A DNA stretch of 64,000 nt from Clostridia bacterium (GTDB lineage Bacteria > Bacillota > Clostridia > Oscillospirales > Acutalibacteraceae), in assembly GCA_017621885.1 (NCBI GenBank), contig JAGASD010000033.1:1-64000 (forward strand). Direction: 5' to 3'. The position numbers and the translations under genes were made by a program. The notes under the pieces are model-generated. The model did no database searches, had not been told where the DNA came from, and saw nothing but the letters and a program-made list of their open reading frames with translations. The first letter of the stretch is position 1. Every line of letters begins with the position of its first letter. Positions 1-64,000 of the stretch are shown piece after piece.

Positions 1-2201
1 GTGGAGCTTAAATATACATTCTGACCATAAAGCTTTTCCTGTGAAGAAGGTGCTCCGCTACCGCCGTTTGCATTGTAGGTTATATTCCAGATTGCTTTCA
101 TTGTGAAAGGAATTGAGCCTGTATTTTCACCATATGCATGTATTTTGATGTAATACTTTTGTCCGCTTTGGAATGTATAATTCAAAGAGAAATTATTCTC
201 ATTACCGCTATCATCGTCGCTTGTAAGCTCTGTTCCGCTTGCATTATAAATTGTAACCTTTGAATCTATAGAGCCCGTGCTTTCAATGCGGTATTTACGG
301 GTATACGAGGGTGTGATTGTGTAATATCTGCAATGCTCCGGAGCAATTATGTTTGCCGAGTAGCCACCGGTCTGATGTGTCGAACTGAACGAAACCGCTG
401 TTTGCCATATAGCATACAAAGTCCTATTGCTTGTTACACTAAAGGTCTGACCGGGCAAATAGCCACTTGTTGCACTTGATGTTGTACCCCAACCAACAAA
501 GGTATAACCGAATCTTTCGGGAATTGTTGAGGTAACTGTATGAGCAGCACCGCTTGTATGTGTCTGTGATGAAGGCGCGCCCGAACCGCCGTTTGCACTA
601 TAACTTACAGTGTATGTTGTCGGCGCATTTTGTCTCCATACTGCATAAAGGGTTACGCTTGCATCAGCAGAATAGCTTGAACCCGGGTTATATTGTGCGG
701 TTGTTGCACTACTTGCGTTATCCCAACCAAGGAATGTATATCCTGAACGGGTAGGTACCGTTGAACTGAGCGTAATAGTATCACCATACAATTTGTATTG
801 TGCTGCAGGTGCACCTGAACCACCATTCGCATTATAAGATATTGTGTATTTTCTTTTTATTGAAAAAGGTATATCACCTGTTCCATTTGAATAAGCTGAT
901 ATTTTAATATAATATTTTGTCCCCTGCTGAAAACGATACTCTAACCTGAAGTTATTATCTGTTCCGGAATCATCGTCCGATGCAAGTACCGACCCTGAAC
1001 TGTCATATACAGTTATTTTAGAATCGACACTACCTGTACTTTCCGCAACAAGTGTTCTTGATGTAGAAGGAGTAAACACACAAAACTTACAACATCCGGG
1101 AGCAAAAATATCTGCAGTTCCGGAGCCTCTGCCAATGTTTTCTGAAATTGTAGTCTGTGACCAGACTGCATACAATGTTTTGTTGCCGTTTACCGTAATT
1201 TTACTACCAGGTCTGTAGCTTGCAGACGTTGCAGTTGATGATGTACTCCAACCATCAAAGGTATAACCAAATCTAGTAGGAATTGTTGAAGGTACAGTGT
1301 GAGTACTTCCTTTGTTGTGTGTAGAAGCCCCAGGTGCACCGGAACCGCCGTTTGCATTATATGAAACAGTATACGATACAACCTCAGGTGTAAAATACTT
1401 CATAGACACATAACCGCTTACGCCGTTATATGTCACATGACCCCAATAACCATCACCTATACCGTTTGCTTTTGAAATCCACACCAATGCACCGGGAGGG
1501 ACTTTACCTAATATCGAACAATTAGTATTATGCTCTGAACGAATATTAACATTACCACCATCAGCAATACACACATAGTTTCCTGCGTAGCTTGTGGAGC
1601 AACTACATGAGGGGGGTGGTGTATTGGTACCGGATGAACTTACTAAAGGATAATATGTAGCACTTACATTCGGATAATAAATTTTTCTAAGGTCAAACCA
1701 TGTTCCGTGTCTTGAGCCTTGCGTAAGTGTAGAATAACCTAAAACACTACTACCATTAACAACGCATATGCCATTGTACAAATTCAAATTACCACTCATA
1801 TCAGTCCATGAATGTCCTTCAGAAACAATGAGATAACCCGACGATGTGTTAACTGATTCTACAATTGCCACATGACCGGATGTACACATAACCGAACCGG
1901 GTTTAGGTGTGTTGCTTGCCGTATAACCAGCATTTTGTAACAAAGAAGGAAAACCATCGGCACCTGGTCTTGCTCCTAACAAAGACGTCGCATCTCTATT
2001 TAAGATTTCTGAAATTCTTGCATACGCATATCTCGTACAGTTATTAGACACATTATATTTAACCATCCAAGAATCCGATGCTGTAGGTACACTCAATCGT
2101 GGCGTAAAACTCGAAGCATATACAGCAGCCTCAACTTTAAGTGGTGCCATCATAGTAAGCATAAGAACAAACACAAGAACCAAGCTTATTTTCTTTTTCA
2201 T
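1..2201 (-). CDS. Secreted CHAP-domain cell-wall hydrolase with SH3, InlB-type and PPC-like repeats (partial, 3' end missing)
   Basis: The reading frame opens at 2201 behind a GGAGG site and stays open to the left edge, so the C-terminus lies outside the window. A signal peptide (MKKKISLVLVFV, then a cleavage region near VEAA) is followed by a CHAP-like domain. The likely catalytic Cys is in NNCTRYAYA and the likely His in SGHVAIV. Next is a bacterial SH3 domain (NVNIRSEHNTNC to GYVSMKYF). After that, InlB/Listeria-Bacteroides type repeats (YTVSYNANGGSGAP ... GYTFDGW ... TLYAVW) alternate with prepeptidase-C-terminal-like beta domains containing DDDSGTDNN. CHAP domains cut peptidoglycan as amidases or endopeptidases, and SH3 domains bind the wall. 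The protein probably acts outside the cell on its own or a neighbour's wall. Domain order is seen; the substrate is inferred. Confidence 0.85.
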   Translation of the reverse strand, partial: MKKKISLVLVFVLMLTMMAPLKVEAAVYASSFTPRLSVPTASDSWMVKYNVSNNCTRYAYARISEILNRDATSLLGARPGADGFPSLLQNAGYTASNTPKPGSVMCTSGHVAIVESVNTSSGYLIVSEGHSWTDMSGNLNLYNGICVVNGSSVLGYSTLTQGSRHGTWFDLRKIYYPNVSATYYPLVSSSGTNTPPPSCSCSTSYAGNYVCIADGGNVNIRSEHNTNCSILGKVPPGALVWISKANGIGDGYWGHVTYNGVSGYVSMKYFTPEVVSYTVSYNANGGSGAPGASTHNKGSTHTVPSTIPTRFGYTFDGWSTSSTATSASYRPGSKITVNGNKTLYAVWSQTTISENIGRGSGTADIFAPGCCKFCVFTPSTSRTLVAESTGSVDSKITVYDSSGSVLASDDDSGTDNNFRLEYRFQQGTKYYIKISAYSNGTGDIPFSIKRKYTISYNANGGSGAPAAQYKLYGDTITLSSTVPTRSGYTFLGWDNASSATTAQYNPGSSYSADASVTLYAVWRQNAPTTYTVSYSANGGSGAPSSQTHTSGAAHTVTSTIPERFGYTFVGWGTTSSATSGYLPGQTFSVTSNRTLYAIWQTAVSFSSTHQTGGYSANIIAPEHCRYYTITPSYTRKYRIESTGSIDSKVTIYNASGTELTSDDDSGNENNFSLNYTFQSGQKYYIKIHAYGENTGSIPFTMKAIWNITYNANGGSGAPSSQEKLYGQNVYLSS

Positions 2202-2305
2202 TTTAATACCTCCAATTCTATTTATATTACAAATAATACACCATTCAAACAGCAAAACCAATACTGTGCCACAGTACACTTTTCCGATTTTAATAAGAAG
2301 TAATT

Positions 2306-2341
2306 AAAAATTCCCCTCGCAGGAATAAACCTGCGAGGGGG
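2306..2341 (-). terminator. Rho-independent terminator of the FN3 protein gene
   Basis: An 11-bp perfect stem (2313-2323 with 2330-2340, GC-rich, 6-base loop) is followed on the minus strand by AATTTTTAATT. It lies 27 bases past the stop codon of the gene ending at 2368. Confidence 0.85.
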
Positions 2342-2367
2342 AGCTGATTATTAAGTTTTAATAAAAC

Positions 2368-4239
2368 TTAATATTTATCTTTACAAGAAATTGTTGAGTA
2401 GTAGGAACTGATGTAACTACCGCAAACAGCCTTGACTGTATAAGTGTATGTAACACCCTTCACAGCGCTTCTGTCAAGGTAGGCTGTGTTGTTAACACCG
2501 TTAACAACTGCAATTCTCGTCCAGTTGGAGTTTGCAGTTTTACGGTATACGTAGTAACCCAAAGAACCACGCACAGAGCCCCATTTAACTGTGATACCGC
2601 TCTGTGAGCTTACGGCGCTGCTCATAACGGGGTTAGAAAGACGCTTAATGAACAAGCCGTTTGTATCAAAGCCGCTGTAATAACTGTTAACTGCACGTAC
2701 TGTGTATCTGTAATAGTTACCGCTCTGATTTTTAACAGCACCGTCAACATACCAAAGGTTCTTTGTTGTGCCGAGGTAATACCAATAGGTTGAGCCTGCG
2801 CCGCGTCTGTAAACTCGGTAACCCGTTGCACTGGGAACACTTGTCCAGTCAATACGGATACCCGACGTTGCATTCTGAATCTTTGTAAGCTTAGGTGTTG
2901 CAACACATTTGATAGTATAAGTCTTGGCAGCAACATAGGGACTGTAACCACCCGCCGAATTATACGCTCTTACAGAATATGCATAGTACTTATTGTTTGA
3001 AACGTTTCTGTCGAAAAGGCTTGTACCCTCAGTTGTACCAACATATACCCATGAGCTTGAACCTGCAGCTCTGCGATAAACGTTGTATTTAACCGCACCT
3101 TCAACCTCATTCCAGGAAACTGTTATACCGCCAACACCGTTAGCTGCAGCCGCCTTGGGTGTTTCGGGATTGAGCTGATCAGTTATTTCATAATCAAAGA
3201 TATAGAAACAATCTTCACACACATAACAATCGCAACCGGGCTCATATACAGTTGCATCGCTGTAAATATACCAATCCTTAGAATGATGTTCGCATGTTCC
3301 GCCGTAGCTGATTTCAAAGCAAATATTATCTTCGTCATCCCAGTCACTTACACGGCAAACAATCTGTTCAACTGCATAAAGATAAACGGGTGCGTAGAAG
3401 TCAAAATCACCTGCATCATAATCATTGTCATCATATGAGAAATAGAACATTTCATCATAAAGGTATTCGAAGCAGGGATCGTTTTCGCCGTATGATTCAA
3501 AAATGAAATAACCTGTGTAAGGCGCTGTAAATACAAACTCTGTTCCGCTGTCAACATTGCTATAGGTGTAACCAACTTCAAAATAGTCGTCACCGTAGTT
3601 ACCGCAATCACAGGAAATATAGAAATTTATATCATAACCGTCATAATCTTTGATTATACCGAATATGTCTTCGCCTTCTTCAAGGTAAATTTCTCCGTAA
3701 AATTCATAACCGTCTTCGTCATCATATTCATAATAATCGCCGTCAGATGTTTCAAATTCTATATAAGGATCACTGCCAGAATTATCAAATGAATAAATCT
3801 GATAATAATCATTGTGATCTGCTGTGAAAGAGAAATATGAGCCGCTTGCTATAGTGTATTCTCTGTTTGTTTCAACATCATAAATGGGATCAATAATGAA
3901 ATTGATATATTCATCATCCTCATATGTGCCGAGTCCACAGTAGATCTCTTCACCTTCGTAAAGATAGATAAAAGCGTCAAACTCCAAGCTGTCTTCACTA
4001 TCATCGAATGTGTCTTCTGAACCGTCCTCATACTGCACGTATAAATACGGATCAAGGTTATCGTATGATTCAAATGCATACCAACCGTTGTAGGGTGCTT
4101 CAAAATAGAAATACGAATCGGAATCATAGCGATAATCACCGGGCGCATAAACGTATGCCGCACTTGCAGATACGGGTGCACAAGCAATGATACCGAAAAC
4201 CATAACTATTGTCAAAGCAATACTGATAAGTTTTTTCAT
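2368..4239 (-). CDS. Secreted acidic, tyrosine-rich protein with PPC-like repeats and three fibronectin type III domains
   Basis: The 623-residue protein starts behind a GGAGG site. It has a signal peptide (MKKLISIALTIVMVFGIIAC...SASA); the IIAC stretch also weakly resembles a lipobox. Residues ~30-330 hold three ~95-residue acidic aromatic modules built as (Y)FYFEAPYNGWYAFESY...DPYLY...DD...YLYEGEEI, a PPC/beta-sandwich pattern with very high Asp, Glu and Tyr. A Cys-containing linker (~330-360, DCYVCEDCFYIFDYEI) leads to three FN3 domains (~365-620, GGITVSWNEVEGAVKYNVYRR type). FN3 and PPC domains usually serve as spacers or binders in extracellular proteins. No catalytic domain is visible, so it is probably an adhesion, surface or accessory protein next to the CHAP protein. 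Confidence 0.8.
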   Translation of the reverse strand: MKKLISIALTIVMVFGIIACAPVSASAAYVYAPGDYRYDSDSYFYFEAPYNGWYAFESYDNLDPYLYVQYEDGSEDTFDDSEDSLEFDAFIYLYEGEEIYCGLGTYEDDEYINFIIDPIYDVETNREYTIASGSYFSFTADHNDYYQIYSFDNSGSDPYIEFETSDGDYYEYDDEDGYEFYGEIYLEEGEDIFGIIKDYDGYDINFYISCDCGNYGDDYFEVGYTYSNVDSGTEFVFTAPYTGYFIFESYGENDPCFEYLYDEMFYFSYDDNDYDAGDFDFYAPVYLYAVEQIVCRVSDWDDEDNICFEISYGGTCEHHSKDWYIYSDATVYEPGCDCYVCEDCFYIFDYEITDQLNPETPKAAAANGVGGITVSWNEVEGAVKYNVYRRAAGSSSWVYVGTTEGTSLFDRNVSNNKYYAYSVRAYNSAGGYSPYVAAKTYTIKCVATPKLTKIQNATSGIRIDWTSVPSATGYRVYRRGAGSTYWYYLGTTKNLWYVDGAVKNQSGNYYRYTVRAVNSYYSGFDTNGLFIKRLSNPVMSSAVSSQSGITVKWGSVRGSLGYYVYRKTANSNWTRIAVVNGVNNTAYLDRSAVKGVTYTYTVKAVCGSYISSYYSTISCKDKY

Positions 4240-4323
4240 TTTTTTACCTCCTCAAATTTTCAGTTAATTTAATTATATTACTTGCGATATATTTTGTCAA
4301 AATCAAAAAGCACTAAAAAAGGT

Positions 4324-4359
4324 AAAGAGGATTTAGCGGAAAACCACAAAATCCTCTTT
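4324..4359 (-). terminator. Terminator downstream of the GH38 gene
   Basis: An 11-bp perfect stem (4324-4334 with 4349-4359) begins 9 bases past the stop of the gene at 4369. T-rich sequence follows on the minus strand. Confidence 0.75.
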
Positions 4360-4368
4360 GAATTTGTT

Positions 4369-7300
4369 TTATTTCATTTTTATTTTATAGCACTTGATTT
4401 CGAAAGGATTGATTTCAAAGCTGAGTGCGTCACCGTTTGCAATATCAACTGCAACATCGTTTCTTTCAAGAAGGTCGCACTCTGTTACACTTTCAATTTC
4501 AGCAAAGAGCTTTGCAGAAACCTTTGTACGGCTGCCTGCCTTTTCAACGAAACGAACAATGTATGCATCCTCATCCTCGCATTTTTTAACCGCTTCAAGA
4601 GTAACGTTCTTGCCATCAACGCTGATGAATGACTTTGCAGCCTCACCCTTTGCATCTGCATTAAGCTCAACTGCAACTGCAGGGTTGTTCATTTCAAGAC
4701 CTCTTACAAGAGTTTCAGCATCCTTCCAGTTACCTGCGTGGGGATAAATTGAATATGTGAAGTAGTGGTCGCCACGGTCTGATTTGGGGTCGGGATTCAT
4801 AGGTGCCTTAAGGAGAGTGATAATCATTCTCTGCTTGTCAACCTCGTAACCGTATTTACAATCATTAAGAATTGACACACCGTAGTTATCCTCACTCATA
4901 TCAATAAAGTTATGGGCAGAAACCTCAAATTTAGCCTTATCATAAGGATTGTGGCGGTAGTTAGAGCTTTCAATTGTAGCGTAAGCAATATCACGTGTGA
5001 ACTTTTGTGCCTTAACGTCAACGTCAAAACCAACCTTGAGAAGCTTTTCCTGCTCGTTCCAGTTAATGAATGTATCAAAGTCGATTCTGTCAAGCTCGTT
5101 GTATATAAGGATGTTCTGCTTAACAAGTGACTTGTTGATAACCTTTTCGAATGAAACAACCGTGAATACGTCGCCTGATGCAATAGCTGTTACCTTGCCG
5201 GGCTCTGTATCGAACTGACGGTCAACATAAGAAGCAACAATATCCCAAGCGTCATATTTACCGGGAAGGTCTTCGTAAAGGCGGAATACGTTACCTTTAC
5301 CTGAAAGAACCTCTCTTTCATTCTTCTTGTCAAAGATAGAAACAAGCTCTGCGCTGTCGTCAAGCTCAACCTTGAAGTTAGCATTTTCAACAACGTTACC
5401 TGTAAGTGCAGCAGCTTCTGAAACCGCGCCCTCTTTAGCATAGAATACCTTGTAACCAACAGCGGGAAGATCCTTTGCTACAAAAACGAGCACCTTTGTG
5501 CCGTCAAGCTTTGTGTAGCCTTGGGTTGCAAGTTTGTTACCCTCAGCATCATAGATTTCAACGTCCTTGTAGGGAAGCTCAACCTTCTGTGTAGCATTAA
5601 CACCGAGGGAGTTGAAGAGTGCAAAGGGCTTGCCGTATTTCTCGGCACCGTTTACATTACCTGCAATAACGTTGAGTGCTTCGTCGCGAACACTTTCACC
5701 GATAGCAATAATATCATCATAAATTGCGCAAAGGTCACCGAATACTTCTGTAATGTGTGAACCGGGAAGTGAATCGTGGAACTGATTTGTAAGAATAGCC
5801 TGCCAGCCTTCATTGAGCTTTTCAAGAGGATATTTGTAGCCGTACTGCATAGCAATACTTGCAAACATCTCAGCCTGACGGTAAAGGTTTTCGGAATATC
5901 TGTTAAGCTTTTTAAGAAGAGCCTTTGTTGTGTGAACACCGCGGTGCTCTTCAAGGTAAAGCTCGTCCTTCCATGTAGGAATATTGTCCTCTGTTGCTTT
6001 TGCTTTCATACGAGCAAGAGAGTCTTCAATTTTACTTGTCTGTGTTTTGGGAAGACCGGGGAAGTTTTTATAACGCTTCACGTACTCAAGCATTTCGGTG
6101 TCAACACCGCCGCCGCCGTCGCCCCAGCCGTAGCAGTACATAGATTCACCGATTGTTTCTTTGTCGGTATATTTTTTCCAGTTAACTTTAAGGGAGTCTG
6201 CTTCAACAGTACCGATAAAGTGTGTGGGAGGAACAATTGAGAATACCTTTGAACCGTCGGGACCTTCCCACCAGAATGTGTTATACTGCCAGGGGTTAGT
6301 ATCATTCCAGATACCCATTTTATGTGTTACAAAATATTCAACGCCTGCTTTTTTAAGAATCTGAGGCATTGCATAGCCGTTACCGAAAACATCGGGAACC
6401 CAGCATGTCTTAGGTGTGATACCGAATGTTTTTTCAGCAAAACGAACACCGTGAAGAAGCTGACGAACAAAGGATTCACCTGAAACAAGGTTACAATCGG
6501 GCTCAACCCACATTGCACCGATGTATTCCCATCTGCCTTCTTTGATACGTTCTTTAACCTGCTTGTAAATAGCGGGGTATCTTTTTTCCATTTCAATGTA
6601 TGTAGGTGCTGTGCTCTGTGAGAAAATGAAATCATCATACTGTTCCATAAGACGGAGCATTGTAGCGTGAGTTCTACCCAATTTACGGATATACTCTTTG
6701 TAAGCCCACATAAATACAATATCAAGGTGAGAGTTACCAACAAGCGCAAGTGTACCCTCTGATTTGTAAGATTCGTTGTTGTAAACCTTATCCTTAAGAA
6801 TCTTCTGAGCCTGACGAAGACCTGCTTTGAATTCTTCACCGTCAAGGTCAAAGTTTACGTAAGTGAATGCCTCTTTAAGAGCTGCTCTGATAAGCTCCTG
6901 AAGACCTGTATCGTGAACGGGCATAAAGAGTGCGTTGAAAACAGCCTTGAAATCCCAGTAAATTTCTTCAATTTCGGGGTCAACAACACCAACGAATGAG
7001 CAAGAAAGTGTTTTAATTGTTGATTCGTTTGAATGCCATACATAGTATGATTCAATGTCAACATCATAATGCTCGTCACCCTTAGCACAATCTGTAAGAA
7101 GAACAGAGTTTCTGAAGGGGTCAAGACCCTGATAGGGCTCACCGTTAAGAGTAAGAAGTGAGTCACCGCCGAAGTAAACATTAAGAGTTACCTTTTTACC
7201 CTTGAATCTTGCAGGCATATCAAAGGAGTTTTTAAAGAATGCGCTCCAGCCGTTGTTACCCCAACGGTCACCAACGTTAAGCTCTTTCCATTCGTCATAA

Positions 7301-7533
7301 AGGAACTCGTAATCGTCAACGCCTTTATAAATGCATTCCTTCATTTTCCAAGCAGGAATGGATTCAATATCGGTGTAAATTCTCTTTTTAAGGTTTTTGA
7401 TTTTAAGTGCCGCAACATCATCAAATGAGAAAATACCTCTCTGTTTGCCCTTTGTGGCGTCACGCCAATCGTCAACATGGGCATCCATAGCATCAAGAGC
7501 TGCTACTGCATCCATGTTTTTAATCTCAGCCAT
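4369..7533 (-). CDS. Alpha-mannosidase, glycoside hydrolase family 38
   Basis: The product hydrolyses terminal alpha-mannosides by a retaining, zinc-dependent mechanism. No signal peptide is seen, so it should be cytoplasmic. I chose the ATG at 7533 (1054 residues) because AAAGGA lies 8 bases upstream; an ATG two codons earlier is too close. An N-terminal beta domain (~1-260) precedes the GH38 catalytic domain. NSHLDIVFMW carries zinc ligands H269 and D271, WVPDVFGNG has the predicted nucleophile D381, and FHDSLPGSH carries a further His/Asp pair. The C-terminal GH38 beta domains follow. All expected active-site residues are present, in contrast to the second GH38 at 15494. Neighbouring GPH symporters and the oxidoreductase suggest use of imported manno-oligosaccharides or N-glycan fragments. 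Confidence 0.92.
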   Translation of the reverse strand: MAEIKNMDAVAALDAMDAHVDDWRDATKGKQRGIFSFDDVAALKIKNLKKRIYTDIESIPAWKMKECIYKGVDDYEFLYDEWKELNVGDRWGNNGWSAFFKNSFDMPARFKGKKVTLNVYFGGDSLLTLNGEPYQGLDPFRNSVLLTDCAKGDEHYDVDIESYYVWHSNESTIKTLSCSFVGVVDPEIEEIYWDFKAVFNALFMPVHDTGLQELIRAALKEAFTYVNFDLDGEEFKAGLRQAQKILKDKVYNNESYKSEGTLALVGNSHLDIVFMWAYKEYIRKLGRTHATMLRLMEQYDDFIFSQSTAPTYIEMEKRYPAIYKQVKERIKEGRWEYIGAMWVEPDCNLVSGESFVRQLLHGVRFAEKTFGITPKTCWVPDVFGNGYAMPQILKKAGVEYFVTHKMGIWNDTNPWQYNTFWWEGPDGSKVFSIVPPTHFIGTVEADSLKVNWKKYTDKETIGESMYCYGWGDGGGGVDTEMLEYVKRYKNFPGLPKTQTSKIEDSLARMKAKATEDNIPTWKDELYLEEHRGVHTTKALLKKLNRYSENLYRQAEMFASIAMQYGYKYPLEKLNEGWQAILTNQFHDSLPGSHITEVFGDLCAIYDDIIAIGESVRDEALNVIAGNVNGAEKYGKPFALFNSLGVNATQKVELPYKDVEIYDAEGNKLATQGYTKLDGTKVLVFVAKDLPAVGYKVFYAKEGAVSEAAALTGNVVENANFKVELDDSAELVSIFDKKNEREVLSGKGNVFRLYEDLPGKYDAWDIVASYVDRQFDTEPGKVTAIASGDVFTVVSFEKVINKSLVKQNILIYNELDRIDFDTFINWNEQEKLLKVGFDVDVKAQKFTRDIAYATIESSNYRHNPYDKAKFEVSAHNFIDMSEDNYGVSILNDCKYGYEVDKQRMIITLLKAPMNPDPKSDRGDHYFTYSIYPHAGNWKDAETLVRGLEMNNPAVAVELNADAKGEAAKSFISVDGKNVTLEAVKKCEDEDAYIVRFVEKAGSRTKVSAKLFAEIESVTECDLLERNDVAVDIANGDALSFEINPFEIKCYKIKMK

Positions 7534-7638
7534 TGCCATCGTCCTTTCTTATTCACGGAAACCCGATTTCATAAAACCGAAATTCCCGATTATATTCTTT
7601 TACAGTATAGCATTACACACATATAAAAAGCAAGACAA

Positions 7639-7678
7639 AAAAGGACAAAATTGTAATTTTTTACAACTTTGTCCTTTT
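7639..7678 (-). terminator. Terminator after the Gfo/Idh/MocA oxidoreductase gene
   Basis: An 18-bp stem (7639-7656 with 7661-7678, one G-U position) with a 4-base loop begins 14 bases past the stop at 7693. A T-rich run follows on the minus strand. It separates the oxidoreductase gene from the GH38 gene, so each probably has its own promoter. Confidence 0.8.
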
Positions 7679-7692
7679 AATTATTTTAAAAA

Positions 7693-8718
7693 TTATTTAC
7701 TGAAATTGTAGTCGGGTTTAACCTTTTCGCCTGTGTTAGCAGACTCAACAATTGCAAGGCAAACCTCAACAGTTTTTGCGCCCTCGTAAACGCTTGTTTC
7801 CATTTCCTTGTCGTTAACTATTGTATCGGCAAACACCTGAAATTCCTTAACGTAGTTATGGTTGTTAACATCAATTTCAATAATCTGAGGCTCTTCGGGA
7901 GCAACACCGTTTTCGTCAGCAACAAAAAGCTGCATTGTGGGTGATGTGTTGTCGCAGATAATTGTACCCTTTGTACCGTAAATGCAGGTACGCATTGTGT
8001 AATCTCTCTTACAGCCCGTTGAAACAAAAACCTTACCCATAAGCTCTTCGTCAAATTTAAGAAGAGCGCAGGTTGCATCATCATAAGGCACGGTAGGAAG
8101 AAGCTTATGTGTACCGTAAGCAAAAACCTCAACGGGGTCACCTGCAAGCCAACGGAGAAGGTCAACTGCGTGACAACCGCCGCCGATAACACCGTGACGC
8201 TGAGGGTCTGCACGCCAGATCTGAGCATTTTTTACAATATTCATATAGTCGTGAGCATATTCTGATTCAACAAAATAAAGCTCACCGATTTCGCCGGAGT
8301 CAATAATCTCTTTAGCCTTTGCAAAAGCGGGAGTGAATCGGCAAATCTGACCAACCATAAATTTCGCTTCTGATTTTTCGGTAGCCTGCACCATTGCTTC
8401 AATGTCCTCTCTTGTAAGAGCAAGGGGCTTTTCGCAAAGCACGTGCTTACCTGCAACAAGCATTTCGCAAGCAACCTTTCTGTGCTGCTGGTCGGGGATA
8501 GCAATTGAAACCATATTGATTTCAGGATTGTTAAGAATATCGTGATAATCAGTAGTCCGTTTTTCTTCAGGGATATTATATTTTTCACCTGATTTTCTGA
8601 GTGTTTCTGCATCCAGATCGCAAATTGCCGCAACCTCCGCACCGTAAGCAAGAGCACCCTCAAGGTGAGCATTACCAAACATAAGACCGATTGCACCGAA
8701 AACTAATTTCTTTTCCAT
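7693..8718 (-). CDS. Gfo/Idh/MocA-family NAD(P)-dependent sugar oxidoreductase
   Basis: The 341-residue protein has an N-terminal Rossmann fold (FGAIGLMFGNAHLEGA, acidic AAICDLD after strand 2). The family signature CEKPLALT (~95-102) carries the substrate/cofactor lysine, and a C-terminal alpha/beta domain includes GGGCHAVDLLRWL, with the likely catalytic His in the expected region. These enzymes oxidise or reduce sugar ring hydroxyls, inositols or sugar derivatives with NAD(P). The exact substrate cannot be read from sequence. AAGGAG lies 9 bases before the ATG. It is divergently transcribed from the GPH symporter at 8869 across a region with a candidate operator, which suggests joint control in a mannoside-related pathway. 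Confidence 0.88.
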   Translation of the reverse strand: MEKKLVFGAIGLMFGNAHLEGALAYGAEVAAICDLDAETLRKSGEKYNIPEEKRTTDYHDILNNPEINMVSIAIPDQQHRKVACEMLVAGKHVLCEKPLALTREDIEAMVQATEKSEAKFMVGQICRFTPAFAKAKEIIDSGEIGELYFVESEYAHDYMNIVKNAQIWRADPQRHGVIGGGCHAVDLLRWLAGDPVEVFAYGTHKLLPTVPYDDATCALLKFDEELMGKVFVSTGCKRDYTMRTCIYGTKGTIICDNTSPTMQLFVADENGVAPEEPQIIEIDVNNHNYVKEFQVFADTIVNDKEMETSVYEGAKTVEVCLAIVESANTGEKVKPDYNFSK

Positions 8719-8782
8719 ACAAAAAATCTCCTTTTCAATAAAATATACATAATATGCCAGTCATTTTAACACAGTTTTTATT

Positions 8783-8840
8783 ATTAAGCAATACGGTTTT
8801 AAAATAATTGTTGCTTTATCATTGCTTAATACAGTATAAT
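8783..8840 (+). promoter_or_regulatory. Divergent promoter region with inverted-repeat operator candidate
   Basis: ATTAAGCAAT (8783-8792) and ATTGCTTAAT (8821-8830) are perfect inverted copies. The right copy sits inside the spacer of a plausible sigma-A promoter, TTGCTT (8811-8816) and TATAAT (8835-8840) with an 18-base spacer, reading toward the symporter at 8869. A regulator bound here would block that promoter and could also affect the divergent oxidoreductase gene. No regulator gene lies next to it. Confidence 0.55.
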
Positions 8841-8868
8841 ATAATCATCTCAAAAAAGGCGGGATATT

Positions 8869-10299
8869 ATGAAATATATTGACAAAAAAGAAAAAATCAA
8901 TTTTTACGCAGGTCTTACGGGACAAAACATTGTTTATTCCTTTATAGGTGCAGGCTTTTTCACCTATTTCATGACCGATATTGCAATGTTCCCTGCTGCA
9001 ATTGTTTCGGCACTTCTCATTATCATGAAGGTTTGGGACGGTATAAATGACCCTCTTATAGGCTCAATTATTGACAAGCACACCTTCAAAAACGGAGAAA
9101 AGCTTCGTCCGCTTCTCCGCTACACTCCCCTGCCCGTTGGTATTTTTACGGTGCTTATTTTTCTCGTTTTTTCAACAGAAGAAGATTTGCTGTGGTTACG
9201 CGTTGCTTATTTTATAATTATGTACATCGGCTGGGATATTTCCTACACAATGCAGGACGTTGCAATGTGGGGAATTACCGCATCCGTTTCGCCCGACGGT
9301 AACGAGCGCGACACTTTTGTTAAATGGGCGCGTACAATCGGCTCGTGTGTTTACGGTGTATTCAGCGCACTCATTCCAATGGCAATTGAAATGGTAGCTA
9401 ACGCTACAAAGAGCAAAATGGCTGTTGTTACACTTGTTTTTGCCGTAATACTCGGTATGGGTGGCGCAATGCTCAGCGCAAGAGCCGCCAAGGCTAAGGA
9501 ACGTGTTCTTGTAAAGCCCGAAACACAGCAAAAATCAATTATTGAAAGCTTTTCACTGCTTTTCCAAAACAAAATGCTTATGCTTGTTACCCTTTCAAAT
9601 CTTTTCGGTGCGTTAGGCTTCGGCGGCCAGCTTACTGTTTATTTCTTCAAATACAAAGTACCCGCAGATTTCCTCGGTGCAGACAGCATTATCGGCGCAT
9701 TGGGACTTACCACCATTTACGGTGCAATTACATACGGACCGCAGTTTATAGGTATGCTTTTTGCCGACAAGCTCAAAAAGATATTCAAGGGCTACGTTAA
9801 CGCACTTATCTTTATGCAGGCTCTTAATATTGTTACAAGGGTAATCGCTTTTGCCATAGGCTTTGAGGGTGCAAACCTCTGGATTGGTATGGCTCTTATG
9901 GCGATAGGCTGTATTCCCATGGGTGCGGCAAGTATTGCTCAGACTTCAATTTTCTGCGACAGTATTGATTATATGGAATGGAAAACAGGCAAGCGTATGG
10001 AGGGTGTTACATTCTCGATGCAGACCTTCTTCACAAAGGTTTCAAGCGGCATCACCGCAGGTCTTGCAACCCTTGCACTTTCAATTCTGGATTATGTGGC
10101 GGTTGACGACGCCGCCACCACATTCATCGGCACACAGTCAGCCGCTTTTGACACATGGATCTGGCCCTTATTTATGCTCACCCCCGCAATTGCCAGTCTT
10201 CTTTACATCATTCCCCTGCTCTTCATAAAATACTCCCCCGAAAAAAGAGCACAGGTTGAAAAAGAGCTTGCGGAAAGAAGAGCACAAGTTAATGCGTAA
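8869..10299 (+). CDS. GPH-family (glycoside-pentoside-hexuronide) cation symporter
   Basis: This 476-residue polytopic membrane protein has about 12 hydrophobic segments. GPH/MelB features include the early NIVYSFIGAGFFTYFMTDI helix, KVWDGINDPLIGSIIDKHTF (the conserved Asp-containing loop, ~55-74), and DSIDYMEWKTGKRMEGVTFSMQTF in the later loop. Family members import sugars or glycosides with Na+ or H+. GCGGGATATT precedes the ATG. Given its GH38 and oxidoreductase neighbours, a mannose-containing glycoside is the likely cargo, though this is inference. Confidence 0.9.
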   Translation: MKYIDKKEKINFYAGLTGQNIVYSFIGAGFFTYFMTDIAMFPAAIVSALLIIMKVWDGINDPLIGSIIDKHTFKNGEKLRPLLRYTPLPVGIFTVLIFLVFSTEEDLLWLRVAYFIIMYIGWDISYTMQDVAMWGITASVSPDGNERDTFVKWARTIGSCVYGVFSALIPMAIEMVANATKSKMAVVTLVFAVILGMGGAMLSARAAKAKERVLVKPETQQKSIIESFSLLFQNKMLMLVTLSNLFGALGFGGQLTVYFFKYKVPADFLGADSIIGALGLTTIYGAITYGPQFIGMLFADKLKKIFKGYVNALIFMQALNIVTRVIAFAIGFEGANLWIGMALMAIGCIPMGAASIAQTSIFCDSIDYMEWKTGKRMEGVTFSMQTFFTKVSSGITAGLATLALSILDYVAVDDAATTFIGTQSAAFDTWIWPLFMLTPAIASLLYIIPLLFIKYSPEKRAQVEKELAERRAQVNA

Positions 10300-10400
10300 T
10301 TCGTAATGCTTAATGCGTAATTATCGGAACGCTTCGCGTTGATTATAATGCCGACCGCAGGTCCCGAACTTTTTCACTATTCACTATTACTTCATTAACT

Positions 10401-10431
10401 AAAAAAACGTCTGCAAACGCAGACGCTTTTT
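10401..10431. terminator. Bidirectional terminator between convergent genes
   Basis: CGTCTGC (10408-10414), a 4-base loop and GCAGACG (10419-10425) are flanked by A7 on the left and a T-run on the right. It can end transcription from both the symporter at 8869 (plus) and the gene ending at 10431 (minus). The gap before it (10,300-10,400) carries the low-complexity repeat motif ATGCCGACCGCAGGTCCCGAA, which also occurs inverted near 21,284-21,304. Confidence 0.85.
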
Positions 10432-10919
10432 TATATATCCATTTTCATTTTACTGAACTTCTGTCCCCAGGCATTTGCCCAGCTTTCGCAATAAACCTTG
10501 TAATAAGAAATATTATTTTTCTTTCTGTATTTTTCAAAGCAGTTGCACCATATCATTGACGGAATAGCGATTACAATATAATAAAGCGGTCCTAAAAGTA
10601 AGCATTGCCAGGTGTGACCGTATTCGTGAATACGGGTGTTATATGTCCACCTTTTACTCTTATGCTGGTCCTTCATAAATATAAATAAGCCTAAAGACAA
10701 ACCACCTGCATTCCAAGGAAGATAAACAATGTAGGAATATCCGAAGCGTTGATATCTTCTGCCTTTTATCTTCGTGCAGACTAAAAAGGCTATTCCTCCC
10801 ACTATATTTACGGGCAATCCCCAGGTCCACTGCACAAGATAAAAAAGGAAATCCTTAACCGAGGTTTTAAAGCTTTTTTGCGGTTTATCAGGATATTTTT
10901 TTGTAATATCAATTGTCAT
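10431..10919 (-). CDS. Membrane protein of unknown function with an HEYGH motif
   Basis: About 162 residues. I chose the ATG at 10919, with AAGGAG 10 bases upstream; the frame also opens two codons earlier at a TTG. It overlaps the end of the upstream symporter gene by 11 bases, which suggests translational coupling. Hydrophobic segments flank a soluble stretch holding RIHEYGHTWQ (about residues 97-106), a match to the HExxH zinc-protease pattern, followed by LLLGPLYYIVIAIPSMIW and a conserved-looking ESWANAWG tail. It could be a small membrane metallopeptidase, but no third ligand or family name is certain. Pairing with a sugar symporter gives no clear role. Confidence 0.7.
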   Translation of the reverse strand: MTIDITKKYPDKPQKSFKTSVKDFLFYLVQWTWGLPVNIVGGIAFLVCTKIKGRRYQRFGYSYIVYLPWNAGGLSLGLFIFMKDQHKSKRWTYNTRIHEYGHTWQCLLLGPLYYIVIAIPSMIWCNCFEKYRKKNNISYYKVYCESWANAWGQKFSKMKMDI

Positions 10920-12573
10920 TTTCAATCAGCTCCTTTTTCTCCTGCTCTTTTTCAAGAAGAATTATATATTTACCGTTTTCATCCGTATCAAGAGTATGAA
11001 TTTCATCCACAGTGTCCTGACCGAGCCAGGTGTTTTCTAATTTCTGACCCGAAATCATTTCACAGCGCTTTTTCTGTTCTTCAGTAAGCGTAACTGTACC
11101 GTATTTGTGCTTTGTTGCAACTGCGGCACGAATCATTGTGTGATCGTCTTTTGTCATTTTAAACTTTTTAAGGAGCAACAGAGCTACAATTGAGGCAACA
11201 ATGGGTATAACCGCAACACAGATACGCACACCTATAACTGCGCTGTCGGTCTGTGTATAAAGAAGACCCGTTGTTTTTTCGTAGTTTGAAACAGTATCAC
11301 CTGTAACAAGACCGAAGCCCTGAAGGGTAAAGCCGACAAGAGCCGCCATGACACCGCTTATGCTCTTTTTAATAAGGGTGCTGAACGTAGATATAACACC
11401 TTCGCGTCGTCTGCCGGTTATAAGCTCGTCAACATCCGTAAGGTCGGGAAAAATATTTGTTGAAACAAAGCCCAGACCAGACATACCGAAGGGATAAAGA
11501 ATCATACTGAGCATCATAAGCGCAGACCAGATAAACGCACCGCCCGAGTTTCCCGATTGCATTATGAGTCCTATTGCAAGGCCTGCCACCATAAGCGGTG
11601 TAACAATATTACCGCACTTTTTCTTACCATATTTCATTGTGAGCGCGTAGTTAAGGGGAAACGCCCCTGCCTCCGCAACACCTGCAACGGCATTGAATAT
11701 TGCATATTTACTGTACTGATTTGCAAGATACTTAATGTAATAAACCTTTGAGTTATTGTAAAAGCCTGTTGAAAACTGATACGCAAGGCTCATAAAGAAA
11801 TACTGACGAAACGACTTATTTTTAAAAACAAGAACGTATTCTCTGAAAAAGTATTTTATATCAAACGGCTCAACCTTATTATTTAAAGAGCTTGGTTCAC
11901 GGGTTTTGCTGTAGGTAAGGAAAACAGACAGCCCGAAGAAGACGGAAAGTGCTATACCAAACACAAGAAAAGGTGTTTTTGATGCAGACGTAAGGTTATC
12001 ACCCGAACCGAAAATTTCAAGAATAACCACAACGATTATGAAAGAGGGCACCATACCTGCCGAATTGAAAAGGTAACCCACAGAGTTATACTGTGTTCTT
12101 AAATTGTATTCGGGAGCAAGCTCGGGAAGCATTGCGGTATGGGGCACACCGATAATTGTATATGCAGTTTTATAAAGCATATAAACAATAACAAAATACG
12201 CCATTGCCTTCCCCGGATTTTCTGCTCCGTTAAGACCGAAGGAGTTCCACAAAAGGGTATAAGACAGCACCATAAGCGGAATACCCCAAAGAAGATACCG
12301 TCTGTGCTTACCTGTCTTTGAACGGGTGCGGTCGGTAATTATACCCATAAACGGGTCAGTAACCGCATCCCAGACGGTTGCTATCATAACAATAACACCC
12401 GCCTGATTCAAAGAAAGGTTAACAACGTCCGTCAGGAACACAGTAAAGTACATACTGATAATGTACCCTGCGCCACCCATATACATATTGGCATAGCTAT
12501 AGTTTATCATAGGCAAAACAGAGGTTTTAAAATCCCCCTCAACGCCTATGGCTTTTTTTATTTTTTCACCCAT
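10909..12573 (-). CDS. GPH-family sugar:cation symporter (second copy)
   Basis: This ~554-residue polytopic membrane protein is translated from the ATG at 12573 with AGGTGA just upstream; an in-frame GTG three codons earlier lacks spacing. GPH-type sequence includes IATVWDAVTDPFMGIITDRTRSKTGKHRR in the first cytoplasmic loop and TDVDELITGRRREGVISTFS later. It carries a ~90-residue hydrophilic C-terminal tail (after LLLLKKFKMTKDDHTM), which ends near the overlap with the HEYGH gene. Likely imports a glycoside; substrate unknown. It is ~80 residues longer than the copy at 8869, mainly because of the tail. Confidence 0.88.
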   Translation of the reverse strand: MGEKIKKAIGVEGDFKTSVLPMINYSYANMYMGGAGYIISMYFTVFLTDVVNLSLNQAGVIVMIATVWDAVTDPFMGIITDRTRSKTGKHRRYLLWGIPLMVLSYTLLWNSFGLNGAENPGKAMAYFVIVYMLYKTAYTIIGVPHTAMLPELAPEYNLRTQYNSVGYLFNSAGMVPSFIIVVVILEIFGSGDNLTSASKTPFLVFGIALSVFFGLSVFLTYSKTREPSSLNNKVEPFDIKYFFREYVLVFKNKSFRQYFFMSLAYQFSTGFYNNSKVYYIKYLANQYSKYAIFNAVAGVAEAGAFPLNYALTMKYGKKKCGNIVTPLMVAGLAIGLIMQSGNSGGAFIWSALMMLSMILYPFGMSGLGFVSTNIFPDLTDVDELITGRRREGVISTFSTLIKKSISGVMAALVGFTLQGFGLVTGDTVSNYEKTTGLLYTQTDSAVIGVRICVAVIPIVASIVALLLLKKFKMTKDDHTMIRAAVATKHKYGTVTLTEEQKKRCEMISGQKLENTWLGQDTVDEIHTLDTDENGKYIILLEKEQEKKELIENDN

Positions 12574-12670
12574 AAAAATCACCTGCCGTCAGATTTATTT
12601 TACCATACAACATTTTCCCCGTCAATCGGATGAAAGGATACATTGATAGTAAGTAAAGTTGCGGTTCATT

Positions 12671-13058
12671 CTACCTCTCTGGTTTAAGAGAGGGGGACCA
12701 TTGCGCAATCAACTGTTGTTTGGATAAACTGAATTCCGGGCGGTTATTAAATATTAAAATAAAGTTGGGGCGAATGGTGGAGAGTTCCCGATGCGTCAGC
12801 ATCGTGGAAGCAACGCTTCCATTGGCGTAAACGTTTTGTATTTAATGTTTTGTTCTTTACAAATCGTTCTTTGTATAATTTATCAATGAAACAGCTCTGT
12901 TACAATTGAATCTTACGATTCAACAACGCTCAGGCGTTGGGAACTCTCCACCGCTCCGTCAGACTGTATTTTTCAATATAATTTCAGGCTCGCTTGGTAC
13001 AAATTGCAAGAGGGGAATCTTTGTGTGGCGGTCCCCCTCTCTTAAACCAGAGAGGTAG
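12671..13058. repeat. Nested palindromic intergenic repeat, copy 1
   Basis: Perfect 29-bp terminal inverted repeats lie at 12671-12699 and 13030-13058. Inside them is a perfect 14-bp inverted pair (12776-12789 with 12939-12952) and several short hairpins (CGATGC/GCATCG, GGAAGC/GCTTCC, CAACGC/GCGTTG). The whole ~390-base unit could fold into one branched structure. Related sequence with the same core (GGGGGACCATT ... TTGGGGCGAATGGTGG) recurs near 21,324-21,551 and 29,005-29,160. No transposase is present, so it resembles a MITE-like or REP-like element. Open frames across it (12,984-13,212) are repeat artefacts. Confidence 0.8.
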
Positions 13059-13349
13059 ACCTTCAATAAGTATTTTTTCGCTTGAAAGATTACTGTTTAG
13101 GAAAATTATGTCGAGTCCTCTTGCGGTGCCCAAAATTGTTTGCTCGTTCTTCACTTCGCACAATTTTGACCGCTGCGCCAACTCACACTCCCTGTATTGC
13201 CCACAGGGATGAAAAGCTTCGCGTACTATAGTTTATTTCTCTTCACAAATAAAGCTTAGCGGTATTTTCCTCAAAGAAACTACCGCTAAGCTCGTTGGAT
13301 TTAACTGATTAAATTGTTGGAAAACATTGACTATAGGATTTAAGATGTT
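13059..13349. other. Intergenic stretch without a gene
   Basis: No credible gene is seen. It holds low-complexity repeat-like sequence (AAAATTGT ... ACAATTTT) and one strong hairpin: a 12-bp perfect stem, 13253-13264 with 13281-13292, 16-base loop. That hairpin may end minus-strand transcription from the small gene at 13350, although no clear U-run follows it. Confidence 0.5.
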
Positions 13350-13511
13350 TTATCTCAAGACACAGAACCAACCCGTGATTGTCACTGTAACAGTTGAAAG
13401 TTGCTGTAGTTTCAGACTTTGTTTTTCATTAAAGCTTCTTGTCAACAAAACCGCAACGAAAAAAGAAGCAATAATTGAAATAACAAGAATTATGCTATGT
13501 ATTCTTTTCAT
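13350..13511 (-). CDS. Small single-span membrane protein, unknown
   Basis: The 53-residue frame begins MKRIHSIILVISIIASFFVA, one N-terminal transmembrane segment or signal anchor, and ends TVTITGWFCVLR. AAGG lies about 9 bases before the ATG, and the start is 11 bases past the stop of the membrane-protein frame at 13523, so the two would be co-transcribed. No family is recognised. The small size makes it uncertain that this is a real gene. Confidence 0.4.
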   Translation of the reverse strand: MKRIHSIILVISIIASFFVAVLLTRSFNEKQSLKLQQLSTVTVTITGWFCVLR

Positions 13512-13522
13512 AATTCAATACC

Positions 13523-14126
13523 TTAAATAATGTCATTTTCATCAATCTGCTTTTCTTTTTTCTCTTCCTCCAACGCAACCCATTTTGCTTTTAGTTTAAA
13601 GGCGTAAAAACTTGCAAAAATCAAAATGAATACACCTAAAGCAAACACAAACAACAGTTCCCTGTTTTGCTAATCTTCTGCCCAAAATCACACCTGATGC
13701 TCCACCTGCTGCACCGGCTACACCTGCATAACCCATTTTGTGCTTTTGCCTTTCATAATACTTAACCGTAAGAACTTTCCTTTCAATAAGAACAATCGCA
13801 ACTATTAAAACTAAACATACCGCAAGAATTATTGCGCATTTCAATAACGTATCTCCTAAGCATAAAGCCATAAAAACCGAAAGAGCAATTGAATTGAGCA
13901 CTCCGAAAATTGCAAGATATTCCATTACCACTGATTCTTTAACGTAACCACGCGGAACTTTTACAAAGTACAGTATAAGGTTTACGACAAAAAGCGCACC
14001 CCAGAAAACAAAAGAATATATACGGGAACTTGCTATCATCAATCCGACTACGCAACATAAAACCAACAATCTGAAAAAAAGCGATACTGTTTTCTTATCT
14101 ACTCTGCTACTATATTGATTTCTCAT
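13523..14126 (-). pseudogene. Multi-span membrane protein, apparently frameshifted
   Basis: The frame starts at 14126 (MRNQYSSRVDKKT, GAGGG 10 bases upstream). It has four hydrophobic segments and reaches GVILGRRLAKQ near 13665, after which it reads 20-odd unlikely residues rich in Cys and Phe. A neighbouring frame then continues plausibly as ELLFVFALGVFILIFASFYA with a charged tail ending QIDENDII at 13523. Removing one base around 13659-13670 (a CCC or TTTT run) would join them into a ~200-residue five-span protein. This is either a real frameshift mutation or a sequencing error. No family is recognised. Confidence 0.6.
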
Positions 14127-14481
14127 TTCGTATTCACCCTCTGTTAAAACATATATAATCAACGCGTCAGCGTTCCAAAATTCCTATTTTCTAATCTCTG
14201 ATTCCTAACTGAATTTTACACCACAAACCTACGTCCGTCAACAAAAATACAGTTGTTTTAAAGTTTCTCTCTAATAATAAATGACTGATTTTCTAAAAGG
14301 TTACATAAAAATCTTCACCCTATCCCCATCTTTGTAACAATGCACAAAAACGCATCTTTGTTTTTGTTTGATTTCAACGGCATTTTTCTCTTTCGGATTT
14401 TTATTTTTAAAATCAATTTACTTACCAATTTCTTTGTGATATTATATGTGTAATTATGTAAATCGGAAAGGATTTTCTAAT
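14127..14481. other. Intergenic region upstream of the HAD phosphatase
   Basis: AT-rich and without a credible gene. It should contain the promoter for the plus-strand HAD-GH38 pair (a TATTAT-like -10 lies near 14440). A GCGTCAGCGTTCC remnant of the dispersed repeats lies at its left end. Confidence 0.4.
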
Positions 14482-15477
14482 ATGTTACTTGACAAAACTC
14501 TTTATATCCCCGACCTTGGTGAGGTTGGTGTTGACAGCGGTTTTCACCTTCTCCCCGCAACCGAGGACGGAAAATTTGTTGCAGGAAAAAACGGTGTTGA
14601 ATTCGTTGTTGCAACGGGCGATCAGAAGGTTGAGTTTGTATCCTTCGGCACACATACTCTTGCTTGCGTTAAGTCTGCCATTGCATACCCTGTTTATTAC
14701 CCCGTTTATCCCGTAAAAACAGAGTATCCTCTCAACGCAGTTCTTATGGACCTTGACGGTACAACTGTTCGCAGCGAAGAATTCTGGATCCGGATTATTG
14801 AAATGACAACGGCAAGTATGCTCGGTAACCCAAATTTCCAGCTTGAAGAAGCAGACATCCCATTTGTTTCGGGACACTCTGTTTCAGAGCATCTTCAGTA
14901 TTGTATTGACAAATACTGCCCCGGTGAATCTCTTGAAAAAGCTCGTAATTTCTACTTTGAGCACACTCACAGAGAAATGGAAGAAATCATGGCAGGCAGA
15001 GGCAAAGACGGTGCCTTCACCCCCACAGAGGGCGTTAAGGATTTCCTTTATGAATTAAAGGATATGGGCATCAAAATCGGTCTTGTTACCTCAGGTCTTT
15101 ATGAAAAAGCCTGGCCCGAAATTCTTTCAGCATTCAAAACACTCGGTATGGGTGACCCCAAGGATTTCTACGATGCAATTATTTCAGCCGGCTTCCCCTT
15201 GAGAAAAGGCAGTGTAGGTACTCTCGGTGAGCTTTCACCCAAGCCCCATCCCTGGCTTTACAGCGAAACCTCAATAGTAGGTCTCGGCGAAGCCTTTGCC
15301 GACAGAAACCGCGTTGTAGGTATTGAGGACAGCGGTGCAGGTGCTTGCTCCGTAAGACTTGCAGGCTACACCACAATCGGTATTGCAGGCGGTAATATTG
15401 AATCAAGCGGCACAAAAGCCGTTTGCTCACACTTCTGTCAGAACTTTGAAGAAATTATGAAGATTATAAAAGGCTAA
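14482..15477 (+). CDS. HAD-superfamily phosphatase (beta-phosphoglucomutase-like) with an extra N-terminal domain
   Basis: I chose the ATG at 14482 (331 residues) because GGAAAGGA lies just upstream; a longer frame opens at 14446. Residues ~88-331 form a HAD subclass I phosphatase: motif I MDLDGTTVRS, a helical cap, motif II LVTSG, motif III lysine in SPKPHPW, motif IV GIEDSGAGACS. Such enzymes dephosphorylate sugar phosphates or isomerise them. The first ~87 residues (IPDLGEVGVDSGFHLLPATE...) are not part of the HAD fold and look like a small beta domain. It is 16 bases upstream of the second GH38, so the two are probably co-transcribed in mannoside breakdown. Confidence 0.85.
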   Translation: MLLDKTLYIPDLGEVGVDSGFHLLPATEDGKFVAGKNGVEFVVATGDQKVEFVSFGTHTLACVKSAIAYPVYYPVYPVKTEYPLNAVLMDLDGTTVRSEEFWIRIIEMTTASMLGNPNFQLEEADIPFVSGHSVSEHLQYCIDKYCPGESLEKARNFYFEHTHREMEEIMAGRGKDGAFTPTEGVKDFLYELKDMGIKIGLVTSGLYEKAWPEILSAFKTLGMGDPKDFYDAIISAGFPLRKGSVGTLGELSPKPHPWLYSETSIVGLGEAFADRNRVVGIEDSGAGACSVRLAGYTTIGIAGGNIESSGTKAVCSHFCQNFEEIMKIIKG

Positions 15478-15493
15478 GGAGGTAAAATGAGCT

Positions 15494-18349
15494 ATGGAAA
15501 ACAAAGATAAAATCCAGTGTCATTTTATATCAAACACCCATTGGGACAGAGAATGGCGTTTTTCCGCAAGAAGAACACAGTATATGTTAGGCTATATGCT
15601 TGATATGCTTCTTGACATTCTTGACAAAAATCCCGATTACAGACATTTCCACCTTGACTCACAGACAATGCCCATTCAGGACTATCTTGAGGTTTATCCC
15701 GAAAAGAAGGAAAAGCTTCAAAAATACATAAAAGAGGGCAGAATTGCCGTTGGTCCCTGGTTCTGTCTTCCTGATGAATTCACAGTCGGTAGTGAAGCAC
15801 TTATCAGAAACCTTCTTTTAGGTCACAAAATCGGTAAAGAAATGGGCGGTATCAGCAAAACAGGCTACTCCCCCTTCGGCTGGGGTCAGATTTCACAGCT
15901 CCCCCAGATTTATGACGGATTTGATATTCACTTTGCATCATTCTACCGCGGTATCAATGAATACAAGGCGCCCAAATCAGAATTCTTCTGGGAAAGCCCT
16001 GACGGCACCCGTATTTATGCATCACGTCTTGCAAAGCGCCCCCGTTACAATATCTGGTACGTTGTTCAGCGCCCCGTTTACTTCAACCAGACTGATGAAA
16101 ACAACCGCGATATGCTCTGGAATGACAACAACGGTGTATTCAAGCTCATTGACAGAGACTGGAAGTTAGATTATCAGTACACCCATCCCTTCTATGAGTA
16201 CCACAAAGAAAGCGTAAAAGCACGTGCTGAGCAGGCTATGAAGGAGCAGGACAACGACTGGACAACAAATCACCGCTTCTGGTCAATCGGTCACGACTCA
16301 TCTTGCCCCGACGAGCGTGAAGTTCAGCTTGTAAAAGACCTTAACGATTCTCTCCCCGAGGCTGAGGTTTTCCACAGCACTCTTAAAGAGATGGAGCAGG
16401 GCATTATTGATAATTTCAAGGCAGATTCACCCGTACTCAAGGGCGAAATGCGTGATCCCTATACAAAGGGCAGCGTAAGTGAGCTTTGCGGATGGATTCT
16501 TTCTGCAAGAACCTACATCAAGCAGGAAAACTTCGACACAGAGCGCCGTCTTATTAACTACGCAGAGCCTATGGCTATTTTTGCCGCTCTTTCAGGCGCA
16601 CCTTATCCCCGTAATTTCATTGACCTTTCTTACAACTATCTTCTTCAGAATCACGGTCACGACAGTATCGGTGCTTGCGGACGTGACGTTGTTTACGAAG
16701 ACGTTATGTCAAGATACAGACAAGCAAGAGAGCTTTCAATGTGCGTATTCGAACGCGCATTTATGGATATCGCAGGTGACATTAACCTTAAATCCTTCAG
16801 CCGTGATGATGCAGCAGTTGTAGTATTTAACCCCGCCCCCTTCAAGAGAACCGAAACTGTTAACCTCAGACTCGAAATCCCCGCAGAGTGGAAAGCAGAC
16901 AGCTTTGAAATTCTTGACGAAGACGGCACAGCAATCAAATATCAGATTATTTCCACAAACAAAGAAAACGCACAGATTATTCAAAATCCCAACGATACTG
17001 CAAACGTTCTTCACACACAGCAGTATTACGTTGCAGCTGAAGTTTATGACATTCCTGCGATGGGCTATAAAACCTTCAGAGTTCGTCCGCTTTACAATGT
17101 TCGCGCAACAACTCCCGTAACACTTGTTAAAACAACAAACGTTATGGAAAACGAATATCTCAAGGTAAGCTTCAACCACAACGGTACATTCAATGTTGTT
17201 GACAAAGAAACAGGTAAGGAATTCAAAAACCTCGGTTACTTCAAAGACAGCGGTGAAATCGGCAACCCCTGGCAGCACGTTGCTCCCGAATGTGACGAAA
17301 CCTTCACTACTCTCGGTGAGCAGGCAAATGTAACACTTCTCCGTCACGGTGAATTTGAAACCACCTTCAAAATCACAATGCGTTGGGAGCTTCCCGAAAA
17401 ACGTGCATTTGACGAAAAATCAAGAAGTGAGCATAAGCTTCCCGATGATATTGAAAGCCTTGTTACACTCCGCAAGGGTTCAAAATATGTTGAAATTGAA
17501 ACAACAATCAACAACCGTTGCGAGGACCACTACTTACAGGTCGGCTTCCCCACAGGCATCAAGGCAGAATATGCTGATGCTCAGGGACAGTTTGACGTTG
17601 TTAAGCGTCCTCTTGCAAAGCCCGACTATTCACTTTATGATGAAGTTCCTATGACAGAGCATCCTATGAATTCCTTCGTAAGCGTTTCTGACGGCACAAA
17701 CGGCGTTGCACTTCTCAACACAGGTCTTAAAGCATACGAAGCCGCTGACGATGAAGACGGCACGGTTTACCTTTCACTTATCAGAGCGTATCCCCTTCGT
17801 ATCTGCGTTACAAAAGATATGCAGAACTACAGCGACTGGGATAAGGGCTCACAGTGCATCGGCAAAAACACATTCCGTTACGCATTTATGCCTCACAAGG
17901 GTGATTGGGAAGAAGGTAACGTATGGCAGGAAAGCGAACGCTTCAACCTTTACCTCACAGCAGGTCAGATTGCTCCTACAGGCCATGGTAAGAATCCTCT
18001 TACACATTCATTCCTTGAGCTTAAAGATGAAAACCTTAACGTAAGTGCTGTTAAGCTCAGCGAAGACGGCGAAGGCTACATAGTAAGACTTTTCAATCCC
18101 TCAGACAAGGCAATTAAAAATGCTATCCGTCTTAACGGTGGTATTGCTCCCGTTGAAAAGGCACAGTCCCCCGTTGAAAGACAGAAGGCAGAATTCGAGC
18201 TTCCCGAGTACACAGGCAAAAACTGGAAAGAAGTTAAGCTTGTTACACTTGAAGAAAAAGACGTTGCTCCGCTTACTGTTGATGCTGAAGGCTTTGCTGA
18301 ATTTGAAATCACAGGCAAGAAAATTCTTACAATCAAATTTATCGGTTGA
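15494..18349 (+). CDS. GH38-family alpha-mannosidase-like protein with an altered nucleophile motif
   Basis: The 951-residue protein shows the GH38 N-terminal zinc motif (SNTHWDREW, H16 and D18), GPWFCLPDEFTV, the later NHGHDSIGACGRD, and C-terminal GH38 beta domains. At the position of the family nucleophile (pattern YxPDxFGxxSQ) it reads YSPFGWGQISQLPQ, putting Phe128 where Asp is expected; the sibling at 4369 has the normal VPDVFG. This may mark a GH38 subgroup with other chemistry or specificity, or loss of activity. AAGGAGG lies 12 bases before this ATG. A nearer ATG at 15487, in another frame, would give only seven codons. No signal peptide, so cytoplasmic. Confidence 0.88.
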   Translation: MENKDKIQCHFISNTHWDREWRFSARRTQYMLGYMLDMLLDILDKNPDYRHFHLDSQTMPIQDYLEVYPEKKEKLQKYIKEGRIAVGPWFCLPDEFTVGSEALIRNLLLGHKIGKEMGGISKTGYSPFGWGQISQLPQIYDGFDIHFASFYRGINEYKAPKSEFFWESPDGTRIYASRLAKRPRYNIWYVVQRPVYFNQTDENNRDMLWNDNNGVFKLIDRDWKLDYQYTHPFYEYHKESVKARAEQAMKEQDNDWTTNHRFWSIGHDSSCPDEREVQLVKDLNDSLPEAEVFHSTLKEMEQGIIDNFKADSPVLKGEMRDPYTKGSVSELCGWILSARTYIKQENFDTERRLINYAEPMAIFAALSGAPYPRNFIDLSYNYLLQNHGHDSIGACGRDVVYEDVMSRYRQARELSMCVFERAFMDIAGDINLKSFSRDDAAVVVFNPAPFKRTETVNLRLEIPAEWKADSFEILDEDGTAIKYQIISTNKENAQIIQNPNDTANVLHTQQYYVAAEVYDIPAMGYKTFRVRPLYNVRATTPVTLVKTTNVMENEYLKVSFNHNGTFNVVDKETGKEFKNLGYFKDSGEIGNPWQHVAPECDETFTTLGEQANVTLLRHGEFETTFKITMRWELPEKRAFDEKSRSEHKLPDDIESLVTLRKGSKYVEIETTINNRCEDHYLQVGFPTGIKAEYADAQGQFDVVKRPLAKPDYSLYDEVPMTEHPMNSFVSVSDGTNGVALLNTGLKAYEAADDEDGTVYLSLIRAYPLRICVTKDMQNYSDWDKGSQCIGKNTFRYAFMPHKGDWEEGNVWQESERFNLYLTAGQIAPTGHGKNPLTHSFLELKDENLNVSAVKLSEDGEGYIVRLFNPSDKAIKNAIRLNGGIAPVEKAQSPVERQKAEFELPEYTGKNWKEVKLVTLEEKDVAPLTVDAEGFAEFEITGKKILTIKFIG

Positions 18350-18360
18350 TAACACATATA

Positions 18361-18397
18361 AAAAGCTTCTCTTTGCAGTGAAAGAGAAGCTTTTTTG
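18361..18397 (+). terminator. Terminator after the HAD-GH38 operon
   Basis: A 14-bp perfect stem (18361-18374 with 18381-18394), a 6-base loop and a T-run begin 11 bases past the GH38 stop. Confidence 0.9.
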
Positions 18398-18541
18398 TAT
18401 AACTCTGCGCATAATTGTATATATTTAAAATATCTATTGAAATATTCTGCAAAAAATGATAATATAACATGGTATAGGTATTTTTTCGTCTTATTTTGTC
18501 GAAAGCTTTCAAAACCGTATTTTTGTTACGGAGGTTTTAAT

Positions 18542-19177
18542 GTGACTAAAAAACAGCGTGCACTTTCAGTTTGCGATATTCTGAAAAAAGATTATCCCGA
18601 AGCTGTTTGCCAGCTTAATGCAGATACACCCTTTCAGTTGCTTGTGGCAACCCGACTTTCGGCACAGTGTACTGATGCACGTGTAAACCTTGTGACCCCT
18701 GCCCTTTTTGAAAAATACCCTACAGAAAACGAGCTTGCCGAGGCAGATATCACGGATGTTGAAAGCCTTATTCATTCCTGCGGTTTTTATCACGGCAAAG
18801 CAAGAGATTTAGTCGGAATGGCTGCCGCTGTAAGGGATATTTACAACGGAACTCTGCCCGATTCCATTGAAGAGCTTACAAAGCTCCCCGGTGTAGGTCG
18901 CAAGACGGCAAACCTTATTATGGGTGATGTTTATAAAAAGCCGGCCGTTGTTGCAGACACCCACGTAATACGCATAACAAATCTTTTAGGTCTTGTTAAC
19001 GTAAAAGACCCTAAAAAGGTTGAGCTTGAACTTAAAAAGCTTTTACCGCCTGAAGAGAGCAACGATTTCTGTCACAGAATTGTATTGCACGGCAGAGCCG
19101 TCTGCATCGCAAGGCGCCCGAATTGTGAAATCTGCAATCTGAAAATTGCTTGTAAATATTATCAAAAAAACAATTGA
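18542..19177 (+). CDS. nth: Endonuclease III, DNA glycosylase/AP lyase
   Basis: Base-excision repair enzyme that removes oxidised pyrimidines and nicks abasic sites. Translation most likely starts at the GTG at 18542, since GGAGG lies 7 bases upstream; the open frame to the left runs through non-family sequence. The 211-residue product has the helix-hairpin-helix LPGVGRKTANLI with catalytic Lys121, catalytic Asp139 in ADTHVIRI, and the C-terminal [4Fe-4S] cysteines C188, C195, C198 and C204 with the standard 6-2-5 spacing. Length is normal for bacterial Nth. Confidence 0.95.
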   Translation: MTKKQRALSVCDILKKDYPEAVCQLNADTPFQLLVATRLSAQCTDARVNLVTPALFEKYPTENELAEADITDVESLIHSCGFYHGKARDLVGMAAAVRDIYNGTLPDSIEELTKLPGVGRKTANLIMGDVYKKPAVVADTHVIRITNLLGLVNVKDPKKVELELKKLLPPEESNDFCHRIVLHGRAVCIARRPNCEICNLKIACKYYQKNN

Positions 19178-19197
19178 GTTTTTGTGGAGGGACAAAA

Positions 19198-20787
19198 ATG
19201 AAAAGAATAATAAGCGTACTCCTCGTATTGATTATGTTATTCTCTTTGTGCTCATGCTCGGCAAACGTAAGCAACACACAGCTTACAATGGGTATATTGA
19301 ATCAGGTTACAAATCTTGACCCGTTAAATATAAGCGGCGACGGCGAAAGAATTATTGCAACAAACTGTTTTGAGGGGCTTCTGCGTTTTGATGAAAAAGG
19401 CAAAATTGACTTAGGCGGTGCTACTGCGTATTCAATCAGCAATGACGGTCTTACTTATGTATTCAAGCTCAATCCTCTCGCAAAATGGTATGTTCCCGGT
19501 GCGGTAAAGGCAACACTTGAAACTGTCGGCATTGAAAAATTTGACAATAAAATCACATCCGAGGATTATATTTACGGTATAACGAGATTTATTCAAAGCT
19601 CAAACAAAGCCCTTTCATCTGTAAAAGGTGCTTCCACCTATGACCCTGATGATAAAGAATCAACACTCGGTCTTAAAGCGATAGACGAATATACTCTTGA
19701 AATCACTCTTGAAAGAGTTGATCCCGATTTTCTCTATAAATTGGCTGCAAACCCCGTTTATCCCTGTGACAAGACTCTTGCAGAAGCACTTGATAGTATT
19801 TTCAATTCAACACCTGCAACCACTGTATGCAACGGTCCGTATTACATTAAAGAAGTCAGCGAATCAGAAGCGGTGCTTGAACGTAATCCCGACTACAACG
19901 GCAAACTTCAAATTGCTAACGGAAGCGTTCTTCTTTACACAACAGGCAAGAGACAGACGCTTGCCGCCAGGTTTGAAGACGGTCAGTATGACATCTACTT
20001 CACACCCAGCACGCACAGACTCAAGGAAAAATCAACGTCCTACACATCTACATCAAGCATCTGGGGCTTTGCTTTTAACTGCAAATCAAAGGTAGGCGCT
20101 GTTGCAGGTCTGCGTGATATTATTTTAAGCACTGTTTATTACGATAAAATTGAACTGCCTGCCTTCGCCACAGGCAAAGCAGACAGAATCATCCCCGGAA
20201 TTTATAACGTCGGTGACACATCCTACGCTTCCTTTAATCCGCAGAAGCTTGCTTACGAGCGAAACATAACCCTCGCGAAAGAGAATCTTGATAAGCTTCT
20301 TGATAAGATGGAGCGCGAAGCATTTACAATTAAGCTTGCAATCCCTAAGGATATGGAAAAAACAATGGAGCCGGTTATCATCCATTGGGAAACTCTTTTT
20401 GAAGAAAAAATCCTTATTGATTTGCGCGTTTATGAAACAACCGACGCTGCAACTATTGCTTCAGAGGGAAATTATGACCTTGCAATCCTTCCCATAACAC
20501 CTTATAAGCGCACGGCATTGGGTGTTGTTGAAGCTTTTTCGGGTGCTCCCTGCTACTACGCTGACCAAAAAATCAACGCTTTGAAAAGTCAGACTAAGGC
20601 ATCCGCGGAAGAAAATGCCGCAAATTATTTAAAAGCAGAAAAGCTTGTTGTAGAAAACGGTGTTTTTGTTCCCTTGTTCTATGCAAGTAACGACCTGTAT
20701 CTCGGAAAAGGTGTCAGCGGTGTTTATATTGCCGACGGCGGAAGACTTATTTATTTACATTCAGGCGCTAAGGTAACAGAAGGATGA
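19198..20787 (+). CDS. Peptide-type (family 5) ABC transporter substrate-binding lipoprotein
   Basis: The ATG at 19198 (529 residues) follows a strong GGAGGG site. The signal peptide MKRIISVLLVLIMLFSL ends in a lipobox LCSC, giving a lipid-anchored extracellular protein. The body matches SBP_bac_5/OppA-DppA architecture: TMGILNQVTNLDPLNISG at the start, NCFEGLLRFDEKG, DYIYGITRFIQ, TVCNGPYYIKEV and YDLAILPITPY. Members bind oligopeptides, nickel or other ligands. No permease or ATPase gene lies next to it, so it is an orphan binding protein. It overlaps the VanZ-like gene by 4 bases (ATGA). Confidence 0.9.
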   Translation: MKRIISVLLVLIMLFSLCSCSANVSNTQLTMGILNQVTNLDPLNISGDGERIIATNCFEGLLRFDEKGKIDLGGATAYSISNDGLTYVFKLNPLAKWYVPGAVKATLETVGIEKFDNKITSEDYIYGITRFIQSSNKALSSVKGASTYDPDDKESTLGLKAIDEYTLEITLERVDPDFLYKLAANPVYPCDKTLAEALDSIFNSTPATTVCNGPYYIKEVSESEAVLERNPDYNGKLQIANGSVLLYTTGKRQTLAARFEDGQYDIYFTPSTHRLKEKSTSYTSTSSIWGFAFNCKSKVGAVAGLRDIILSTVYYDKIELPAFATGKADRIIPGIYNVGDTSYASFNPQKLAYERNITLAKENLDKLLDKMEREAFTIKLAIPKDMEKTMEPVIIHWETLFEEKILIDLRVYETTDAATIASEGNYDLAILPITPYKRTALGVVEAFSGAPCYYADQKINALKSQTKASAEENAANYLKAEKLVVENGVFVPLFYASNDLYLGKGVSGVYIADGGRLIYLHSGAKVTEG

Positions 20788-21236
20788 GTAAAAAAGCTAA
20801 TAAAGCGTACAAAATATTTTCTGCAATTTTTATGATTGCGGTTATGGTTACAATATTTATACTTTCAGCACAAAACAGTGATGATTCTGCCGAAACCAGC
20901 GGTGCTCTTATATTATGGTTGGAACGGTTATTTGAACTGGGTATTTCTCAGGATGCCATACGCACAGCGGCGCATTTCTGCGAATATGCAGGGCTGGGCT
21001 TCAGCGTTGTTAATTTCTTATACGCTTTCAGAAACGCGGTTTCTCCCGTTTTGTCCATTGTTATTGCCTGGGGCTATGCATTAACTGATGAAATCCATCA
21101 GATTTTTGTGCCCGGCAGAGCATTTCAGCTTATTGACCTTACAGTAAACTTTTTCGGTATACTTCTTGGCATAGGCGCATTCACGTTGATTATTTTAATT
21201 ATAGAAATAAAAAAAGAGAAAAAGCCATCTGCTTAA
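20784..21236 (+). CDS. VanZ-like membrane protein
   Basis: The 150-residue protein has four predicted transmembrane segments and the VanZ-family core: FILSAQNSDDSAETS, RTAAHFCEYAGLG and ALTDEIHQIFVPGRAFQLIDLTVNFFGILLG. VanZ relatives include the teicoplanin-resistance accessory protein; most chromosomal copies have unknown function. Its start overlaps the stop of the binding-protein gene (ATGA), so the two are translationally coupled. Its own stop codon lies in the loop of the terminator that ends the operon. Confidence 0.88.
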   Translation: MSKKANKAYKIFSAIFMIAVMVTIFILSAQNSDDSAETSGALILWLERLFELGISQDAIRTAAHFCEYAGLGFSVVNFLYAFRNAVSPVLSIVIAWGYALTDEIHQIFVPGRAFQLIDLTVNFFGILLGIGAFTLIILIIEIKKEKKPSA

Positions 21237-21251
21237 GCAGGTGGCTTTTAT
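21221..21251 (+). terminator. Terminator overlapping the VanZ-like stop codon
   Basis: A 12-bp stem (21221-21232 with 21237-21248, one G-U) has the TAA stop (21234-21236) in its 4-base loop region; TTTTATA follows. The last codons of the gene form the left arm. Confidence 0.8.
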
Positions 21252-21254
21252 AAT

Positions 21255-21551
21255 GCAAAATTCAAAATGCAAAATGCAAAATTTCGGGACCTGCGGTCGG
21301 CATTATACCAAAGTTGCGGTGGTGCGAAGCCTATCCTCCCTACTTGTAGGGAGGGGGACCATTCTCTGGGCAATTTATTGTTTTTAACGACCTTATCACG
21401 GATAAATAATTTTCTTATTAAAATAAAGTTGGGGCGGAATGGTGGAAGGTACCATTACACAAAGTAAAAGGACACTTTCATTCAAGTACCACCCACCGCT
21501 ACGCGGTCCCACCTCCTACGAGCTAAAGCTCGCAAGAGGGATAGGCTTCGC
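21255..21551. repeat. Nested palindromic intergenic repeat, copy 2
   Basis: It starts with low-complexity AAAATGCAAAATGCAAAA. It then has outer arms GCGAAGCCTATCC (21324-21336) and their perfect inverse (21539-21551), a CTCCCTAC/GTAGGGAG hairpin, the shared core GGGAGGGGGACCATTC ... TTGGGGCGGAATGGTGG, and an inner GGTAC/GTACC pair. The layout matches copy 1 at 12671, with diverged arms. No gene is seen here. Confidence 0.75.
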
Positions 21552-21579
21552 GTAGATTATATAAAAGTAATGAGAACCT

Positions 21580-21732
21580 TCACCCCTCATAGCTTACAAA
21601 CATTTCTTCCGTATCTTTTTGTGCCTGAGATAAAATTTCGTACGCCTTATCATTTGTTATGTACGGAAATGCGTCAGTTATTTTATTAAATAAGTGACAA
21701 TACATTTTCATATAAAGCTCTTGCTCGGTCAT
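21580..21732 (-). CDS. Small conserved-looking protein, unknown
   Basis: The 50-residue product starts MTEQELYMKMYCHLFNKITDA and ends EEMFVSYEG, all helical and soluble. AGGAA lies 9 bases before the ATG at 21732; the frame extends further upstream, but that part overlaps the small-RNA terminator. The pattern LFNxITDA...A..IL..AQ is one I have seen in short clostridial proteins without known function. It lies directly downstream of the structured RNA at 21752-21910, so readthrough could link them. Confidence 0.6.
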   Translation of the reverse strand: MTEQELYMKMYCHLFNKITDAFPYITNDKAYEILSQAQKDTEEMFVSYEG

Positions 21733-21751
21733 AAAAACATTTCCTGAAAAT

Positions 21752-21910
21752 AAAAAATGCGCAGCCGAAGCCACGCATGAAAAACACGGGACTTCTTTTG
21801 CTGCGACACAAACTCTTACAATCCTGCATTTAAAGGAAAAAGACCGAAGCCCGTGTTTTTACCAAAACACAGGGTTCCCTTAAATGCATTAATTATTAAG
21901 TTTATGTCGC
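21752..21910 (-). ncRNA. Structured small RNA with own promoter and terminator, 6S-like candidate
   Basis: On the minus strand the RNA begins GCGACAUAAAC, and its partner GUUUGUGUCGC closes a long stem near 21801-21812. Inside are an AT-rich open bubble, a second stem (UGCAUUUAAGGGAA with UUUCCUUUAAAUGCA) and a hairpin (CCCUGUGUUUU/AAAACACGGG). A GC-rich stem with a UUCG loop and U6 ends it (21752-21778). Closing stem, bubble and long terminal hairpin resemble 6S RNA, but the core is only ~110 bases, shorter than usual. AAAACACGGG can alternatively pair with CCCGUGUUUU downstream, so a switching leader for the 50-residue gene is also possible. Confidence 0.6.
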
Positions 21911-21916
21911 AAAATT

Positions 21917-21945
21917 ATTTTATCACAATAAACATATTTATTCAA
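21917..21945 (-). promoter_or_regulatory. Sigma-A type promoter of the small RNA
   Basis: TTGAAT (21940-21945), a 17-base spacer and TAAAAT (21917-21922) on the minus strand place the start near 21910, exactly where the closing stem of the RNA begins. Confidence 0.7.
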
Positions 21946-22060
21946 TATATATCAGCACAAAAAATCAGTAACTCTATGCATTACGAATACTTTTCTTGAA
22001 ATATTTAATAATATATGGTAAAATATATAGTTGCAGAATATTCTTTAAAGGAGAATAGTT

Positions 22061-22747
22061 ATGATAAATAACAACGAAAGAACACAGATAATCAATGATT
22101 TAATAAACAGCGGCGTATCCATTCCCTGTCCCGACGGTGTAATTATTGAAAAAAACGTTGAAATCGGCAAGGATACGGTTATTATGCCAAACACAGTCCT
22201 TATGGGCAATGTTAAAATCGGAAAGGGCTGTGTTATCGGCCCCAATTCATATATTGTTGACACTGTTGTTGGTAACAATACAAAACTCAACAACACACAG
22301 GCTTACTCTTCAAAAATCGGTTCAGGCGTTACAGCGGGTCCCTTTGTCCATATAAGACCAAATTGCGATATTGCTGATAACGTTCACATCGGTAACTTTG
22401 TTGAGGTTAAAAACTCAACCGTTGACGAAGGCAGTAAGCTTCCTCACCTCCTTTACGTCGGCGACTCAGACGTTGGTAAGGATGTTAACTTCGGTTGCGG
22501 TTGCGTTACAGTAAACTACGACGGCAGAAACAAATCACGCACAATCGTAAAAGACGGTGCATTCATCGGCTGTAACACAAACCTTGTTGCGCCCGTTACT
22601 GTTGGTGAAAATGCTTTCACCGCTGCCGGCTCAACAATTACAGAGGACGTACCCGACAACTCACTTGCAGTTGCCCGTAATCGTCAGGTTGTTAAAAACG
22701 ACTGGGTAAACATCAAGAAACCTTACAAAAGACAGCATTTAAAATAA
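22061..22747 (+). CDS. GlmU-type acetyltransferase domain protein (left-handed beta-helix, no uridylyltransferase domain)
   Basis: The 228-residue protein is a hexapeptide-repeat beta-helix matching only the C-terminal acetyltransferase half of GlmU: HIGNFVEVKNSTVDEGSKLPHLLYVGDSDVG (with the catalytic-type His in PHL), NYDGRNKSRTIVKDGAFIGCNTNLVAPVTVG and AAGSTITEDVPDNSLAVAR. Full GlmU (~450 residues) also has an N-terminal pyrophosphorylase, absent here. It may acetylate glucosamine-1-phosphate for UDP-GlcNAc synthesis, with the second step encoded elsewhere. The place beside pth and mfd is the classic Firmicutes glmU locus. AAAGGAGA precedes the ATG. Confidence 0.85.
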   Translation: MINNNERTQIINDLINSGVSIPCPDGVIIEKNVEIGKDTVIMPNTVLMGNVKIGKGCVIGPNSYIVDTVVGNNTKLNNTQAYSSKIGSGVTAGPFVHIRPNCDIADNVHIGNFVEVKNSTVDEGSKLPHLLYVGDSDVGKDVNFGCGCVTVNYDGRNKSRTIVKDGAFIGCNTNLVAPVTVGENAFTAAGSTITEDVPDNSLAVARNRQVVKNDWVNIKKPYKRQHLK

Positions 22748-22748
22748 T

Positions 22749-23357
22749 ATGGCTATATTCAACAAATTCAAAAACTCAAATTCATCCACCTACGATTATA
22801 TTATTGTAGGTCTCGGAAATCCCGGAGCAAAATACGAAACCACACGTCACAACGCAGGGTTTCTCTGTATCACAAAGCTGGAAGACGCTCTCGGATTCAA
22901 AGTTAAAAAACTGAAATTCCACTCACTCATAGGCGACACGCGTATAGGCGGTAAAAGGGTGATTGTTATGAAGCCCCAGACCATGATGAATAACAGCGGT
23001 GCTGCTGTAGGTGAGTGTGCAAAATTTTATAAAATTCCCCCTGAGAATGTCATCGTTATTTTTGACGATATTTCTCTTGAGCCAGGCAAGCTTCGTATTA
23101 AAAGAAAGGGCAGTGCCGGCGGCCACAACGGGATTAAAAGCATAATTGCACATTTAGGTTCGGAAAATTTCCCCAGAATAAAGTTAGGTGTGGGCAAAAA
23201 GCCTCATCCCGACTACGACCTTGCCGACTGGGTTTTAAGCAATTTCCCCAAAAGTGATATCCCCCTTATGCGCAACGCTATGGCAGATGCCTGCAATGCT
23301 CTTGAATACATAATTTCAGGTGATATTGACGGTGCAATGTCAAAATACAACAGCTGA
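22749..23357 (+). CDS. pth: Peptidyl-tRNA hydrolase
   Basis: Releases tRNA from prematurely dropped peptidyl-tRNA so that it can be reused. The 202-residue product shows the family N-terminus YIIVGLGNPGAKYETTRHNAGF with catalytic His34 and Asn24, KPQTMMNNSG, FDDISLEPGKLRIKRKGSAGGHNGIKSI, and FPRIKLGVGKK. It starts one base after the GlmU-like stop and is followed by mfd with a short gap, so the three genes form one operon. About 14 residues precede the core, slightly longer than usual. Confidence 0.96.
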   Translation: MAIFNKFKNSNSSTYDYIIVGLGNPGAKYETTRHNAGFLCITKLEDALGFKVKKLKFHSLIGDTRIGGKRVIVMKPQTMMNNSGAAVGECAKFYKIPPENVIVIFDDISLEPGKLRIKRKGSAGGHNGIKSIIAHLGSENFPRIKLGVGKKPHPDYDLADWVLSNFPKSDIPLMRNAMADACNALEYIISGDIDGAMSKYNS

Positions 23358-23364
23358 GGTTTTT

Positions 23365-26300
23365 ATGTCCTGTTATTCAAAGCTACTTAAAAACTGTAAT
23401 GAATATAAAGATGTGCTTCGTTATATTGAGACGGGTCTTGCCCCTTCAGGTATTACGGGAATCCCCTCTGCACCTAAAGCACATCTTATTCACTCACTCT
23501 GCGAGGATTCTTCCCGCAGAGCTGTTGTCGTTATGCCCGATGAAGCAGGTGCGAGAAAGCTTGTTTCAGACCTTAATGAATTCAGCGGCTTGCAGAAAAA
23601 AGCTTTGTTTTATCCTGCGCGTGACTATTCCTTCAACTCCTCTCAGGGGCAGTCAAGGGAATACGAACAAATAAGGCTTAAAGCGCTTTGCGGTATTTTA
23701 AAGAATGAATATTCCGTTGTTGTTTGCTCCGCGGAAAGCGCTTTACAGCTTACAATCCCCCCTGAGGAATTAAAAAAACATATTTTAAAAATTGATTTAT
23801 CCACGGAAATTTCTTCAGGCAGACTCATAGACACCCTTATTTCAGCAGGCTTCAAGCGTTCTGACGCAGTTGAGGGTGTGGGGCAATTTTCTCACCGCGG
23901 CGGAATTATTGATTTCTTCTGTCCCGACTATTCACAACCGGTCCGAATTGAATTATGGGGCGATTGTGTTGATACAATCTCGCTTTTTGACCCTTCAACA
24001 CAGCGTCGCACGGATACTCTTGATTACTGCGAAATCACCCCCACCACCGAAATCGTTTTTGAAAGCGATGCTATTCTTAAAGAGAAAATAGAAGAATACG
24101 TAAAAAAGCTTTCGGGAAAAGGCTCCAAAAAAGCAAAAGAGGTTGCAAGCAAGGATATTGAGCTTTTAAATTCGGATATCAAGCTTTCATCTGTTGATAA
24201 ATATTTATCCTTGGCGTACAGCACACCTGCATCAATATTTGATTACTGTAAAGATGATTTATTGTTTGTATGTGAAAGCGGTTCTGTTAAAGATAAAGCC
24301 GAAAATTCAGCGAAGCTTTTAAACCAGGAGATAAAAGCACAGTTTGAAAACGGTACACTTGCAAAAGGCTTTGACAAATTCGCGTTAAGTTTTTCCGAGC
24401 TTCTTGTTTTATACGAGAAAATGAAGGCTTTTTATATAGACACATTTCCACGCGGCACATTTGACACACCCGTAAAAACTCTTACTGCATTTAACGTTCA
24501 GCAAACTGCCGCCTGGAACGGCTCGCTTGAGGTACTTATGGACGATTTACGCCCCGCACTTTCAAGAAAAGAACAATGCATTGTTACTGCGGGCACAGAA
24601 AAAGCCGCAGACTCACTCGCTCAGGCTTTAGAGATTGAGGGAATAAAAGCAATGTTCTTCCCTGTATTGCCTGCTGAGTTTCCCAAAAATATTGTTTCGG
24701 TTCTTGCAGGCGGACTTTCAGGCGGTTTCAGATACCCGAAAGAAAATTTCACAATCATCTCTTACGGCAAATCGGGAAGAATCACCACCCGGCACAAGCG
24801 CAAAAAAAATTACAAGGCTGCTGACGCAATACAAAGCCTTGAAGAATTATCACGGGGCGATTACGTTGTACATTCCGTACACGGCATCGGTGTTTTTGAA
24901 GGAATAAAAAAGCTTGACGTATCGGGCGTTATCAAGGATTTTATAATGATCCGCTACGCTAAGGGCGATGCTCTTTACGTGCCCGTTACTCAGCTTGACT
25001 TGGTTTCAAAATATATAGGCCCCAAAGATGATACGGGCACACTGAAGCTTTCGCGCCTTGGGGGAAAAGATTGGGAAAAACTCAAGGCGAGGGTAAAAAC
25101 CTCCGCAAAAAGCATGGCGAAAGAGTTAATTGCTCTATATTCCAAACGTCTGAAATCCACGGGCTACTCCTTCTCCCCCGACATTGATATGCAAAATGAT
25201 TTTGAACGCAGATTTGAATATGAAGAAACTGATGATCAGCTGCGTTCAATTAACGAAATAAAAAAGGATATGGAAAAGCCATATCCTATGGACAGACTTC
25301 TCTGCGGTGACGTTGGCTTCGGCAAAACAGAGGTTGCTTTGCGTGCGGCCTTTAAATGTATTGCAGACGGCAAGCAATGTGCCATTCTTGTACCTACCAC
25401 CATTCTTGCATTACAGCACTATAATACCATTGTACGCCGTTTCGAGGGCTTCCCCATTGAATGTGAAATGCTTTCACGCTTTCGCACTCCAAAAGAGCAG
25501 ACACGTATTATAAAGGCACTTAAACGCGGTTCAATTGATATTATTGTGGGCACGCACAGACTCATTTCAAAGGATATCACATTCAAAGATCTTGGCCTTA
25601 TAATAGTCGACGAGGAGCAGCGCTTCGGTGTCGGTCAGAAAGAGCGTCTTAAAGAGATTTATCCTTCAGTTGACTGCCTCACTCTTTCCGCAACTCCCAT
25701 TCCCCGTACAATGAATATGGCTATGTCGGGCATAAGGGATATGTCCGTCATCGAAGAAGCACCGCAAGACCGTTTCCCCGTCCAGACCTATGTTTTAGAA
25801 CACGACTGGGGTGTTCTTGCAGAAGCTATGGAAAAAGAGCTTCGCAGAGGCGGTCAGGTTTATTACCTTTATAATAAGGTTGAAACAATTGAGCGTACGG
25901 CAGCCAAAATCAGAGAATTTTTACCCGATGCAAATATAGGTATTGCTCACGGAAAAATGAACGAAGATGAGCTTTCCGAGGTGTGGCGCGAGTTATTGGA
26001 AGGCAATATTGATATTCTTGTTTGCACCACAATAATTGAAACGGGTGTTGACGTACCTAACGCAAACACGTTGATTATTGAAAACGCAAACAATCTCGGT
26101 CTTGCTCAGCTTCATCAGATTCGCGGAAGAGTCGGCCGCTCCGCAAGGCGAGGCTTTGCGTACCTTACATTTAACCGCAACAAGGAGCTTACGGAAATTG
26201 CCACAAAAAGACTTACGGCAATACGCGAATACACAGAATTCGGCTCAGGCTTTAAAATCGCTATGCGCGACCTTGAAATACGCGGTGCAGGTAACCTTTT

Positions 26301-26859
26301 AGGTGCGGAACAGCACGGTCATATGGAAGCCGTCGGCTACGATATGTATATGAAGCTTCTCTCTGAAGCCGTAAGTGAGGAAAAAGGTGAAAAGCCTGAG
26401 GCAACCTCCAAAGAATGTCTTATAGATATACGAATAGATGCACATATCCCCGAGGATTATATTGAAAGCCTGCCTCAACGCCTTTCAATATACAAGAGGA
26501 TTGCGGATATAAAGACGGATGAAGATGCATCCGATGTTATTGATGAGCTCATAGACCGTTTCGGTGACCCGCCCGCAGGTGTGGAGGGTCTTGTTAAGGT
26601 TGCTCTTTTAAGAAATACAGCCGCTAATCTCGGCATTTACGAAATAGGCCAGAATAACAACAGTCTTTTGCTTTACGTGGAAAAAATCGATATGTCAAAG
26701 GTTGCTGTTTTAGTTAAGGCAATGCGCGGCAGAATACTTGTTTCCACAGGTCCCAAACCTTATATAACGGTAAAAAAAGCAATGGGACAGTCACCCTTAG
26801 AGGCAATTGAGGAAGCTCTCAATTTATTAAAAGAACACAATAAAAGCGAGGAAAATTAA
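23365..26859 (+). CDS. mfd: Transcription-repair coupling factor
   Basis: Mfd displaces RNA polymerase stalled at DNA damage and recruits UvrA. I chose the ATG at 23365 (1164 residues), preceded by GAGG; the longer frame overlaps pth. Visible in order are the UvrB-like N-terminal modules (GVGQFSHRGGIIDFF), the CarD/RID polymerase-interaction region (GDYVVHSVHGIGVFEGIKKL), and SF2 translocase motifs: GDVGFGKTEVALRAAF (Walker A), VDEEQRFGV (Walker B), SATPIPRTMNMA (motif III) and RGRVGRSARRGFAYL (motif VI). The TRCF C-terminal domain (DAHIPEDYIESLPQRLSIYKR) follows. Length is normal. Confidence 0.97.
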   Translation: MSCYSKLLKNCNEYKDVLRYIETGLAPSGITGIPSAPKAHLIHSLCEDSSRRAVVVMPDEAGARKLVSDLNEFSGLQKKALFYPARDYSFNSSQGQSREYEQIRLKALCGILKNEYSVVVCSAESALQLTIPPEELKKHILKIDLSTEISSGRLIDTLISAGFKRSDAVEGVGQFSHRGGIIDFFCPDYSQPVRIELWGDCVDTISLFDPSTQRRTDTLDYCEITPTTEIVFESDAILKEKIEEYVKKLSGKGSKKAKEVASKDIELLNSDIKLSSVDKYLSLAYSTPASIFDYCKDDLLFVCESGSVKDKAENSAKLLNQEIKAQFENGTLAKGFDKFALSFSELLVLYEKMKAFYIDTFPRGTFDTPVKTLTAFNVQQTAAWNGSLEVLMDDLRPALSRKEQCIVTAGTEKAADSLAQALEIEGIKAMFFPVLPAEFPKNIVSVLAGGLSGGFRYPKENFTIISYGKSGRITTRHKRKKNYKAADAIQSLEELSRGDYVVHSVHGIGVFEGIKKLDVSGVIKDFIMIRYAKGDALYVPVTQLDLVSKYIGPKDDTGTLKLSRLGGKDWEKLKARVKTSAKSMAKELIALYSKRLKSTGYSFSPDIDMQNDFERRFEYEETDDQLRSINEIKKDMEKPYPMDRLLCGDVGFGKTEVALRAAFKCIADGKQCAILVPTTILALQHYNTIVRRFEGFPIECEMLSRFRTPKEQTRIIKALKRGSIDIIVGTHRLISKDITFKDLGLIIVDEEQRFGVGQKERLKEIYPSVDCLTLSATPIPRTMNMAMSGIRDMSVIEEAPQDRFPVQTYVLEHDWGVLAEAMEKELRRGGQVYYLYNKVETIERTAAKIREFLPDANIGIAHGKMNEDELSEVWRELLEGNIDILVCTTIIETGVDVPNANTLIIENANNLGLAQLHQIRGRVGRSARRGFAYLTFNRNKELTEIATKRLTAIREYTEFGSGFKIAMRDLEIRGAGNLLGAEQHGHMEAVGYDMYMKLLSEAVSEEKGEKPEATSKECLIDIRIDAHIPEDYIESLPQRLSIYKRIADIKTDEDASDVIDELIDRFGDPPAGVEGLVKVALLRNTAANLGIYEIGQNNNSLLLYVEKIDMSKVAVLVKAMRGRILVSTGPKPYITVKKAMGQSPLEAIEEALNLLKEHNKSEEN

Positions 26860-27108
26860 ATGAAATATTCTTACAGAACAAAGGGCACTTGTTCAAGAAC
26901 AATTACCTTTGATTTAGAAAACGGTGTTGTTTCAAACATTCAGTTCGAGGGCGGTTGTAACGGAAATCTCAAAGGCATCTCTGCCCTTGCAGAAGGCAAA
27001 AATGCAGAAGAAATTATCGAAACGTTAGAGGGTATCCGCTGTGGCTTCAAGTCAACCTCCTGTCCCGATCAGCTGGCAGCCGCGCTTAAAGAAGCTTTAA
27101 ATAATTGA
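26860..27108 (+). CDS. TSCPD-domain protein
   Basis: The 82-residue protein starts immediately after the mfd stop. It matches the short TSCPD family: GTCSRTITFDLENGVVSNIQFEGGCNGNL ... GIRCGFKSTSCPDQLAAALKEAL. The same Cys-rich module occurs at the C-terminus of some ribonucleotide reductases, where it may bind metal or nucleotide. Function of the stand-alone form is unknown. Confidence 0.88.
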   Translation: MKYSYRTKGTCSRTITFDLENGVVSNIQFEGGCNGNLKGISALAEGKNAEEIIETLEGIRCGFKSTSCPDQLAAALKEALNN

Positions 27109-27119
27109 GAGGTGTAAAT

Positions 27120-27797
27120 ATGAAATATCTTATTCTTATTGCTGACATTGACGAGTTTAAACCTTGTAAAGAAAGTCTTGGTGAGCTTGTTGAAAAAGAA
27201 TATCGGGTTAAGCATATGCCCGCCTTTGATTTCACCTATAATTCCCATAAATGCACAGTTGTTTGCTTTGGTATAGGTAAGGTAAATGCCGCAATGGGCG
27301 CTTCTTTGGCTTTAAGCGCAAATACTTATGACGGTGTTATAAACACAGGCTGGAGCGGTGCGGTTTCAGGTGTTTTAAAGGGCGATATTGTTGTTTCTGA
27401 CTCTTGTGTTGAATGTGATTTTGACTTAACACCCATAGGCAGATTACCCGGTCAGAAGCCCGAACAGGATGAATATGTTTACAAATGCGACAACGCTCTT
27501 TACAAAGCCGCACTTTCTGTCAAAGGCTTTAAGCACGGTGCTTTAGGTACAGGTGATTTCTTCTTAACAGATAAAGAAAGACGCGAGCGCTATAAAGAAC
27601 TTTTCAAAATATGTGCTTTTGATATGGAAAGCGGTGCTTTAGGTGCGGTTTGTTACCTTCTTTCTGTACCCTTTGTAAGCATCAGAAAGATTTCTGACGG
27701 TGCAGATGATGTGGGTGTTGACGATTACACAAACTCTGTAAAAACAGACATTACAGCTTTTTCCGATATCATACTCAATGTACTTAATAACCTTTAA
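27120..27797 (+). CDS. 5'-methylthioadenosine/S-adenosylhomocysteine nucleosidase-like phosphorylase-family protein
   Basis: The ATG at 27120 (225 residues) follows GAGAGGTG. The PNP/UDP phosphorylase fold is visible: VCFGIGKVNAAMGASLAL, INTGWSGAVSGVLKGDIVVSD, and CAFDMESGALGAVCYLLSVPFVSIRKISDGAD, which contains the nucleoside-binding Met-Glu and catalytic Asp. MTA/SAH nucleosidases cleave adenine from MTA and SAH and feed methionine salvage, which fits metA and metY shortly downstream. Another purine nucleosidase specificity is possible. Confidence 0.85.
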   Translation: MKYLILIADIDEFKPCKESLGELVEKEYRVKHMPAFDFTYNSHKCTVVCFGIGKVNAAMGASLALSANTYDGVINTGWSGAVSGVLKGDIVVSDSCVECDFDLTPIGRLPGQKPEQDEYVYKCDNALYKAALSVKGFKHGALGTGDFFLTDKERRERYKELFKICAFDMESGALGAVCYLLSVPFVSIRKISDGADDVGVDDYTNSVKTDITAFSDIILNVLNNL

Positions 27798-27803
27798 TTA
27801 ATT

Positions 27804-27840
27804 AACCGCGTTACCGAAAATGTAACGCGGTTTTATTTTT
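27804..27840 (+). terminator. Terminator of the glmU-like/pth/mfd operon
   Basis: An 11-bp perfect stem (27804-27814 with 27822-27832) is followed by TTATTTTT, just after the nucleosidase stop. Confidence 0.9.
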
Positions 27841-27964
27841 TGCACAAACAAAAAGGGCTGTTCTACGGGCTTACGCCACCTTTTTTGCACCGACAAAATG
27901 CGGCAATGTGCTTATTTTCACATTACCATATTATGCTTGTCAAATTATTTTTGTTAACGAAAAA

Positions 27965-27997
27965 CGACCCGAAAAAGCACAAAACTTTTTCGGGTCG
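27965..27997 (-). terminator. Terminator of metA
   Basis: A 13-bp perfect stem (27965-27977 with 27985-27997) with a 7-base loop is followed on the minus strand by TTTTCGTT, 9 bases past the metA stop. Confidence 0.85.
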
Positions 27998-28005
27998 TCG
28001 GTGTT

Positions 28006-28923
28006 TTATTTTATACTATCCAAATCATAAGGTGTTGTCTGGTAAACAAAATAGTTAAGCCAGTTTGTATACAAAAGATTTGCGTGGGAGCGCCATGTAT
28101 TAACGGGTGGTTTTGTTATATCGTCGTTCGGGAAATAATTTGCAGGCATTTTGATTTTAAGCCCCCCGTCTCTGTCACGAAGATACTCGTTTTTTAAGGT
28201 ATCCGTATCGTATTCAGAGTGACCCGTAACAAAAATCTGTTTTCCGTTTTCGGTGGTTGCAATGTAAACACCGCCCTCTTTGGAAGAAGCAAGAATTTTA
28301 AGCTCAGGAACTTTTTCAACATCTTCTGTTTTCACTGTTGTATAGCGGGACTGCGGAACAGGAAAAACATCATCAAAGCCTCTTAAAAGGATTGATTTTT
28401 TATAATTTGCCGTGTGATTATACACACCTGAAAGCTTTTCGGGCAAAGGATATTTTTTAATACCATAGTGGTAATAAAGACCTGCCTGAGCACCCCAACA
28501 AATGTGGAACGTGCTTGTTACGTTGGTTTTGCTCCATTCCATTATTTCACAAAGCTCTTCCCAGTAAGTAACCTCTTCAAACTCCATTTTTTCAACGGGA
28601 GCACCGGTAATTATAAGACCGTCAAACTTTCTGTGCTTAACATCATCAAAGGTCTTATAAAACGCAAGCAAATATTCCTTAGGTGTGTGCTTAGGCACAT
28701 GTGACTTTGTGTGTATAAGCTCAAGCTCAACCTGCAAGGGTGTGTTACCCAAAAGCCTTGAAAGCTGAGTTTCCGTCTCTGTTTTCTTAGGCATGAGGTT
28801 CAACACCAGAATTTTTAACGGACGGATATCCTGAGTTATGGCACGGTTATCGGTCATAACGAATATATTTTCTTCGGCAAGTGTTTTTACTGCCGGTAAT
28901 TCATTAGGAACTTTTATGGGCAT
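28006..28923 (-). CDS. metA: Homoserine O-acyltransferase, predicted acetyl-CoA specific
   Basis: First committed step of methionine synthesis from homoserine. I chose the ATG at 28923 (305 residues, [10 protein letters not shown] as in homologues), with GGAGG 10 bases upstream; an ATG three codons earlier is too close. Catalytic Cys142 is in HICWGAQAG, with His and Glu in VTGHSEYD. Residue 111, which in this family sets acyl choice, is Glu ([10 protein letters not shown]); published work on MetA links Glu111 to acetyl-CoA and Gly111 to succinyl-CoA. The upstream metY product uses O-acetylhomoserine, in agreement. Confidence 0.95.
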
Positions 28924-29004
28924 ATTCCTCATACCTCCCCTTTTTTAAATTCAAAATTAAAAATGCAAAATGCAAAATTTCGGAACTGCGTTGCGATTAT
29001 AAAT

Positions 29005-29160
29005 AAGTTGAAGTAGTGCGAAGCTTTATCATCCCTGTCCGCTTTGGCGGATAGGGAGGGGGACCGTTCTTTGATATAACTGTTGTTATAGTATATTTAC
29101 CACGTGAGAAAAACTAATTGTAAAAGTAGTGTTTGGGCGGAATGGTGGTGGGTAGTTCCG
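29005..29160. repeat. Dispersed intergenic repeat, copy 3 (diverged)
   Basis: It carries the same core as copies 1 and 2: a GC-rich hairpin (CCCTGTCCGC/GCGGATAGGG), GGGAGGGGGACCGTTC, a ~70-base AT-rich spacer, then GTTTGGGCGGAATGGTGG. The clear outer arms of copy 1 are not visible. It starts next to low-complexity AAAATGCAAAATGC and lies in the metY-metA gap, which has no gene. Confidence 0.65.
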
Positions 29161-29267
29161 CTTGGTGTTTGTCTTCTGTTGGTTAGAATAATGTAGCCAG
29201 AAAGGTGGAAGGTACCCTCGTTCCGCATAGCGGAACATATCGCATACGCAAATTTGGTGTTTTTCAA

Positions 29268-29424
29268 GATTTTGATGCAGAACGCAGATTTAGAATGCGA
29301 CGCTGTATGAAGATACTGCAAGCAGGCTAAATCAAATTTCGTACAAAACACCTGCAACTTAATAATTTTCGGGATTTTGATGCAGAACGCCGATTTAGAA
29401 TGCGACGCTGTATGAAGATACTGC
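29268..29424. repeat. Pair of 52-bp direct repeats
   Basis: Copies at 29268-29319 and 29373-29424 differ at one base. Each starts GATTTTGATGCAGAACGC and ends GCTGTATGAAGATACTGC. The 53-base spacer carries part of an inverted GGTGTTTT/AAAACACC pair. There are only two units and no array, so it is not a CRISPR. No gene is present between metA and metY. Confidence 0.85.
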
Positions 29425-29462
29425 GAGGTGATAAGACAAAGTTATTCGCCAAAGCTCGGAAA

Positions 29463-30743
29463 TTATTCACCTAACGCCTGTTTAAGGTCAGCAATAAGAT
29501 CCTCTGCATTCTCGAGACCGCAGGAAAGTCTTACAAGGTTGTTTGTGATGCCGCAAGCAATAAGCTCATCATCATTCATCTGACGATGTGTTGCATTTGC
29601 AGGGTGTAAGCAGCAGCTTCTTGCATCCGCAACGTGAGTTTCAATAGCAATGAGTTTAAGCTTTTTCATAAACTCTTCCGCTGCTTTTCTTCCGCCCTTA
29701 ACGCCGAAGGATACAACACCGCAGGTGCCGTTAGGAAGATATTTTTTTGCTAATTCGTGATACTTATCACCGGGAAGGTCAGCATACGTAACCCATTCAA
29801 TCTTATCGTTTGATTGCAAATACTTTGCAACTGCAAGACCGTTTTCACAATGTCTTTTCATACGCACATGAAGGCTTTCAAGACCAAGGTTAAGGTAGAA
29901 AGCATTCTGGGGTGACTGAATTGAACCAAAGTCACGCATAAGCTGTGCAGTTGCTTTTGTAATGAAAGCACCTTCGTTACCGAAACGCTCTGCATAAGTA
30001 ACACCGTGGTAGCTGTCATCGGGAGTGCAAAGACCGGGGAACTTATCGGCATGAGCCATCCAGTCAAATTTACCGCTGTCAACAATACAACCGCCAACTG
30101 CAGCACCGTGTCCGTCCATATATTTTGTGGTTGAATGGGTAACAATATCTGCGCCCCACTCAAAGGGACGGCAACCGTAAGGTGTTGCAAAGGTATTATC
30201 AATAATAAGGGGTACACCGTGGTCGTGAGCCGCTTTTGCAAACTTTTCAATATCAAGAACGGTAAGAGCAGGGTTTGCAATTGTTTCACCGAAAACCGCC
30301 TTTGTATTGGGTCTGAAAGCAGCGTTAAGCTCTTCTTCTGTGCAATCGGGTGAAACGAAAGTAAAATCAATACCCATTCTTTTCATTGTAACTGCAAAAA
30401 GGTTATATGTGCCACCATAAATTGTTGATGATGAAACAACGTGGTCACCGCAGGAAGCAATATTGAAAATAGCATAAAATGATGCTGCCTGACCTGAAGA
30501 AGTAAGCATTGCCGCTGTACCGCCCTCAAGCTCTGCAATTTTTGCCGCTACGTAATCGTTTGTGGGATTCTGGAGTCTTGTGTAGAAATAACCGTTTGCT
30601 TCAAGGTCAAAAAGCTTACCCATATCCTCACTTGTAGCATATTTAAAGGTTGTGCTCTGAACAATGGGAATCTGACGGGGCTCACCGTTACCGGGAGTAT
30701 AACCGCCCTGTACACACTTTGTTTCAATTCTGTAATCGCTCAT
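29463..30743 (-). CDS. metY: O-acetylhomoserine sulfhydrylase (Cys/Met metabolism PLP enzyme)
   Basis: Makes homocysteine from O-acetylhomoserine and sulfide with pyridoxal phosphate. The 426-residue product is the usual length for this longer sulfhydrylase branch: TKCVQGGYTPGNGEPRQIPI start, FYTRLQNPTNDYVAAKIAELEGG, LTSSGQAA, PLIIDNTFATPYGCRPFEWGADIV, and the PLP lysine in HSTTKYMDGHG. FGVKGGRKAAEEFM and LHPANATHRQM lie near the end. It is in the same direction as metA, but the two are separated by ~540 bases of repeats. A sulfide-using route fits an anaerobe. Confidence 0.94.
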   Translation of the reverse strand: MSDYRIETKCVQGGYTPGNGEPRQIPIVQSTTFKYATSEDMGKLFDLEANGYFYTRLQNPTNDYVAAKIAELEGGTAAMLTSSGQAASFYAIFNIASCGDHVVSSSTIYGGTYNLFAVTMKRMGIDFTFVSPDCTEEELNAAFRPNTKAVFGETIANPALTVLDIEKFAKAAHDHGVPLIIDNTFATPYGCRPFEWGADIVTHSTTKYMDGHGAAVGGCIVDSGKFDWMAHADKFPGLCTPDDSYHGVTYAERFGNEGAFITKATAQLMRDFGSIQSPQNAFYLNLGLESLHVRMKRHCENGLAVAKYLQSNDKIEWVTYADLPGDKYHELAKKYLPNGTCGVVSFGVKGGRKAAEEFMKKLKLIAIETHVADARSCCLHPANATHRQMNDDELIACGITNNLVRLSCGLENAEDLIADLKQALGE

Positions 30744-30767
30744 TATTGTATCTTCCTTTCAAGTATC

Positions 30768-31469
30768 TTAATCTGTAAGTATAACGCACCAATAGAAATT
30801 TCTTCCGTCGGCTGAGTATGCACCCACACCGATTTTTTTATAGTCATCATTCATCAGCGCCTTTTCGCCCTGTGCATCTCCGGTAATTTTGTCAACCACC
30901 TGACTATAGCCGAAGGATGCACTTACTATCATTTTATCTGCGCGGCTGTATTCAATTCCCATATCATCAAGAAGCTTGTAATAATACGTGCCGTCGTCTC
31001 TCACAAGAGCAGTACCCGTTTTTGTAACGTACTCCTGAGCCGCAATTTTTGCCGCCTCACAAAGCTCGGGCGAAAGAGTAAATTTAACAACCTTTCTGTC
31101 CTTTTCAAAGCGGTAATCGTTTATTTTTTCAGCAAATGCTTCGGGCTGCTCGTCGAACTCATAGCCCTCCATATATTTTGTTTCAAGCTGACCTGCAGCG
31201 GTACGAAGAATAAGACGCGCATCAACAGTTGTTATTGATTCATCACCGTCAAGATCTGCAGCCTTAAAATCAAGGCCGTACAGCTCGGTATCATTAATGC
31301 CTGCCGCAACCATAAGGGCAATTCTTGCATCAACGGTTGTTACGTAAGCATCGTTGTCAACATCCCCGTAAGCGCGTACGATTTCAATAGCACCAAAGGG
31401 CAACACACTGCACCATATAAGAACAGTTACCACGATAGCCGTGAAAATAACCTTAAAATTTCTGCTCAT
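30768..31469 (-). CDS. Secreted dockerin-repeat plus CAP/SCP-like protein
   Basis: The 233-residue protein has an N-terminal signal or anchor (MSRNFKVIFTAIVVTVLIW). Two dockerin type I calcium loops follow (YGDVDNDAYVTTVDARIAL, ~35-53, and ADLDGDESITTVDARLIL, ~71-88), with the Asp pattern intact in both. Residues ~105-233 resemble a short CAP domain (KINDYRFEKDRKVVKFTLSPELCEAAKIAAQEYV ... KIGVGAYSADGRNFYWCVIL). Dockerins dock onto cohesins in cellulosome-like complexes, but in many Clostridia they occur without known partners. No cohesin is seen here. It ends 24 bases before metY, which looks unrelated in function. Confidence 0.82.
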   Translation of the reverse strand: MSRNFKVIFTAIVVTVLIWCSVLPFGAIEIVRAYGDVDNDAYVTTVDARIALMVAAGINDTELYGLDFKAADLDGDESITTVDARLILRTAAGQLETKYMEGYEFDEQPEAFAEKINDYRFEKDRKVVKFTLSPELCEAAKIAAQEYVTKTGTALVRDDGTYYYKLLDDMGIEYSRADKMIVSASFGYSQVVDKITGDAQGEKALMNDDYKKIGVGAYSADGRNFYWCVILTD

Positions 31470-31554
31470 AATACCACCTTTATAGGAAAGCTTACACTCC
31501 CCTATTATTTTGATATTTTATTATACAACAATATGCCCTGAATTGCAAGTGTAT

Positions 31555-31599
31555 AAAAAAACAAAAACGGATGCAATAAAAAAACAAAAACGGATGCAA
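31555..31599. repeat. Two-unit 22-bp tandem repeat
   Basis: Two exact copies of AAAAAAACAAAAACGGATGC plus AA lie at 31555-31576 and 31578-31599. On the minus strand this gives two T-runs just past the phosphoesterase stop, so it may act as a terminator tail. Confidence 0.75.
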
Positions 31600-31626
31600 A
31601 GTGTTTCCACCCCACACCCGTTAAAA

Positions 31627-32700
31627 TCATATTTCGGTATCTGTTATTCTTTCAATTTCAATAGTTTCTGTCTGAAGCTGACGCGGGTTGTTTTCGTCAA
31701 GGACAATAAGTCTGCCGCCGCGCTCCTTGCCGTATGTAAAGTAACCTGCACCGATTGTCTGATAAAGGTCAATTCCGTCAACATTCATACGGAAATCGTT
31801 TACATGGTCGTGACCGAAGAATGCGGCAAAAATATCGCCTGTTTTCTTCCAGCTCTCAAACTGATTTCTGTACTCCTTTTCCATATTGGGAGGGCAAGGA
31901 ACTTCTCTTATTCTGCCCTCGTGGATTTTGTTGCCCACAATGTAATAATTGCCGTCCCTTTCAAAGGTGTAAGCATCATTTTCTGTTGCTTCTCTGTAAC
32001 CATCAAGCTCCTGCTGAACAGGAATGTGCTGAAAGAGGATTGCAGGTACGGGTTCACCACCGTTAGCATCTTTTAACTGTGCTGCTTTATTTTCATACCA
32101 GTTAATCTGGCTTGTGTGAACATGGTCGTAAGAATTGCCGCCCTCCGAATTTGTTTCATAATCGTTCGAATCCATAAGCCAGAGAGCAAAAGCATCCTTT
32201 TCACCCTTGCTGTCTTTAATGGTAATGCAACAGTTACCGCAGCCGTAAACATCCGCATCGTTAAGATTTGAACGGCAGTTTGCGTATTCCATATACATCA
32301 TCATCTGAAATTCCGTGTGGAAGCCGATTTCACCGTCGTGATTACCGAAAACCACACCCAAAGGAATATTGCGTGCTCTGATAGGTGCGGTAATATCTTC
32401 AATTGTCTGTTTTATGTAATCATAAGTAAACTCTTTCCAATGTCCGCTGACATTATCACCGCCGAAAACAACCATATCGGGGTTTGCTTTTTCCACAAGC
32501 TTTTCAATAACATTTATTGTTTCTTTATATCTGCTTTCGGGAATTTCTCTGTTTTCGTCGTCATCCATTATGGGCTGAACGCAATGAATGTCTGTAATAT
32601 GTAAAATTTTGAATTTGCCGTCTGCACCGAATTTGAGCGGTGCAGGTGCTTCTCTTTTAAATCTGTCTGTTTTCCATTTTCTGGGTATACCCATTGCCAT
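31627..32700 (-). CDS. Calcineurin-like metallophosphoesterase
   Basis: The 357-residue protein has the five-block dimetal signature: ILHITDIHC (DxH), VFGGDNVSG (GDxx), GVVFGNHDGE (GNHD), LFQHIPVQ and FFGHDHVNDF (GHDH). It has no signal peptide, so it is probably cytoplasmic. The family includes phosphodiesterases and purple-acid-like phosphatases; the close pattern is of the DED1/Icc type with unknown substrate. AGGTGA lies 6 bases before the ATG. It stands alone: gaps and repeats separate it from both neighbours. Confidence 0.9.
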   Translation of the reverse strand: MAMGIPRKWKTDRFKREAPAPLKFGADGKFKILHITDIHCVQPIMDDDENREIPESRYKETINVIEKLVEKANPDMVVFGGDNVSGHWKEFTYDYIKQTIEDITAPIRARNIPLGVVFGNHDGEIGFHTEFQMMMYMEYANCRSNLNDADVYGCGNCCITIKDSKGEKDAFALWLMDSNDYETNSEGGNSYDHVHTSQINWYENKAAQLKDANGGEPVPAILFQHIPVQQELDGYREATENDAYTFERDGNYYIVGNKIHEGRIREVPCPPNMEKEYRNQFESWKKTGDIFAAFFGHDHVNDFRMNVDGIDLYQTIGAGYFTYGKERGGRLIVLDENNPRQLQTETIEIERITDTEI

Positions 32701-32940
32701 AGTAGATCACCTTTGTTTTATATATTTATTTGTTTTTTAAATTAGGAATTAGGAATGTGGAATTAGGAATTAAGGGGCAAAGCCGATTATATTTTCGTTT
32801 CGCTTTTCAAAACATATCGCACCGAAGGTATATTGCTCAGACAGGGCATTAATTAACATAATTCAAAACTTTTTCTTGTTTATACATCCGGCGCTTTGCG
32901 CCCCGAAATCTTGCATTTTTAATTTTGCATTTTGCATTCA

Positions 32941-34167
32941 TCAAAACGCCCAATTTCCATCCTTAAAAATCGGGTACGCTTTACCATCCTTGTAGCCTGT
33001 AATCTCAAGATCAGGTGCACCAATCATAAAGTCCACGTGGATAATACTGTCGTTAACACCCAATGCCTGACACTCTTCAAGGCTCTTTTTCTCAAAATCA
33101 TCAATGGTATCACAGAAGCCTCTGCCGAGAGCCACGTGACAGCTTGCATTTTCATCAAACAGAGTATTATAGAAGAGAATACCCGTATTTGCTATAGGAC
33201 TATCGTGGGGAATGAGCGCCAATTCACCAAGATACTTTGCCCCCTCATCCATAGTGAGCATTTTATCAAGCAACTCTTTGCCAACCTCTGCATCCCATTC
33301 AACAGCTTTACCGTCTTTGAACGTAATATAAAATTTATCTATAATCTGACTCTGCCATGAAAGGGGCTTTGTTGAAACAAGCTTGCCCTCTGCAAAGCCT
33401 TTTTTAGGTGAAATAAACACCTCTTCCGTAGGAAGATTCGGATTGAAGAAATTACCTGAAAGGGTATTTTCTCCGCCGCCGCACCAATGACTTTCAGAAA
33501 TAAGTGAAGCCTTGAAATCAGTGCCGTTTGAGCTCTTATAATGTAAATAATCGAACTTCTTTTCAGAAAGGTATTTTGTACGTGATTTCAGGTCAGCATT
33601 GTGTTCTGCCCACGCTTTTTCGGGGTCGTTATCCTTTGTTACATAAACTGTTTTAAGTATAGCATCCCAAAGCATATTATAAGCTTTGTTTTTTGTTTCA
33701 TTCGGGAAGACCTTTTTTGCCCAAGCGTAAGAAGGCACAGCCGCAATACACCATTGATCTTTATTTTCAAGAGCATCGCTGTATTTTTTTGTGATTTTAT
33801 AGCGTGCCATCTGTGATTTCTGCATTTTTTCCTGATTTATACCCGCAAGGCCTGCCGGATCTTCGCTGTCGATATAAATCCTGCAAGGCACTTCCTCAAC
33901 CATAAGCTTGAGCCTTTCCTCCTGCCAAAGGGGAACCTGACTCAACGATTTCAAAGACCTGTAGCGGTAATTAAGTTTGGTTATTTCCTGCCATGTGAAA
34001 TCCACTTCAACACGAGAAGCACCTGCTTTATAACACTCATTAACAAGAATTGTTATAAACTCGTGCTGATCCGCCTCTGCATAAATGCGAACGGGCTGAC
34101 CTTTTTTTATGTTAGCGCCCACCCTTGCAATAAGACGGGCATATTTTTTCTGCATAGTTTTAGTCAT
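32941..34167 (-). CDS. Aminopeptidase, peptidase family M29
   Basis: A dimetal leucyl-type aminopeptidase that removes N-terminal residues from cytoplasmic peptides. The 408-residue product shows the M29 landmarks: GQPVRIYAEADQHEFI, NLPTEEVFISPKKGFAEG with the metal-binding Glu region, LGELALIPHDSPIANTG, LFDENASCHVALGRGF, and the final IHVDFMIGAPDLEITG. GGGAG lies 8 bases before the ATG. Length and motifs are complete. It is the last clearly chromosomal gene before the accessory island. Confidence 0.93.
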   Translation of the reverse strand: MTKTMQKKYARLIARVGANIKKGQPVRIYAEADQHEFITILVNECYKAGASRVEVDFTWQEITKLNYRYRSLKSLSQVPLWQEERLKLMVEEVPCRIYIDSEDPAGLAGINQEKMQKSQMARYKITKKYSDALENKDQWCIAAVPSYAWAKKVFPNETKNKAYNMLWDAILKTVYVTKDNDPEKAWAEHNADLKSRTKYLSEKKFDYLHYKSSNGTDFKASLISESHWCGGGENTLSGNFFNPNLPTEEVFISPKKGFAEGKLVSTKPLSWQSQIIDKFYITFKDGKAVEWDAEVGKELLDKMLTMDEGAKYLGELALIPHDSPIANTGILFYNTLFDENASCHVALGRGFCDTIDDFEKKSLEECQALGVNDSIIHVDFMIGAPDLEITGYKDGKAYPIFKDGNWAF

Positions 34168-34257
34168 AATAAAAACTCCCGATAAAGATATTAAATCAAC
34201 AAAAATATATTATCATACAACAAATTCAAATACAAGTTTCAAATACAATTTTTTAAG

Positions 34258-34297
34258 CAAAAAAGGGAACCGACAAAGCCGACTCCCCTTTTCACTA
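34258..34297 (-). terminator. Terminator at the left end of the accessory island
   Basis: A stem of AAAAGGGGAGTCGGC with GTCGGTTCCCTTTT (G-U pairs, TTT loop) is followed by T6 on the minus strand. It lies 30 bases past the recombinase stop. It could equally be the original terminator of the gene into which the island inserted. Confidence 0.8.
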
Positions 34298-34326
34298 TCT
34301 TTTAAAGATATAATCAAGAATTATGA

Positions 34327-35997
34327 TTAAACATTGCCTTCTTCGTAAGCCTTGATCATCTTTTTAAATGTGTGACCCGTACGACCTTTTAGTTTTTGAA
34401 GCCATTTCTCTGAGCTTCTGCCTGTAAATATCTTGATTTCAAGCTTTGCAAGATCGTCTTCTTCAATCGTTACAAATATCTTATCAATGTACTGAGCAAC
34501 AAATTCATTTGTAATAATGCCTGTGCTGGCCTCTTTAATTGCTGCTTCAAGTCTTGACTTAACTTCGTTCATATGCTTCTGATATTCTTCTTGTGTAAAC
34601 AACTCTTCTTCAAGTTCAGCAAGATTTCTTCTTGCCTCCTCTATTTCTCTGTCACAAGTATCTGTCATAGATTTGAAATTTGTAGTTGTAATAGCACCTG
34701 TAGTAAGTAACTCAAGCAGTTTATTTTTCTTTTGATCACCAAGCTCAATAATACGTTTCTGTTCTTCTATCAGTTTTGCCGTTTCATTGTCCGACTCCAA
34801 AGAGTTAAACATTTCAGTATATGTTTCAATTAATGCTTCAACATCAACTCTGGTTTCACTGAACACTTCAAACAAGATAGGTTTTATTTCATCTTCATAT
34901 AACGGAAAAGACGGACATGCATCAGCACCATTGTTAATCTTATTAGAGCATACCCATTTAGAATTTACTGTTCCGTCTTTACTCTTAGATTCTCTTCGAT
35001 AATATGCCGAACCACAGTGTGAACAATATAATTTACCTGTAAGCAAATTAGCATGATTACAAAGACCCTGACGTTTTTTTACATCTTCGCTCCTTCGTAC
35101 CAAGACTTCATTAGCCTTATCCCATAATTCTTCTGAAACGATTGCAGGTACAATATCACCTGTTTCATCCTTGAACATCACCCATTCTTCTGGGGGCAGA
35201 AACTTCTGTTTCTTTGTAAACATATCCACAATACGGACTTTATTGCCTACATAATAACCTTTGTATTTAGGGTTTGAAATAATCCCCGACATAGTAGAAT
35301 GAGCGATTTTGTTGCCATTATAATTTCTATATCCCTGATCGTAGAAATGCTTTTCAAGTTGTTTCATACTGTATTCGCCTGTAGCATACAATCGAAACAG
35401 ATCTCGCACCATCGGTGCTTGAGTCTCGTCTACAATAAGACGCTTATCTTCTTTTTTATAACCAAATATACGACTGTTACCAAGTACAACATTTGACTTA
35501 ATAGCCTGTTGATGACCAAACTTAATACGTGATGAAAGCTTACGAAGCTCATCCTGTGCAATAGAAGACATAATAGTAAGTCTGAGTTCTGCATCTTCAT
35601 CAAGAGTATTTATGTTATCGTTCTGAAAAAACACACCTACACCCAGACCAAGAAGTTCTCTGGTATATTGCAAAGAATCAAGAGTATTACGAGCAAATCT
35701 GGATATTTCCTTCGTAATAATCAGATCAAACATTCCATCCTTCGCATCATCAATCATCTCATTGAAGTGCTTTCTTTTCTTCGTAGAAATACCTGAAAGA
35801 CCTTCGTCTATGTATCCAGGAACGAATGTCCACACTTTGTTTTTCTTGATAAAGTTTTCATAGTAAGATATCTGGTTGTCAAGTGAGTTTAGCTGTTCAT
35901 CTGAATCCGAAGAAACACGGGCATAATATGTCACCCTCAACGGTATATCATATATTGATTTTGTACGTAAAGCCGTACGAATACTTAATATATCCAT
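34327..35997 (-). CDS. Large serine recombinase (integrase)
   Basis: The 556-residue protein has an N-terminal resolvase domain with the nucleophile in TYYARVSSDSDEQ (Ser29), TKEISRFARN, and SSIAQDELRKLSSRIKFG. A recombinase domain (IFGYKKEDKRLIVDETQAPMVRDLF) follows. Next is a zinc ribbon (LLTGKLYCSHCGSAYYRR ... WVCSNKINNGADACPS), then a long coiled coil (~400-480) typical of site-specific integrases that need a directionality factor for excision. It is likely to move this island. AGTTCGTTATATC with a CAAAGTTCG inverted repeat lies upstream. It is convergent with nothing; the left terminator follows. Confidence 0.94.
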   Translation of the reverse strand: MDILSIRTALRTKSIYDIPLRVTYYARVSSDSDEQLNSLDNQISYYENFIKKNKVWTFVPGYIDEGLSGISTKKRKHFNEMIDDAKDGMFDLIITKEISRFARNTLDSLQYTRELLGLGVGVFFQNDNINTLDEDAELRLTIMSSIAQDELRKLSSRIKFGHQQAIKSNVVLGNSRIFGYKKEDKRLIVDETQAPMVRDLFRLYATGEYSMKQLEKHFYDQGYRNYNGNKIAHSTMSGIISNPKYKGYYVGNKVRIVDMFTKKQKFLPPEEWVMFKDETGDIVPAIVSEELWDKANEVLVRRSEDVKKRQGLCNHANLLTGKLYCSHCGSAYYRRESKSKDGTVNSKWVCSNKINNGADACPSFPLYEDEIKPILFEVFSETRVDVEALIETYTEMFNSLESDNETAKLIEEQKRIIELGDQKKNKLLELLTTGAITTTNFKSMTDTCDREIEEARRNLAELEEELFTQEEYQKHMNEVKSRLEAAIKEASTGIITNEFVAQYIDKIFVTIEEDDLAKLEIKIFTGRSSEKWLQKLKGRTGHTFKKMIKAYEEGNV

Positions 35998-36142
35998 AGT
36001 TCCAACCTTTCAAAGTTCGTTATATCATTACTTATATTTCTAATTATATCGCAAACGACCTCAAAACGCAATGGTAAAATCGAACTTTGTCAAAAGATAC
36101 TCCCCCATAATAAATGTTTAGATTTTTTCTAAACATTATATA

Positions 36143-36322
36143 TTATAAAGCAGTTCTTTTATTCGAAAGCTTTGCTCTTCTCATTGCAATTTCCTCAGTC
36201 ATTTTCTTATACTCTTTTTCAGAAATAGTATTCTGTTCGAAAAGATAACGATTAAAGTAATTCAACCAAAGATCTTCAGCAGTTCTCTTTTCAATATTAT
36301 CATCAAGCAAAGCTTTCTTCAT
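36143..36322 (-). CDS. Small SHOCT-like helical protein
   Basis: The 59-residue product starts at the ATG at 36322 (MKKALLDDNIEKRTAEDLW), with GAGGTGA just upstream. Its C-terminal half (NYFNRYLFEQNTISEKEYKKMTEEIA) follows the SHOCT-type helical pattern, often found in short mobile-element proteins. It sits upstream of the recombinase in the same direction, a common place for a recombination directionality factor, but this role is only a guess. A hairpin (36113-36122 with 36128-36137) lies just past its stop. Confidence 0.65.
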   Translation of the reverse strand: MKKALLDDNIEKRTAEDLWLNYFNRYLFEQNTISEKEYKKMTEEIAMRRAKLSNKRTAL

Positions 36323-36728
36323 CAACTCACCTCTTTTCAACTAAAATTTTCTATTTATATTCTTAAATTATTTAACCAAAATATACCACTGAAATATAAT
36401 ACAGTGCGTTATGACAAGATTTGTCATTCTCAAATAAATTTCTTCAAAAATTTTGCCCTTACCCACACCCTCCAGTAGTTCATTTTTTGAAGAGCTTTTT
36501 ATTTTTTTAAAAAAACTGTAGATAATTAATGATTTATTTTCTAACAATTACCTTCTATAAATGCTATAAAGCTTCTTAAAAGCTTTATAGCAAAATATTA
36601 TTAATTAATATTATTTTTATTATTATTCTTTATTTTTATTTACGTTTAATGTTTGACTAAAAGATGTCCGGAAATCAAACGACTATGATATGATTTCCGG
36701 ACTATACTCATCCAATATTTAAATACTA
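36323..36728. other. AT-rich gap with hairpins, possible origin region
   Basis: No gene is seen. It holds a 13-bp perfect stem (36562-36574 with 36580-36592) and a long A/T stretch (AATATTATTAATTAATATT region, 36594-36640). A 12-bp stem (36666-36677 with 36691-36702) is a likely terminator for the Rep-like gene ending at 36729. An AT-rich block with palindromes beside a Rep-like gene could be a replication origin of an excised form, though this is inference. Confidence 0.45.
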
Positions 36729-37163
36729 TTAAAAGCAAAAACCCGAGAATCCGGAGTAACTTTGTGTGTTAGATTCAGGTGCATCTTCATCATTGTAATG
36801 CTCATCGGTTTGATTAGAATTACTAAGAAAATCAGAGTACAAATTATTCAGGTTTGTCGTATCAAATTTAAAATATCGTTTCTTGGGCATACCGTGATAT
36901 TTAATTTTGATAATACCGTACGCTTCAAGTTCTTTACAGGCAATTAACTGTTGATGCTTACTTAGACCTGTGTTGTTATACATATTTTCAACAGTACTGA
37001 AGAACCAACCACCTTTTTGCAATCCATTCTGTTCTTTCCAGTATGTATATTCCGAGTAAATTTCAGATAACATTATCGCCGTATTCAAATTGAACCTTCT
37101 AATAAACGGTCGTGGAACTCTGATAAAATCACTCTCAAACATTCTATCTAGTTTATTTTTCAT
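36729..37163 (-). CDS. Winged-helix protein, replication-initiator-like
   Basis: The 144-residue protein has a helix-turn-helix core: FIRVPRPFIRRFNLNTAIMLSEIYSEYTYW, then GGWFFSTVENMYNNTGLSKHQQLIACKELEAYGIIKIKYHGMPKKRYFKF. This layout (W-FST...TGLSK..Q..A...L...GII) is typical of the DNA-binding part of RepA/DnaD-like proteins in phages and plasmids. The tail is polar and unstructured. AAGGAGGTGAT lies upstream. It may bind the AT-rich region next to it. No ATPase or nuclease domain is present. Confidence 0.65.
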   Translation of the reverse strand: MKNKLDRMFESDFIRVPRPFIRRFNLNTAIMLSEIYSEYTYWKEQNGLQKGGWFFSTVENMYNNTGLSKHQQLIACKELEAYGIIKIKYHGMPKKRYFKFDTTNLNNLYSDFLSNSNQTDEHYNDEDAPESNTQSYSGFSGFCF

Positions 37164-37259
37164 TCTATGTAATCACCTCCTTTCTTTGATGATTTGTACT
37201 TTAAAATAAGTGCTAAATTAAATGAAGAAAAAATTGATCTGTCATAGAAATATTCTAAA

Positions 37260-37967
37260 TCAACAATCGCACCACCATACACTTTCAGTATATTCAACCT
37301 CCTCAATTCCCTCGGTGTACATTATTCTTGCTAGGGTTGCTGCATTATACTTATTTTCATCACATATATTATTACAAACTATATTGATAACGGTTTCTCT
37401 ATCCAAGTACTCAAAGAAGTACATTGGAATTTTTTTATTAAAATAACCATATTTATCATAAATCTCAGTGGTCACCATAGCAGTTGGATCTTTCTCGAGA
37501 CAAGCTTCATTAAGCAGATTCCATACGGCATCAACATCCTTCTCATGCCAAGAGAAAACAAAAATAGAGCCTAAGATAACCGGCAATAGCTGTTTTAACT
37601 GATCAAGAGTCAACTTGTTCATATATTCAAAAAGGCACTCTTTATCGTTATGAGTTTTATGGTATTTTAGGCGCTCTTCAAAATATACCGGGTCGAACAA
37701 TTCTTTGATTACTTTTAGACATACATTGGTGAAAAGTTCAGACCTTGAGTTGGCATCTAGAGGGGTGATCTTAGTTTCTTGGTTAAGATAATCGTCTAGC
37801 CTTCTATAATGTTCGTCATCCGGTTTCTCATATTTTTCGGGATTTATATAGTAATGATAGTTATGAAATGCATTTTGAATATCTTGCCAATCTTCATTCT
37901 CAATACCCTCTAGTTCAAATACTTTCTTAATACTATTCGCTCTATCAATATCGTAAATATAAAACAT
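37260..37967 (-). CDS. Hypothetical mobile-element protein
   Basis: The 235-residue protein is acidic, mostly helical and soluble (MFYIYDIDRANSIKKVFELEG ... EEVEYTESVWWCDC). I recognise no family or motif. An aromatic, Cys-ending tail (VWWCDC) is the only distinctive feature. AAGGA precedes the ATG. It lies in a minus-strand run of replication-type small genes, separated from the DUF669-like gene by a GGGGCTATG/CATAGCCCC hairpin (38010-38042). Confidence 0.6.
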   Translation of the reverse strand: MFYIYDIDRANSIKKVFELEGIENEDWQDIQNAFHNYHYYINPEKYEKPDDEHYRRLDDYLNQETKITPLDANSRSELFTNVCLKVIKELFDPVYFEERLKYHKTHNDKECLFEYMNKLTLDQLKQLLPVILGSIFVFSWHEKDVDAVWNLLNEACLEKDPTAMVTTEIYDKYGYFNKKIPMYFFEYLDRETVINIVCNNICDENKYNAATLARIMYTEGIEEVEYTESVWWCDC

Positions 37968-38048
37968 AATTCCTATTTCCTTTCAAATTTGAATTTTAAA
38001 TTGTTTTTATTGGGGCTATGTGTGATATATCCATAGCCCCAAGTTTCT

Positions 38049-38528
38049 TTAAAAAGTTTCCATGCTAAAACCGTTGAAATTTCTATGGGTAGTAGGGATA
38101 GTCGCAGGTGTTTTTACCTCAACGGGATTGGCTTGAGTTGTAGTAAATTTGCTCTGCTGACTACGACTAAGACAGAACAGAACATTCGCAGTTTTACTTC
38201 CATTATAAATGTTATGTTTGACGCGAACCGCACCATCTCTTTCAATCCAGTTTTCAAAATGTGATAGGTCAAAATCACAAATATCAAACGAATCAAAGAA
38301 CATTCCAAGACGCTGGTTTGTTTTTGCGGGTTCCGTGGGATCGAGAATCAAGTAGTACCAAAGTTTACTATTGTATCCGGGAACGTCAAGGGTGATTTCG
38401 AACCCCTCGCTACCGGTACTAAATGTCTTCTCAATAACATTATTGATCCTTACCCGATGATCACCCTCGGGAATCAATTCAAAATTTCTTGCTGTGTAAT
38501 CGCTAGCATTGTAAATCCAATTAGCCAT
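38049..38528 (-). CDS. DUF669-like protein, possible ssDNA-binding or recombination accessory
   Basis: The 159-residue protein has the DUF669 pattern: NWIYNASDYTARNFELIPEGDHRVRINNVIEKTFSTGSEGFEITLDVPGYNSKLWYYLILDP..., with QRLGMFFDSF following. DUF669 proteins occur in phage replication/recombination clusters and are thought to act like single-strand DNA-binding proteins. The C-terminus ends in FSMETF, an aromatic tip like those of SSB proteins but less acidic. AAAGGA precedes the ATG. Confidence 0.65.
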   Translation of the reverse strand: MANWIYNASDYTARNFELIPEGDHRVRINNVIEKTFSTGSEGFEITLDVPGYNSKLWYYLILDPTEPAKTNQRLGMFFDSFDICDFDLSHFENWIERDGAVRVKHNIYNGSKTANVLFCLSRSQQSKFTTTQANPVEVKTPATIPTTHRNFNGFSMETF

Positions 38529-38573
38529 AAATCAAAAATCCTTTCTGGTTTATAAATTTTTTCTTAAATTCTT

Positions 38574-38963
38574 TCACACTGTGCGGAGCACAGCGGAGGG
38601 AGAAATAAAATCTTTATTATTAGTAAAAACGTCTTTAGTGTTAACGACATATGTATTCAGGACATATCGATCATCATCGGTCTTGAACATAGTGGTTATT
38701 TTGTCGATATCTCTATCATCGTTAGCTTTGTGCTTATCAACAATGATTCCGATTACTCTAGACAAATTCAAGCACTTACTATCATCGCAAGTAGAATAAT
38801 CATCGTTGCCAACTTCAGTTAATATTGAAGAATACTTTGAGATTATTTCTTCGTTTGCATTCGTTAATCGATTCAAATTAAGATTGTGAATATAGAATAT
38901 ATATGCGTTGCCAATTGTGTAATTTGAAAGCGAAAGTGCTGAATTATAATTTTCAAAAATCAT
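38574..38963 (-). CDS. Hypothetical small mobile-element protein
   Basis: The 129-residue protein is soluble and Asn/Asp-rich (MIFENYNSALSLSNYTIGNAY ... KDFISPSAVLRTV). No family is recognised. GAGGTAAATAAG before the ATG supports translation. It is the first gene of the minus-strand run of small replication-type genes. Confidence 0.55.
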   Translation of the reverse strand: MIFENYNSALSLSNYTIGNAYIFYIHNLNLNRLTNANEEIISKYSSILTEVGNDDYSTCDDSKCLNLSRVIGIIVDKHKANDDRDIDKITTMFKTDDDRYVLNTYVVNTKDVFTNNKDFISPSAVLRTV

Positions 38964-39198
38964 CTTATTTACCTCATTTTTTTAGAATTTTTTAATATGT
39001 TCATTAGAACTTACTTTTACAAATAAAAATGCTCATCTGAATAAATTTAAAAATATTAAAATATCATCTCCTTTTCATTTTTAAATTTAAAATTTAATCT
39101 TTTACATCACCACCAAAAAGTTTCTAAGGTACTATACGGTAAAATTTTTCAAAATCTTGCATTTTCGATAAAAAATTTTTAAAAATAATAAAACATAT

Positions 39199-39237
39199 AA
39201 AAGCAGCTCACACTTTCAATTGGTGTGAGCTGCTTTT
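39199..39237. terminator. Strong bidirectional-type hairpin terminator
   Basis: A 15-bp perfect stem (39199-39213 with 39223-39237), 9-base loop, with A-runs on the left and T-runs on the right. It lies between two divergent genes and neither ends here, so it may insulate them or end readthrough antisense RNA. Confidence 0.75.
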
Positions 39238-39318
39238 ATATTATAATTGTATAGAAAGTAAGTTAAAAAAAGTTGTATTAAAGGGGCTCCCGAAACAAGA
39301 AAAACACGACATAATATA

Positions 39319-39352
39319 AGTATCGAAACTAAGTTTAGTTTGTTTCAATACT
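39319..39352 (+). promoter_or_regulatory. Palindromic candidate resolvase-binding or operator site
   Basis: AGTATCGAAACTA (39319-39331) is followed by its near inverse TAGTTTGTTTCAATACT (39336-39352), ending 9 bases before the resolvase start. Serine resolvases bind imperfect inverted sites of about this size and often repress their own genes from them. Confidence 0.45.
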
Positions 39353-39361
39353 AAAAAGGGC

Positions 39362-40078
39362 GTGATTAATATAATTTATGGTTATTGCAGAGTAAGTACA
39401 AAGCATCAACGAATCACACGGCAAGTCACCAATATTACAGAACTATATCCTGAGGCAACACTCATTAAAGAGTTCTACACCGGGACAACTCAGAACCGAC
39501 CACTATGGGACAAGCTTATGAAACAAATACGTTCAGGTGATACTATTGTCTTTGATAGCGTATCGAGAATGTCTCGTAATGCAGACGAAGGCTTCAAGGA
39601 TTATAAAACACTATACAAAGCAGGTATCAGTCTGGTGTTCATTAACGAACCACTTATAAATACCTCTATCTTTGACTCTACTAAAAATAATCTTTTAGAA
39701 ATATCCGTGACTACCGGTAACACAGCGGTTGATGATTATTTCAAAGGCAACATCACATTAATAAATAACTTACTTATGTCTTTAGCAGAAGAACAAATAA
39801 AATCTGCCTTTCTTCAATCTGAAAAAGAAGTTACAGACTTACATACCCGAATCAGTCAAGGAATGAGAGAAAGCAAGAAAAACGGCAAGAACATAGGGCT
39901 CACAAAAGGAACAACATTAGTAACCGAAAAATCTGTCAGATGCAAAGAGATAATAAAAAAGCATGCCCTCGATTTCGGAGGCACACTTAGTGATAAGGAG
40001 GTTATGACCCTTTGTAAGATTTCAAGAAACTCTTACTACAAGTACAAAAGGGAACTAAAGGAGGAAATGAACAAATAG
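39362..40078 (+). CDS. Small serine recombinase (resolvase/invertase family)
   Basis: The 238-residue protein has the resolvase catalytic domain: IIYGYCRVSTKHQ with nucleophile Ser12, EFYTGTTQNRPLWDKLMKQIRSGDTIVFDSVSRMSRN, and LAEEQIKSAFLQSEKEVTDLHTRISQGM. A C-terminal helix-turn-helix follows (GGTLSDKEVMTLCKISRNSYYKYKREL). The only in-frame start is the GTG at 39362, with AAAGGG unusually close. Likely acts on the palindrome upstream to resolve multimers or invert DNA. There are ~60 extra residues between the catalytic block and the HTH compared with Tn3 resolvase. Confidence 0.88.
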   Translation: MINIIYGYCRVSTKHQRITRQVTNITELYPEATLIKEFYTGTTQNRPLWDKLMKQIRSGDTIVFDSVSRMSRNADEGFKDYKTLYKAGISLVFINEPLINTSIFDSTKNNLLEISVTTGNTAVDDYFKGNITLINNLLMSLAEEQIKSAFLQSEKEVTDLHTRISQGMRESKKNGKNIGLTKGTTLVTEKSVRCKEIIKKHALDFGGTLSDKEVMTLCKISRNSYYKYKRELKEEMNK

Positions 40079-40135
40079 TTTTACAAAGCGATAAACAATC
40101 AATATTTTAACAAAATGAAATGGAGCGAAATAATT

Positions 40136-40318
40136 ATGGGATACTATGGACCACTTGAAACATGGAAGATTACATATCACCCTAAAAACATGAATGGTGG
40201 TATAATGGGTGTAGCTTTAGTGGAAGCTGATTGTAGGCAACAAGCTATGTACACTTTCCAACAAATGTATGCAGGTCAATACCATACTGTTGCCAAGTGC
40301 GAGAAGCTTATTAAATGA
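40136..40318 (+). CDS. Small hypothetical protein
   Basis: The 60-residue frame is read from the ATG at 40136 (MGYYGPLETWKITYHPKNMNGG); GGAG lies 10 bases upstream. A longer frame starts at 40115 but lacks a site. It is rich in aromatic residues, probably one small alpha/beta domain. No family is recognised. It sits downstream of the resolvase and upstream of the 111-residue gene, probably one transcript. Confidence 0.5.
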   Translation: MGYYGPLETWKITYHPKNMNGGIMGVALVEADCRQQAMYTFQQMYAGQYHTVAKCEKLIK

Positions 40319-40334
40319 AACACGGAGGGTTATT

Positions 40335-40670
40335 ATGAAAACAATAGAAACATTAACACGTGATTGGCATTCATTAACATGGAAAGTTATTGAATTTCAA
40401 AATCTCGATATTTCAGAACTACAAAAACTTTTCGATGAAACATATAAGATTATTGAATGTTACAGTACAGAATCTCTTGTTCCTAAAGAAATTAGTGGAC
40501 TTCTACTTGAAATGCACGATTTCAGTTGGTGGGTTAGCGATTTAGATGATACACCAATGCACACCCATTACCAAGAAATTGTTTCTTTAGTAAACTTACT
40601 TAATAAATACTTTTTAACGCGTGATGCTAACACTAACGAAATCGAGAGACTAATCAAAGAGCTGAAATAA
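40335..40670 (+). CDS. Small helical hypothetical protein
   Basis: The 111-residue product starts at the ATG at 40335 (MKTIETLTRDWHSLTWKVIEF), directly behind GGAGGG. It is all-helical, soluble and acidic, with many Trp and His residues (LLEMHDFSWWVSDLDDTPMHTHYQEIV). No family is recognised. A terminator follows at once, so it closes the resolvase transcript. Confidence 0.6.
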   Translation: MKTIETLTRDWHSLTWKVIEFQNLDISELQKLFDETYKIIECYSTESLVPKEISGLLLEMHDFSWWVSDLDDTPMHTHYQEIVSLVNLLNKYFLTRDANTNEIERLIKELK

Positions 40671-40681
40671 ATATTTCTCAC

Positions 40682-40718
40682 AAAAAAGATAGCAAGTTTC
40701 CATCTTGCTATCTTTTTT
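40682..40718. terminator. Bidirectional terminator between convergent genes
   Basis: A 15-bp perfect stem (40682-40696 with 40704-40718), A6 on the left arm and T6 on the right. It ends both the resolvase transcript and the minus-strand helicase operon. Confidence 0.92.
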
Positions 40719-40737
40719 CCATATTGATACTACTTCA

Positions 40738-42450
40738 TCATTTTAGTTCCTTATATTTCGAATTAAACAGAGTTGCAAAAGATTTCTCTATTTTTTTACC
40801 TTTTTTTGCGTTGTGTTTTTCAATGTAGTATTCACATTCTCTTTCACTCAAATTACATATCAAAGATAATTTGTACCTTGCTCGAGAAGATCCAACATAC
40901 ATTACCTGCTCGACATTTTTATCAAATGTATCATTATTTAAATCCACCATAATAATTACATCTGCTTCTAACCCTTTATACTTTCGACAGGTTGTAAAAG
41001 GTATCTTTTTAGTTTTGTACAAATAGACTCCTGTTGAGCATTCATCTGAAATTATACTGCTTTGCTCAGTTTTACAGGTAAGGATTTGGATATCAGTATA
41101 ATCTTCTGCCCACACCTTATCAATAATTGCATTAAGTGTCAATACGGTTTGGTTTACATCATCTGCAAAATACATTTCCGGAGAATCTCCAACAATGGCG
41201 CCATCAAATAATTTCGGCTTTTTATTCTCTCCAAGTAAGCGCAAAGATGTAGTAGCAATATTTTCAGTATTTCTACAATTTCTATATAGTGTTAATTTGC
41301 AATCAGATTCACCTATATAAGAAGGCAAAGATTCTGCTTGTACCATTTGATTCTTATCGTAGAAAAGATAGAATGTACCGTTTTTACCTTCATCTACAAC
41401 ATTTGCTTTTAGCAACTCAATTATTGAAATATCATTTAATCGCTCTTTGCCAAAATCTTGTCCTTCATCAATAATAATATGTTTATAAGGAAAAGTCTCT
41501 TCAAGATACATCTCTTCAAGTGTGTCTTTTAAACGATCATAATTTGGAGTAATGGTATCACATAATTTACAAGCCAATCCATCAATTGTATAAAATGATA
41601 TGTTCGGATGACCATAATTCTTTTGAAGATATTCTTTTAAGTAATAGTTATAACAAAGGAATAGTACAGATTCATCTTTTTCAGCATGACGTCTTGCTTT
41701 TTCGACTGCCATAACAGTTTTGCCAGTCCCAGCCAATCCATTTATAACTGCGTTATCCTGCTCTTCAAGATAATTCAAAAGAGCAACTTGTTCCTTCAGC
41801 ATTCTTTTGAATACATAGCGCTGATTCTCTACCTTCAAATTAGCAATTGGAATCAAATCAAACGATGGTGCTAAAAACTTATTAATAAGCAGCTTAATAT
41901 CTGTAGATGTGAGTTTAGTTTCCACTTTATTAGGAAGCTCAATATCAAATATTGACGAGATTTCTTCTTCGATATTATCAAATGAATCAGCTGTCAATGT
42001 GATTTTCATATCACCTTCAGATGGTAGGCAAATCCGCCTCATATATTCTTTATCAATAGAGGGAAACCAAACTGCATGTAATAGTTTACAGCGACTTGTT
42101 AAATATCCATAGTCACTATTTTTAATATAGTCGCGCAATCGCCATTTTCCATTCTCTGCTTGACGATATGGACCTCCATGGCTCATTTCATCGCCGCTTG
42201 CATATTTCCACTTATTACCTTCGAACTTAACCCTACCAGCTTTCGCTTCAATACACAAAATGCCTTTTTGAGGATGAAAAATGACAAAATCCGTCTCACT
42301 TGCATTAATAACACCTTCATCTACATTAACAATCTTAAACGAATGAAAAACATAGTATTCTTCGGGCAAATCCTTGAGAACTTTGAACATAATTTCTTCT
42401 CTGCTTGCAGGGGTACACTCATAGGGAATATCTGGATACATTATAGCCAT
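40738..42450 (-). CDS. NERD nuclease-domain / UvrD-Rep type SF1 helicase fusion
   Basis: The 570-residue protein starts with a nuclease-related (NERD) domain: INASETDFVIFHPQKGILCIEAKAG, with a D54...E68-x-K70 catalytic triad of the restriction-nuclease type. A UvrD-like helicase follows: Walker A GLAGTGKTVMA (~238-248), Walker B HIIIDEGQDF, a motif-III-like LFYDKNQMVQ, and motif VI VGSSRARYKL near the C-terminus. Such fusions occur in phage-defence islands and are thought to cut or process foreign DNA. It starts 4 bases after the stop of the DUF1998 helicase, with its GAGGTG inside that gene's end, so it is the third gene of a tightly packed operon. Confidence 0.88.
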   Translation of the reverse strand: MAIMYPDIPYECTPASREEIMFKVLKDLPEEYYVFHSFKIVNVDEGVINASETDFVIFHPQKGILCIEAKAGRVKFEGNKWKYASGDEMSHGGPYRQAENGKWRLRDYIKNSDYGYLTSRCKLLHAVWFPSIDKEYMRRICLPSEGDMKITLTADSFDNIEEEISSIFDIELPNKVETKLTSTDIKLLINKFLAPSFDLIPIANLKVENQRYVFKRMLKEQVALLNYLEEQDNAVINGLAGTGKTVMAVEKARRHAEKDESVLFLCYNYYLKEYLQKNYGHPNISFYTIDGLACKLCDTITPNYDRLKDTLEEMYLEETFPYKHIIIDEGQDFGKERLNDISIIELLKANVVDEGKNGTFYLFYDKNQMVQAESLPSYIGESDCKLTLYRNCRNTENIATTSLRLLGENKKPKLFDGAIVGDSPEMYFADDVNQTVLTLNAIIDKVWAEDYTDIQILTCKTEQSSIISDECSTGVYLYKTKKIPFTTCRKYKGLEADVIIMVDLNNDTFDKNVEQVMYVGSSRARYKLSLICNLSERECEYYIEKHNAKKGKKIEKSFATLFNSKYKELK

Positions 42451-42454
42451 ATTA

Positions 42455-45400
42455 TTACACCTCTATTTTAGATATAAACTCATCAACATCAAAATCTTTA
42501 TTCAAACAATAACAAGTAAACTCTGTTGCTTTGGCCGTTTCGTAACTAGTTTCATTTTCTGTGAGGAAAAGAATAACTTTTTTCTCTTTCCAAATAAGGT
42601 CGGTATATATTTCTTCTCCGGTTTCAACTACTTTTATGGATTCTCCATACCACGGTTTTGAAATGTTTTGGGGACACTTTTCAAGTATAGTTTTTAAAAT
42701 CCCCTCTTCCTCTTGGCTGCAGTCATCAATTAAGTTTGTCCATATTTCTTCTACAGAATCGGCGGTTTGATTTAGACCGTTATTACAAAAAGTAATCTGT
42801 AGTTTTTGAGATTCATCATCCTCTTGGAAAGGATTGATAATCTCATACACATTTTCATCTCTTGTAGTAGGCCATTCTTCATTCAAAGGTAAATCAAACA
42901 TACGATAAAAGTCAATAGCGTAGTATCTTTTAAGAATATCGTGCTGCTTTTGATTGTAATAGTTTAACAAGCAACTATAACAAGCCGTATCAGCCAGTTC
43001 TTCACCACATACACACGTATCAACAACTTTAAAACCCGCTTTCAACATTCCGGAAAGAACGTTCGGATTTTTTAGCTGTCTCACATAACCGGCTCCACCA
43101 GGTGTATTATCAAAAATAACAAAGCCAAAATTACCATTAGGATGATTGATATCTTTAAACCAATGCAAACAACCTGACAGTTCATTTCTTTCAATATCCA
43201 AATACCGACTTAACCCCTCAAGCATTGAATAAAGAATAGTCCATGCTTCATCAGGTTTTAGAATGTTAAAGTCAATGAATTTCAGAATGGCTACATCTGT
43301 TTGGAATTCATGCCCTAATGAAAATCTTCTGAGCCTATCATTGTTGCAGTTATGACCATTGGGATTTTTGTGCGAATGCTGAATAAATCTATCTGTAATC
43401 TTATCGTCAACAATGCCATACCCACAAGTTTCGCATACAAAGAAGTTTGATTCATTTATAACGGCTAGCGAATCCATTTTATTATTACCTATTACAACAT
43501 TTACATCGCCGACTGTGTATTTATGGAACGATATTTGTTCTTCGTTACCAATATAAGCCACAGAGCCTTTATACGTTCTTTCCGGTTTATTTAATCCAAC
43601 TGGTTGCGGACCGGAATTATCCAATAAAAAGCCAAACTTTGGAATAATGTATTGTTGTGCTCGACCCGCTAGCAACGCTCCACATTGACGGCACTTTTTA
43701 ACTTCGTGATATTGCTTTCTTGTTAAAGTGTTACACTCTTTACAAAAAGAATAGTTGTAGGTAGGCCATTCATAACCACTTAATCGTCTTATGTAACGAC
43801 TTGTGTAAAGATTTCCATCTGCCACAACCTCAGAATCGGGCGCATACTCAGAAATTGCCGCGAATAAATCTCTGCTTAAACGCAACGACGAACCAGCCCC
43901 TGCTGTTGAGCTTTGCAATTCAACCGTATCAACAGGGAAACCGTATTTGGGTATTAAATTATTTTTTGACAGAAATTCTATTATGCGTTGATCTTTGATT
44001 GTGTTTATAGATTTTTGAATTTTTGCCGCATAATATAAAAGGTTTTGCTTTCCCTTATTATTTGCAGCTTCATCTATACTTTCTTTTAAGACTTTTTCCA
44101 AATCTTTTAAATCATCATTGTATTTATCTACTACTATGTTACACAATCCTCTATTATCGGCATCATCATTGAACATTAAACTAATCCAACCAAAGTTCTC
44201 AACATCAAACACACTCTTCAAATCAGAGGGGACGACATGTATGAGATATTCTTTAAGATCGCTCGGCACATCTTTTAGATAAGAGTATAATTCATCAAAT
44301 CCGTTATTATCCATAAATTCGCCGATAGTATCTTTATATAGATCAGGATGCAGCTTCCAGAAAAACGAGAAAGCAGAAGCAAAAATATGTCTTAAGACTA
44401 TTTTATCGTTGCTCACATTAAAGAATGGCGGTTTTATTTTACCTTCTATCATTGCCGTGGGGTTTCTGTAATAGTTAAGGTCGTGAGAACTATTAGGACA
44501 GAAAGTAATAGCATACGCTGCAGATTTAAGACTACGACCTGCACGACCTGCTCTTTGGGCATAGTTAGCCGGTGATGGCGGCATATTTCTCATAAACACC
44601 GTTTCAAGCGAACCTACATCAACACCCATTTCAAATGTTGTAGAACAACTTAGCACATTGATTTTCTTATCTTTAAAACGTTTTTGATACTCATACGCAG
44701 TTGTGCTTGAAAGTTGAGCCGTATGTTCGTGTACAGACATGGGCACAGGGTTTAATGTTGTGTATATTAAATGATATATATTTTCTGATAAATTCTCGTC
44801 AAATGGTATTAAATTACCACAGCAACCGGGTTTATCACAAATTTCCTTTATATTATATGGATAAACCGACTTGCATTCAGAACAACGATATAGTTGTTTA
44901 ACATGTTTAACTAGTATTTTTCTACAGTTTAAACGATAGGCATGACGAGTTTTCAGAGGAACTAAAACAAGATATTCTTGCTGGACTAAGTATTCCCATA
45001 TTGCATTCAACAATTCCCTTGCCTCAGTCTCATTTCCATCTAACAATTTTGTTAGATATTTAAGCCTTTTATTTGTTTTGTTTTCTTCTGGACACCAACC
45101 TTTGATATAACTATATCCTGCCGCAACACGGTCGTATCCTAATGCAAAACCAGATACAGAAAACTCCTCTTCATCTGCCTTAGTAAAAGCGATATCGGTA
45201 GCAATTGCTGCATCACTCATCAAATCACGAACCAAAGTTTTAAAAATCTCCGTAATTTTTTCTGCCGAAAATCCAGCATATGGAACATCAATTTTCAAAT
45301 CGACTTCAAAAAGAACATTACCCATTCGAAGAATAGAGTTTTTGGCCTTGGAGTTTGACATTTCTTTTATCAAAGAAATCCACGCTTTTTTTTGAAGTTC

Positions 45401-47548
45401 CTCGTTTGACAAATCTTCAAAAACATTGTATTTTTCAAATTTCTCCTGCAATTTAACAGCAAAACCTTGAAGCGACATACCATCGCGTACTTTTTCTTCA
45501 TTTTCTTCTATAATTTGGTACATGAGTCTTTTAATTAATGAAGATCGGTACGTAGACTCTAAATATGTTGCAAAAAATGCGGCCGTTTGTCTATTATCTG
45601 AAAAAGCTAAAAATTGTTTTGTTAGATGCTCAATCGCCTCTTTTTTATTTATAAAAGCACCTAAAAAAGGATTTGTAGATATTTCTTCTGTTACATTATG
45701 AATTTCACTAGGCAATTCATTATAAAGTGCAGTTGCAATTACAGAAGTTGCAGCTTCCGCACCTAAAAAATATGGTCTTAAAATACTACGTTGACTGTTC
45801 TTACTGTGACAACATGGACAACTATGTAAAATTGCTCCAGCTTCCTTCACTTTCACTACAACATTAAAGTACTTAGCGTCATGACCACACTGCAATCCAT
45901 TAACTGATGTCTTCCTTTTTATTGCACCACATTTAGCACAAAGCAAGTAAACATTATCATCCTCGTCATCTGTATCAAGATCACCACTCAACAAGAAAAC
46001 CTCCGGATTATAGTCATCTGAATATTTTGACTTTTGGATTAAAACACCATCTTGCTCTTCACCAACAATATAAAGTGCACAGCAGTTATTGCAGAATGAC
46101 ACTTCAAAGACTTTTAGTTCTGTCTCTTCATCATATGGATCCTCTCTATATGTTTCCATACGGTTAATAAAAAGTTTATTTGATGGATTAAGTGTAACAA
46201 AAACCCCTTCCATACCACGAATAAACATATGATATTTAGCTTCAAAAAGTCTTTCATTGTTTCTCATTGCATTTGATGCAACAGCTATGAAATCCGTAAA
46301 ATCATCAGCGGACATTGATAATTCCATTGCCACTTGATTCACGGTTTTTATTTGGCGATACAAGACTTTTCTCACATGATAATAGAACTGATCATGTAAA
46401 ATCAGATCAAATAAAATTTCTTCCACATTCAGACTATTATCATATGTAATATTATATTTTTGAATAATATTTTTGATTGCATCATCCGACAGATTTTTTC
46501 GAATAGCTTCAGCGAGTTCTTTGTAAAGTTCAAATTCCAATTCAATAACTTCATGCTCTGGCTTAATCTCACGTGTGTAAGAACGCACTATTGAATTCTT
46601 GGTAAACTCAGCAGTACATAACGAATTGCCAAAATTTAAGATATCATCATCTGATTTTTCATCACCCAAAGTAGCACTAGTTAAGATGAATTTAATGTCA
46701 TACCTATTGAGCATTGCTTTTACACGCTTAATAAGTGAAGCAACTTCAATACCTTTAGCCCCTGTATAAGAATGAGCTTCGTCGAAAACAATATATTGCC
46801 ATTTTGAAGCATTAGTTTGACTAAAAATAATATTATCACCAGGTCTAAGCAACATATATTCGAGCATCGCATAGTTGGTAATTAAAATATTAGGAGGAGT
46901 ATTGCGCATTTGCTCTCTTGAAATTAATTCGTTTTCACAAAGTGGCGAAACATCAATATCCTCAATTTCTTCATATTGTTTTTTTGCTTCCTTATATGTT
47001 TCCTTTGTTTCGCCAGTGAAGCGACCAAATGTAATTTTCTTATCGCCATCCATTTCTGAAAGCAACTCTCTAAGACGACGAATTTGGTCGTTAACAAGGG
47101 CATTCATAGGATAAATTATTAGGGTGCGTACACCTGCATCTAAAGTTCCATTTTCTTTTTCTTTAAGAAGTTGGTTTATTACAGGAATCAAGAAAGATTC
47201 TGTTTTACCAGAACCGGTACCGGTAGTAACGATTAAGTTTTCGCCAGCATTTGCTTTTCTTACTGCTTCTTCCTGATGAAGGTATAATTTTCTATCTGGA
47301 TGAAAGTTTTTGATTTTGAGAATTTCCTTTGAAACGATTCCTTCATCCGCCAATTCGTTTAAAGTTTTTCCTTTTTTGTAAGGGTCAGACATACTTATAT
47401 AAGGACCATCAGCAATAGCCTTGTCCTTTTCCAATAACTCTTTTAATTGTTTATTATAAACTTCTTTATTGGTAGAAAATGTTGTTAGTAAATATCTTCT
47501 GTAAAAGTCCACTATCCTTTTGGAACTTTCAGACGGTCTAAATAACAT
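42455..47548 (-). CDS. Very large DEAH-box helicase with DUF1998-type C-terminus (DruE/DrmA-like)
   Basis: The 1697-residue SF2 helicase has VTTGTGSGKTESF (Walker A ~109-116), FDEAHSYTGAKGIE (DEAH 256-259), LTSATLG (291-293), STTFEMGVDVGSLE and RAGRAGR (motif VI). Zinc-type Cys groups lie at CNNCCALYIV, CAKCGAIKR, CPCCHSKNS and CSECKSVY. The C-terminus has the DUF1998/MZB pattern: DNTPGGAGYVRQL ... DTCVCGEELADTACYSCLLNYYNQ. Helicases of this type occur in Druantia (DruE), DISARM and MrfA. Paired with a large unknown upstream protein, the layout fits Druantia type III best, although an MrfA-like repair role remains possible. A new variant cannot be excluded. Confidence 0.85.
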   Translation of the reverse strand: MLFRPSESSKRIVDFYRRYLLTTFSTNKEVYNKQLKELLEKDKAIADGPYISMSDPYKKGKTLNELADEGIVSKEILKIKNFHPDRKLYLHQEEAVRKANAGENLIVTTGTGSGKTESFLIPVINQLLKEKENGTLDAGVRTLIIYPMNALVNDQIRRLRELLSEMDGDKKITFGRFTGETKETYKEAKKQYEEIEDIDVSPLCENELISREQMRNTPPNILITNYAMLEYMLLRPGDNIIFSQTNASKWQYIVFDEAHSYTGAKGIEVASLIKRVKAMLNRYDIKFILTSATLGDEKSDDDILNFGNSLCTAEFTKNSIVRSYTREIKPEHEVIELEFELYKELAEAIRKNLSDDAIKNIIQKYNITYDNSLNVEEILFDLILHDQFYYHVRKVLYRQIKTVNQVAMELSMSADDFTDFIAVASNAMRNNERLFEAKYHMFIRGMEGVFVTLNPSNKLFINRMETYREDPYDEETELKVFEVSFCNNCCALYIVGEEQDGVLIQKSKYSDDYNPEVFLLSGDLDTDDEDDNVYLLCAKCGAIKRKTSVNGLQCGHDAKYFNVVVKVKEAGAILHSCPCCHSKNSQRSILRPYFLGAEAATSVIATALYNELPSEIHNVTEEISTNPFLGAFINKKEAIEHLTKQFLAFSDNRQTAAFFATYLESTYRSSLIKRLMYQIIEENEEKVRDGMSLQGFAVKLQEKFEKYNVFEDLSNEELQKKAWISLIKEMSNSKAKNSILRMGNVLFEVDLKIDVPYAGFSAEKITEIFKTLVRDLMSDAAIATDIAFTKADEEEFSVSGFALGYDRVAAGYSYIKGWCPEENKTNKRLKYLTKLLDGNETEARELLNAIWEYLVQQEYLVLVPLKTRHAYRLNCRKILVKHVKQLYRCSECKSVYPYNIKEICDKPGCCGNLIPFDENLSENIYHLIYTTLNPVPMSVHEHTAQLSSTTAYEYQKRFKDKKINVLSCSTTFEMGVDVGSLETVFMRNMPPSPANYAQRAGRAGRSLKSAAYAITFCPNSSHDLNYYRNPTAMIEGKIKPPFFNVSNDKIVLRHIFASAFSFFWKLHPDLYKDTIGEFMDNNGFDELYSYLKDVPSDLKEYLIHVVPSDLKSVFDVENFGWISLMFNDDADNRGLCNIVVDKYNDDLKDLEKVLKESIDEAANNKGKQNLLYYAAKIQKSINTIKDQRIIEFLSKNNLIPKYGFPVDTVELQSSTAGAGSSLRLSRDLFAAISEYAPDSEVVADGNLYTSRYIRRLSGYEWPTYNYSFCKECNTLTRKQYHEVKKCRQCGALLAGRAQQYIIPKFGFLLDNSGPQPVGLNKPERTYKGSVAYIGNEEQISFHKYTVGDVNVVIGNNKMDSLAVINESNFFVCETCGYGIVDDKITDRFIQHSHKNPNGHNCNNDRLRRFSLGHEFQTDVAILKFIDFNILKPDEAWTILYSMLEGLSRYLDIERNELSGCLHWFKDINHPNGNFGFVIFDNTPGGAGYVRQLKNPNVLSGMLKAGFKVVDTCVCGEELADTACYSCLLNYYNQKQHDILKRYYAIDFYRMFDLPLNEEWPTTRDENVYEIINPFQEDDESQKLQITFCNNGLNQTADSVEEIWTNLIDDCSQEEEGILKTILEKCPQNISKPWYGESIKVVETGEEIYTDLIWKEKKVILFLTENETSYETAKATEFTCYCLNKDFDVDEFISKIEV

Positions 47549-47559
47549 ACTCCCACTCC

Positions 47560-50445
47560 TTAGTGCTTCCTTATTTTATTAACATCAATATCAAAATAGG
47601 TATTTGTGCTATCTTCATCCAATTCAATGAACCTATTAATTTCTTTTGAATTTAATATTGGATCGTCAATATGAATTAAAGTGCAATCTTTTTTATCATA
47701 ATATATTGAATACCAATCTTCATCCTCATAAGAAAAGGCTTGCAGAGAAACAGTCAATTCGTTTTCAATTCTTGATGCGAAAACACGCACCTTTCCTAAT
47801 CGTTTCTTAACAGGTCTACCGGCATAATCTTTTTCATAATTAACTTTACCATTCTTAGCAACGTATTCAATTTTATATCCTACCAGCATACCTGTGTATG
47901 TTTCGTCATCCTCTTTTTCAGTCAAACTAATATGATATTCAAAATTCAACGGAAAAGCCTTTTCTTCCACTGACAACGATTTTATAATTATTTCACATTT
48001 TTTCAGACTATCGAGATCAATGCAACCGACATGCGATAATGGTCGCAATGGTATTTTTGTTGTGTTAAAAGCAAACTTCCCATTTTCCTCTGTAAATGGA
48101 TAAAAATTATAATATTCGTCTTTTGATAATTTAGGAAGTGTATTTATCCCGTTAACGATTGGCTTTTTACTAATCAAAACTTCACCATCTAATGATTGGA
48201 TTTCAAGAAAAACATTAGAATTGCCCTTTATATCCACATCAATATACGGCACACCATTATCAACAAACACTTTGAAATATGGATTAATTATCGTGCGCCT
48301 ATATATTACAGGTAAACTTAGTTTCCTTTTTGCGTTGTCTTCATATTCAAGATTAATATAATGATAAATAATTTTTGTATCACCCTGTATTTGACGAACA
48401 AATTCGGATATATCTATCCTGAAAGTATCTGGCGATACTAAATCACCATCAAATTTAACTGTATCGTTTCTCCCATAGTATGCGCTTACAGTTTTTGCAC
48501 CAGGGATTTTAACATATAAAGTTTCCTTTAGATCTGTGTACCAAATATATTCTACGCGCTGACTTTTCATAGAAACTGCAGAAAACCCGTATTTAAAAAC
48601 TCTTACGGGCATAGAAATTTTATATTCACCATATAAATATAAAATCAGCTCGGCTTTTTCAGGAGAATCTTCTAACGGTATTGAATATGAAATCGATTTT
48701 TCAGATTCATTTTCTACATTCCATGTTTCATCTACCACATCAAATAGACAATCGCCTTTTGTTATCTTAAGTGTAGCGGTTTTATCATATGTGTATCGTG
48801 GTTTGTTAAATCTGCAATCAAATTTTTGCAAGAGTAAATATGTACATAAATTTTTGTTGCACTCACCAGGAACATCTAATAAAACATCGTACTGCTTGTC
48901 CTCTAATGGTAAAATAGCGTTTAACGGAATGCTAACCGCCAACTTCCTTTTATCTTCCGGCCAATCATAGCATATTTTCTCTTTTATGTTTTCTACGTGA
49001 TATTTTGTTTGGTTTACAACTAAAACACTACCATTTAACTTTCCTTTTTCAACAATAAAGGATATTGCTGGATGTTCTCTGGATATTGTGATATCTCTCC
49101 CTGATTCATCAGTAGCATAAAAATGCTCTACTTTTCTCTCGAAAACCGGTTCAAACGAGAACTCACCAATAATTGAAATCGGTTTGTTTCCAACATAAAA
49201 AATTGATTCTTCGTTAATACTTGCTGAAAAGTAATTCCAGCTTGCATACCCGTCATAGCTATCAAGTTCATCTTGATCGTTTTCCCAACTGGTAGCCACA
49301 CCATGACGCACTAAAATATAATTGTACCCTATATCAAATCGATTTCTAAATTTCCAGTGACGGTCAAAAATTCTATAGTTTGATGAAGGTATTGAATAAA
49401 TTTTATCAGAAAGCGTTTTAATAGTTATTTTTACTGCGTCAAAGATTGATGATACCGAAATACGTTCTTCTTCGGTAATATATAAGCCAAATGATTTGTA
49501 TACATCAAGTTCTATTTGTTCTTCATGACCATCAATTTCTACTATTGCCAAAGCACAACCATCACAATCTTCATCTCTGAATTTTTGTGGTGGTATAACT
49601 ACATATGAAGATTCTTCATCAACATCAACACTAATGTATGGTTTGTGACTGAACTCTTTTCGTTTTCTTGTACCACGCTCACTATTTTGATTGCTCTTAG
49701 ATTCTTGTTTTTTACACCATTCAATTAAACCTACTTCATATCTATTTTTAGCAATTTGAGGAATATCATTATCGTAAAAATAGTTATCAATCAATCTTAA
49801 AATCGGTAAAAATAATCTGCTTATTGTTCTCGAATCACATATCGCAAAAGTTGTTCGCGTAGACTTAAGAAGTTTATAAGATTTTGCCGCTTTATTAGAA
49901 TTTCTTTCAACGATACTATCATTTTTATTGTTTAATGTTGTTGCCATAAATAAAGATAAATCTTCGAAATCTTCCTCAATAGATTCAGAATTCAATTGGC
50001 GAAACAGGTTGTTTTCATAATATGCAAAGGCGAAATCATAAAAACCTTGCATATAAAAATTAGTAATGAATGCATGAGCTTTTATGTACTCAACATATTG
50101 AAAATCTCCATCATCAATTCTAGGTATAAATAAATCATATTGCTTAATTGTTTTAAAAAATATTCTTCCTATGTAATTTGATTTTGATGAAGGTATACTA
50201 TACCCCAACTCTTCTTCAAAACAAGGCCAAAATCTACCATCCTGATATCTTCTGATGGCTATTTGAACAAGAACTAACGAGAGTGTTAAATCTGCGTTTG
50301 GTATCGTTGGCATATACATGTTTCTTACCCTTGCCCTAACAAATTCAATCAACTCGTTATATTCCTTTTCGGATATCTCTATCTGCCCAAGGAGTTTTAA
50401 ATTATTTTCTTTTAAAATCTCTGCTATTTGATTATTGTTTAACAT
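47560..50445 (-). CDS. Large protein of unknown function, first gene of the helicase operon
   Basis: The 961-residue protein has no signal peptide and no motif I can name. Residues ~1-270 are helical (LTLSLVLVQIAIRRYQDGRFWPCFEEELGY; a helical-repeat-like stretch). From ~280 on it is mostly beta, with repeated Ig-like modules (YISVDVDEESSYVVIPPQKF, AVSIPLNAILPLEDKQYDVLLDVPGE, AELILYLYGEYKISMPVRVF, DVDIKGNSNVFLEIQSLDGEVLI). It starts behind AAAGGAG and ends 11 bases before the DUF1998 helicase start, so the two are made together. By position and size it could be the DruH-like partner of the helicase; I cannot confirm homology. Confidence 0.75.
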   Translation of the reverse strand: MLNNNQIAEILKENNLKLLGQIEISEKEYNELIEFVRARVRNMYMPTIPNADLTLSLVLVQIAIRRYQDGRFWPCFEEELGYSIPSSKSNYIGRIFFKTIKQYDLFIPRIDDGDFQYVEYIKAHAFITNFYMQGFYDFAFAYYENNLFRQLNSESIEEDFEDLSLFMATTLNNKNDSIVERNSNKAAKSYKLLKSTRTTFAICDSRTISRLFLPILRLIDNYFYDNDIPQIAKNRYEVGLIEWCKKQESKSNQNSERGTRKRKEFSHKPYISVDVDEESSYVVIPPQKFRDEDCDGCALAIVEIDGHEEQIELDVYKSFGLYITEEERISVSSIFDAVKITIKTLSDKIYSIPSSNYRIFDRHWKFRNRFDIGYNYILVRHGVATSWENDQDELDSYDGYASWNYFSASINEESIFYVGNKPISIIGEFSFEPVFERKVEHFYATDESGRDITISREHPAISFIVEKGKLNGSVLVVNQTKYHVENIKEKICYDWPEDKRKLAVSIPLNAILPLEDKQYDVLLDVPGECNKNLCTYLLLQKFDCRFNKPRYTYDKTATLKITKGDCLFDVVDETWNVENESEKSISYSIPLEDSPEKAELILYLYGEYKISMPVRVFKYGFSAVSMKSQRVEYIWYTDLKETLYVKIPGAKTVSAYYGRNDTVKFDGDLVSPDTFRIDISEFVRQIQGDTKIIYHYINLEYEDNAKRKLSLPVIYRRTIINPYFKVFVDNGVPYIDVDIKGNSNVFLEIQSLDGEVLISKKPIVNGINTLPKLSKDEYYNFYPFTEENGKFAFNTTKIPLRPLSHVGCIDLDSLKKCEIIIKSLSVEEKAFPLNFEYHISLTEKEDDETYTGMLVGYKIEYVAKNGKVNYEKDYAGRPVKKRLGKVRVFASRIENELTVSLQAFSYEDEDWYSIYYDKKDCTLIHIDDPILNSKEINRFIELDEDSTNTYFDIDVNKIRKH

Positions 50446-50739
50446 AATGCAGTTCTCCTTTGGGTTTAAAATATTGCTATCTAATCATAATTTATTTACG
50501 TACCTGCAAGATTTTTCGTTCATTTTCTTATCAATAAATCCTATACAAATAATTGAAACTACACATATTATATTTTACACCTAAATGTCGTAATCTGTCA
50601 ATTTAAGTATTACAATTACAAGTTGCTTCCGGAAACGGTATTATTAAACAATCTTTTTAAAAAATTTGTATACAAAACGAAGAACATACCGAATATAAAC
50701 AGGTTCTGTATGTTCTTCGTATAATTAGACTTTTTTCAC
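50446..50739. other. Gap between the LRR cluster and the helicase operon
   Basis: AT-rich, no gene. A 13-bp perfect stem (50677-50689 with 50708-50720, 18-base loop) followed by T-rich sequence on the minus strand could end the LRR-cluster transcript. The rest should hold the helicase operon promoter. Confidence 0.55.
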
Positions 50740-51040
50740 TTATTCAGCAACAAAAACTCGTATTGCTATAGCAACAACAATTGCAGGAAGTATGTGTAAC
50801 TCATACATAGCAGAATATATATTTCTTTCGCCAGAATATGTGCTTCTCTCTAAAAAACGTTTCCAAGCATCAACCGCACCATCATAGGGGGCAAGAACCT
50901 TTTCAATTGCTGCAGAGTCTATAGTGGTTTCAGTATAGTTGTTTATTTGAGCATCCTGAACGTAGCACCAACCATCATAAACATCTTTAGTTGCCTTTTC
51001 GTAAAGTTCCTTAAAAAGTTTTTTCTGGATAGTTACTCAT
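50740..51040 (-). pseudogene. Frameshifted short paralogue of the N-terminal domain of the 736-residue LRR protein
   Basis: From the ATG at 51040 the frame reads MSNYPEKTF and stops. One base fewer in the A6 run (51019-51024, T6 on the plus strand) would give EKLFKELYEKATKDVYDGW... through ...ILPAIVVAIAIRVFVAE, ending at 50740, ~98 residues. This resembles the start of the adjacent LRR protein (EKLFYEIYEETLKHA ... SINNYHP ... KWKLFLEN ... AIAIAVAIKVFL). It is either a decayed fragment, a sequencing slip, or a programmed slip on the A6 run. No LRR follows. Confidence 0.6.
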
Positions 51041-51077
51041 ATTAATTCATCTCGATAAAAAAATCACTTAATTAGTT

Positions 51078-53288
51078 TTAATATACAGACGTTAACTCAC
51101 TCAATGAATACACCTTCGTTCCGGTGCCTTTATACTTTTTATAAATATCCGTATCTTCTCCCGCATAAAGCTCTGCTGAACTTGTAATACCAATATTCGC
51201 AGGGATGTTAGGGTTGCCGCGAACAATTACTTTTCTGGTTGCCCAACCAACAATATTGCCACCGATTTTTGTAACCGATGAAGGAATATCCAATATTTTC
51301 AATCTGGTAAGAGCAAAGGCATAACCATCTATAATTTCTAAACCGTCCGGCAAACCTATTTTTTCCAGACCGCTATTTTGAAAACAGTATTTCTCAATTT
51401 TTTTAATATCTACAGGAACAATAACATCGCGAATTTCAAGATGACCTTCAAATAACCGTTGACCAAGAGTAGATACACCCTTGCCGTCTATTTCAGCAGG
51501 AACATTTATAGTTTCATCTTCATACCCGAAATAATACGCTATCTTTAAAGTGCCATCTTTTAGTGGTTTGGTTTTCCAATAACTCTTTTCAACTGTATCT
51601 CCCTCAATTGAATCCAATATCACTATTTTATTTCCGATATACGTTAAAAACTCTTTATATGCACGTGGTGAAAACATAATATTCTTGTTAGGTATAATTA
51701 TTTTTTTCAATGGCTTCCAAAAAACTCCGCTCGCAATAGCTACAACTGGTTTTCCTTCCATAACAGCAGGGATTTCAATTACAGAATCATCACCTAAATA
51801 ACTTGTAATTACTATACCATCATTAACTAAATCAAGAGCGAATGTTTTCTTCCACTCTTTTATCGTTTTGTCATCAACATTTCCCGAGTTTTTCTTCTGT
51901 ACATTAAGCTTAGCTATCTGCTTTTCAGAATAATTATCAGAAATATATCTTTCAAGAGCTGATTTTAACGTTAAACTTCCTTTATCAGTTGCTTTTTCAA
52001 TATAAATACTTATCTCTTCTGGTTTCGGTGTCTTAAAAAGAGATAAAAGGTTGACAAGAGCAATATCATTGTCAGCTTTAATGCAAACATCAATAATTTG
52101 ACTTTTATATGTTTTAATCTTTTTCAAAGCGTTTTCATCATCTTTCACAATGTGGAAGTATTCACCCAACCATGAAACTAAAACATTCACATCAGCCCCC
52201 TCAGTGTAATCCGAGTGGATACATTCCCATATTTTTTCCAGAGGACTGCCTTTATAGGTTTTTATCCCCTCTTGCGGAATGACACGTGACAATGCAAAAC
52301 AATGATAAAAGATTTCACCGAACCTACCGCCAACTAATTTAGTGAGATTTGCATTTACCGCTATTGTTTTCAAGGTTTTACAATCTTTAAAAGCTGTTTT
52401 TCCAATTTCATTAAGTGAACGAGGAAGCGCTATAGATTCCAGTTTTGAACAACACTCAAATGCACTTTTACCTATCTTTGTAACTCCTTCAGGTAATTCA
52501 ATGGACGATAATTCAATACAACCACAAAACAAATAATCATCCATAATATTCAAGGCTACCGGTATTTTAACAGAGTTTAATTCCTTACAAAGATAAAATG
52601 CACCCTTACCGATTGTTTTCACGCTATCCGGTATATCAATTTTGGTAATTCCGCTACGAGAAAACGCATAATCACCTATCTTTTCAACCGAATCAGGTAT
52701 GATTACCGAAGAAATATTTCTGTATTCGAAAGCTCTCTCCCCTATTTCTTTAGCTGTATCGGGAATAACTACAACAGAATCATTGCCCCTGTACCCCTTA
52801 ACAACACCATTTACTACAACAACCTGAGTATCTTCCGCTATGTATTCCTTCCCTCTTCTCAAATACTCCTGATAACATTCAACCTGAGCTTTGGTATAGA
52901 ATCCTGCGCCTTTTGGTGCAGATGGTGATATAGCCCACCAATACTCAACACAACGTTCGTCAAATCTTTCTACATAAAAAGAAAACGAAATCTCCACCTC
53001 GGGACACAGAAAAACTTTAATTGCTACAGCTATTGCAATGGCGGTTAGTGCTTGTGTACCATCATCCATCAAGCAATTCAGGTTTTCATTTTCTAAAAAC
53101 AATTTCCACTTTGCTGTAGCTTTGTATTTATTAAGCACATTTTCAACGCCATCTAAGACATTGCAACACGGATGATAATTATTAATTGAAGCACGCTCAA
53201 CAAAGAGTCCGCTATCTGCACCCGCGTGTTTTAATGTCTCTTCATATATTTCATAAAACAACTTTTCTTTTTCTGCAAAAACATTCAT
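51078..53288 (-). CDS. Cytoplasmic BspA-type leucine-rich repeat protein
   Basis: The 736-residue protein has no signal peptide, unlike most BspA proteins. Residues ~1-150 form a helical domain shared with the fragment at 50740. Residues ~160-320 are LRR_5 repeats (VVIPDTAKEIGERAFEYRNISSVIIPDSVEKIGDYAF type), ~330-470 a helical middle, and ~490-720 more degenerate LRR_5 units (GVSTLGQRLFEGHLEIRDVIVPVDIKKIEKYCF). LRR_5 arrays bind proteins or other ligands. AAGGGGGA precedes the ATG. It is part of the minus-strand run below the WYL-like regulator. Confidence 0.88.
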   Translation of the reverse strand: MNVFAEKEKLFYEIYEETLKHAGADSGLFVERASINNYHPCCNVLDGVENVLNKYKATAKWKLFLENENLNCLMDDGTQALTAIAIAVAIKVFLCPEVEISFSFYVERFDERCVEYWWAISPSAPKGAGFYTKAQVECYQEYLRRGKEYIAEDTQVVVVNGVVKGYRGNDSVVVIPDTAKEIGERAFEYRNISSVIIPDSVEKIGDYAFSRSGITKIDIPDSVKTIGKGAFYLCKELNSVKIPVALNIMDDYLFCGCIELSSIELPEGVTKIGKSAFECCSKLESIALPRSLNEIGKTAFKDCKTLKTIAVNANLTKLVGGRFGEIFYHCFALSRVIPQEGIKTYKGSPLEKIWECIHSDYTEGADVNVLVSWLGEYFHIVKDDENALKKIKTYKSQIIDVCIKADNDIALVNLLSLFKTPKPEEISIYIEKATDKGSLTLKSALERYISDNYSEKQIAKLNVQKKNSGNVDDKTIKEWKKTFALDLVNDGIVITSYLGDDSVIEIPAVMEGKPVVAIASGVFWKPLKKIIIPNKNIMFSPRAYKEFLTYIGNKIVILDSIEGDTVEKSYWKTKPLKDGTLKIAYYFGYEDETINVPAEIDGKGVSTLGQRLFEGHLEIRDVIVPVDIKKIEKYCFQNSGLEKIGLPDGLEIIDGYAFALTRLKILDIPSSVTKIGGNIVGWATRKVIVRGNPNIPANIGITSSAELYAGEDTDIYKKYKGTGTKVYSLSELTSVY

Positions 53289-53370
53289 AAAAATCCCCCT
53301 TGTTTTCTATAGTGAAATTAGTTGAATTTATTTTCATCGTGGAGCGTAATCAATTGGTTTAAACCGATAT

Positions 53371-56352
53371 TTAATCCTCATACGGCGTATCTTTAAAGCC
53401 TTTTTGTTGAAGCTTGTCAACCATTTTATCGAGAACAGATTTCCACATTTTTCTGAACCATTTAGTATTGCCAAACCACTTTACAAGAGCAGGGCTGATT
53501 GCATAATAAAGCATTATAAACAATCTTCCGAGAAGTGAGGCTGCAAGGCTGTAATCCCTGAATCTGCGCAATGTCCAGACCTCAGGACAATCGTATGAAC
53601 CATACACAGCAGTAGCCACATAACAGCCCGATTTTTTAGGTTTATCTTCTGGTTTTTCAGCTACAGGTGGCGGTGCAGAAACAGTTCCGTTATTAGCTTT
53701 AGACTGTGATTTTACTGTAGTTGTGCTCTGCTGTGGTTGAGTATCTGGCTGCGCAGCTTGCACGGAATTTGCAGTTGCTTTTGTTACAGTTTTTGTTTCT
53801 TGTTTTTCGGGTTTCACAGAAACATCATCGTAAACTTGACCTGGCTTACATACGATAAGCTTTGCCCCAAGTTTTGTCGAAAGCTTCTCAGCGTTAACCA
53901 TTGCCTTTGAGCCTTCACAAGCATAAATCGTCTTGATTCCAGTGCATTTGGCAAATGTTGTCATAAGTAATTTCTCGACGGATTCAGCAACAAAAACATC
54001 TTGTAATGATGTACACTCAGCAAAAGAATTTTTACCAATTATTTTCACGCCGTTTTCAAATATAACGGTAACTAAACTGGTGCAATTACAGAAATTGTTC
54101 TCACCTGTATCAACAACATTCCCTGAAATAATAAGTTTCTTAATGTAATGATTCCTTGCAAAAGCTCCACTGCGGATTTTGGTCACTGTTGAAGGAACTT
54201 TATATTCTTCTGTTCTTTTTGCTACAGGATAGTAAATAAGTTCTGTGCCGTCTTTACTCAACAATACGCCATCAACAGAGCTAAATACCTCGTTATCCGC
54301 AGATACATCAACACGGGATAAGCTTCTTAATTTTTGGAATGGCAACTCACTTTGTATATCAACCTTCTTCAATGTACTTGGTAATATTAGTGATGTTACA
54401 TTGCTGATTTTCTTGTTAGAGTTGTAGAACTTACCTGAAGCAAATTGAACAACACCCTCTGGTATAGCTATATTAGATGCTGTACCACTATATTTTTTTA
54501 ACAAGCCCTTAGCATCAACTTCAAAATCTTCGTCCTCAGATACAAAACCATTTAACCAGAATTTTTCATCTAATTCAAACAGCAACGCATCAATTTTATC
54601 GCAATATCCGCCCCCCCATAACTCAATTTGCCATACTCCAAAATCCGTTTCAACACCTTTTAGACTAAGCAAATAATTATTCCACAATCCCATTATACGT
54701 TCAGCACTATACTGAGTAGTATTCGTTTCCCACCAATCAACATTAGGATATAATACATCTTCCGGGACATCAGAAATATCAGAACCCATAATCTCTTTCA
54801 CTCTTCTGACAAATGTTTCAAAGTCATTTTCTCTGTATTTAGGATAAGGTTTGCCCTGCTCTAACAGTTCTGCAAAATCTTTAGGGAAAATATTATTAGG
54901 TTTAAATTCAATTGGTATGTACTTACCACGTTTGGTAGCTTCATCGATTTCCGCCTGTTCGCGTTGTCTTGCCTCTTCTGCAAGAGCCTGGGTTTGTTCA
55001 AGTATAGAATCAAGAGATGCGGATATATCACTAAGAGCATCCACTATTTCAGCCTTAGCTTTTTCTGCGGCAACAGGGTCGAAATCGTCGTCATCGAAAT
55101 CATCAACAGAATCTACCGGTATAGAAACTTTTTTTGGTTTTGCATCAATCTTGTAATCAACACCATGGGATTTACAATATTCCTCTGCATATGAACCAGC
55201 GGGGCAATGAATTGTAAGTTTATCGCAACCACCAAAAGGTGTTTCATCTGCATAGTTATCCTGTATCAGAGTAACACTGGCAGGTATATATAAATACTCC
55301 AAGTTTTTACAATTAGTAAACGCCGTAAAACCAATCAACTCTACTCCGTTAGGAATTACTATGCTTGTGAATTTACGACAATTCTTAAATGCAAACGCAT
55401 CAATTCGCTTTACACCTTTAGGAATAACAACGTTTTCAAGTTCATAACACTCGCTGAACAAACTGTCAGAAACTTCTTTTATTTTTTCGGGTAAAATAAT
55501 TTGTTGCAACTTGTGACAATCACAAAAACAATATCCACTCAATTCTTTTATAGTAGAAGGCAAAACTACTTTTTTTAGCTTGTCACAGCCTTCGAATGCA
55601 CGTCTGCCAATTGTTTTTACCCCCTCAGGGATAACAATTGACTCTATATTCATAGGGCTGAAAGTGCCGTCAGGAATTTCTGTTAAACCACTTGGAAGTT
55701 TAAGGTTTTTATCTTTTCCGATATATTTTCTTAAAACGGTACCCTCGACAATATAATCAGGATCATTAAATCCTTGCGGTGCACTCTTTGTTGTTTTAGT
55801 TTTTGCGGACGTCGTTTTTTTAGAAGAAAGCAACGTGACGGAGTTTGCTATTTCCCTTGCAAAATCAAACAATACTGAAACATCACTTTCATCAAATTCC
55901 TTTACAAAGGTACAGAAATTGAATGGCTCGATATTTGTACCTCTAACACGAATTTGAAAATCATTACCAATAAAAAGCATACATTCACAAACTATGTCTA
56001 CAAATAAATCCTTTTCGTCCTTTATTATTCTTTGTACAAAGGTACCGCTATCATCTGCTGCTCGATTATCATATTTACAATCCATAACAGTTTCAAAATT
56101 ACCGAGCAAATGAAAGTGCCTCTCAAGAGCGAAATTCAAAAGTTTTGCATAGTTACTGTTTTTACTCTTAATAACCATGGGCTTTTGAGGGTTTGATAAA
56201 TCAATTCCACCACCGAAACCTCCATCAAAAGAACAATCAACATCATATTTAACGTTTTGTGGTAATCTAAATGACCATTGGTTATTTACGTAAATAAGAT
56301 TAGGATCATTAGAATCAACGCTAATTATCTCACTTAATTTTTTCTTTGCCAT
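53371..56352 (-). CDS. Large LRR protein with C-terminal CFI-box domain
   Basis: The 993-residue protein has no signal peptide. Residues ~1-180 are a distinct alpha/beta domain, ~215-370 LRR_5 repeats (IVIPEGVKTIGRRAFEGCDKLKKV), ~420-480 a charged coiled-coil stretch (DDFDDDDFDPVAAEKAKAEI), and ~640-840 more LRR_5. A Pro/Gln/Thr-rich linker (~855-905) leads to residues 910-993, a CFI-box-type C-terminus: CYVATAVYGSYDCPEVWTLRRFRD ... GRLFIMLYYAISPALVKWF. CFI-box domains are short conserved tails of unknown function with a possible membrane-associated segment. AAGGAGTG precedes the ATG. LRR sensing joined to a CFI-box is an unusual combination. Confidence 0.88.
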   Translation of the reverse strand: MAKKKLSEIISVDSNDPNLIYVNNQWSFRLPQNVKYDVDCSFDGGFGGGIDLSNPQKPMVIKSKNSNYAKLLNFALERHFHLLGNFETVMDCKYDNRAADDSGTFVQRIIKDEKDLFVDIVCECMLFIGNDFQIRVRGTNIEPFNFCTFVKEFDESDVSVLFDFAREIANSVTLLSSKKTTSAKTKTTKSAPQGFNDPDYIVEGTVLRKYIGKDKNLKLPSGLTEIPDGTFSPMNIESIVIPEGVKTIGRRAFEGCDKLKKVVLPSTIKELSGYCFCDCHKLQQIILPEKIKEVSDSLFSECYELENVVIPKGVKRIDAFAFKNCRKFTSIVIPNGVELIGFTAFTNCKNLEYLYIPASVTLIQDNYADETPFGGCDKLTIHCPAGSYAEEYCKSHGVDYKIDAKPKKVSIPVDSVDDFDDDDFDPVAAEKAKAEIVDALSDISASLDSILEQTQALAEEARQREQAEIDEATKRGKYIPIEFKPNNIFPKDFAELLEQGKPYPKYRENDFETFVRRVKEIMGSDISDVPEDVLYPNVDWWETNTTQYSAERIMGLWNNYLLSLKGVETDFGVWQIELWGGGYCDKIDALLFELDEKFWLNGFVSEDEDFEVDAKGLLKKYSGTASNIAIPEGVVQFASGKFYNSNKKISNVTSLILPSTLKKVDIQSELPFQKLRSLSRVDVSADNEVFSSVDGVLLSKDGTELIYYPVAKRTEEYKVPSTVTKIRSGAFARNHYIKKLIISGNVVDTGENNFCNCTSLVTVIFENGVKIIGKNSFAECTSLQDVFVAESVEKLLMTTFAKCTGIKTIYACEGSKAMVNAEKLSTKLGAKLIVCKPGQVYDDVSVKPEKQETKTVTKATANSVQAAQPDTQPQQSTTTVKSQSKANNGTVSAPPPVAEKPEDKPKKSGCYVATAVYGSYDCPEVWTLRRFRDYSLAASLLGRLFIMLYYAISPALVKWFGNTKWFRKMWKSVLDKMVDKLQQKGFKDTPYED

Positions 56353-56450
56353 ACTCGCACTCCTTGTATTTTTATAAATAAATTGTTTTATCCTGCATCA
56401 CTCATTTGCAGCACATTTTTAACGCCATCAAAACAATTATACAAAGCCCA

Positions 56451-58760
56451 TTACATATTGCTGTAGCTATATTTCGAGCTTCTGAAAACTCTACCTTCAG
56501 GATATTCTTTTGAAAGCTCAAAAGCAATAAAATATGAACTGCAGTAATCGCCACGGTATTCCCATTTATCTCTTGTGAACTCAATCTCAACACTATTCTC
56601 TGGCGAACCATAAACAAAACTTGCAACAGCCAATGCAACAGGACATTCAATTCCTACAATTCCATCGAGTGAACAACCACCTAAAATAAATCTTGAACTG
56701 TTTACATCTTTGGGAGTATGAGCTGCTCTGTATTTTTCTTTATATACTTCCGCTGTTTTGGTATGGTCATCCCCCCAAGTATCATTACTTTTAGCAACAG
56801 CATCAAAGAAAGTGTAAGCATCTTCAAATTTACGGCCTTTGCTAAGTACACCTCTAATTCTTGCATCCTGACTACATATAGCGTGATTATATGTTTTATC
56901 TTTTTCAATCATGCCATTTATTTTTGACACACAAAGGTCATATAGTGCTATAGCACGTTGAAGCTTTTCTTGTGGACTTTCATGCTTATACTGATTAAAA
57001 ATGCGTATATCTTCTTTGACATCAATTTGACGCGCCAACACAAATTGAGGTGAACCAGATTCCTCTAATCGCTTAAGCGACTGTAAAAGGACATCATCTT
57101 CAGACTCCTTAATTTGTTTTATGTTAGAATACCAGGTTATAACATATTCCACATTCTTGGAAAGTGTTCTTTTAATCGATGCCCCGTGACGTTTCAAAAT
57201 TGAACTAATTCTTTTTCTGTAATCATCGTAATCAACCACTACCAGGCATCCCTTGCCCTGTAAAGAATCCAAATTTACATTTATGAAATATCGAGAATCA
57301 GCAATTATACCCGCACTTTCCAGAAATGCTTCAACACTACATCTTTTATTGAGTCGAATATAAAACTCAAAATCACTCACAACATCTTCAGAAAAGTCGC
57401 TCAGTGCGTCCTCAACAGAGGTGAAGCTTTTGCCGTTTTCAATATCTTGATACAACGAACTCATCACATCTCCGAAAAGTTCATCTCTATCAAATTCGTC
57501 AAGAAGTTCACAGTACACACCCAATTTATTAAAATTGCGAGTATCTCTATAATAATCACGTTCTCTGCCAGGAAAAATTATGTAATAAAATTCCCTTTTA
57601 CTGATACCAAAATTTTCTTTAACAGATTTCTCTGTAATAACGAATTTTTTTCCACTATTATTAAATGCAATATTCAAGTCAACAATAATTTGCTCATACA
57701 AATCATCCACATTGGGCCGGAGCAAATTGCGTTCTTTCAAGAATTCGTTTAATGAATACATTGGGTATGCGATTTTAAAATACTTCCTAAAGATTGTTTC
57801 TGAAATATCGCTATTTTTATCAAACAAATCACTCAATGACTTAGGCCGAGAATATATTGAAGTTTTACTTAAACTAACAAAAACATCATCTACATATTTT
57901 TTGGCTTCATCTGTGGATATATCTTTTGTTCCAATAAACCCCTGTTCTTTAAAGTATCTGGCAGGTGTCGTGCACAACTTTAACCTTATATAATCAAGAA
58001 TTTTCTTATCTTCAATTCCAGGATTTTCTTTTATCAATTGATCGTATGTTCTAGGAATGTTATCAGAATATTTCTCACGCAAATTTTCTACCAATTCACA
58101 AAAACCTTTTTCGATATCATCCCAATCGTTGGGGCTTTTAACACGATCTTTCTCGCATAAAATCCCAATAGAGCATAAATACTCCTTCAATCCCATACCA
58201 AAAACTTTAGGAGAGTTGTTTTGCAAAGACTTCCATCTTATATCTAAATCTTCACAATCTTTTTTCAAGTCATTTAATGATGTAAACGGTGAACCATCAG
58301 GGTACTTTTGCTTCAATAAATCGATAAATTTATTGTAGTCATTGTTTCCCGAAAAGATTTTTTCAGCAATAGTGTAGCCATATGCACGCAAAAGAGCTCG
58401 TCCACTTGGATATCCCAATTTCCTATATAAATCAGTTAAAGTTTCAGCTCTCTTTTTTTGGTCTTTTTGCAAATTGAAAACAATCTTAAATGGATACGCA
58501 GCGTCTATTTTAGATAATAATGTATCAAGCCTTGATTTGAGGTTTTCCGGTTCCTTGCCAATAGGATATAGCACACCCGACAAATCCTCGTGTGGGTCCT
58601 CTATTATTCTAATTTGCAAAATCTCTATGTATTTGTCACGGTCACCGTTTTTAACAGCTTCTTCAAGAAGTTTCTGCTCCTCTGCTGATAATATTTTTAC
58701 TCCACCATTACCGTTGTTTCCTCTGTCAATTACACCAGATTCACCTTGATAATTACTCAT
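56451..58760 (-). CDS. Large helical-repeat protein of unknown function, possible BRCT-like segment
   Basis: The 769-residue protein has no signal peptide. Residues ~80-480 contain four or five degenerate ~85-residue helical units, each ending in a pattern like EYLCSIGIL, RYFKEQGFI, NEFLKERNLL or EAFLESAGII. Residues ~490-540 (LQGKGCLVVVDYDDYRKRISSILKRHGASIKRTLSKNVEYVIT) look somewhat BRCT-like. The C-terminal ~90 residues (PVALAVASFVYGSPENSVEIEFTRDKWEYRGDYCSS) weakly resemble the N-terminal domain of the LRR protein at 51078 (AIAVAIKVFLCPEVEISFSFYVERF). GAAGGAG precedes the ATG. No function can be assigned. Confidence 0.75.
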   Translation of the reverse strand: MSNYQGESGVIDRGNNGNGGVKILSAEEQKLLEEAVKNGDRDKYIEILQIRIIEDPHEDLSGVLYPIGKEPENLKSRLDTLLSKIDAAYPFKIVFNLQKDQKKRAETLTDLYRKLGYPSGRALLRAYGYTIAEKIFSGNNDYNKFIDLLKQKYPDGSPFTSLNDLKKDCEDLDIRWKSLQNNSPKVFGMGLKEYLCSIGILCEKDRVKSPNDWDDIEKGFCELVENLREKYSDNIPRTYDQLIKENPGIEDKKILDYIRLKLCTTPARYFKEQGFIGTKDISTDEAKKYVDDVFVSLSKTSIYSRPKSLSDLFDKNSDISETIFRKYFKIAYPMYSLNEFLKERNLLRPNVDDLYEQIIVDLNIAFNNSGKKFVITEKSVKENFGISKREFYYIIFPGRERDYYRDTRNFNKLGVYCELLDEFDRDELFGDVMSSLYQDIENGKSFTSVEDALSDFSEDVVSDFEFYIRLNKRCSVEAFLESAGIIADSRYFINVNLDSLQGKGCLVVVDYDDYRKRISSILKRHGASIKRTLSKNVEYVITWYSNIKQIKESEDDVLLQSLKRLEESGSPQFVLARQIDVKEDIRIFNQYKHESPQEKLQRAIALYDLCVSKINGMIEKDKTYNHAICSQDARIRGVLSKGRKFEDAYTFFDAVAKSNDTWGDDHTKTAEVYKEKYRAAHTPKDVNSSRFILGGCSLDGIVGIECPVALAVASFVYGSPENSVEIEFTRDKWEYRGDYCSSYFIAFELSKEYPEGRVFRSSKYSYSNM

Positions 58761-58778
58761 ACTAATTACTCCTTCAAA

Positions 58779-58943
58779 TTATTCAAAATCTTCGTACTGA
58801 ACTTCGTCTTCACCGAAAGTGTTTTTATACATTTCAATGATTTCATCGTTGGTTTTTTGTTTTAACACACGGTCATAATAGTTTTCAAAACCTGCAGCCT
58901 CATAAAACTCAGCCAATTCACATCTCATGTCTTCAATATACAT
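58779..58943 (-). CDS. Small acidic helical protein, unknown
   Basis: The 54-residue product (MYIEDMRCELAEFYEAAGF ... NTFGEDEVQYEDFE) is strongly acidic and helical. GAGGTGATTGACT lies directly before the ATG at 58943, overlapping the end of the 541-residue gene, which argues for a real, co-translated gene. It ends 18 bases before the start of the 769-residue gene. The segment TNDEIIEMYKNTF is a pattern I have seen in short Clostridia proteins without function. Confidence 0.65.
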   Translation of the reverse strand: MYIEDMRCELAEFYEAAGFENYYDRVLKQKTNDEIIEMYKNTFGEDEVQYEDFE

Positions 58944-58954
58944 AGTCAATCACC

Positions 58955-60580
58955 TCAGCACAAATCGCAATCTTCGCAAATATCGTCAGGATTTAATGTT
59001 GTACGCTTCAAGTTTCTTTTGATTACTATTTCATCAGATAAAATATCCCCTGCTTTGGGACAATATTCGCAGATGTAATCGACGATTTCCTCATCGTTTT
59101 CAAGTTCATCAGAAATGTAATAAGCCATTTTAATATTAGTCTTTATAATATCATCACGCATAGCTTTCGGAACTGTTCGTAACAAGTCTGCTACATAAGG
59201 TGCAAGGACAAACGATTCATAAGAATCAACAAGTCTTGCAATCAACTGCGGGTCAGTATCCATAATCATTTCATATGTTGCCATTACAGCAATATCGTGT
59301 ACATCTGCGTCATTTAAAAGACCGAAGCGTCTTTTAATATGCTCTGCAAGCTTTTCGTCTTCGCAAACTTTATTTACAAAATACTTACGCAGTGTATAAA
59401 CATAATACGGATATGATTTCAAAAAATGATTGTGGTTAATTTTCCCGAAAATTTCATCAGTCAAATCCGCCCAATCTGCCATAGAAGAACTAATTATTTT
59501 TTCAAAAACATCTTTATCATTACTCCATGAAACAAGAACGTCTTCGTCAATAGAATCATCATAAACGTTCAAACCATGAGGACTGATAATACCATTCAAT
59601 TTAAGATATGCTATGTCACCCCTTGATGCACCACCGGAAAGGTGCATATGTCTACCAATTCTCCAACCACTAAGAATTGCTCTTGCCTCTTTTTCATACG
59701 GGTCATTAGCTTCAATAAATGCAATTGCCACATCTTTATTCATTTGAATTTCTATTGGGAAAGACTTAATCAAACGAGGATATCGCCTTATTAATTCAAT
59801 TACTTTAGAAATGTCAGTTTCCTTTGCAAGCTCTTCCTTATGAAGGAAATTATAAAACAAGGCACAATCTGTTGGAATAACACTTTTCTCGTCACAATCT
59901 TCAACAAAGATATTCGGAACACAAAAATCCACCTCTTCGAAAGTATCACAAAAAAGTGCATCAAGAAGCACGACTATTCCATAAACCAGATTAGAACCGT
60001 TATCATCAGAAATCGTATATTCAAAATCATATGTAAGCTGACCATTTTCAGAAACACTTAATTCGTGTTCCTCATAATTGAAACAAATGGTTATTTTTGC
60101 CCAATCGTTGTTTACAATGCAAATTTTCTGTACCAGTTTAATGAATTTCGATACATTTTGATAACAATTAAAACCTATTCTATAAGGCCAGTTATCTTCC
60201 TTAATTCTATAAAGTTCTTCTTCAAGCCAATATCCATCTTCTACGTAACCGGTCTCATCTACTACAGACATATCATAAACCCACGCATCAGAAACATCAT
60301 ACTTGGCTTCCATTTCAGATTTCTTTTCTCCAGGGTCATTAAAAAGAGCGTTCACATCATACATAGCTTTGTAGCCAGTTTCTAAAATTATGGTTCCGCA
60401 AGATGAAACATCAAGAACGTGGTCACTACCACCATTCTGAGAAAAAATCTGAAATTCTGAATCCGTAAGGAAATCATACGCTTTCTCAGGTGTAGATAAG
60501 TCAATCTGACTTGCATCTAAGCCAAGTCTTGCAGGGATTGTATCTACGATTTCTTTAATTGTCATTTTCTGTTTTTTCAT
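58955..60580 (-). CDS. Large hypothetical protein
   Basis: The 541-residue soluble, acidic protein begins MKKQKMTIKEIVDTIPARLG and ends in a Cys cluster (DDICEDCDLC) that could bind metal. The middle (IRRYPRLIKSFPIEIQMNKDVAIAFIEANDPYEKEARAIL) resembles degenerate helical repeats of the DUF4116 kind, but the match is weak. GAGGTAATTAAAA precedes the ATG. It lies between the WYL-like regulator and the small acidic gene, all in one direction. No catalytic motif is seen. Confidence 0.72.
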   Translation of the reverse strand: MKKQKMTIKEIVDTIPARLGLDASQIDLSTPEKAYDFLTDSEFQIFSQNGGSDHVLDVSSCGTIILETGYKAMYDVNALFNDPGEKKSEMEAKYDVSDAWVYDMSVVDETGYVEDGYWLEEELYRIKEDNWPYRIGFNCYQNVSKFIKLVQKICIVNNDWAKITICFNYEEHELSVSENGQLTYDFEYTISDDNGSNLVYGIVVLLDALFCDTFEEVDFCVPNIFVEDCDEKSVIPTDCALFYNFLHKEELAKETDISKVIELIRRYPRLIKSFPIEIQMNKDVAIAFIEANDPYEKEARAILSGWRIGRHMHLSGGASRGDIAYLKLNGIISPHGLNVYDDSIDEDVLVSWSNDKDVFEKIISSSMADWADLTDEIFGKINHNHFLKSYPYYVYTLRKYFVNKVCEDEKLAEHIKRRFGLLNDADVHDIAVMATYEMIMDTDPQLIARLVDSYESFVLAPYVADLLRTVPKAMRDDIIKTNIKMAYYISDELENDEEIVDYICEYCPKAGDILSDEIVIKRNLKRTTLNPDDICEDCDLC

Positions 60581-60682
60581 TTTTAATTACCTCATTTTCT
60601 TTTTATTCGGGAGTGTTCTCCCTTCGTTGTGTCTTAATTATAAAACACATAGAGAAAAAGAAATATCCTAAAAAACCGACAA

Positions 60683-61306
60683 TTAAAATTCGTTTTTTTC
60701 TGCTCTTAAATCTATGATTTGTGAAAGCTTATACTCACCATTTACAAACTGAATTAAAAGATCTCCTGCGCTTACACTCCAACCGACAGGTATATCAATA
60801 ATTCTTTCACTGAAGTTTTCTCCATCATATATTTTGAATCTTAACTCAAGCTTGTTTTTTATTGCAAAATCTATTAATTCAAGTTTTTCAATACCGTTGA
60901 TTTCATTTTTACCGGTTCTTGCCTGTTTCTTTATCATCTCAATTTGTTCTTCACTATCAAAGCTTGCGTTAAATGTAATACACAATTTTTCAATAATCTG
61001 TTCCGCTTCAAGACGAGAAAGAACATCTGTATCTGCAACTAAAGCACATAAAAGCTCTGCTTCTGTTGAGGTGAGAGCGTATTTTAGCTTAAGACGGTAA
61101 CTGGAATACCTTCCTCTTTTATATTCAACTTCATATTCTGCAGAATCGTTTATTTGCTCGATAATAGCAGCAAACTTTTCACGTTTGAATTTAATATTAT
61201 AATCATTTTCAAGATATTCCATTATCTGATTATGGGTAAGCCCTTTAGGATTATCATATTTTTTCAAAATATCAAGCACTGCAAAAACAGCTTCTCTGTT
61301 AGCCAT
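60683..61306 (-). CDS. Winged-helix/WYL-like transcriptional regulator
   Basis: I chose the ATG at 61306 (207 residues, MANREAVFAVLDILKKYDNP), since AGAGGTG lies just upstream; a longer frame opens at 61333. An N-terminal winged helix (KGLTHNQIMEYLENDYNIKFKREKFAAIIEQI) is followed by a helical spacer (LTSTEAELLCALVADTDVLSRLEAEQIIEKL) and a short Sm-like/WYL-type beta domain (NKLELRFKIYDGENFSERIIDIPVGWSVSAGDLLIQFVN). WYL regulators such as BrxR and CapW control many defence systems. It is first in the minus-strand cluster and probably controls it. Confidence 0.75.
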   Translation of the reverse strand: MANREAVFAVLDILKKYDNPKGLTHNQIMEYLENDYNIKFKREKFAAIIEQINDSAEYEVEYKRGRYSSYRLKLKYALTSTEAELLCALVADTDVLSRLEAEQIIEKLCITFNASFDSEEQIEMIKKQARTGKNEINGIEKLELIDFAIKNKLELRFKIYDGENFSERIIDIPVGWSVSAGDLLIQFVNGEYKLSQIIDLRAEKNEF

Positions 61307-61412
61307 ACCACACCTCTTGTGCATTTTATACATAAATTATTGTACCACATATATTTTTCTATTACAATTGTTTATGAGATATTTATTAAGTGCAGCTATA
61401 ATAGATAAGATT

Positions 61413-61547
61413 TTAATCTAAATCATCGTCATTAGATTCATTTTGCATTAACTCATCAAGAAACATAAATTCCATAGTCTGCTCGAATACATCAAGATTA
61501 CCATCGCCATCAAAATCAAACAAATCGCCAAAAATACCATTTGTCAT
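61413..61547 (-). CDS. Small EF-hand-like calcium-loop protein
   Basis: The 44-residue product starts at 61547 (MTNGIFGDLFDFDGDGNLDVF) with AAAGGAG 8 bases upstream. DFDGDGNLDVFE is a canonical single calcium loop as in EF-hands and dockerins; the rest is an acidic helix (EQTMEFMFLDELM). Similar very short loop proteins occur in Clostridia mobile islands; function unknown. The frame extends further upstream but without a site. The ~106 bases before the WYL-like regulator's neighbour hold nothing else. Confidence 0.6.
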   Translation of the reverse strand: MTNGIFGDLFDFDGDGNLDVFEQTMEFMFLDELMQNESNDDDLD

Positions 61548-61934
61548 AATAAAAACTCCTTTAAAAACTAAATTCGAAAGAAAATTCATCCTCACTACGA
61601 ATATAGTATAACATATACCTAGTACTATTAATGGTGCTTTACATCACGGCGAACACATGTTTTTTGTTTAAAAATGGTACTTTTTTAAAATTAATAAAGT
61701 ATGTGGTATTTTATATCAAAACCACTACATGCTTTAGATACGACCTATCGAACCTGCACGAAATAAAAAGACAGCAAATTCACTATTCAATGCTTATATG
61801 TAAAACACCTATTTAACATTAGACTATAAAGTAAAATCGATATAAAATATAAAAAGACTGCTTTTTGTGATAGCAGTCTTTCTATGTATATCGGAATATG
61901 AGGTAATATCAAAATTATTTACTAAACTTTTATA
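61548..61934. other. AT-rich gap with a terminator
   Basis: No gene is seen. It should contain the promoter of the EF-hand-like gene. A 10-bp perfect stem (61853-61862 with 61872-61881), flanked by A5 and TTTC, is probably a terminator for the minus-strand gene ending at 61935. Confidence 0.5.
61853..61884. terminator. Hairpin terminator
   Basis: AAAGACTGCT (61853-61862) and AGCAGTCTTT (61872-61881), 9-base loop, A-run on the left. It can end the minus-strand gene at 61935. Confidence 0.75.
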
Positions 61935-62297
61935 TCAGAACAAATCATTATCAAAAACATTGACGTTTGAATAATAGTGTTCAATTATTTCTTCTACTGT
62001 AAACTTACGTTTTATCAACATAACAGCTGTAATCAGACTCACATAATCCACAGTAAATGAAATTAAGTTTTCTGTTAGTTGCTTCTTAAAAACTTTGTCG
62101 TCATTAATACGGAAGGGGTTTTTATCAAAGGATTCCAGAAAATCGTTAAACTTATCGTAACTAGTAAGGTTAAAATGCTGGTGGTTGATCTTATAGTAAA
62201 ATAAAACTAAATCGTGCATTTCGGTACTATTGAGTGTTTCGATTTCTTTAGTTAATATTTCAATATTCTTTTTAGTTCTTTCTTCAATTGTTTGCAT
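61935..62297 (-). CDS. Hypothetical helical protein
   Basis: The 120-residue product is read from the ATG at 62297 (MQTIEERTKKNIEILTKEIETL), with AAAGAAG upstream; the longer open frame upstream is low-complexity and overlaps a hairpin. It is helical, with an HQHFNLTSYDKFNDFLESF middle and an acidic end (NVNVFDNDLF). No family is recognised. Confidence 0.6.
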   Translation of the reverse strand: MQTIEERTKKNIEILTKEIETLNSTEMHDLVLFYYKINHQHFNLTSYDKFNDFLESFDKNPFRINDDKVFKKQLTENLISFTVDYVSLITAVMLIKRKFTVEEIIEHYYSNVNVFDNDLF

Positions 62298-62401
62298 AGT
62301 CAAGCTTCTTTCTATATAAATTAAGTAAATAACAACAGAGCACAAAATATTGTCATTCATATAATTTAGCAGAAAACACTCAAATATATTCATCAACAGA
62401 A

Positions 62402-62441
62402 AAGCGTTGCAAAATGGAGTTGTCCCCAAAATGCAACGCTT
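62402..62441 (-). terminator. Probable terminator of the Fic gene
   Basis: AAGCGTTGCA (62402-62411) and TGCAACGCTT (62432-62441) form a perfect 10-bp stem with a 20-base loop; CTTTTC follows on the minus strand. It is 64 bases past the Fic stop. Confidence 0.5.
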
Positions 62442-62504
62442 GTTTCTATAATTGGTTTTACTATTAATTCATATATTGTCTTTGATCGATATTTTTAGCT
62501 ATGT

Positions 62505-63542
62505 TTATTTCTTTGCATAAAATGTATTCTTACCCGATCCGTGTTTAACAATATATCCATCAGCCGTCAATTTTTTTAGATGACGCTCCACGGTTGAAGA
62601 ACTAAGACTGGGACACAGTTCCAAAATATCCCTCTTAGTAAACTTACCTAATTTGCTGTCTATAGCATTTTTAACAGTATCTATAGATGTAGAGCTTACA
62701 ATTTGAATGCGCTCATCAAAGTCGCGATATGCAGCAATAATAGTACCCAACAGATACTTGATAAATGAAGTGGGATCGTCTTGCATCTCATGCCAACCAG
62801 CCTGTGACTCCTCAAGAGCTACATAATATGCATCCTTATTTTTTGCAATTTTAGCCTCCAACGAGATATATTTACCAATCTCATAACCGGCACGATACAA
62901 CAATAAGGTTGTTAAAAGCCGAGACATACGACCATTACCATCAAGGAATGGGTGAACGCATAAAAAGTCATGAATGAACACAGGGATAATCAGTAGTGGA
63001 TCCACTCGACCCTCACCACTGGCACGATTATATTCATCACAAATCATCCTAATTGCTTCCGGTGTCTCATAAGGAGCCATTGGAGTGAACAAGGTAAAAC
63101 GATTACCATCTTCGTCCGTGGCACTGATATAGTTCTGTACATTTTTAAAATTACCACCGAAACCCGAGTCCGTATGACTAAGTAAGATTTTGTGCAACTG
63201 CAAAATGTAGTTTGGCGTTAACGGAATATATTCAAAGCTTTCGTGTACAATATTCAATGCATCTCGATAACCGGCTATCTCTTTCTCATCACGATTACGA
63301 GGCGTTGTTCGTTCACTCATAAGCTGACGCAAACGTGTTTCTGTTGTGCGAATACCCTCGATAGAGTTGGATGCTTCAGTACTTTGCACCTTAGCAATCT
63401 CAATCAAACGCTCCAACTCATGTGGTTTTTGCTGTGCGTAAGCACTTTGTTTCCCTTTGTATTCGTGGATAAGAGATAGGTAGTTAATAACCTCATTATC
63501 CCATGTTTTATTCTCTAATTCAGTATAATCAAAACGACGCAT
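62505..63542 (-). CDS. Class II Fic-family protein (probable AMP transferase) with C-terminal winged helix
   Basis: I chose the ATG at 63542 (345 residues, MRRFDYTELENKTW) because GGAGGTGA lies directly upstream. The Fic motif HPFLDGNGRMSR (residues 197-208) is complete, so catalytic His197 and the phosphate-binding residues are present. An N-terminal inhibitory helix motif SNSIEG (58-63) marks class II self-inhibited Fic proteins. A C-terminal winged helix (FTKRDILELCPSLSSSTVERHLKKL) suggests DNA binding. Fic proteins usually transfer AMP to Ser, Thr or Tyr of targets such as gyrase. No separate antitoxin is next to it. It is the right-end cargo gene of the island. Confidence 0.92.
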   Translation of the reverse strand: MRRFDYTELENKTWDNEVINYLSLIHEYKGKQSAYAQQKPHELERLIEIAKVQSTEASNSIEGIRTTETRLRQLMSERTTPRNRDEKEIAGYRDALNIVHESFEYIPLTPNYILQLHKILLSHTDSGFGGNFKNVQNYISATDEDGNRFTLFTPMAPYETPEAIRMICDEYNRASGEGRVDPLLIIPVFIHDFLCVHPFLDGNGRMSRLLTTLLLYRAGYEIGKYISLEAKIAKNKDAYYVALEESQAGWHEMQDDPTSFIKYLLGTIIAAYRDFDERIQIVSSTSIDTVKNAIDSKLGKFTKRDILELCPSLSSSTVERHLKKLTADGYIVKHGSGKNTFYAKK

Positions 63543-63543
63543 T

Positions 63544-63599
63544 CTCGTCACCTCCAGAACTTTCTCGTCAATTATACCGTAAATGACGAGAAAAGGCAA
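63544..63599 (-). promoter_or_regulatory. Fic promoter with overlapping operator repeats
   Basis: On the minus strand TTGCCT (63594-63599), a 17-base spacer and TATAAT (63571-63576) form a good sigma-A promoter. A perfect 9-bp inverted repeat, TTCTCGTCA (63562-63570) and TGACGAGAA (63584-63592), flanks the -10, and a third CTCGTCA copy lies at 63544-63550 next to the start codon. A repressor bound to these would shut the gene; the Fic winged helix itself is a candidate. Confidence 0.75.
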
Positions 63600-63652
63600 T
63601 ATATGATGTGAAAATTTTAAAATTTATTATCATAATATGCTACTAAAAACAT

Positions 63653-63928
63653 CTACACCGATAATGAAAACGAATATCGTACTGTTATTTTATGTCCTTT
63701 GGAGATACGATTATGCCTGTCGAAACTCAAAGTTCGTATGGGTATAATCTTTTTAACCATCTGGCCGCCGATAGAACCTGCCTGACGAGATGTGAGGTCA
63801 CCGTTATAGCCCTGTTTAAGGTCAACGCCTACTTCCTGAGCAGCTTCCATCTTAACCTGATTAAGAATCTGCTTTGCATTTGCCTTGTTATCTGCGGGCA
63901 TACCGCTGTTTTTTGATGCCATTTTCAT
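63653..63928 (-). CDS. Alpha/beta-type small acid-soluble spore protein with an abnormal C-terminus
   Basis: DNA-protecting spore core protein. AAGGAG lies just before the ATG at 63928 (or the ATG two codons later). Residues 1-60 are standard: NSGMPADNKANAKQILNQVK, MEAAQEVGVDL (germination-protease region) and LTSRQAGSIGGQMVKK. Normal family members end within ~15 residues after this; here 31 unrelated residues follow (IIPIRTLSFDRHNRISKGHK...). The abrupt change at about 63746 suggests the 3' end was replaced, for example by the island integrating there. The hybrid protein may still be functional. Confidence 0.85.
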   Translation of the reverse strand: MKMASKNSGMPADNKANAKQILNQVKMEAAQEVGVDLKQGYNGDLTSRQAGSIGGQMVKKIIPIRTLSFDRHNRISKGHKITVRYSFSLSV

Positions 63929-64000
63929 TACACTCCTTCACAAGATAATTTGCGTTTGCAATGTTATTATTTGAACTGTTGCTGAAAATATCAAAAAATT

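Follow-up and report, generated by a model that had tools for sequence, protein, structure and literature searches.

The cluster of LRR_5 genes and their neighbors in the 64,000-nucleotide stretch of DNA analyzed here (the window) appears, on balance, to form the accessory part, with a probable role in sensing, of a gene row for Druantia-like phage defense, the core of which would be formed by P0009 and a DruE-type helicase. Gene order, homologies, recurrence, the helicase clade, and the lack of N-terminal signal segments were established from the sequence; from these, we infer sensing, contacts between the row proteins, and defense itself.

The window DNA comes from a gut bacterium, and the row occupies ∼20 kb of its minus strand, from position 61333 down to 40738. 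It starts with a regulator-like gene encoding P0006 (216 amino acids [aa]; 60683..61333), followed by the genes for the DUF4116 protein P0005 (541 aa; 58955..60580), P0004 (a 56-aa open reading frame [ORF], or 54 aa counted from its ATG, immediately preceding P0003; 58779..58949), P0003 (769 aa; 56451..58760), and the two LRR_5 proteins P0002 (993 aa; 53371..56352) and P0001 (736 aa; 51078..53288). All of these ORFs had been listed in an earlier note on this DNA as lying in one direction with short gaps, and all were found in place on the single minus strand, with intergenic gaps of 5 to 102 bp from P0006 through P0001. The earlier note had also mentioned the adjoining helicase module, but had set the end of the row too early: past the LRR genes, the minus strand continues with P0009 (961 aa; 47560..50445), immediately upstream of the DruE-type helicase (1697 aa; 42455..47548), and with a NERD/UvrD-type helicase (570 aa; 40738..42450) located 4 bp past the DruE gene. 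The LRR genes and P0009 are separated by a 632-bp gap. A putative paralogous fragment noted there before was borne out as what is left of a decayed N-terminal domain of P0001 type (50710..51027, minus strand), with 37% identity to the N terminus of the 736-aa protein (query aa 7 to 108) and two in-frame TAA. The gap also contains an 11-of-12 promoter-like site (50601-50572), although the total of such sites (68) was within that of shuffled sequence (63.1 ± 8.6). Since the gap holds both a remnant and a promoter-like site, P0009-DruE may have its own transcript, apart from the LRR genes, which counts against the accessory reading. The G+C content was 0.30 to 0.38 from 34 kb onward versus 0.39 to 0.46 in the first 34 kb of the window, which fits acquired DNA.

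Both LRR proteins gave strong Pfam matches to LRR_5 (E values of 3.6e-56 for P0001 and 2.6e-75 for P0002). In P0001, an N-terminal domain of unknown type precedes LRR_5 blocks interrupted by a non-LRR stretch. P0002 consists of an N-terminal domain, likewise of unknown type, LRR_5 blocks, and a C-terminal CFI-box-CTERM domain (NF041770, at aa 910 to 978 of 993; 72.6 bits against a cut-off of 40), which had previously been missed, as had a weak BRCT-like segment in P0003. LRR proteins of the BspA type are normally displayed on the cell surface and have LRR_5 repeats in common with P0001 and P0002. Unlike these surface proteins, P0001 and P0002 are linked to helicase genes and lack an N-terminal signal segment. 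The latter, already claimed before, held in a hydropathy scan of the N termini, on which the call rests: the best 11-residue score was 0.33 and 0.18 in the two window proteins versus 2.67 to 3.61 in 14 of 20 comparison LRR_5 ORFs from the same genome. The other six scored 0.70 to 1.50, and at least three of them were gene pieces or edge-cut ORFs. Judged by their N termini, P0001 and P0002 thus appear cytoplasmic. LRR_5 genes are abundant in the window's own genome (59 matches), so some LRR neighbors could be coincidence, and near the core of genome G247 (∼6 kb away) the start of an LRR ORF resembled, by eye, that of an exported protein. Nevertheless, it is very unlikely that the window genes are ordinary BspA-type surface LRR genes that by chance lie near a defense island, given the missing signal segments, the closely spaced row on one strand, and the presence of LRR genes next to the P0003-family gene at four of the seven loci. 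Each of the two LRR proteins has an N-terminal domain that was detected in 1 of 345 genomes of the order, the window's own. In a search of plasmids, P0002 matched 37 records, and among the 20 matches listed it did so through its LRR part only.

The window helicase is, by its sequence, unmistakably of DruE type. Its PADLOC matches included DruE1 (1.4e-173) and DruE3 (3e-164), and its Pfam domains (DEAD, Helicase_C, and the MrfA-type Zn-binding domain MZB) correspond to the Druantia DruE set (DEAD, Helicase_C, and DUF1998/MZB), with no Pfam domain listed beyond MZB. It also matched BrxHI through the helicase domain (8.2e-23), far below DruE. In Druantia type III, DruE has C-terminal PLD nuclease domains. 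The pattern HxK(x4-5)D was absent near the C terminus of the window helicase, a weak difference from that type because no hit came from the nuclease region of the two DruE3 controls either. The helicase clade, with lengths of 1559 to 1730 aa, was supported by 99/100 and 100/100 in two trees, both of which contained several long-branched rows; the second omitted far_G361, far_G389, and far_G359 of the first and added three rows. All seven intact clade helicases directly follow a P0009-family gene. This count omits the broken helicase of G089, which had no P0009-family match beside it, the remnant at locus L056, and a 3-kb DruE-like contig of G432 with no neighbors visible. For far DruE relatives from nine genomes, blastp gave no match to the P0009 family; in two cases the stretch ends at the helicase. 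The 570-aa helicase matched RTasNERD-Hel in PADLOC (1.5e-66) and UvrD_C in Pfam (7.3e-6), and in G049 a homologue of it (34%) comes after DruE.

P0009-family proteins have lengths of 911 to 1431 aa. P0009 matched no PADLOC family at E ≤ 0.01, DruH included, and none of six family members matched DruH models at E ≤ 1 (the seventh, from G300, was outside the scan), with a control E. coli DruH giving E = 0. Nine hhalign profile comparisons with DruH yielded no significant match (best, 6.9%), a collinear N-terminal segment being the best local match in six of the nine, which leaves room for a very distant relationship; the larger DruH profile comprised nine sequences and excluded a tenth fetched locus, L134, where the annotated piece has 356 aa and a transposase lies next to it. 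For this lack of significance in both PADLOC and the nine comparisons, we rejected P0009 as a remote DruH. A Streptomyces neighbor gene taken for a DruH comparison turned out to encode a PglX/type-IIG-like protein instead; the comparison was therefore void, and its helicase was kept only as an outlying tree row. The G247 P0009-family protein had no match among plasmids. Since P0009 matches no DruH model, P0009-DruE may, as far as sequence comparison goes, be an undescribed Druantia-like subtype.

Several known systems share parts of this arrangement. In Druantia type III (DruH-DruE) of E. coli and M. smegmatis, the DruH partner is a proposed infection sensor according to two reports (PMC13192584, PMC13316683). 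As in the window row, a large partner gene immediately precedes the DruE helicase, the difference being that this partner is DruH. M. smegmatis DruE, at 1667 aa (PMC13316683), is similar in length to the window-clade helicases. Druantia III-B, or III-like, is described in PMC12458937 as a branch apart, with helicases that in most cases have no nuclease domain; the words leucine, HIRAN, and BRCT are absent from the main text of that paper. The window clade could belong to this branch. In PADLOC, the window helicase matched DruE1 of Druantia type I (DruABCDE) best, but both trees placed DruE1 apart from its clade, and DruA to DruD were not among the matches listed for the row proteins (for the helicase, the best 25 of 48). 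Among the scanned row proteins, only the helicase matched a family of BREX type I (BrxHI, as above). CoCoNuT systems contain LRR fused to a CDC48-like ATPase (PMC11090510). In the literature searched, which covered few subscription journals, no description of an LRR/BRCT/HIRAN association with a Druantia-like helicase was found.

P0003 contains a conserved ∼140-aa module (aa ∼60 to 202), helical by eye, with more repeat-like stretches elsewhere. This module is common to six further loci at 35 to 50%, so that the family is known from seven loci. A BRCT-like segment (aa ∼505 to 575) is marginal in P0003 itself, with E values of 0.004 for PTCB-BRCT, below the cut-off, and of 0.0043 for a local BRCT profile in a set of ∼20 proteins. 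Among the relatives, BRCT scored above the Pfam cut-off in P0019 and P0020, and in two of the seven loci only, which together with the marginal score of P0003 counts against the accessory reading; P0007 (0.081) and the LRR protein of locus L058 (0.068) stayed below it, and both were found by the local profile. P0019 and P0020 supplied the four segments behind this profile (the second of P0020 having been picked by eye), which makes its matches to these two proteins circular. A C-terminal BRCT suspected by eye in P0018 was not reported by it. In searches of solved structures with the module profile and the BRCT-like segments, P0019 matched the BRCT of RFC1 and of DNA ligase A, and nothing else usable was obtained. 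No match to P0003, two versions of the module alignment, or the P0009 alignment was found in viral contigs, nor to P0015 in plasmids.

The P0003 family was detected in 3, and near-full-length clade helicases in 6, of 394 genomes of the order; both numbers are lower bounds, since several large genome searches, including these two, scored no more than two candidates from each genome. Among 336 genomes of the class, the module was present in the window's own only, one false match having been set aside, and the pattern-based scan for it likewise gives a lower bound. The weak class-level match in G684 (E = 5.8e-4) lay in an ORF of a polysaccharide-type cluster with no core-set match and was dropped. 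Widespread co-occurrence of the 993-, 769-, and 541-residue families, which the earlier note had made the test of its proposal, was not observed: among 60 relatives, P0003 and P0005 were each confined to the window's own genome (1/60), as were the LRR N-terminal domains within the order. What did recur, in two other genomes besides the window's, was a unit of P0003-family, LRR_5, P0009-family, and DruE genes, in line with the proposed connection between the cluster and the neighboring helicase module. Given the rarity of the P0003 family and of the clade helicases, such a repeated neighborhood is not expected by chance.

At locus L059 (genome G434), one strand carries genes for a WYL regulator (Pfam, 4.6e-8), a 63-aa ORF, a P0003-family protein, an LRR_5 protein (1435 aa), a HIRAN protein, a P0009-family protein, and DruE, with intergenic gaps of ≤77 bp. 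At L055 (G286), a 73-aa ORF and the P0003-family gene share a strand, opposite to that of two LRR ORFs, the P0009-family gene, and DruE; this opposite orientation counts against an accessory role for the cluster. In total, three of the seven P0003-family loci have an intact P0009-DruE pair, one (L056) abuts what remains of a DruE C terminus (54% over 113 aa), one (L060) lies in a BREX operon, and two have no linked defense core. That only three loci combine module and intact core also counts against this role. We also considered the P0003/LRR module as an independent defense cassette, one that merely occurs in the same islands as Druantia-like and BREX systems and functions on its own, which we regard as possible but doubtful. 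It would account for the 632-bp gap and remnant in the window, for the cores without module in G247 and G300, which indicate that the module is not required, and for L058, where module genes are present and a DruE match is absent from the genome. The sequences of G114 and G049 break off ∼1.1 and 0.6 kb before the start of the P0009-family gene, so that a module there would be beyond view. L058, however, may be the leftover of a larger system, because it lies near one ORF that by eye resembles a recombinase and another that briefly matches the NERD helicase (30% over 70 aa). L060, where the P0003-family gene sits with BREX instead, cuts both ways: located between the pglZ and brxL genes of a BREX type I operon, it looks integrated and not merely nearby. 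An independent cassette also fits poorly with L059, where the module runs into the P0009-family gene and DruE on one strand.

A further alternative is an operon for DNA repair or stress, whose helicases and other domains would serve the cell's own replication forks instead of phage defense. The BRCT-like, HIRAN, and PriA-like content of the relatives would suit such a role, as we take it to resemble that of repair proteins. One branch of YprA-family helicases works in DNA repair, according to PMC12458937. We consider this improbable, since neither P0003 nor P0005 turned up in the 21 same-genus genomes searched, the stretch is low in G+C, the helicase falls into a DruE-type clade, and a P0003-family gene has a BREX neighbor at one locus.

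The defense function guessed in the earlier note is thus partly supported in a refined form, with P0003 and the LRR proteins as a putative accessory sensor/adaptor module of a DruE-helicase system. The original guess gained from the cytoplasmic appearance of the LRR proteins, the tie to the helicase module, its recurrence in two genomes, and the BREX relative, and lost from the two cores without module and from L058. In the mechanism we envisage, P0009 and the DruE-type helicase, perhaps together with the NERD/UvrD-type helicase, would act as effector core. The cytoplasmic LRR proteins and P0003 would recognize an infection signal, which could be a phage protein bound on the LRR surface or, as suggested by the BRCT, HIRAN, and PriA-like DNA-binding domains of the relatives, unusual DNA ends or forks. 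Sensing would then load or switch on the DruE-type helicase. More tentatively, the row might represent DruE-helicase immunity of a new class: internalized BspA-type LRR proteins would act as pattern-recognition receptors, and BRCT, HIRAN, and PriA-like readers of DNA ends would be the adaptors that bring a DruE-type helicase, along with a new family of partner proteins, to invading DNA. The adaptor family would be pluggable into BREX as well. Plant and animal immune receptors use LRR domains for pattern recognition; if the proposal is true, BspA-type LRR repeats would serve as intracellular immune sensors in bacteria. A subtype with another partner and detachable LRR/BRCT/HIRAN accessories would moreover offer separable, testable sensing and effect parts, at a time when infection sensing of the Druantia type is, judging from two 2026 reports, only now being worked out (PMC13192584, PMC13316683).

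P0006 had been described as a WYL-like regulator, but its WYL/HTH character was not confirmed: a WYL domain was not recovered in the 216-aa protein, either in Pfam (no match at E ≤ 1) or by hhalign against three WYL proteins (probability ≤ 1.8%). P0006 may regulate expression of the row. The L059 row opens with its WYL regulator, to which L058 has a partial match (50% over 98 aa) that adjoins the module but is encoded on the opposite strand. P0005 ends in DUF4116 (PF13475; 1.6e-6, 28.0 bits, cut-off 24.9) and was not found in phages. The 63- and 73-aa ORFs of L059 and L055 are both directly upstream of the P0003-family gene and correspond to P0004 in position.

The genome comprises 64 contigs totalling 2.63 Mb, and the window covers the opening 64 kb of contig 21. 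The genes grouped in the earlier note as an LRR cluster (50740 to 61306) were all found on the minus strand, with intergenic gaps of 5 to 102 bp: P0006 (216 aa), P0005 (541 aa, DUF4116), P0004 (56 aa), P0003 (769 aa), P0002 (993 aa), and P0001 (736 aa). These coordinates cut a longer row, because downstream of P0001, beyond a 632-bp gap in which a second, decayed version of P0001's N-terminal domain remains, the same strand runs on into P0009 (961 aa), a DruE-type helicase (1,697 aa; 11 bp past P0009), and a NERD/UvrD-type helicase (570 aa; 4 bp farther). The row seems to lie on acquired DNA. Upstream of it, positions 62505 to 63599 encode a protein of the Fic/DOC family that has a winged helix at one end. 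A resolvase-type recombinase is found at 39362 to 40078, and G+C drops from a range of 0.39 to 0.46 to one of 0.30 to 0.38 in positions 34000 to 64000.

Matches to the DruE query occurred in 215 of 394 genomes of the order, most of them short or weak. Near-full-length relatives (≥36% identity) were present in at least six (G000, the window's own genome, G286, G114, G049, G247, and G300), a lower bound, as no genome contributed more than two scored candidates; the helicase of G089 was broken, and G434 supplied a seventh intact member. A P0009-family gene lay directly upstream of the helicase in all seven intact cases. This family is linked by pairwise matches (G247-G114, 3e-40; window-G286, 2e-28; G300-G247, 1e-12; G300-window, 1e-7) and by a match between a profile of the window pair and four other members (97.9%, 3e-13). 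RNA-polymerase-alpha-CTD-like domains stand at the start of two members and at the end of one, and through them two of six scanned members matched PglW. The P0003/LRR accessory genes accompanied the core (P0009 plus DruE) in three of the seven cases, a small number, and were absent in two (G247 and G300); in G114 and G049, contig ends hide this region. In G247, an LRR ORF lies ∼6 kb upstream of the core, separated from it by unrelated genes; by eye, its start resembles that of an exported protein, and it was left out of this count. NERD-type proteins also occur downstream of DruE-type helicases on a Leisingera plasmid (L160, 14034 to 15764, by annotation) and in G049 (L107, 8739 to 10508; 34% identical to that of the window).

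In two trees, the seven helicases grouped together as a single clade (support of 99/100 and 100/100), separate from DruE1 and DruE3. This clade may be part of the III-B branch, whose helicases, according to PMC12458937, mostly lack a nuclease domain. The available tests did not place the row in Druantia III: none of the six P0009-family members scanned reached an E value of ≤1 with PADLOC DruH, and hhalign gave <1% with a nine-sequence DruH profile and at most 6.9% with smaller ones, at a collinear N-terminal segment. As a control, E. coli DruH, a plasmid gene between Zorya II genes and DruE, matched PADLOC DruH with an E value of 0.

Searches with P0003 hit only its own genome among 60 relatives, and 3 of 394 order genomes, its own included. 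A pattern-based scan of an 84,980-species collection for its conserved 140-aa module returned six loci, two of them the same as order-genome finds (identical P0007 and P0008), giving seven loci in total; genes of the relatives were called with an uncurated greedy longest-ORF script. Besides the window (locus 1), locus 2 (L055/G286, a Clostridia MAG from goat rectum) carries, on one strand, a 73-aa ORF and P0007, which contains the module and is BRCT-like according to the local profile; its other strand has two LRR ORFs, the P0009-family protein P0010, and DruE (42%). At locus 3 (L059/G434, Lachnospiraceae MAG Lapin-030), a single strand encodes a WYL regulator, a 63-aa protein, the P0003 relative P0015, P0011 (1,435 aa, with LRR_5 in seven stretches and PriA_3'BD narrowly missing the cut-off), P0012 (HIRAN, and a coiled coil by eye), a P0009-family protein of 1,431 aa, and DruE. 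At locus 4 (L056, an Oscillospiraceae MAG), a C-terminal DruE remnant, which matches that of G434 at 54% across 113 aa, adjoins the relative P0018; next comes P0019, in which RCC1 repeats are combined with two stretches of BRCT. Locus 5 (L058, a Ruminiclostridium MAG) contains P0008, a partial WYL-regulator match on the opposite strand (50% over 98 aa), an ORF of 97 aa plus an LRR protein, which jointly match P0011 (61% across 61 aa; 37% across 434 aa), and a protein sharing 43% identity with P0012 over 277 aa, with HIRAN below the cut-off; DruE had no match anywhere in this genome. Locus 6 (L060, a Clostridiales Family XIII MAG) reads BrxC end, PglX in two pieces, PglZ, the relative P0016, and BrxL. 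At locus 7 (L057, a 4.3-kb contig of a Lachnospiraceae MAG), P0020 combines a Pfam BRCT domain with the module, and a DruE-like sequence lies on a separate 3-kb contig of that genome. LRR genes are present at loci 1, 2, 3, and 5; evidence for BRCT is solid at two loci and weaker at three. Our main argument rests on gene neighbourhood, not on BRCT or WYL counts in relatives. Locus 3 also encodes a Schlafen AlbA_2 protein, and there (769 to 8744), as in L105 (13832 to 17225), a UvrD-type helicase adjoins a protein with a cysteine-rich start by eye, which carries an RNase_T exonuclease domain in L059 and had no Pfam hit in L105.

Both P0001 and P0002 matched LRR_5 strongly, and neither showed an N-terminal hydrophobic segment in an 11-residue hydropathy scan (scores of 0.33 and 0.18), by which alone signal peptides were assessed. 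Among the other LRR_5 ORFs of the genome, 14 of 20 had such a segment (2.67 to 3.61) and six did not (0.70 to 1.50), two of the latter being neighbouring pieces and one an edge-cut ORF. The proposed contrast between the cluster's LRR proteins and surface LRR proteins is therefore borne out within this genome. The scan also covered a 21st entry, the contig 23 protein with a CFI-box; not being an LRR protein, it is excluded from the count. At its C-terminus, P0002 carries a CFI-box-CTERM domain. Matches to this domain occurred in 19 of the 40 genomes examined, including the window's own; the other ORFs carrying it were 319 to 509 aa long, with one of 161 aa. This tail need not mean export, because the genome's second CFI-box-CTERM protein (L154, contig 23, 8981 to 9187) has no signal segment by hydropathy and a zinc-ribbon-like start by eye. 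A literature search on the CFI-box found no paper.

BRCT, HIRAN, and PriA-like domains are associated with binding at DNA ends or forks, and as judged from sequence, their occurrence in the relatives points to DNA ends or forks as the putative target. PMC13192584 describes DruH of E. coli Druantia as the probable phage sensor and DruE as a helicase-nuclease loading on 3' single strands; PMC13316683 describes activation of DruH-DruE by a phage minor tail protein in M. smegmatis. By analogy with both, P0009 would be the partner of the helicase, the LRR proteins would provide a changeable recognition surface, and P0003 could be an adaptor for DNA ends or protein. Since a P0003-family protein sits between pglZ and brxL at locus 6, this suggests that such an adaptor is able to serve other DNA-directed systems. 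In that BREX locus (3624 to 6102), the two pglX pieces encode 864 and 337 aa and lie ∼2.5 kb apart, with small ORFs between them, one of which has a weak HEPN match.
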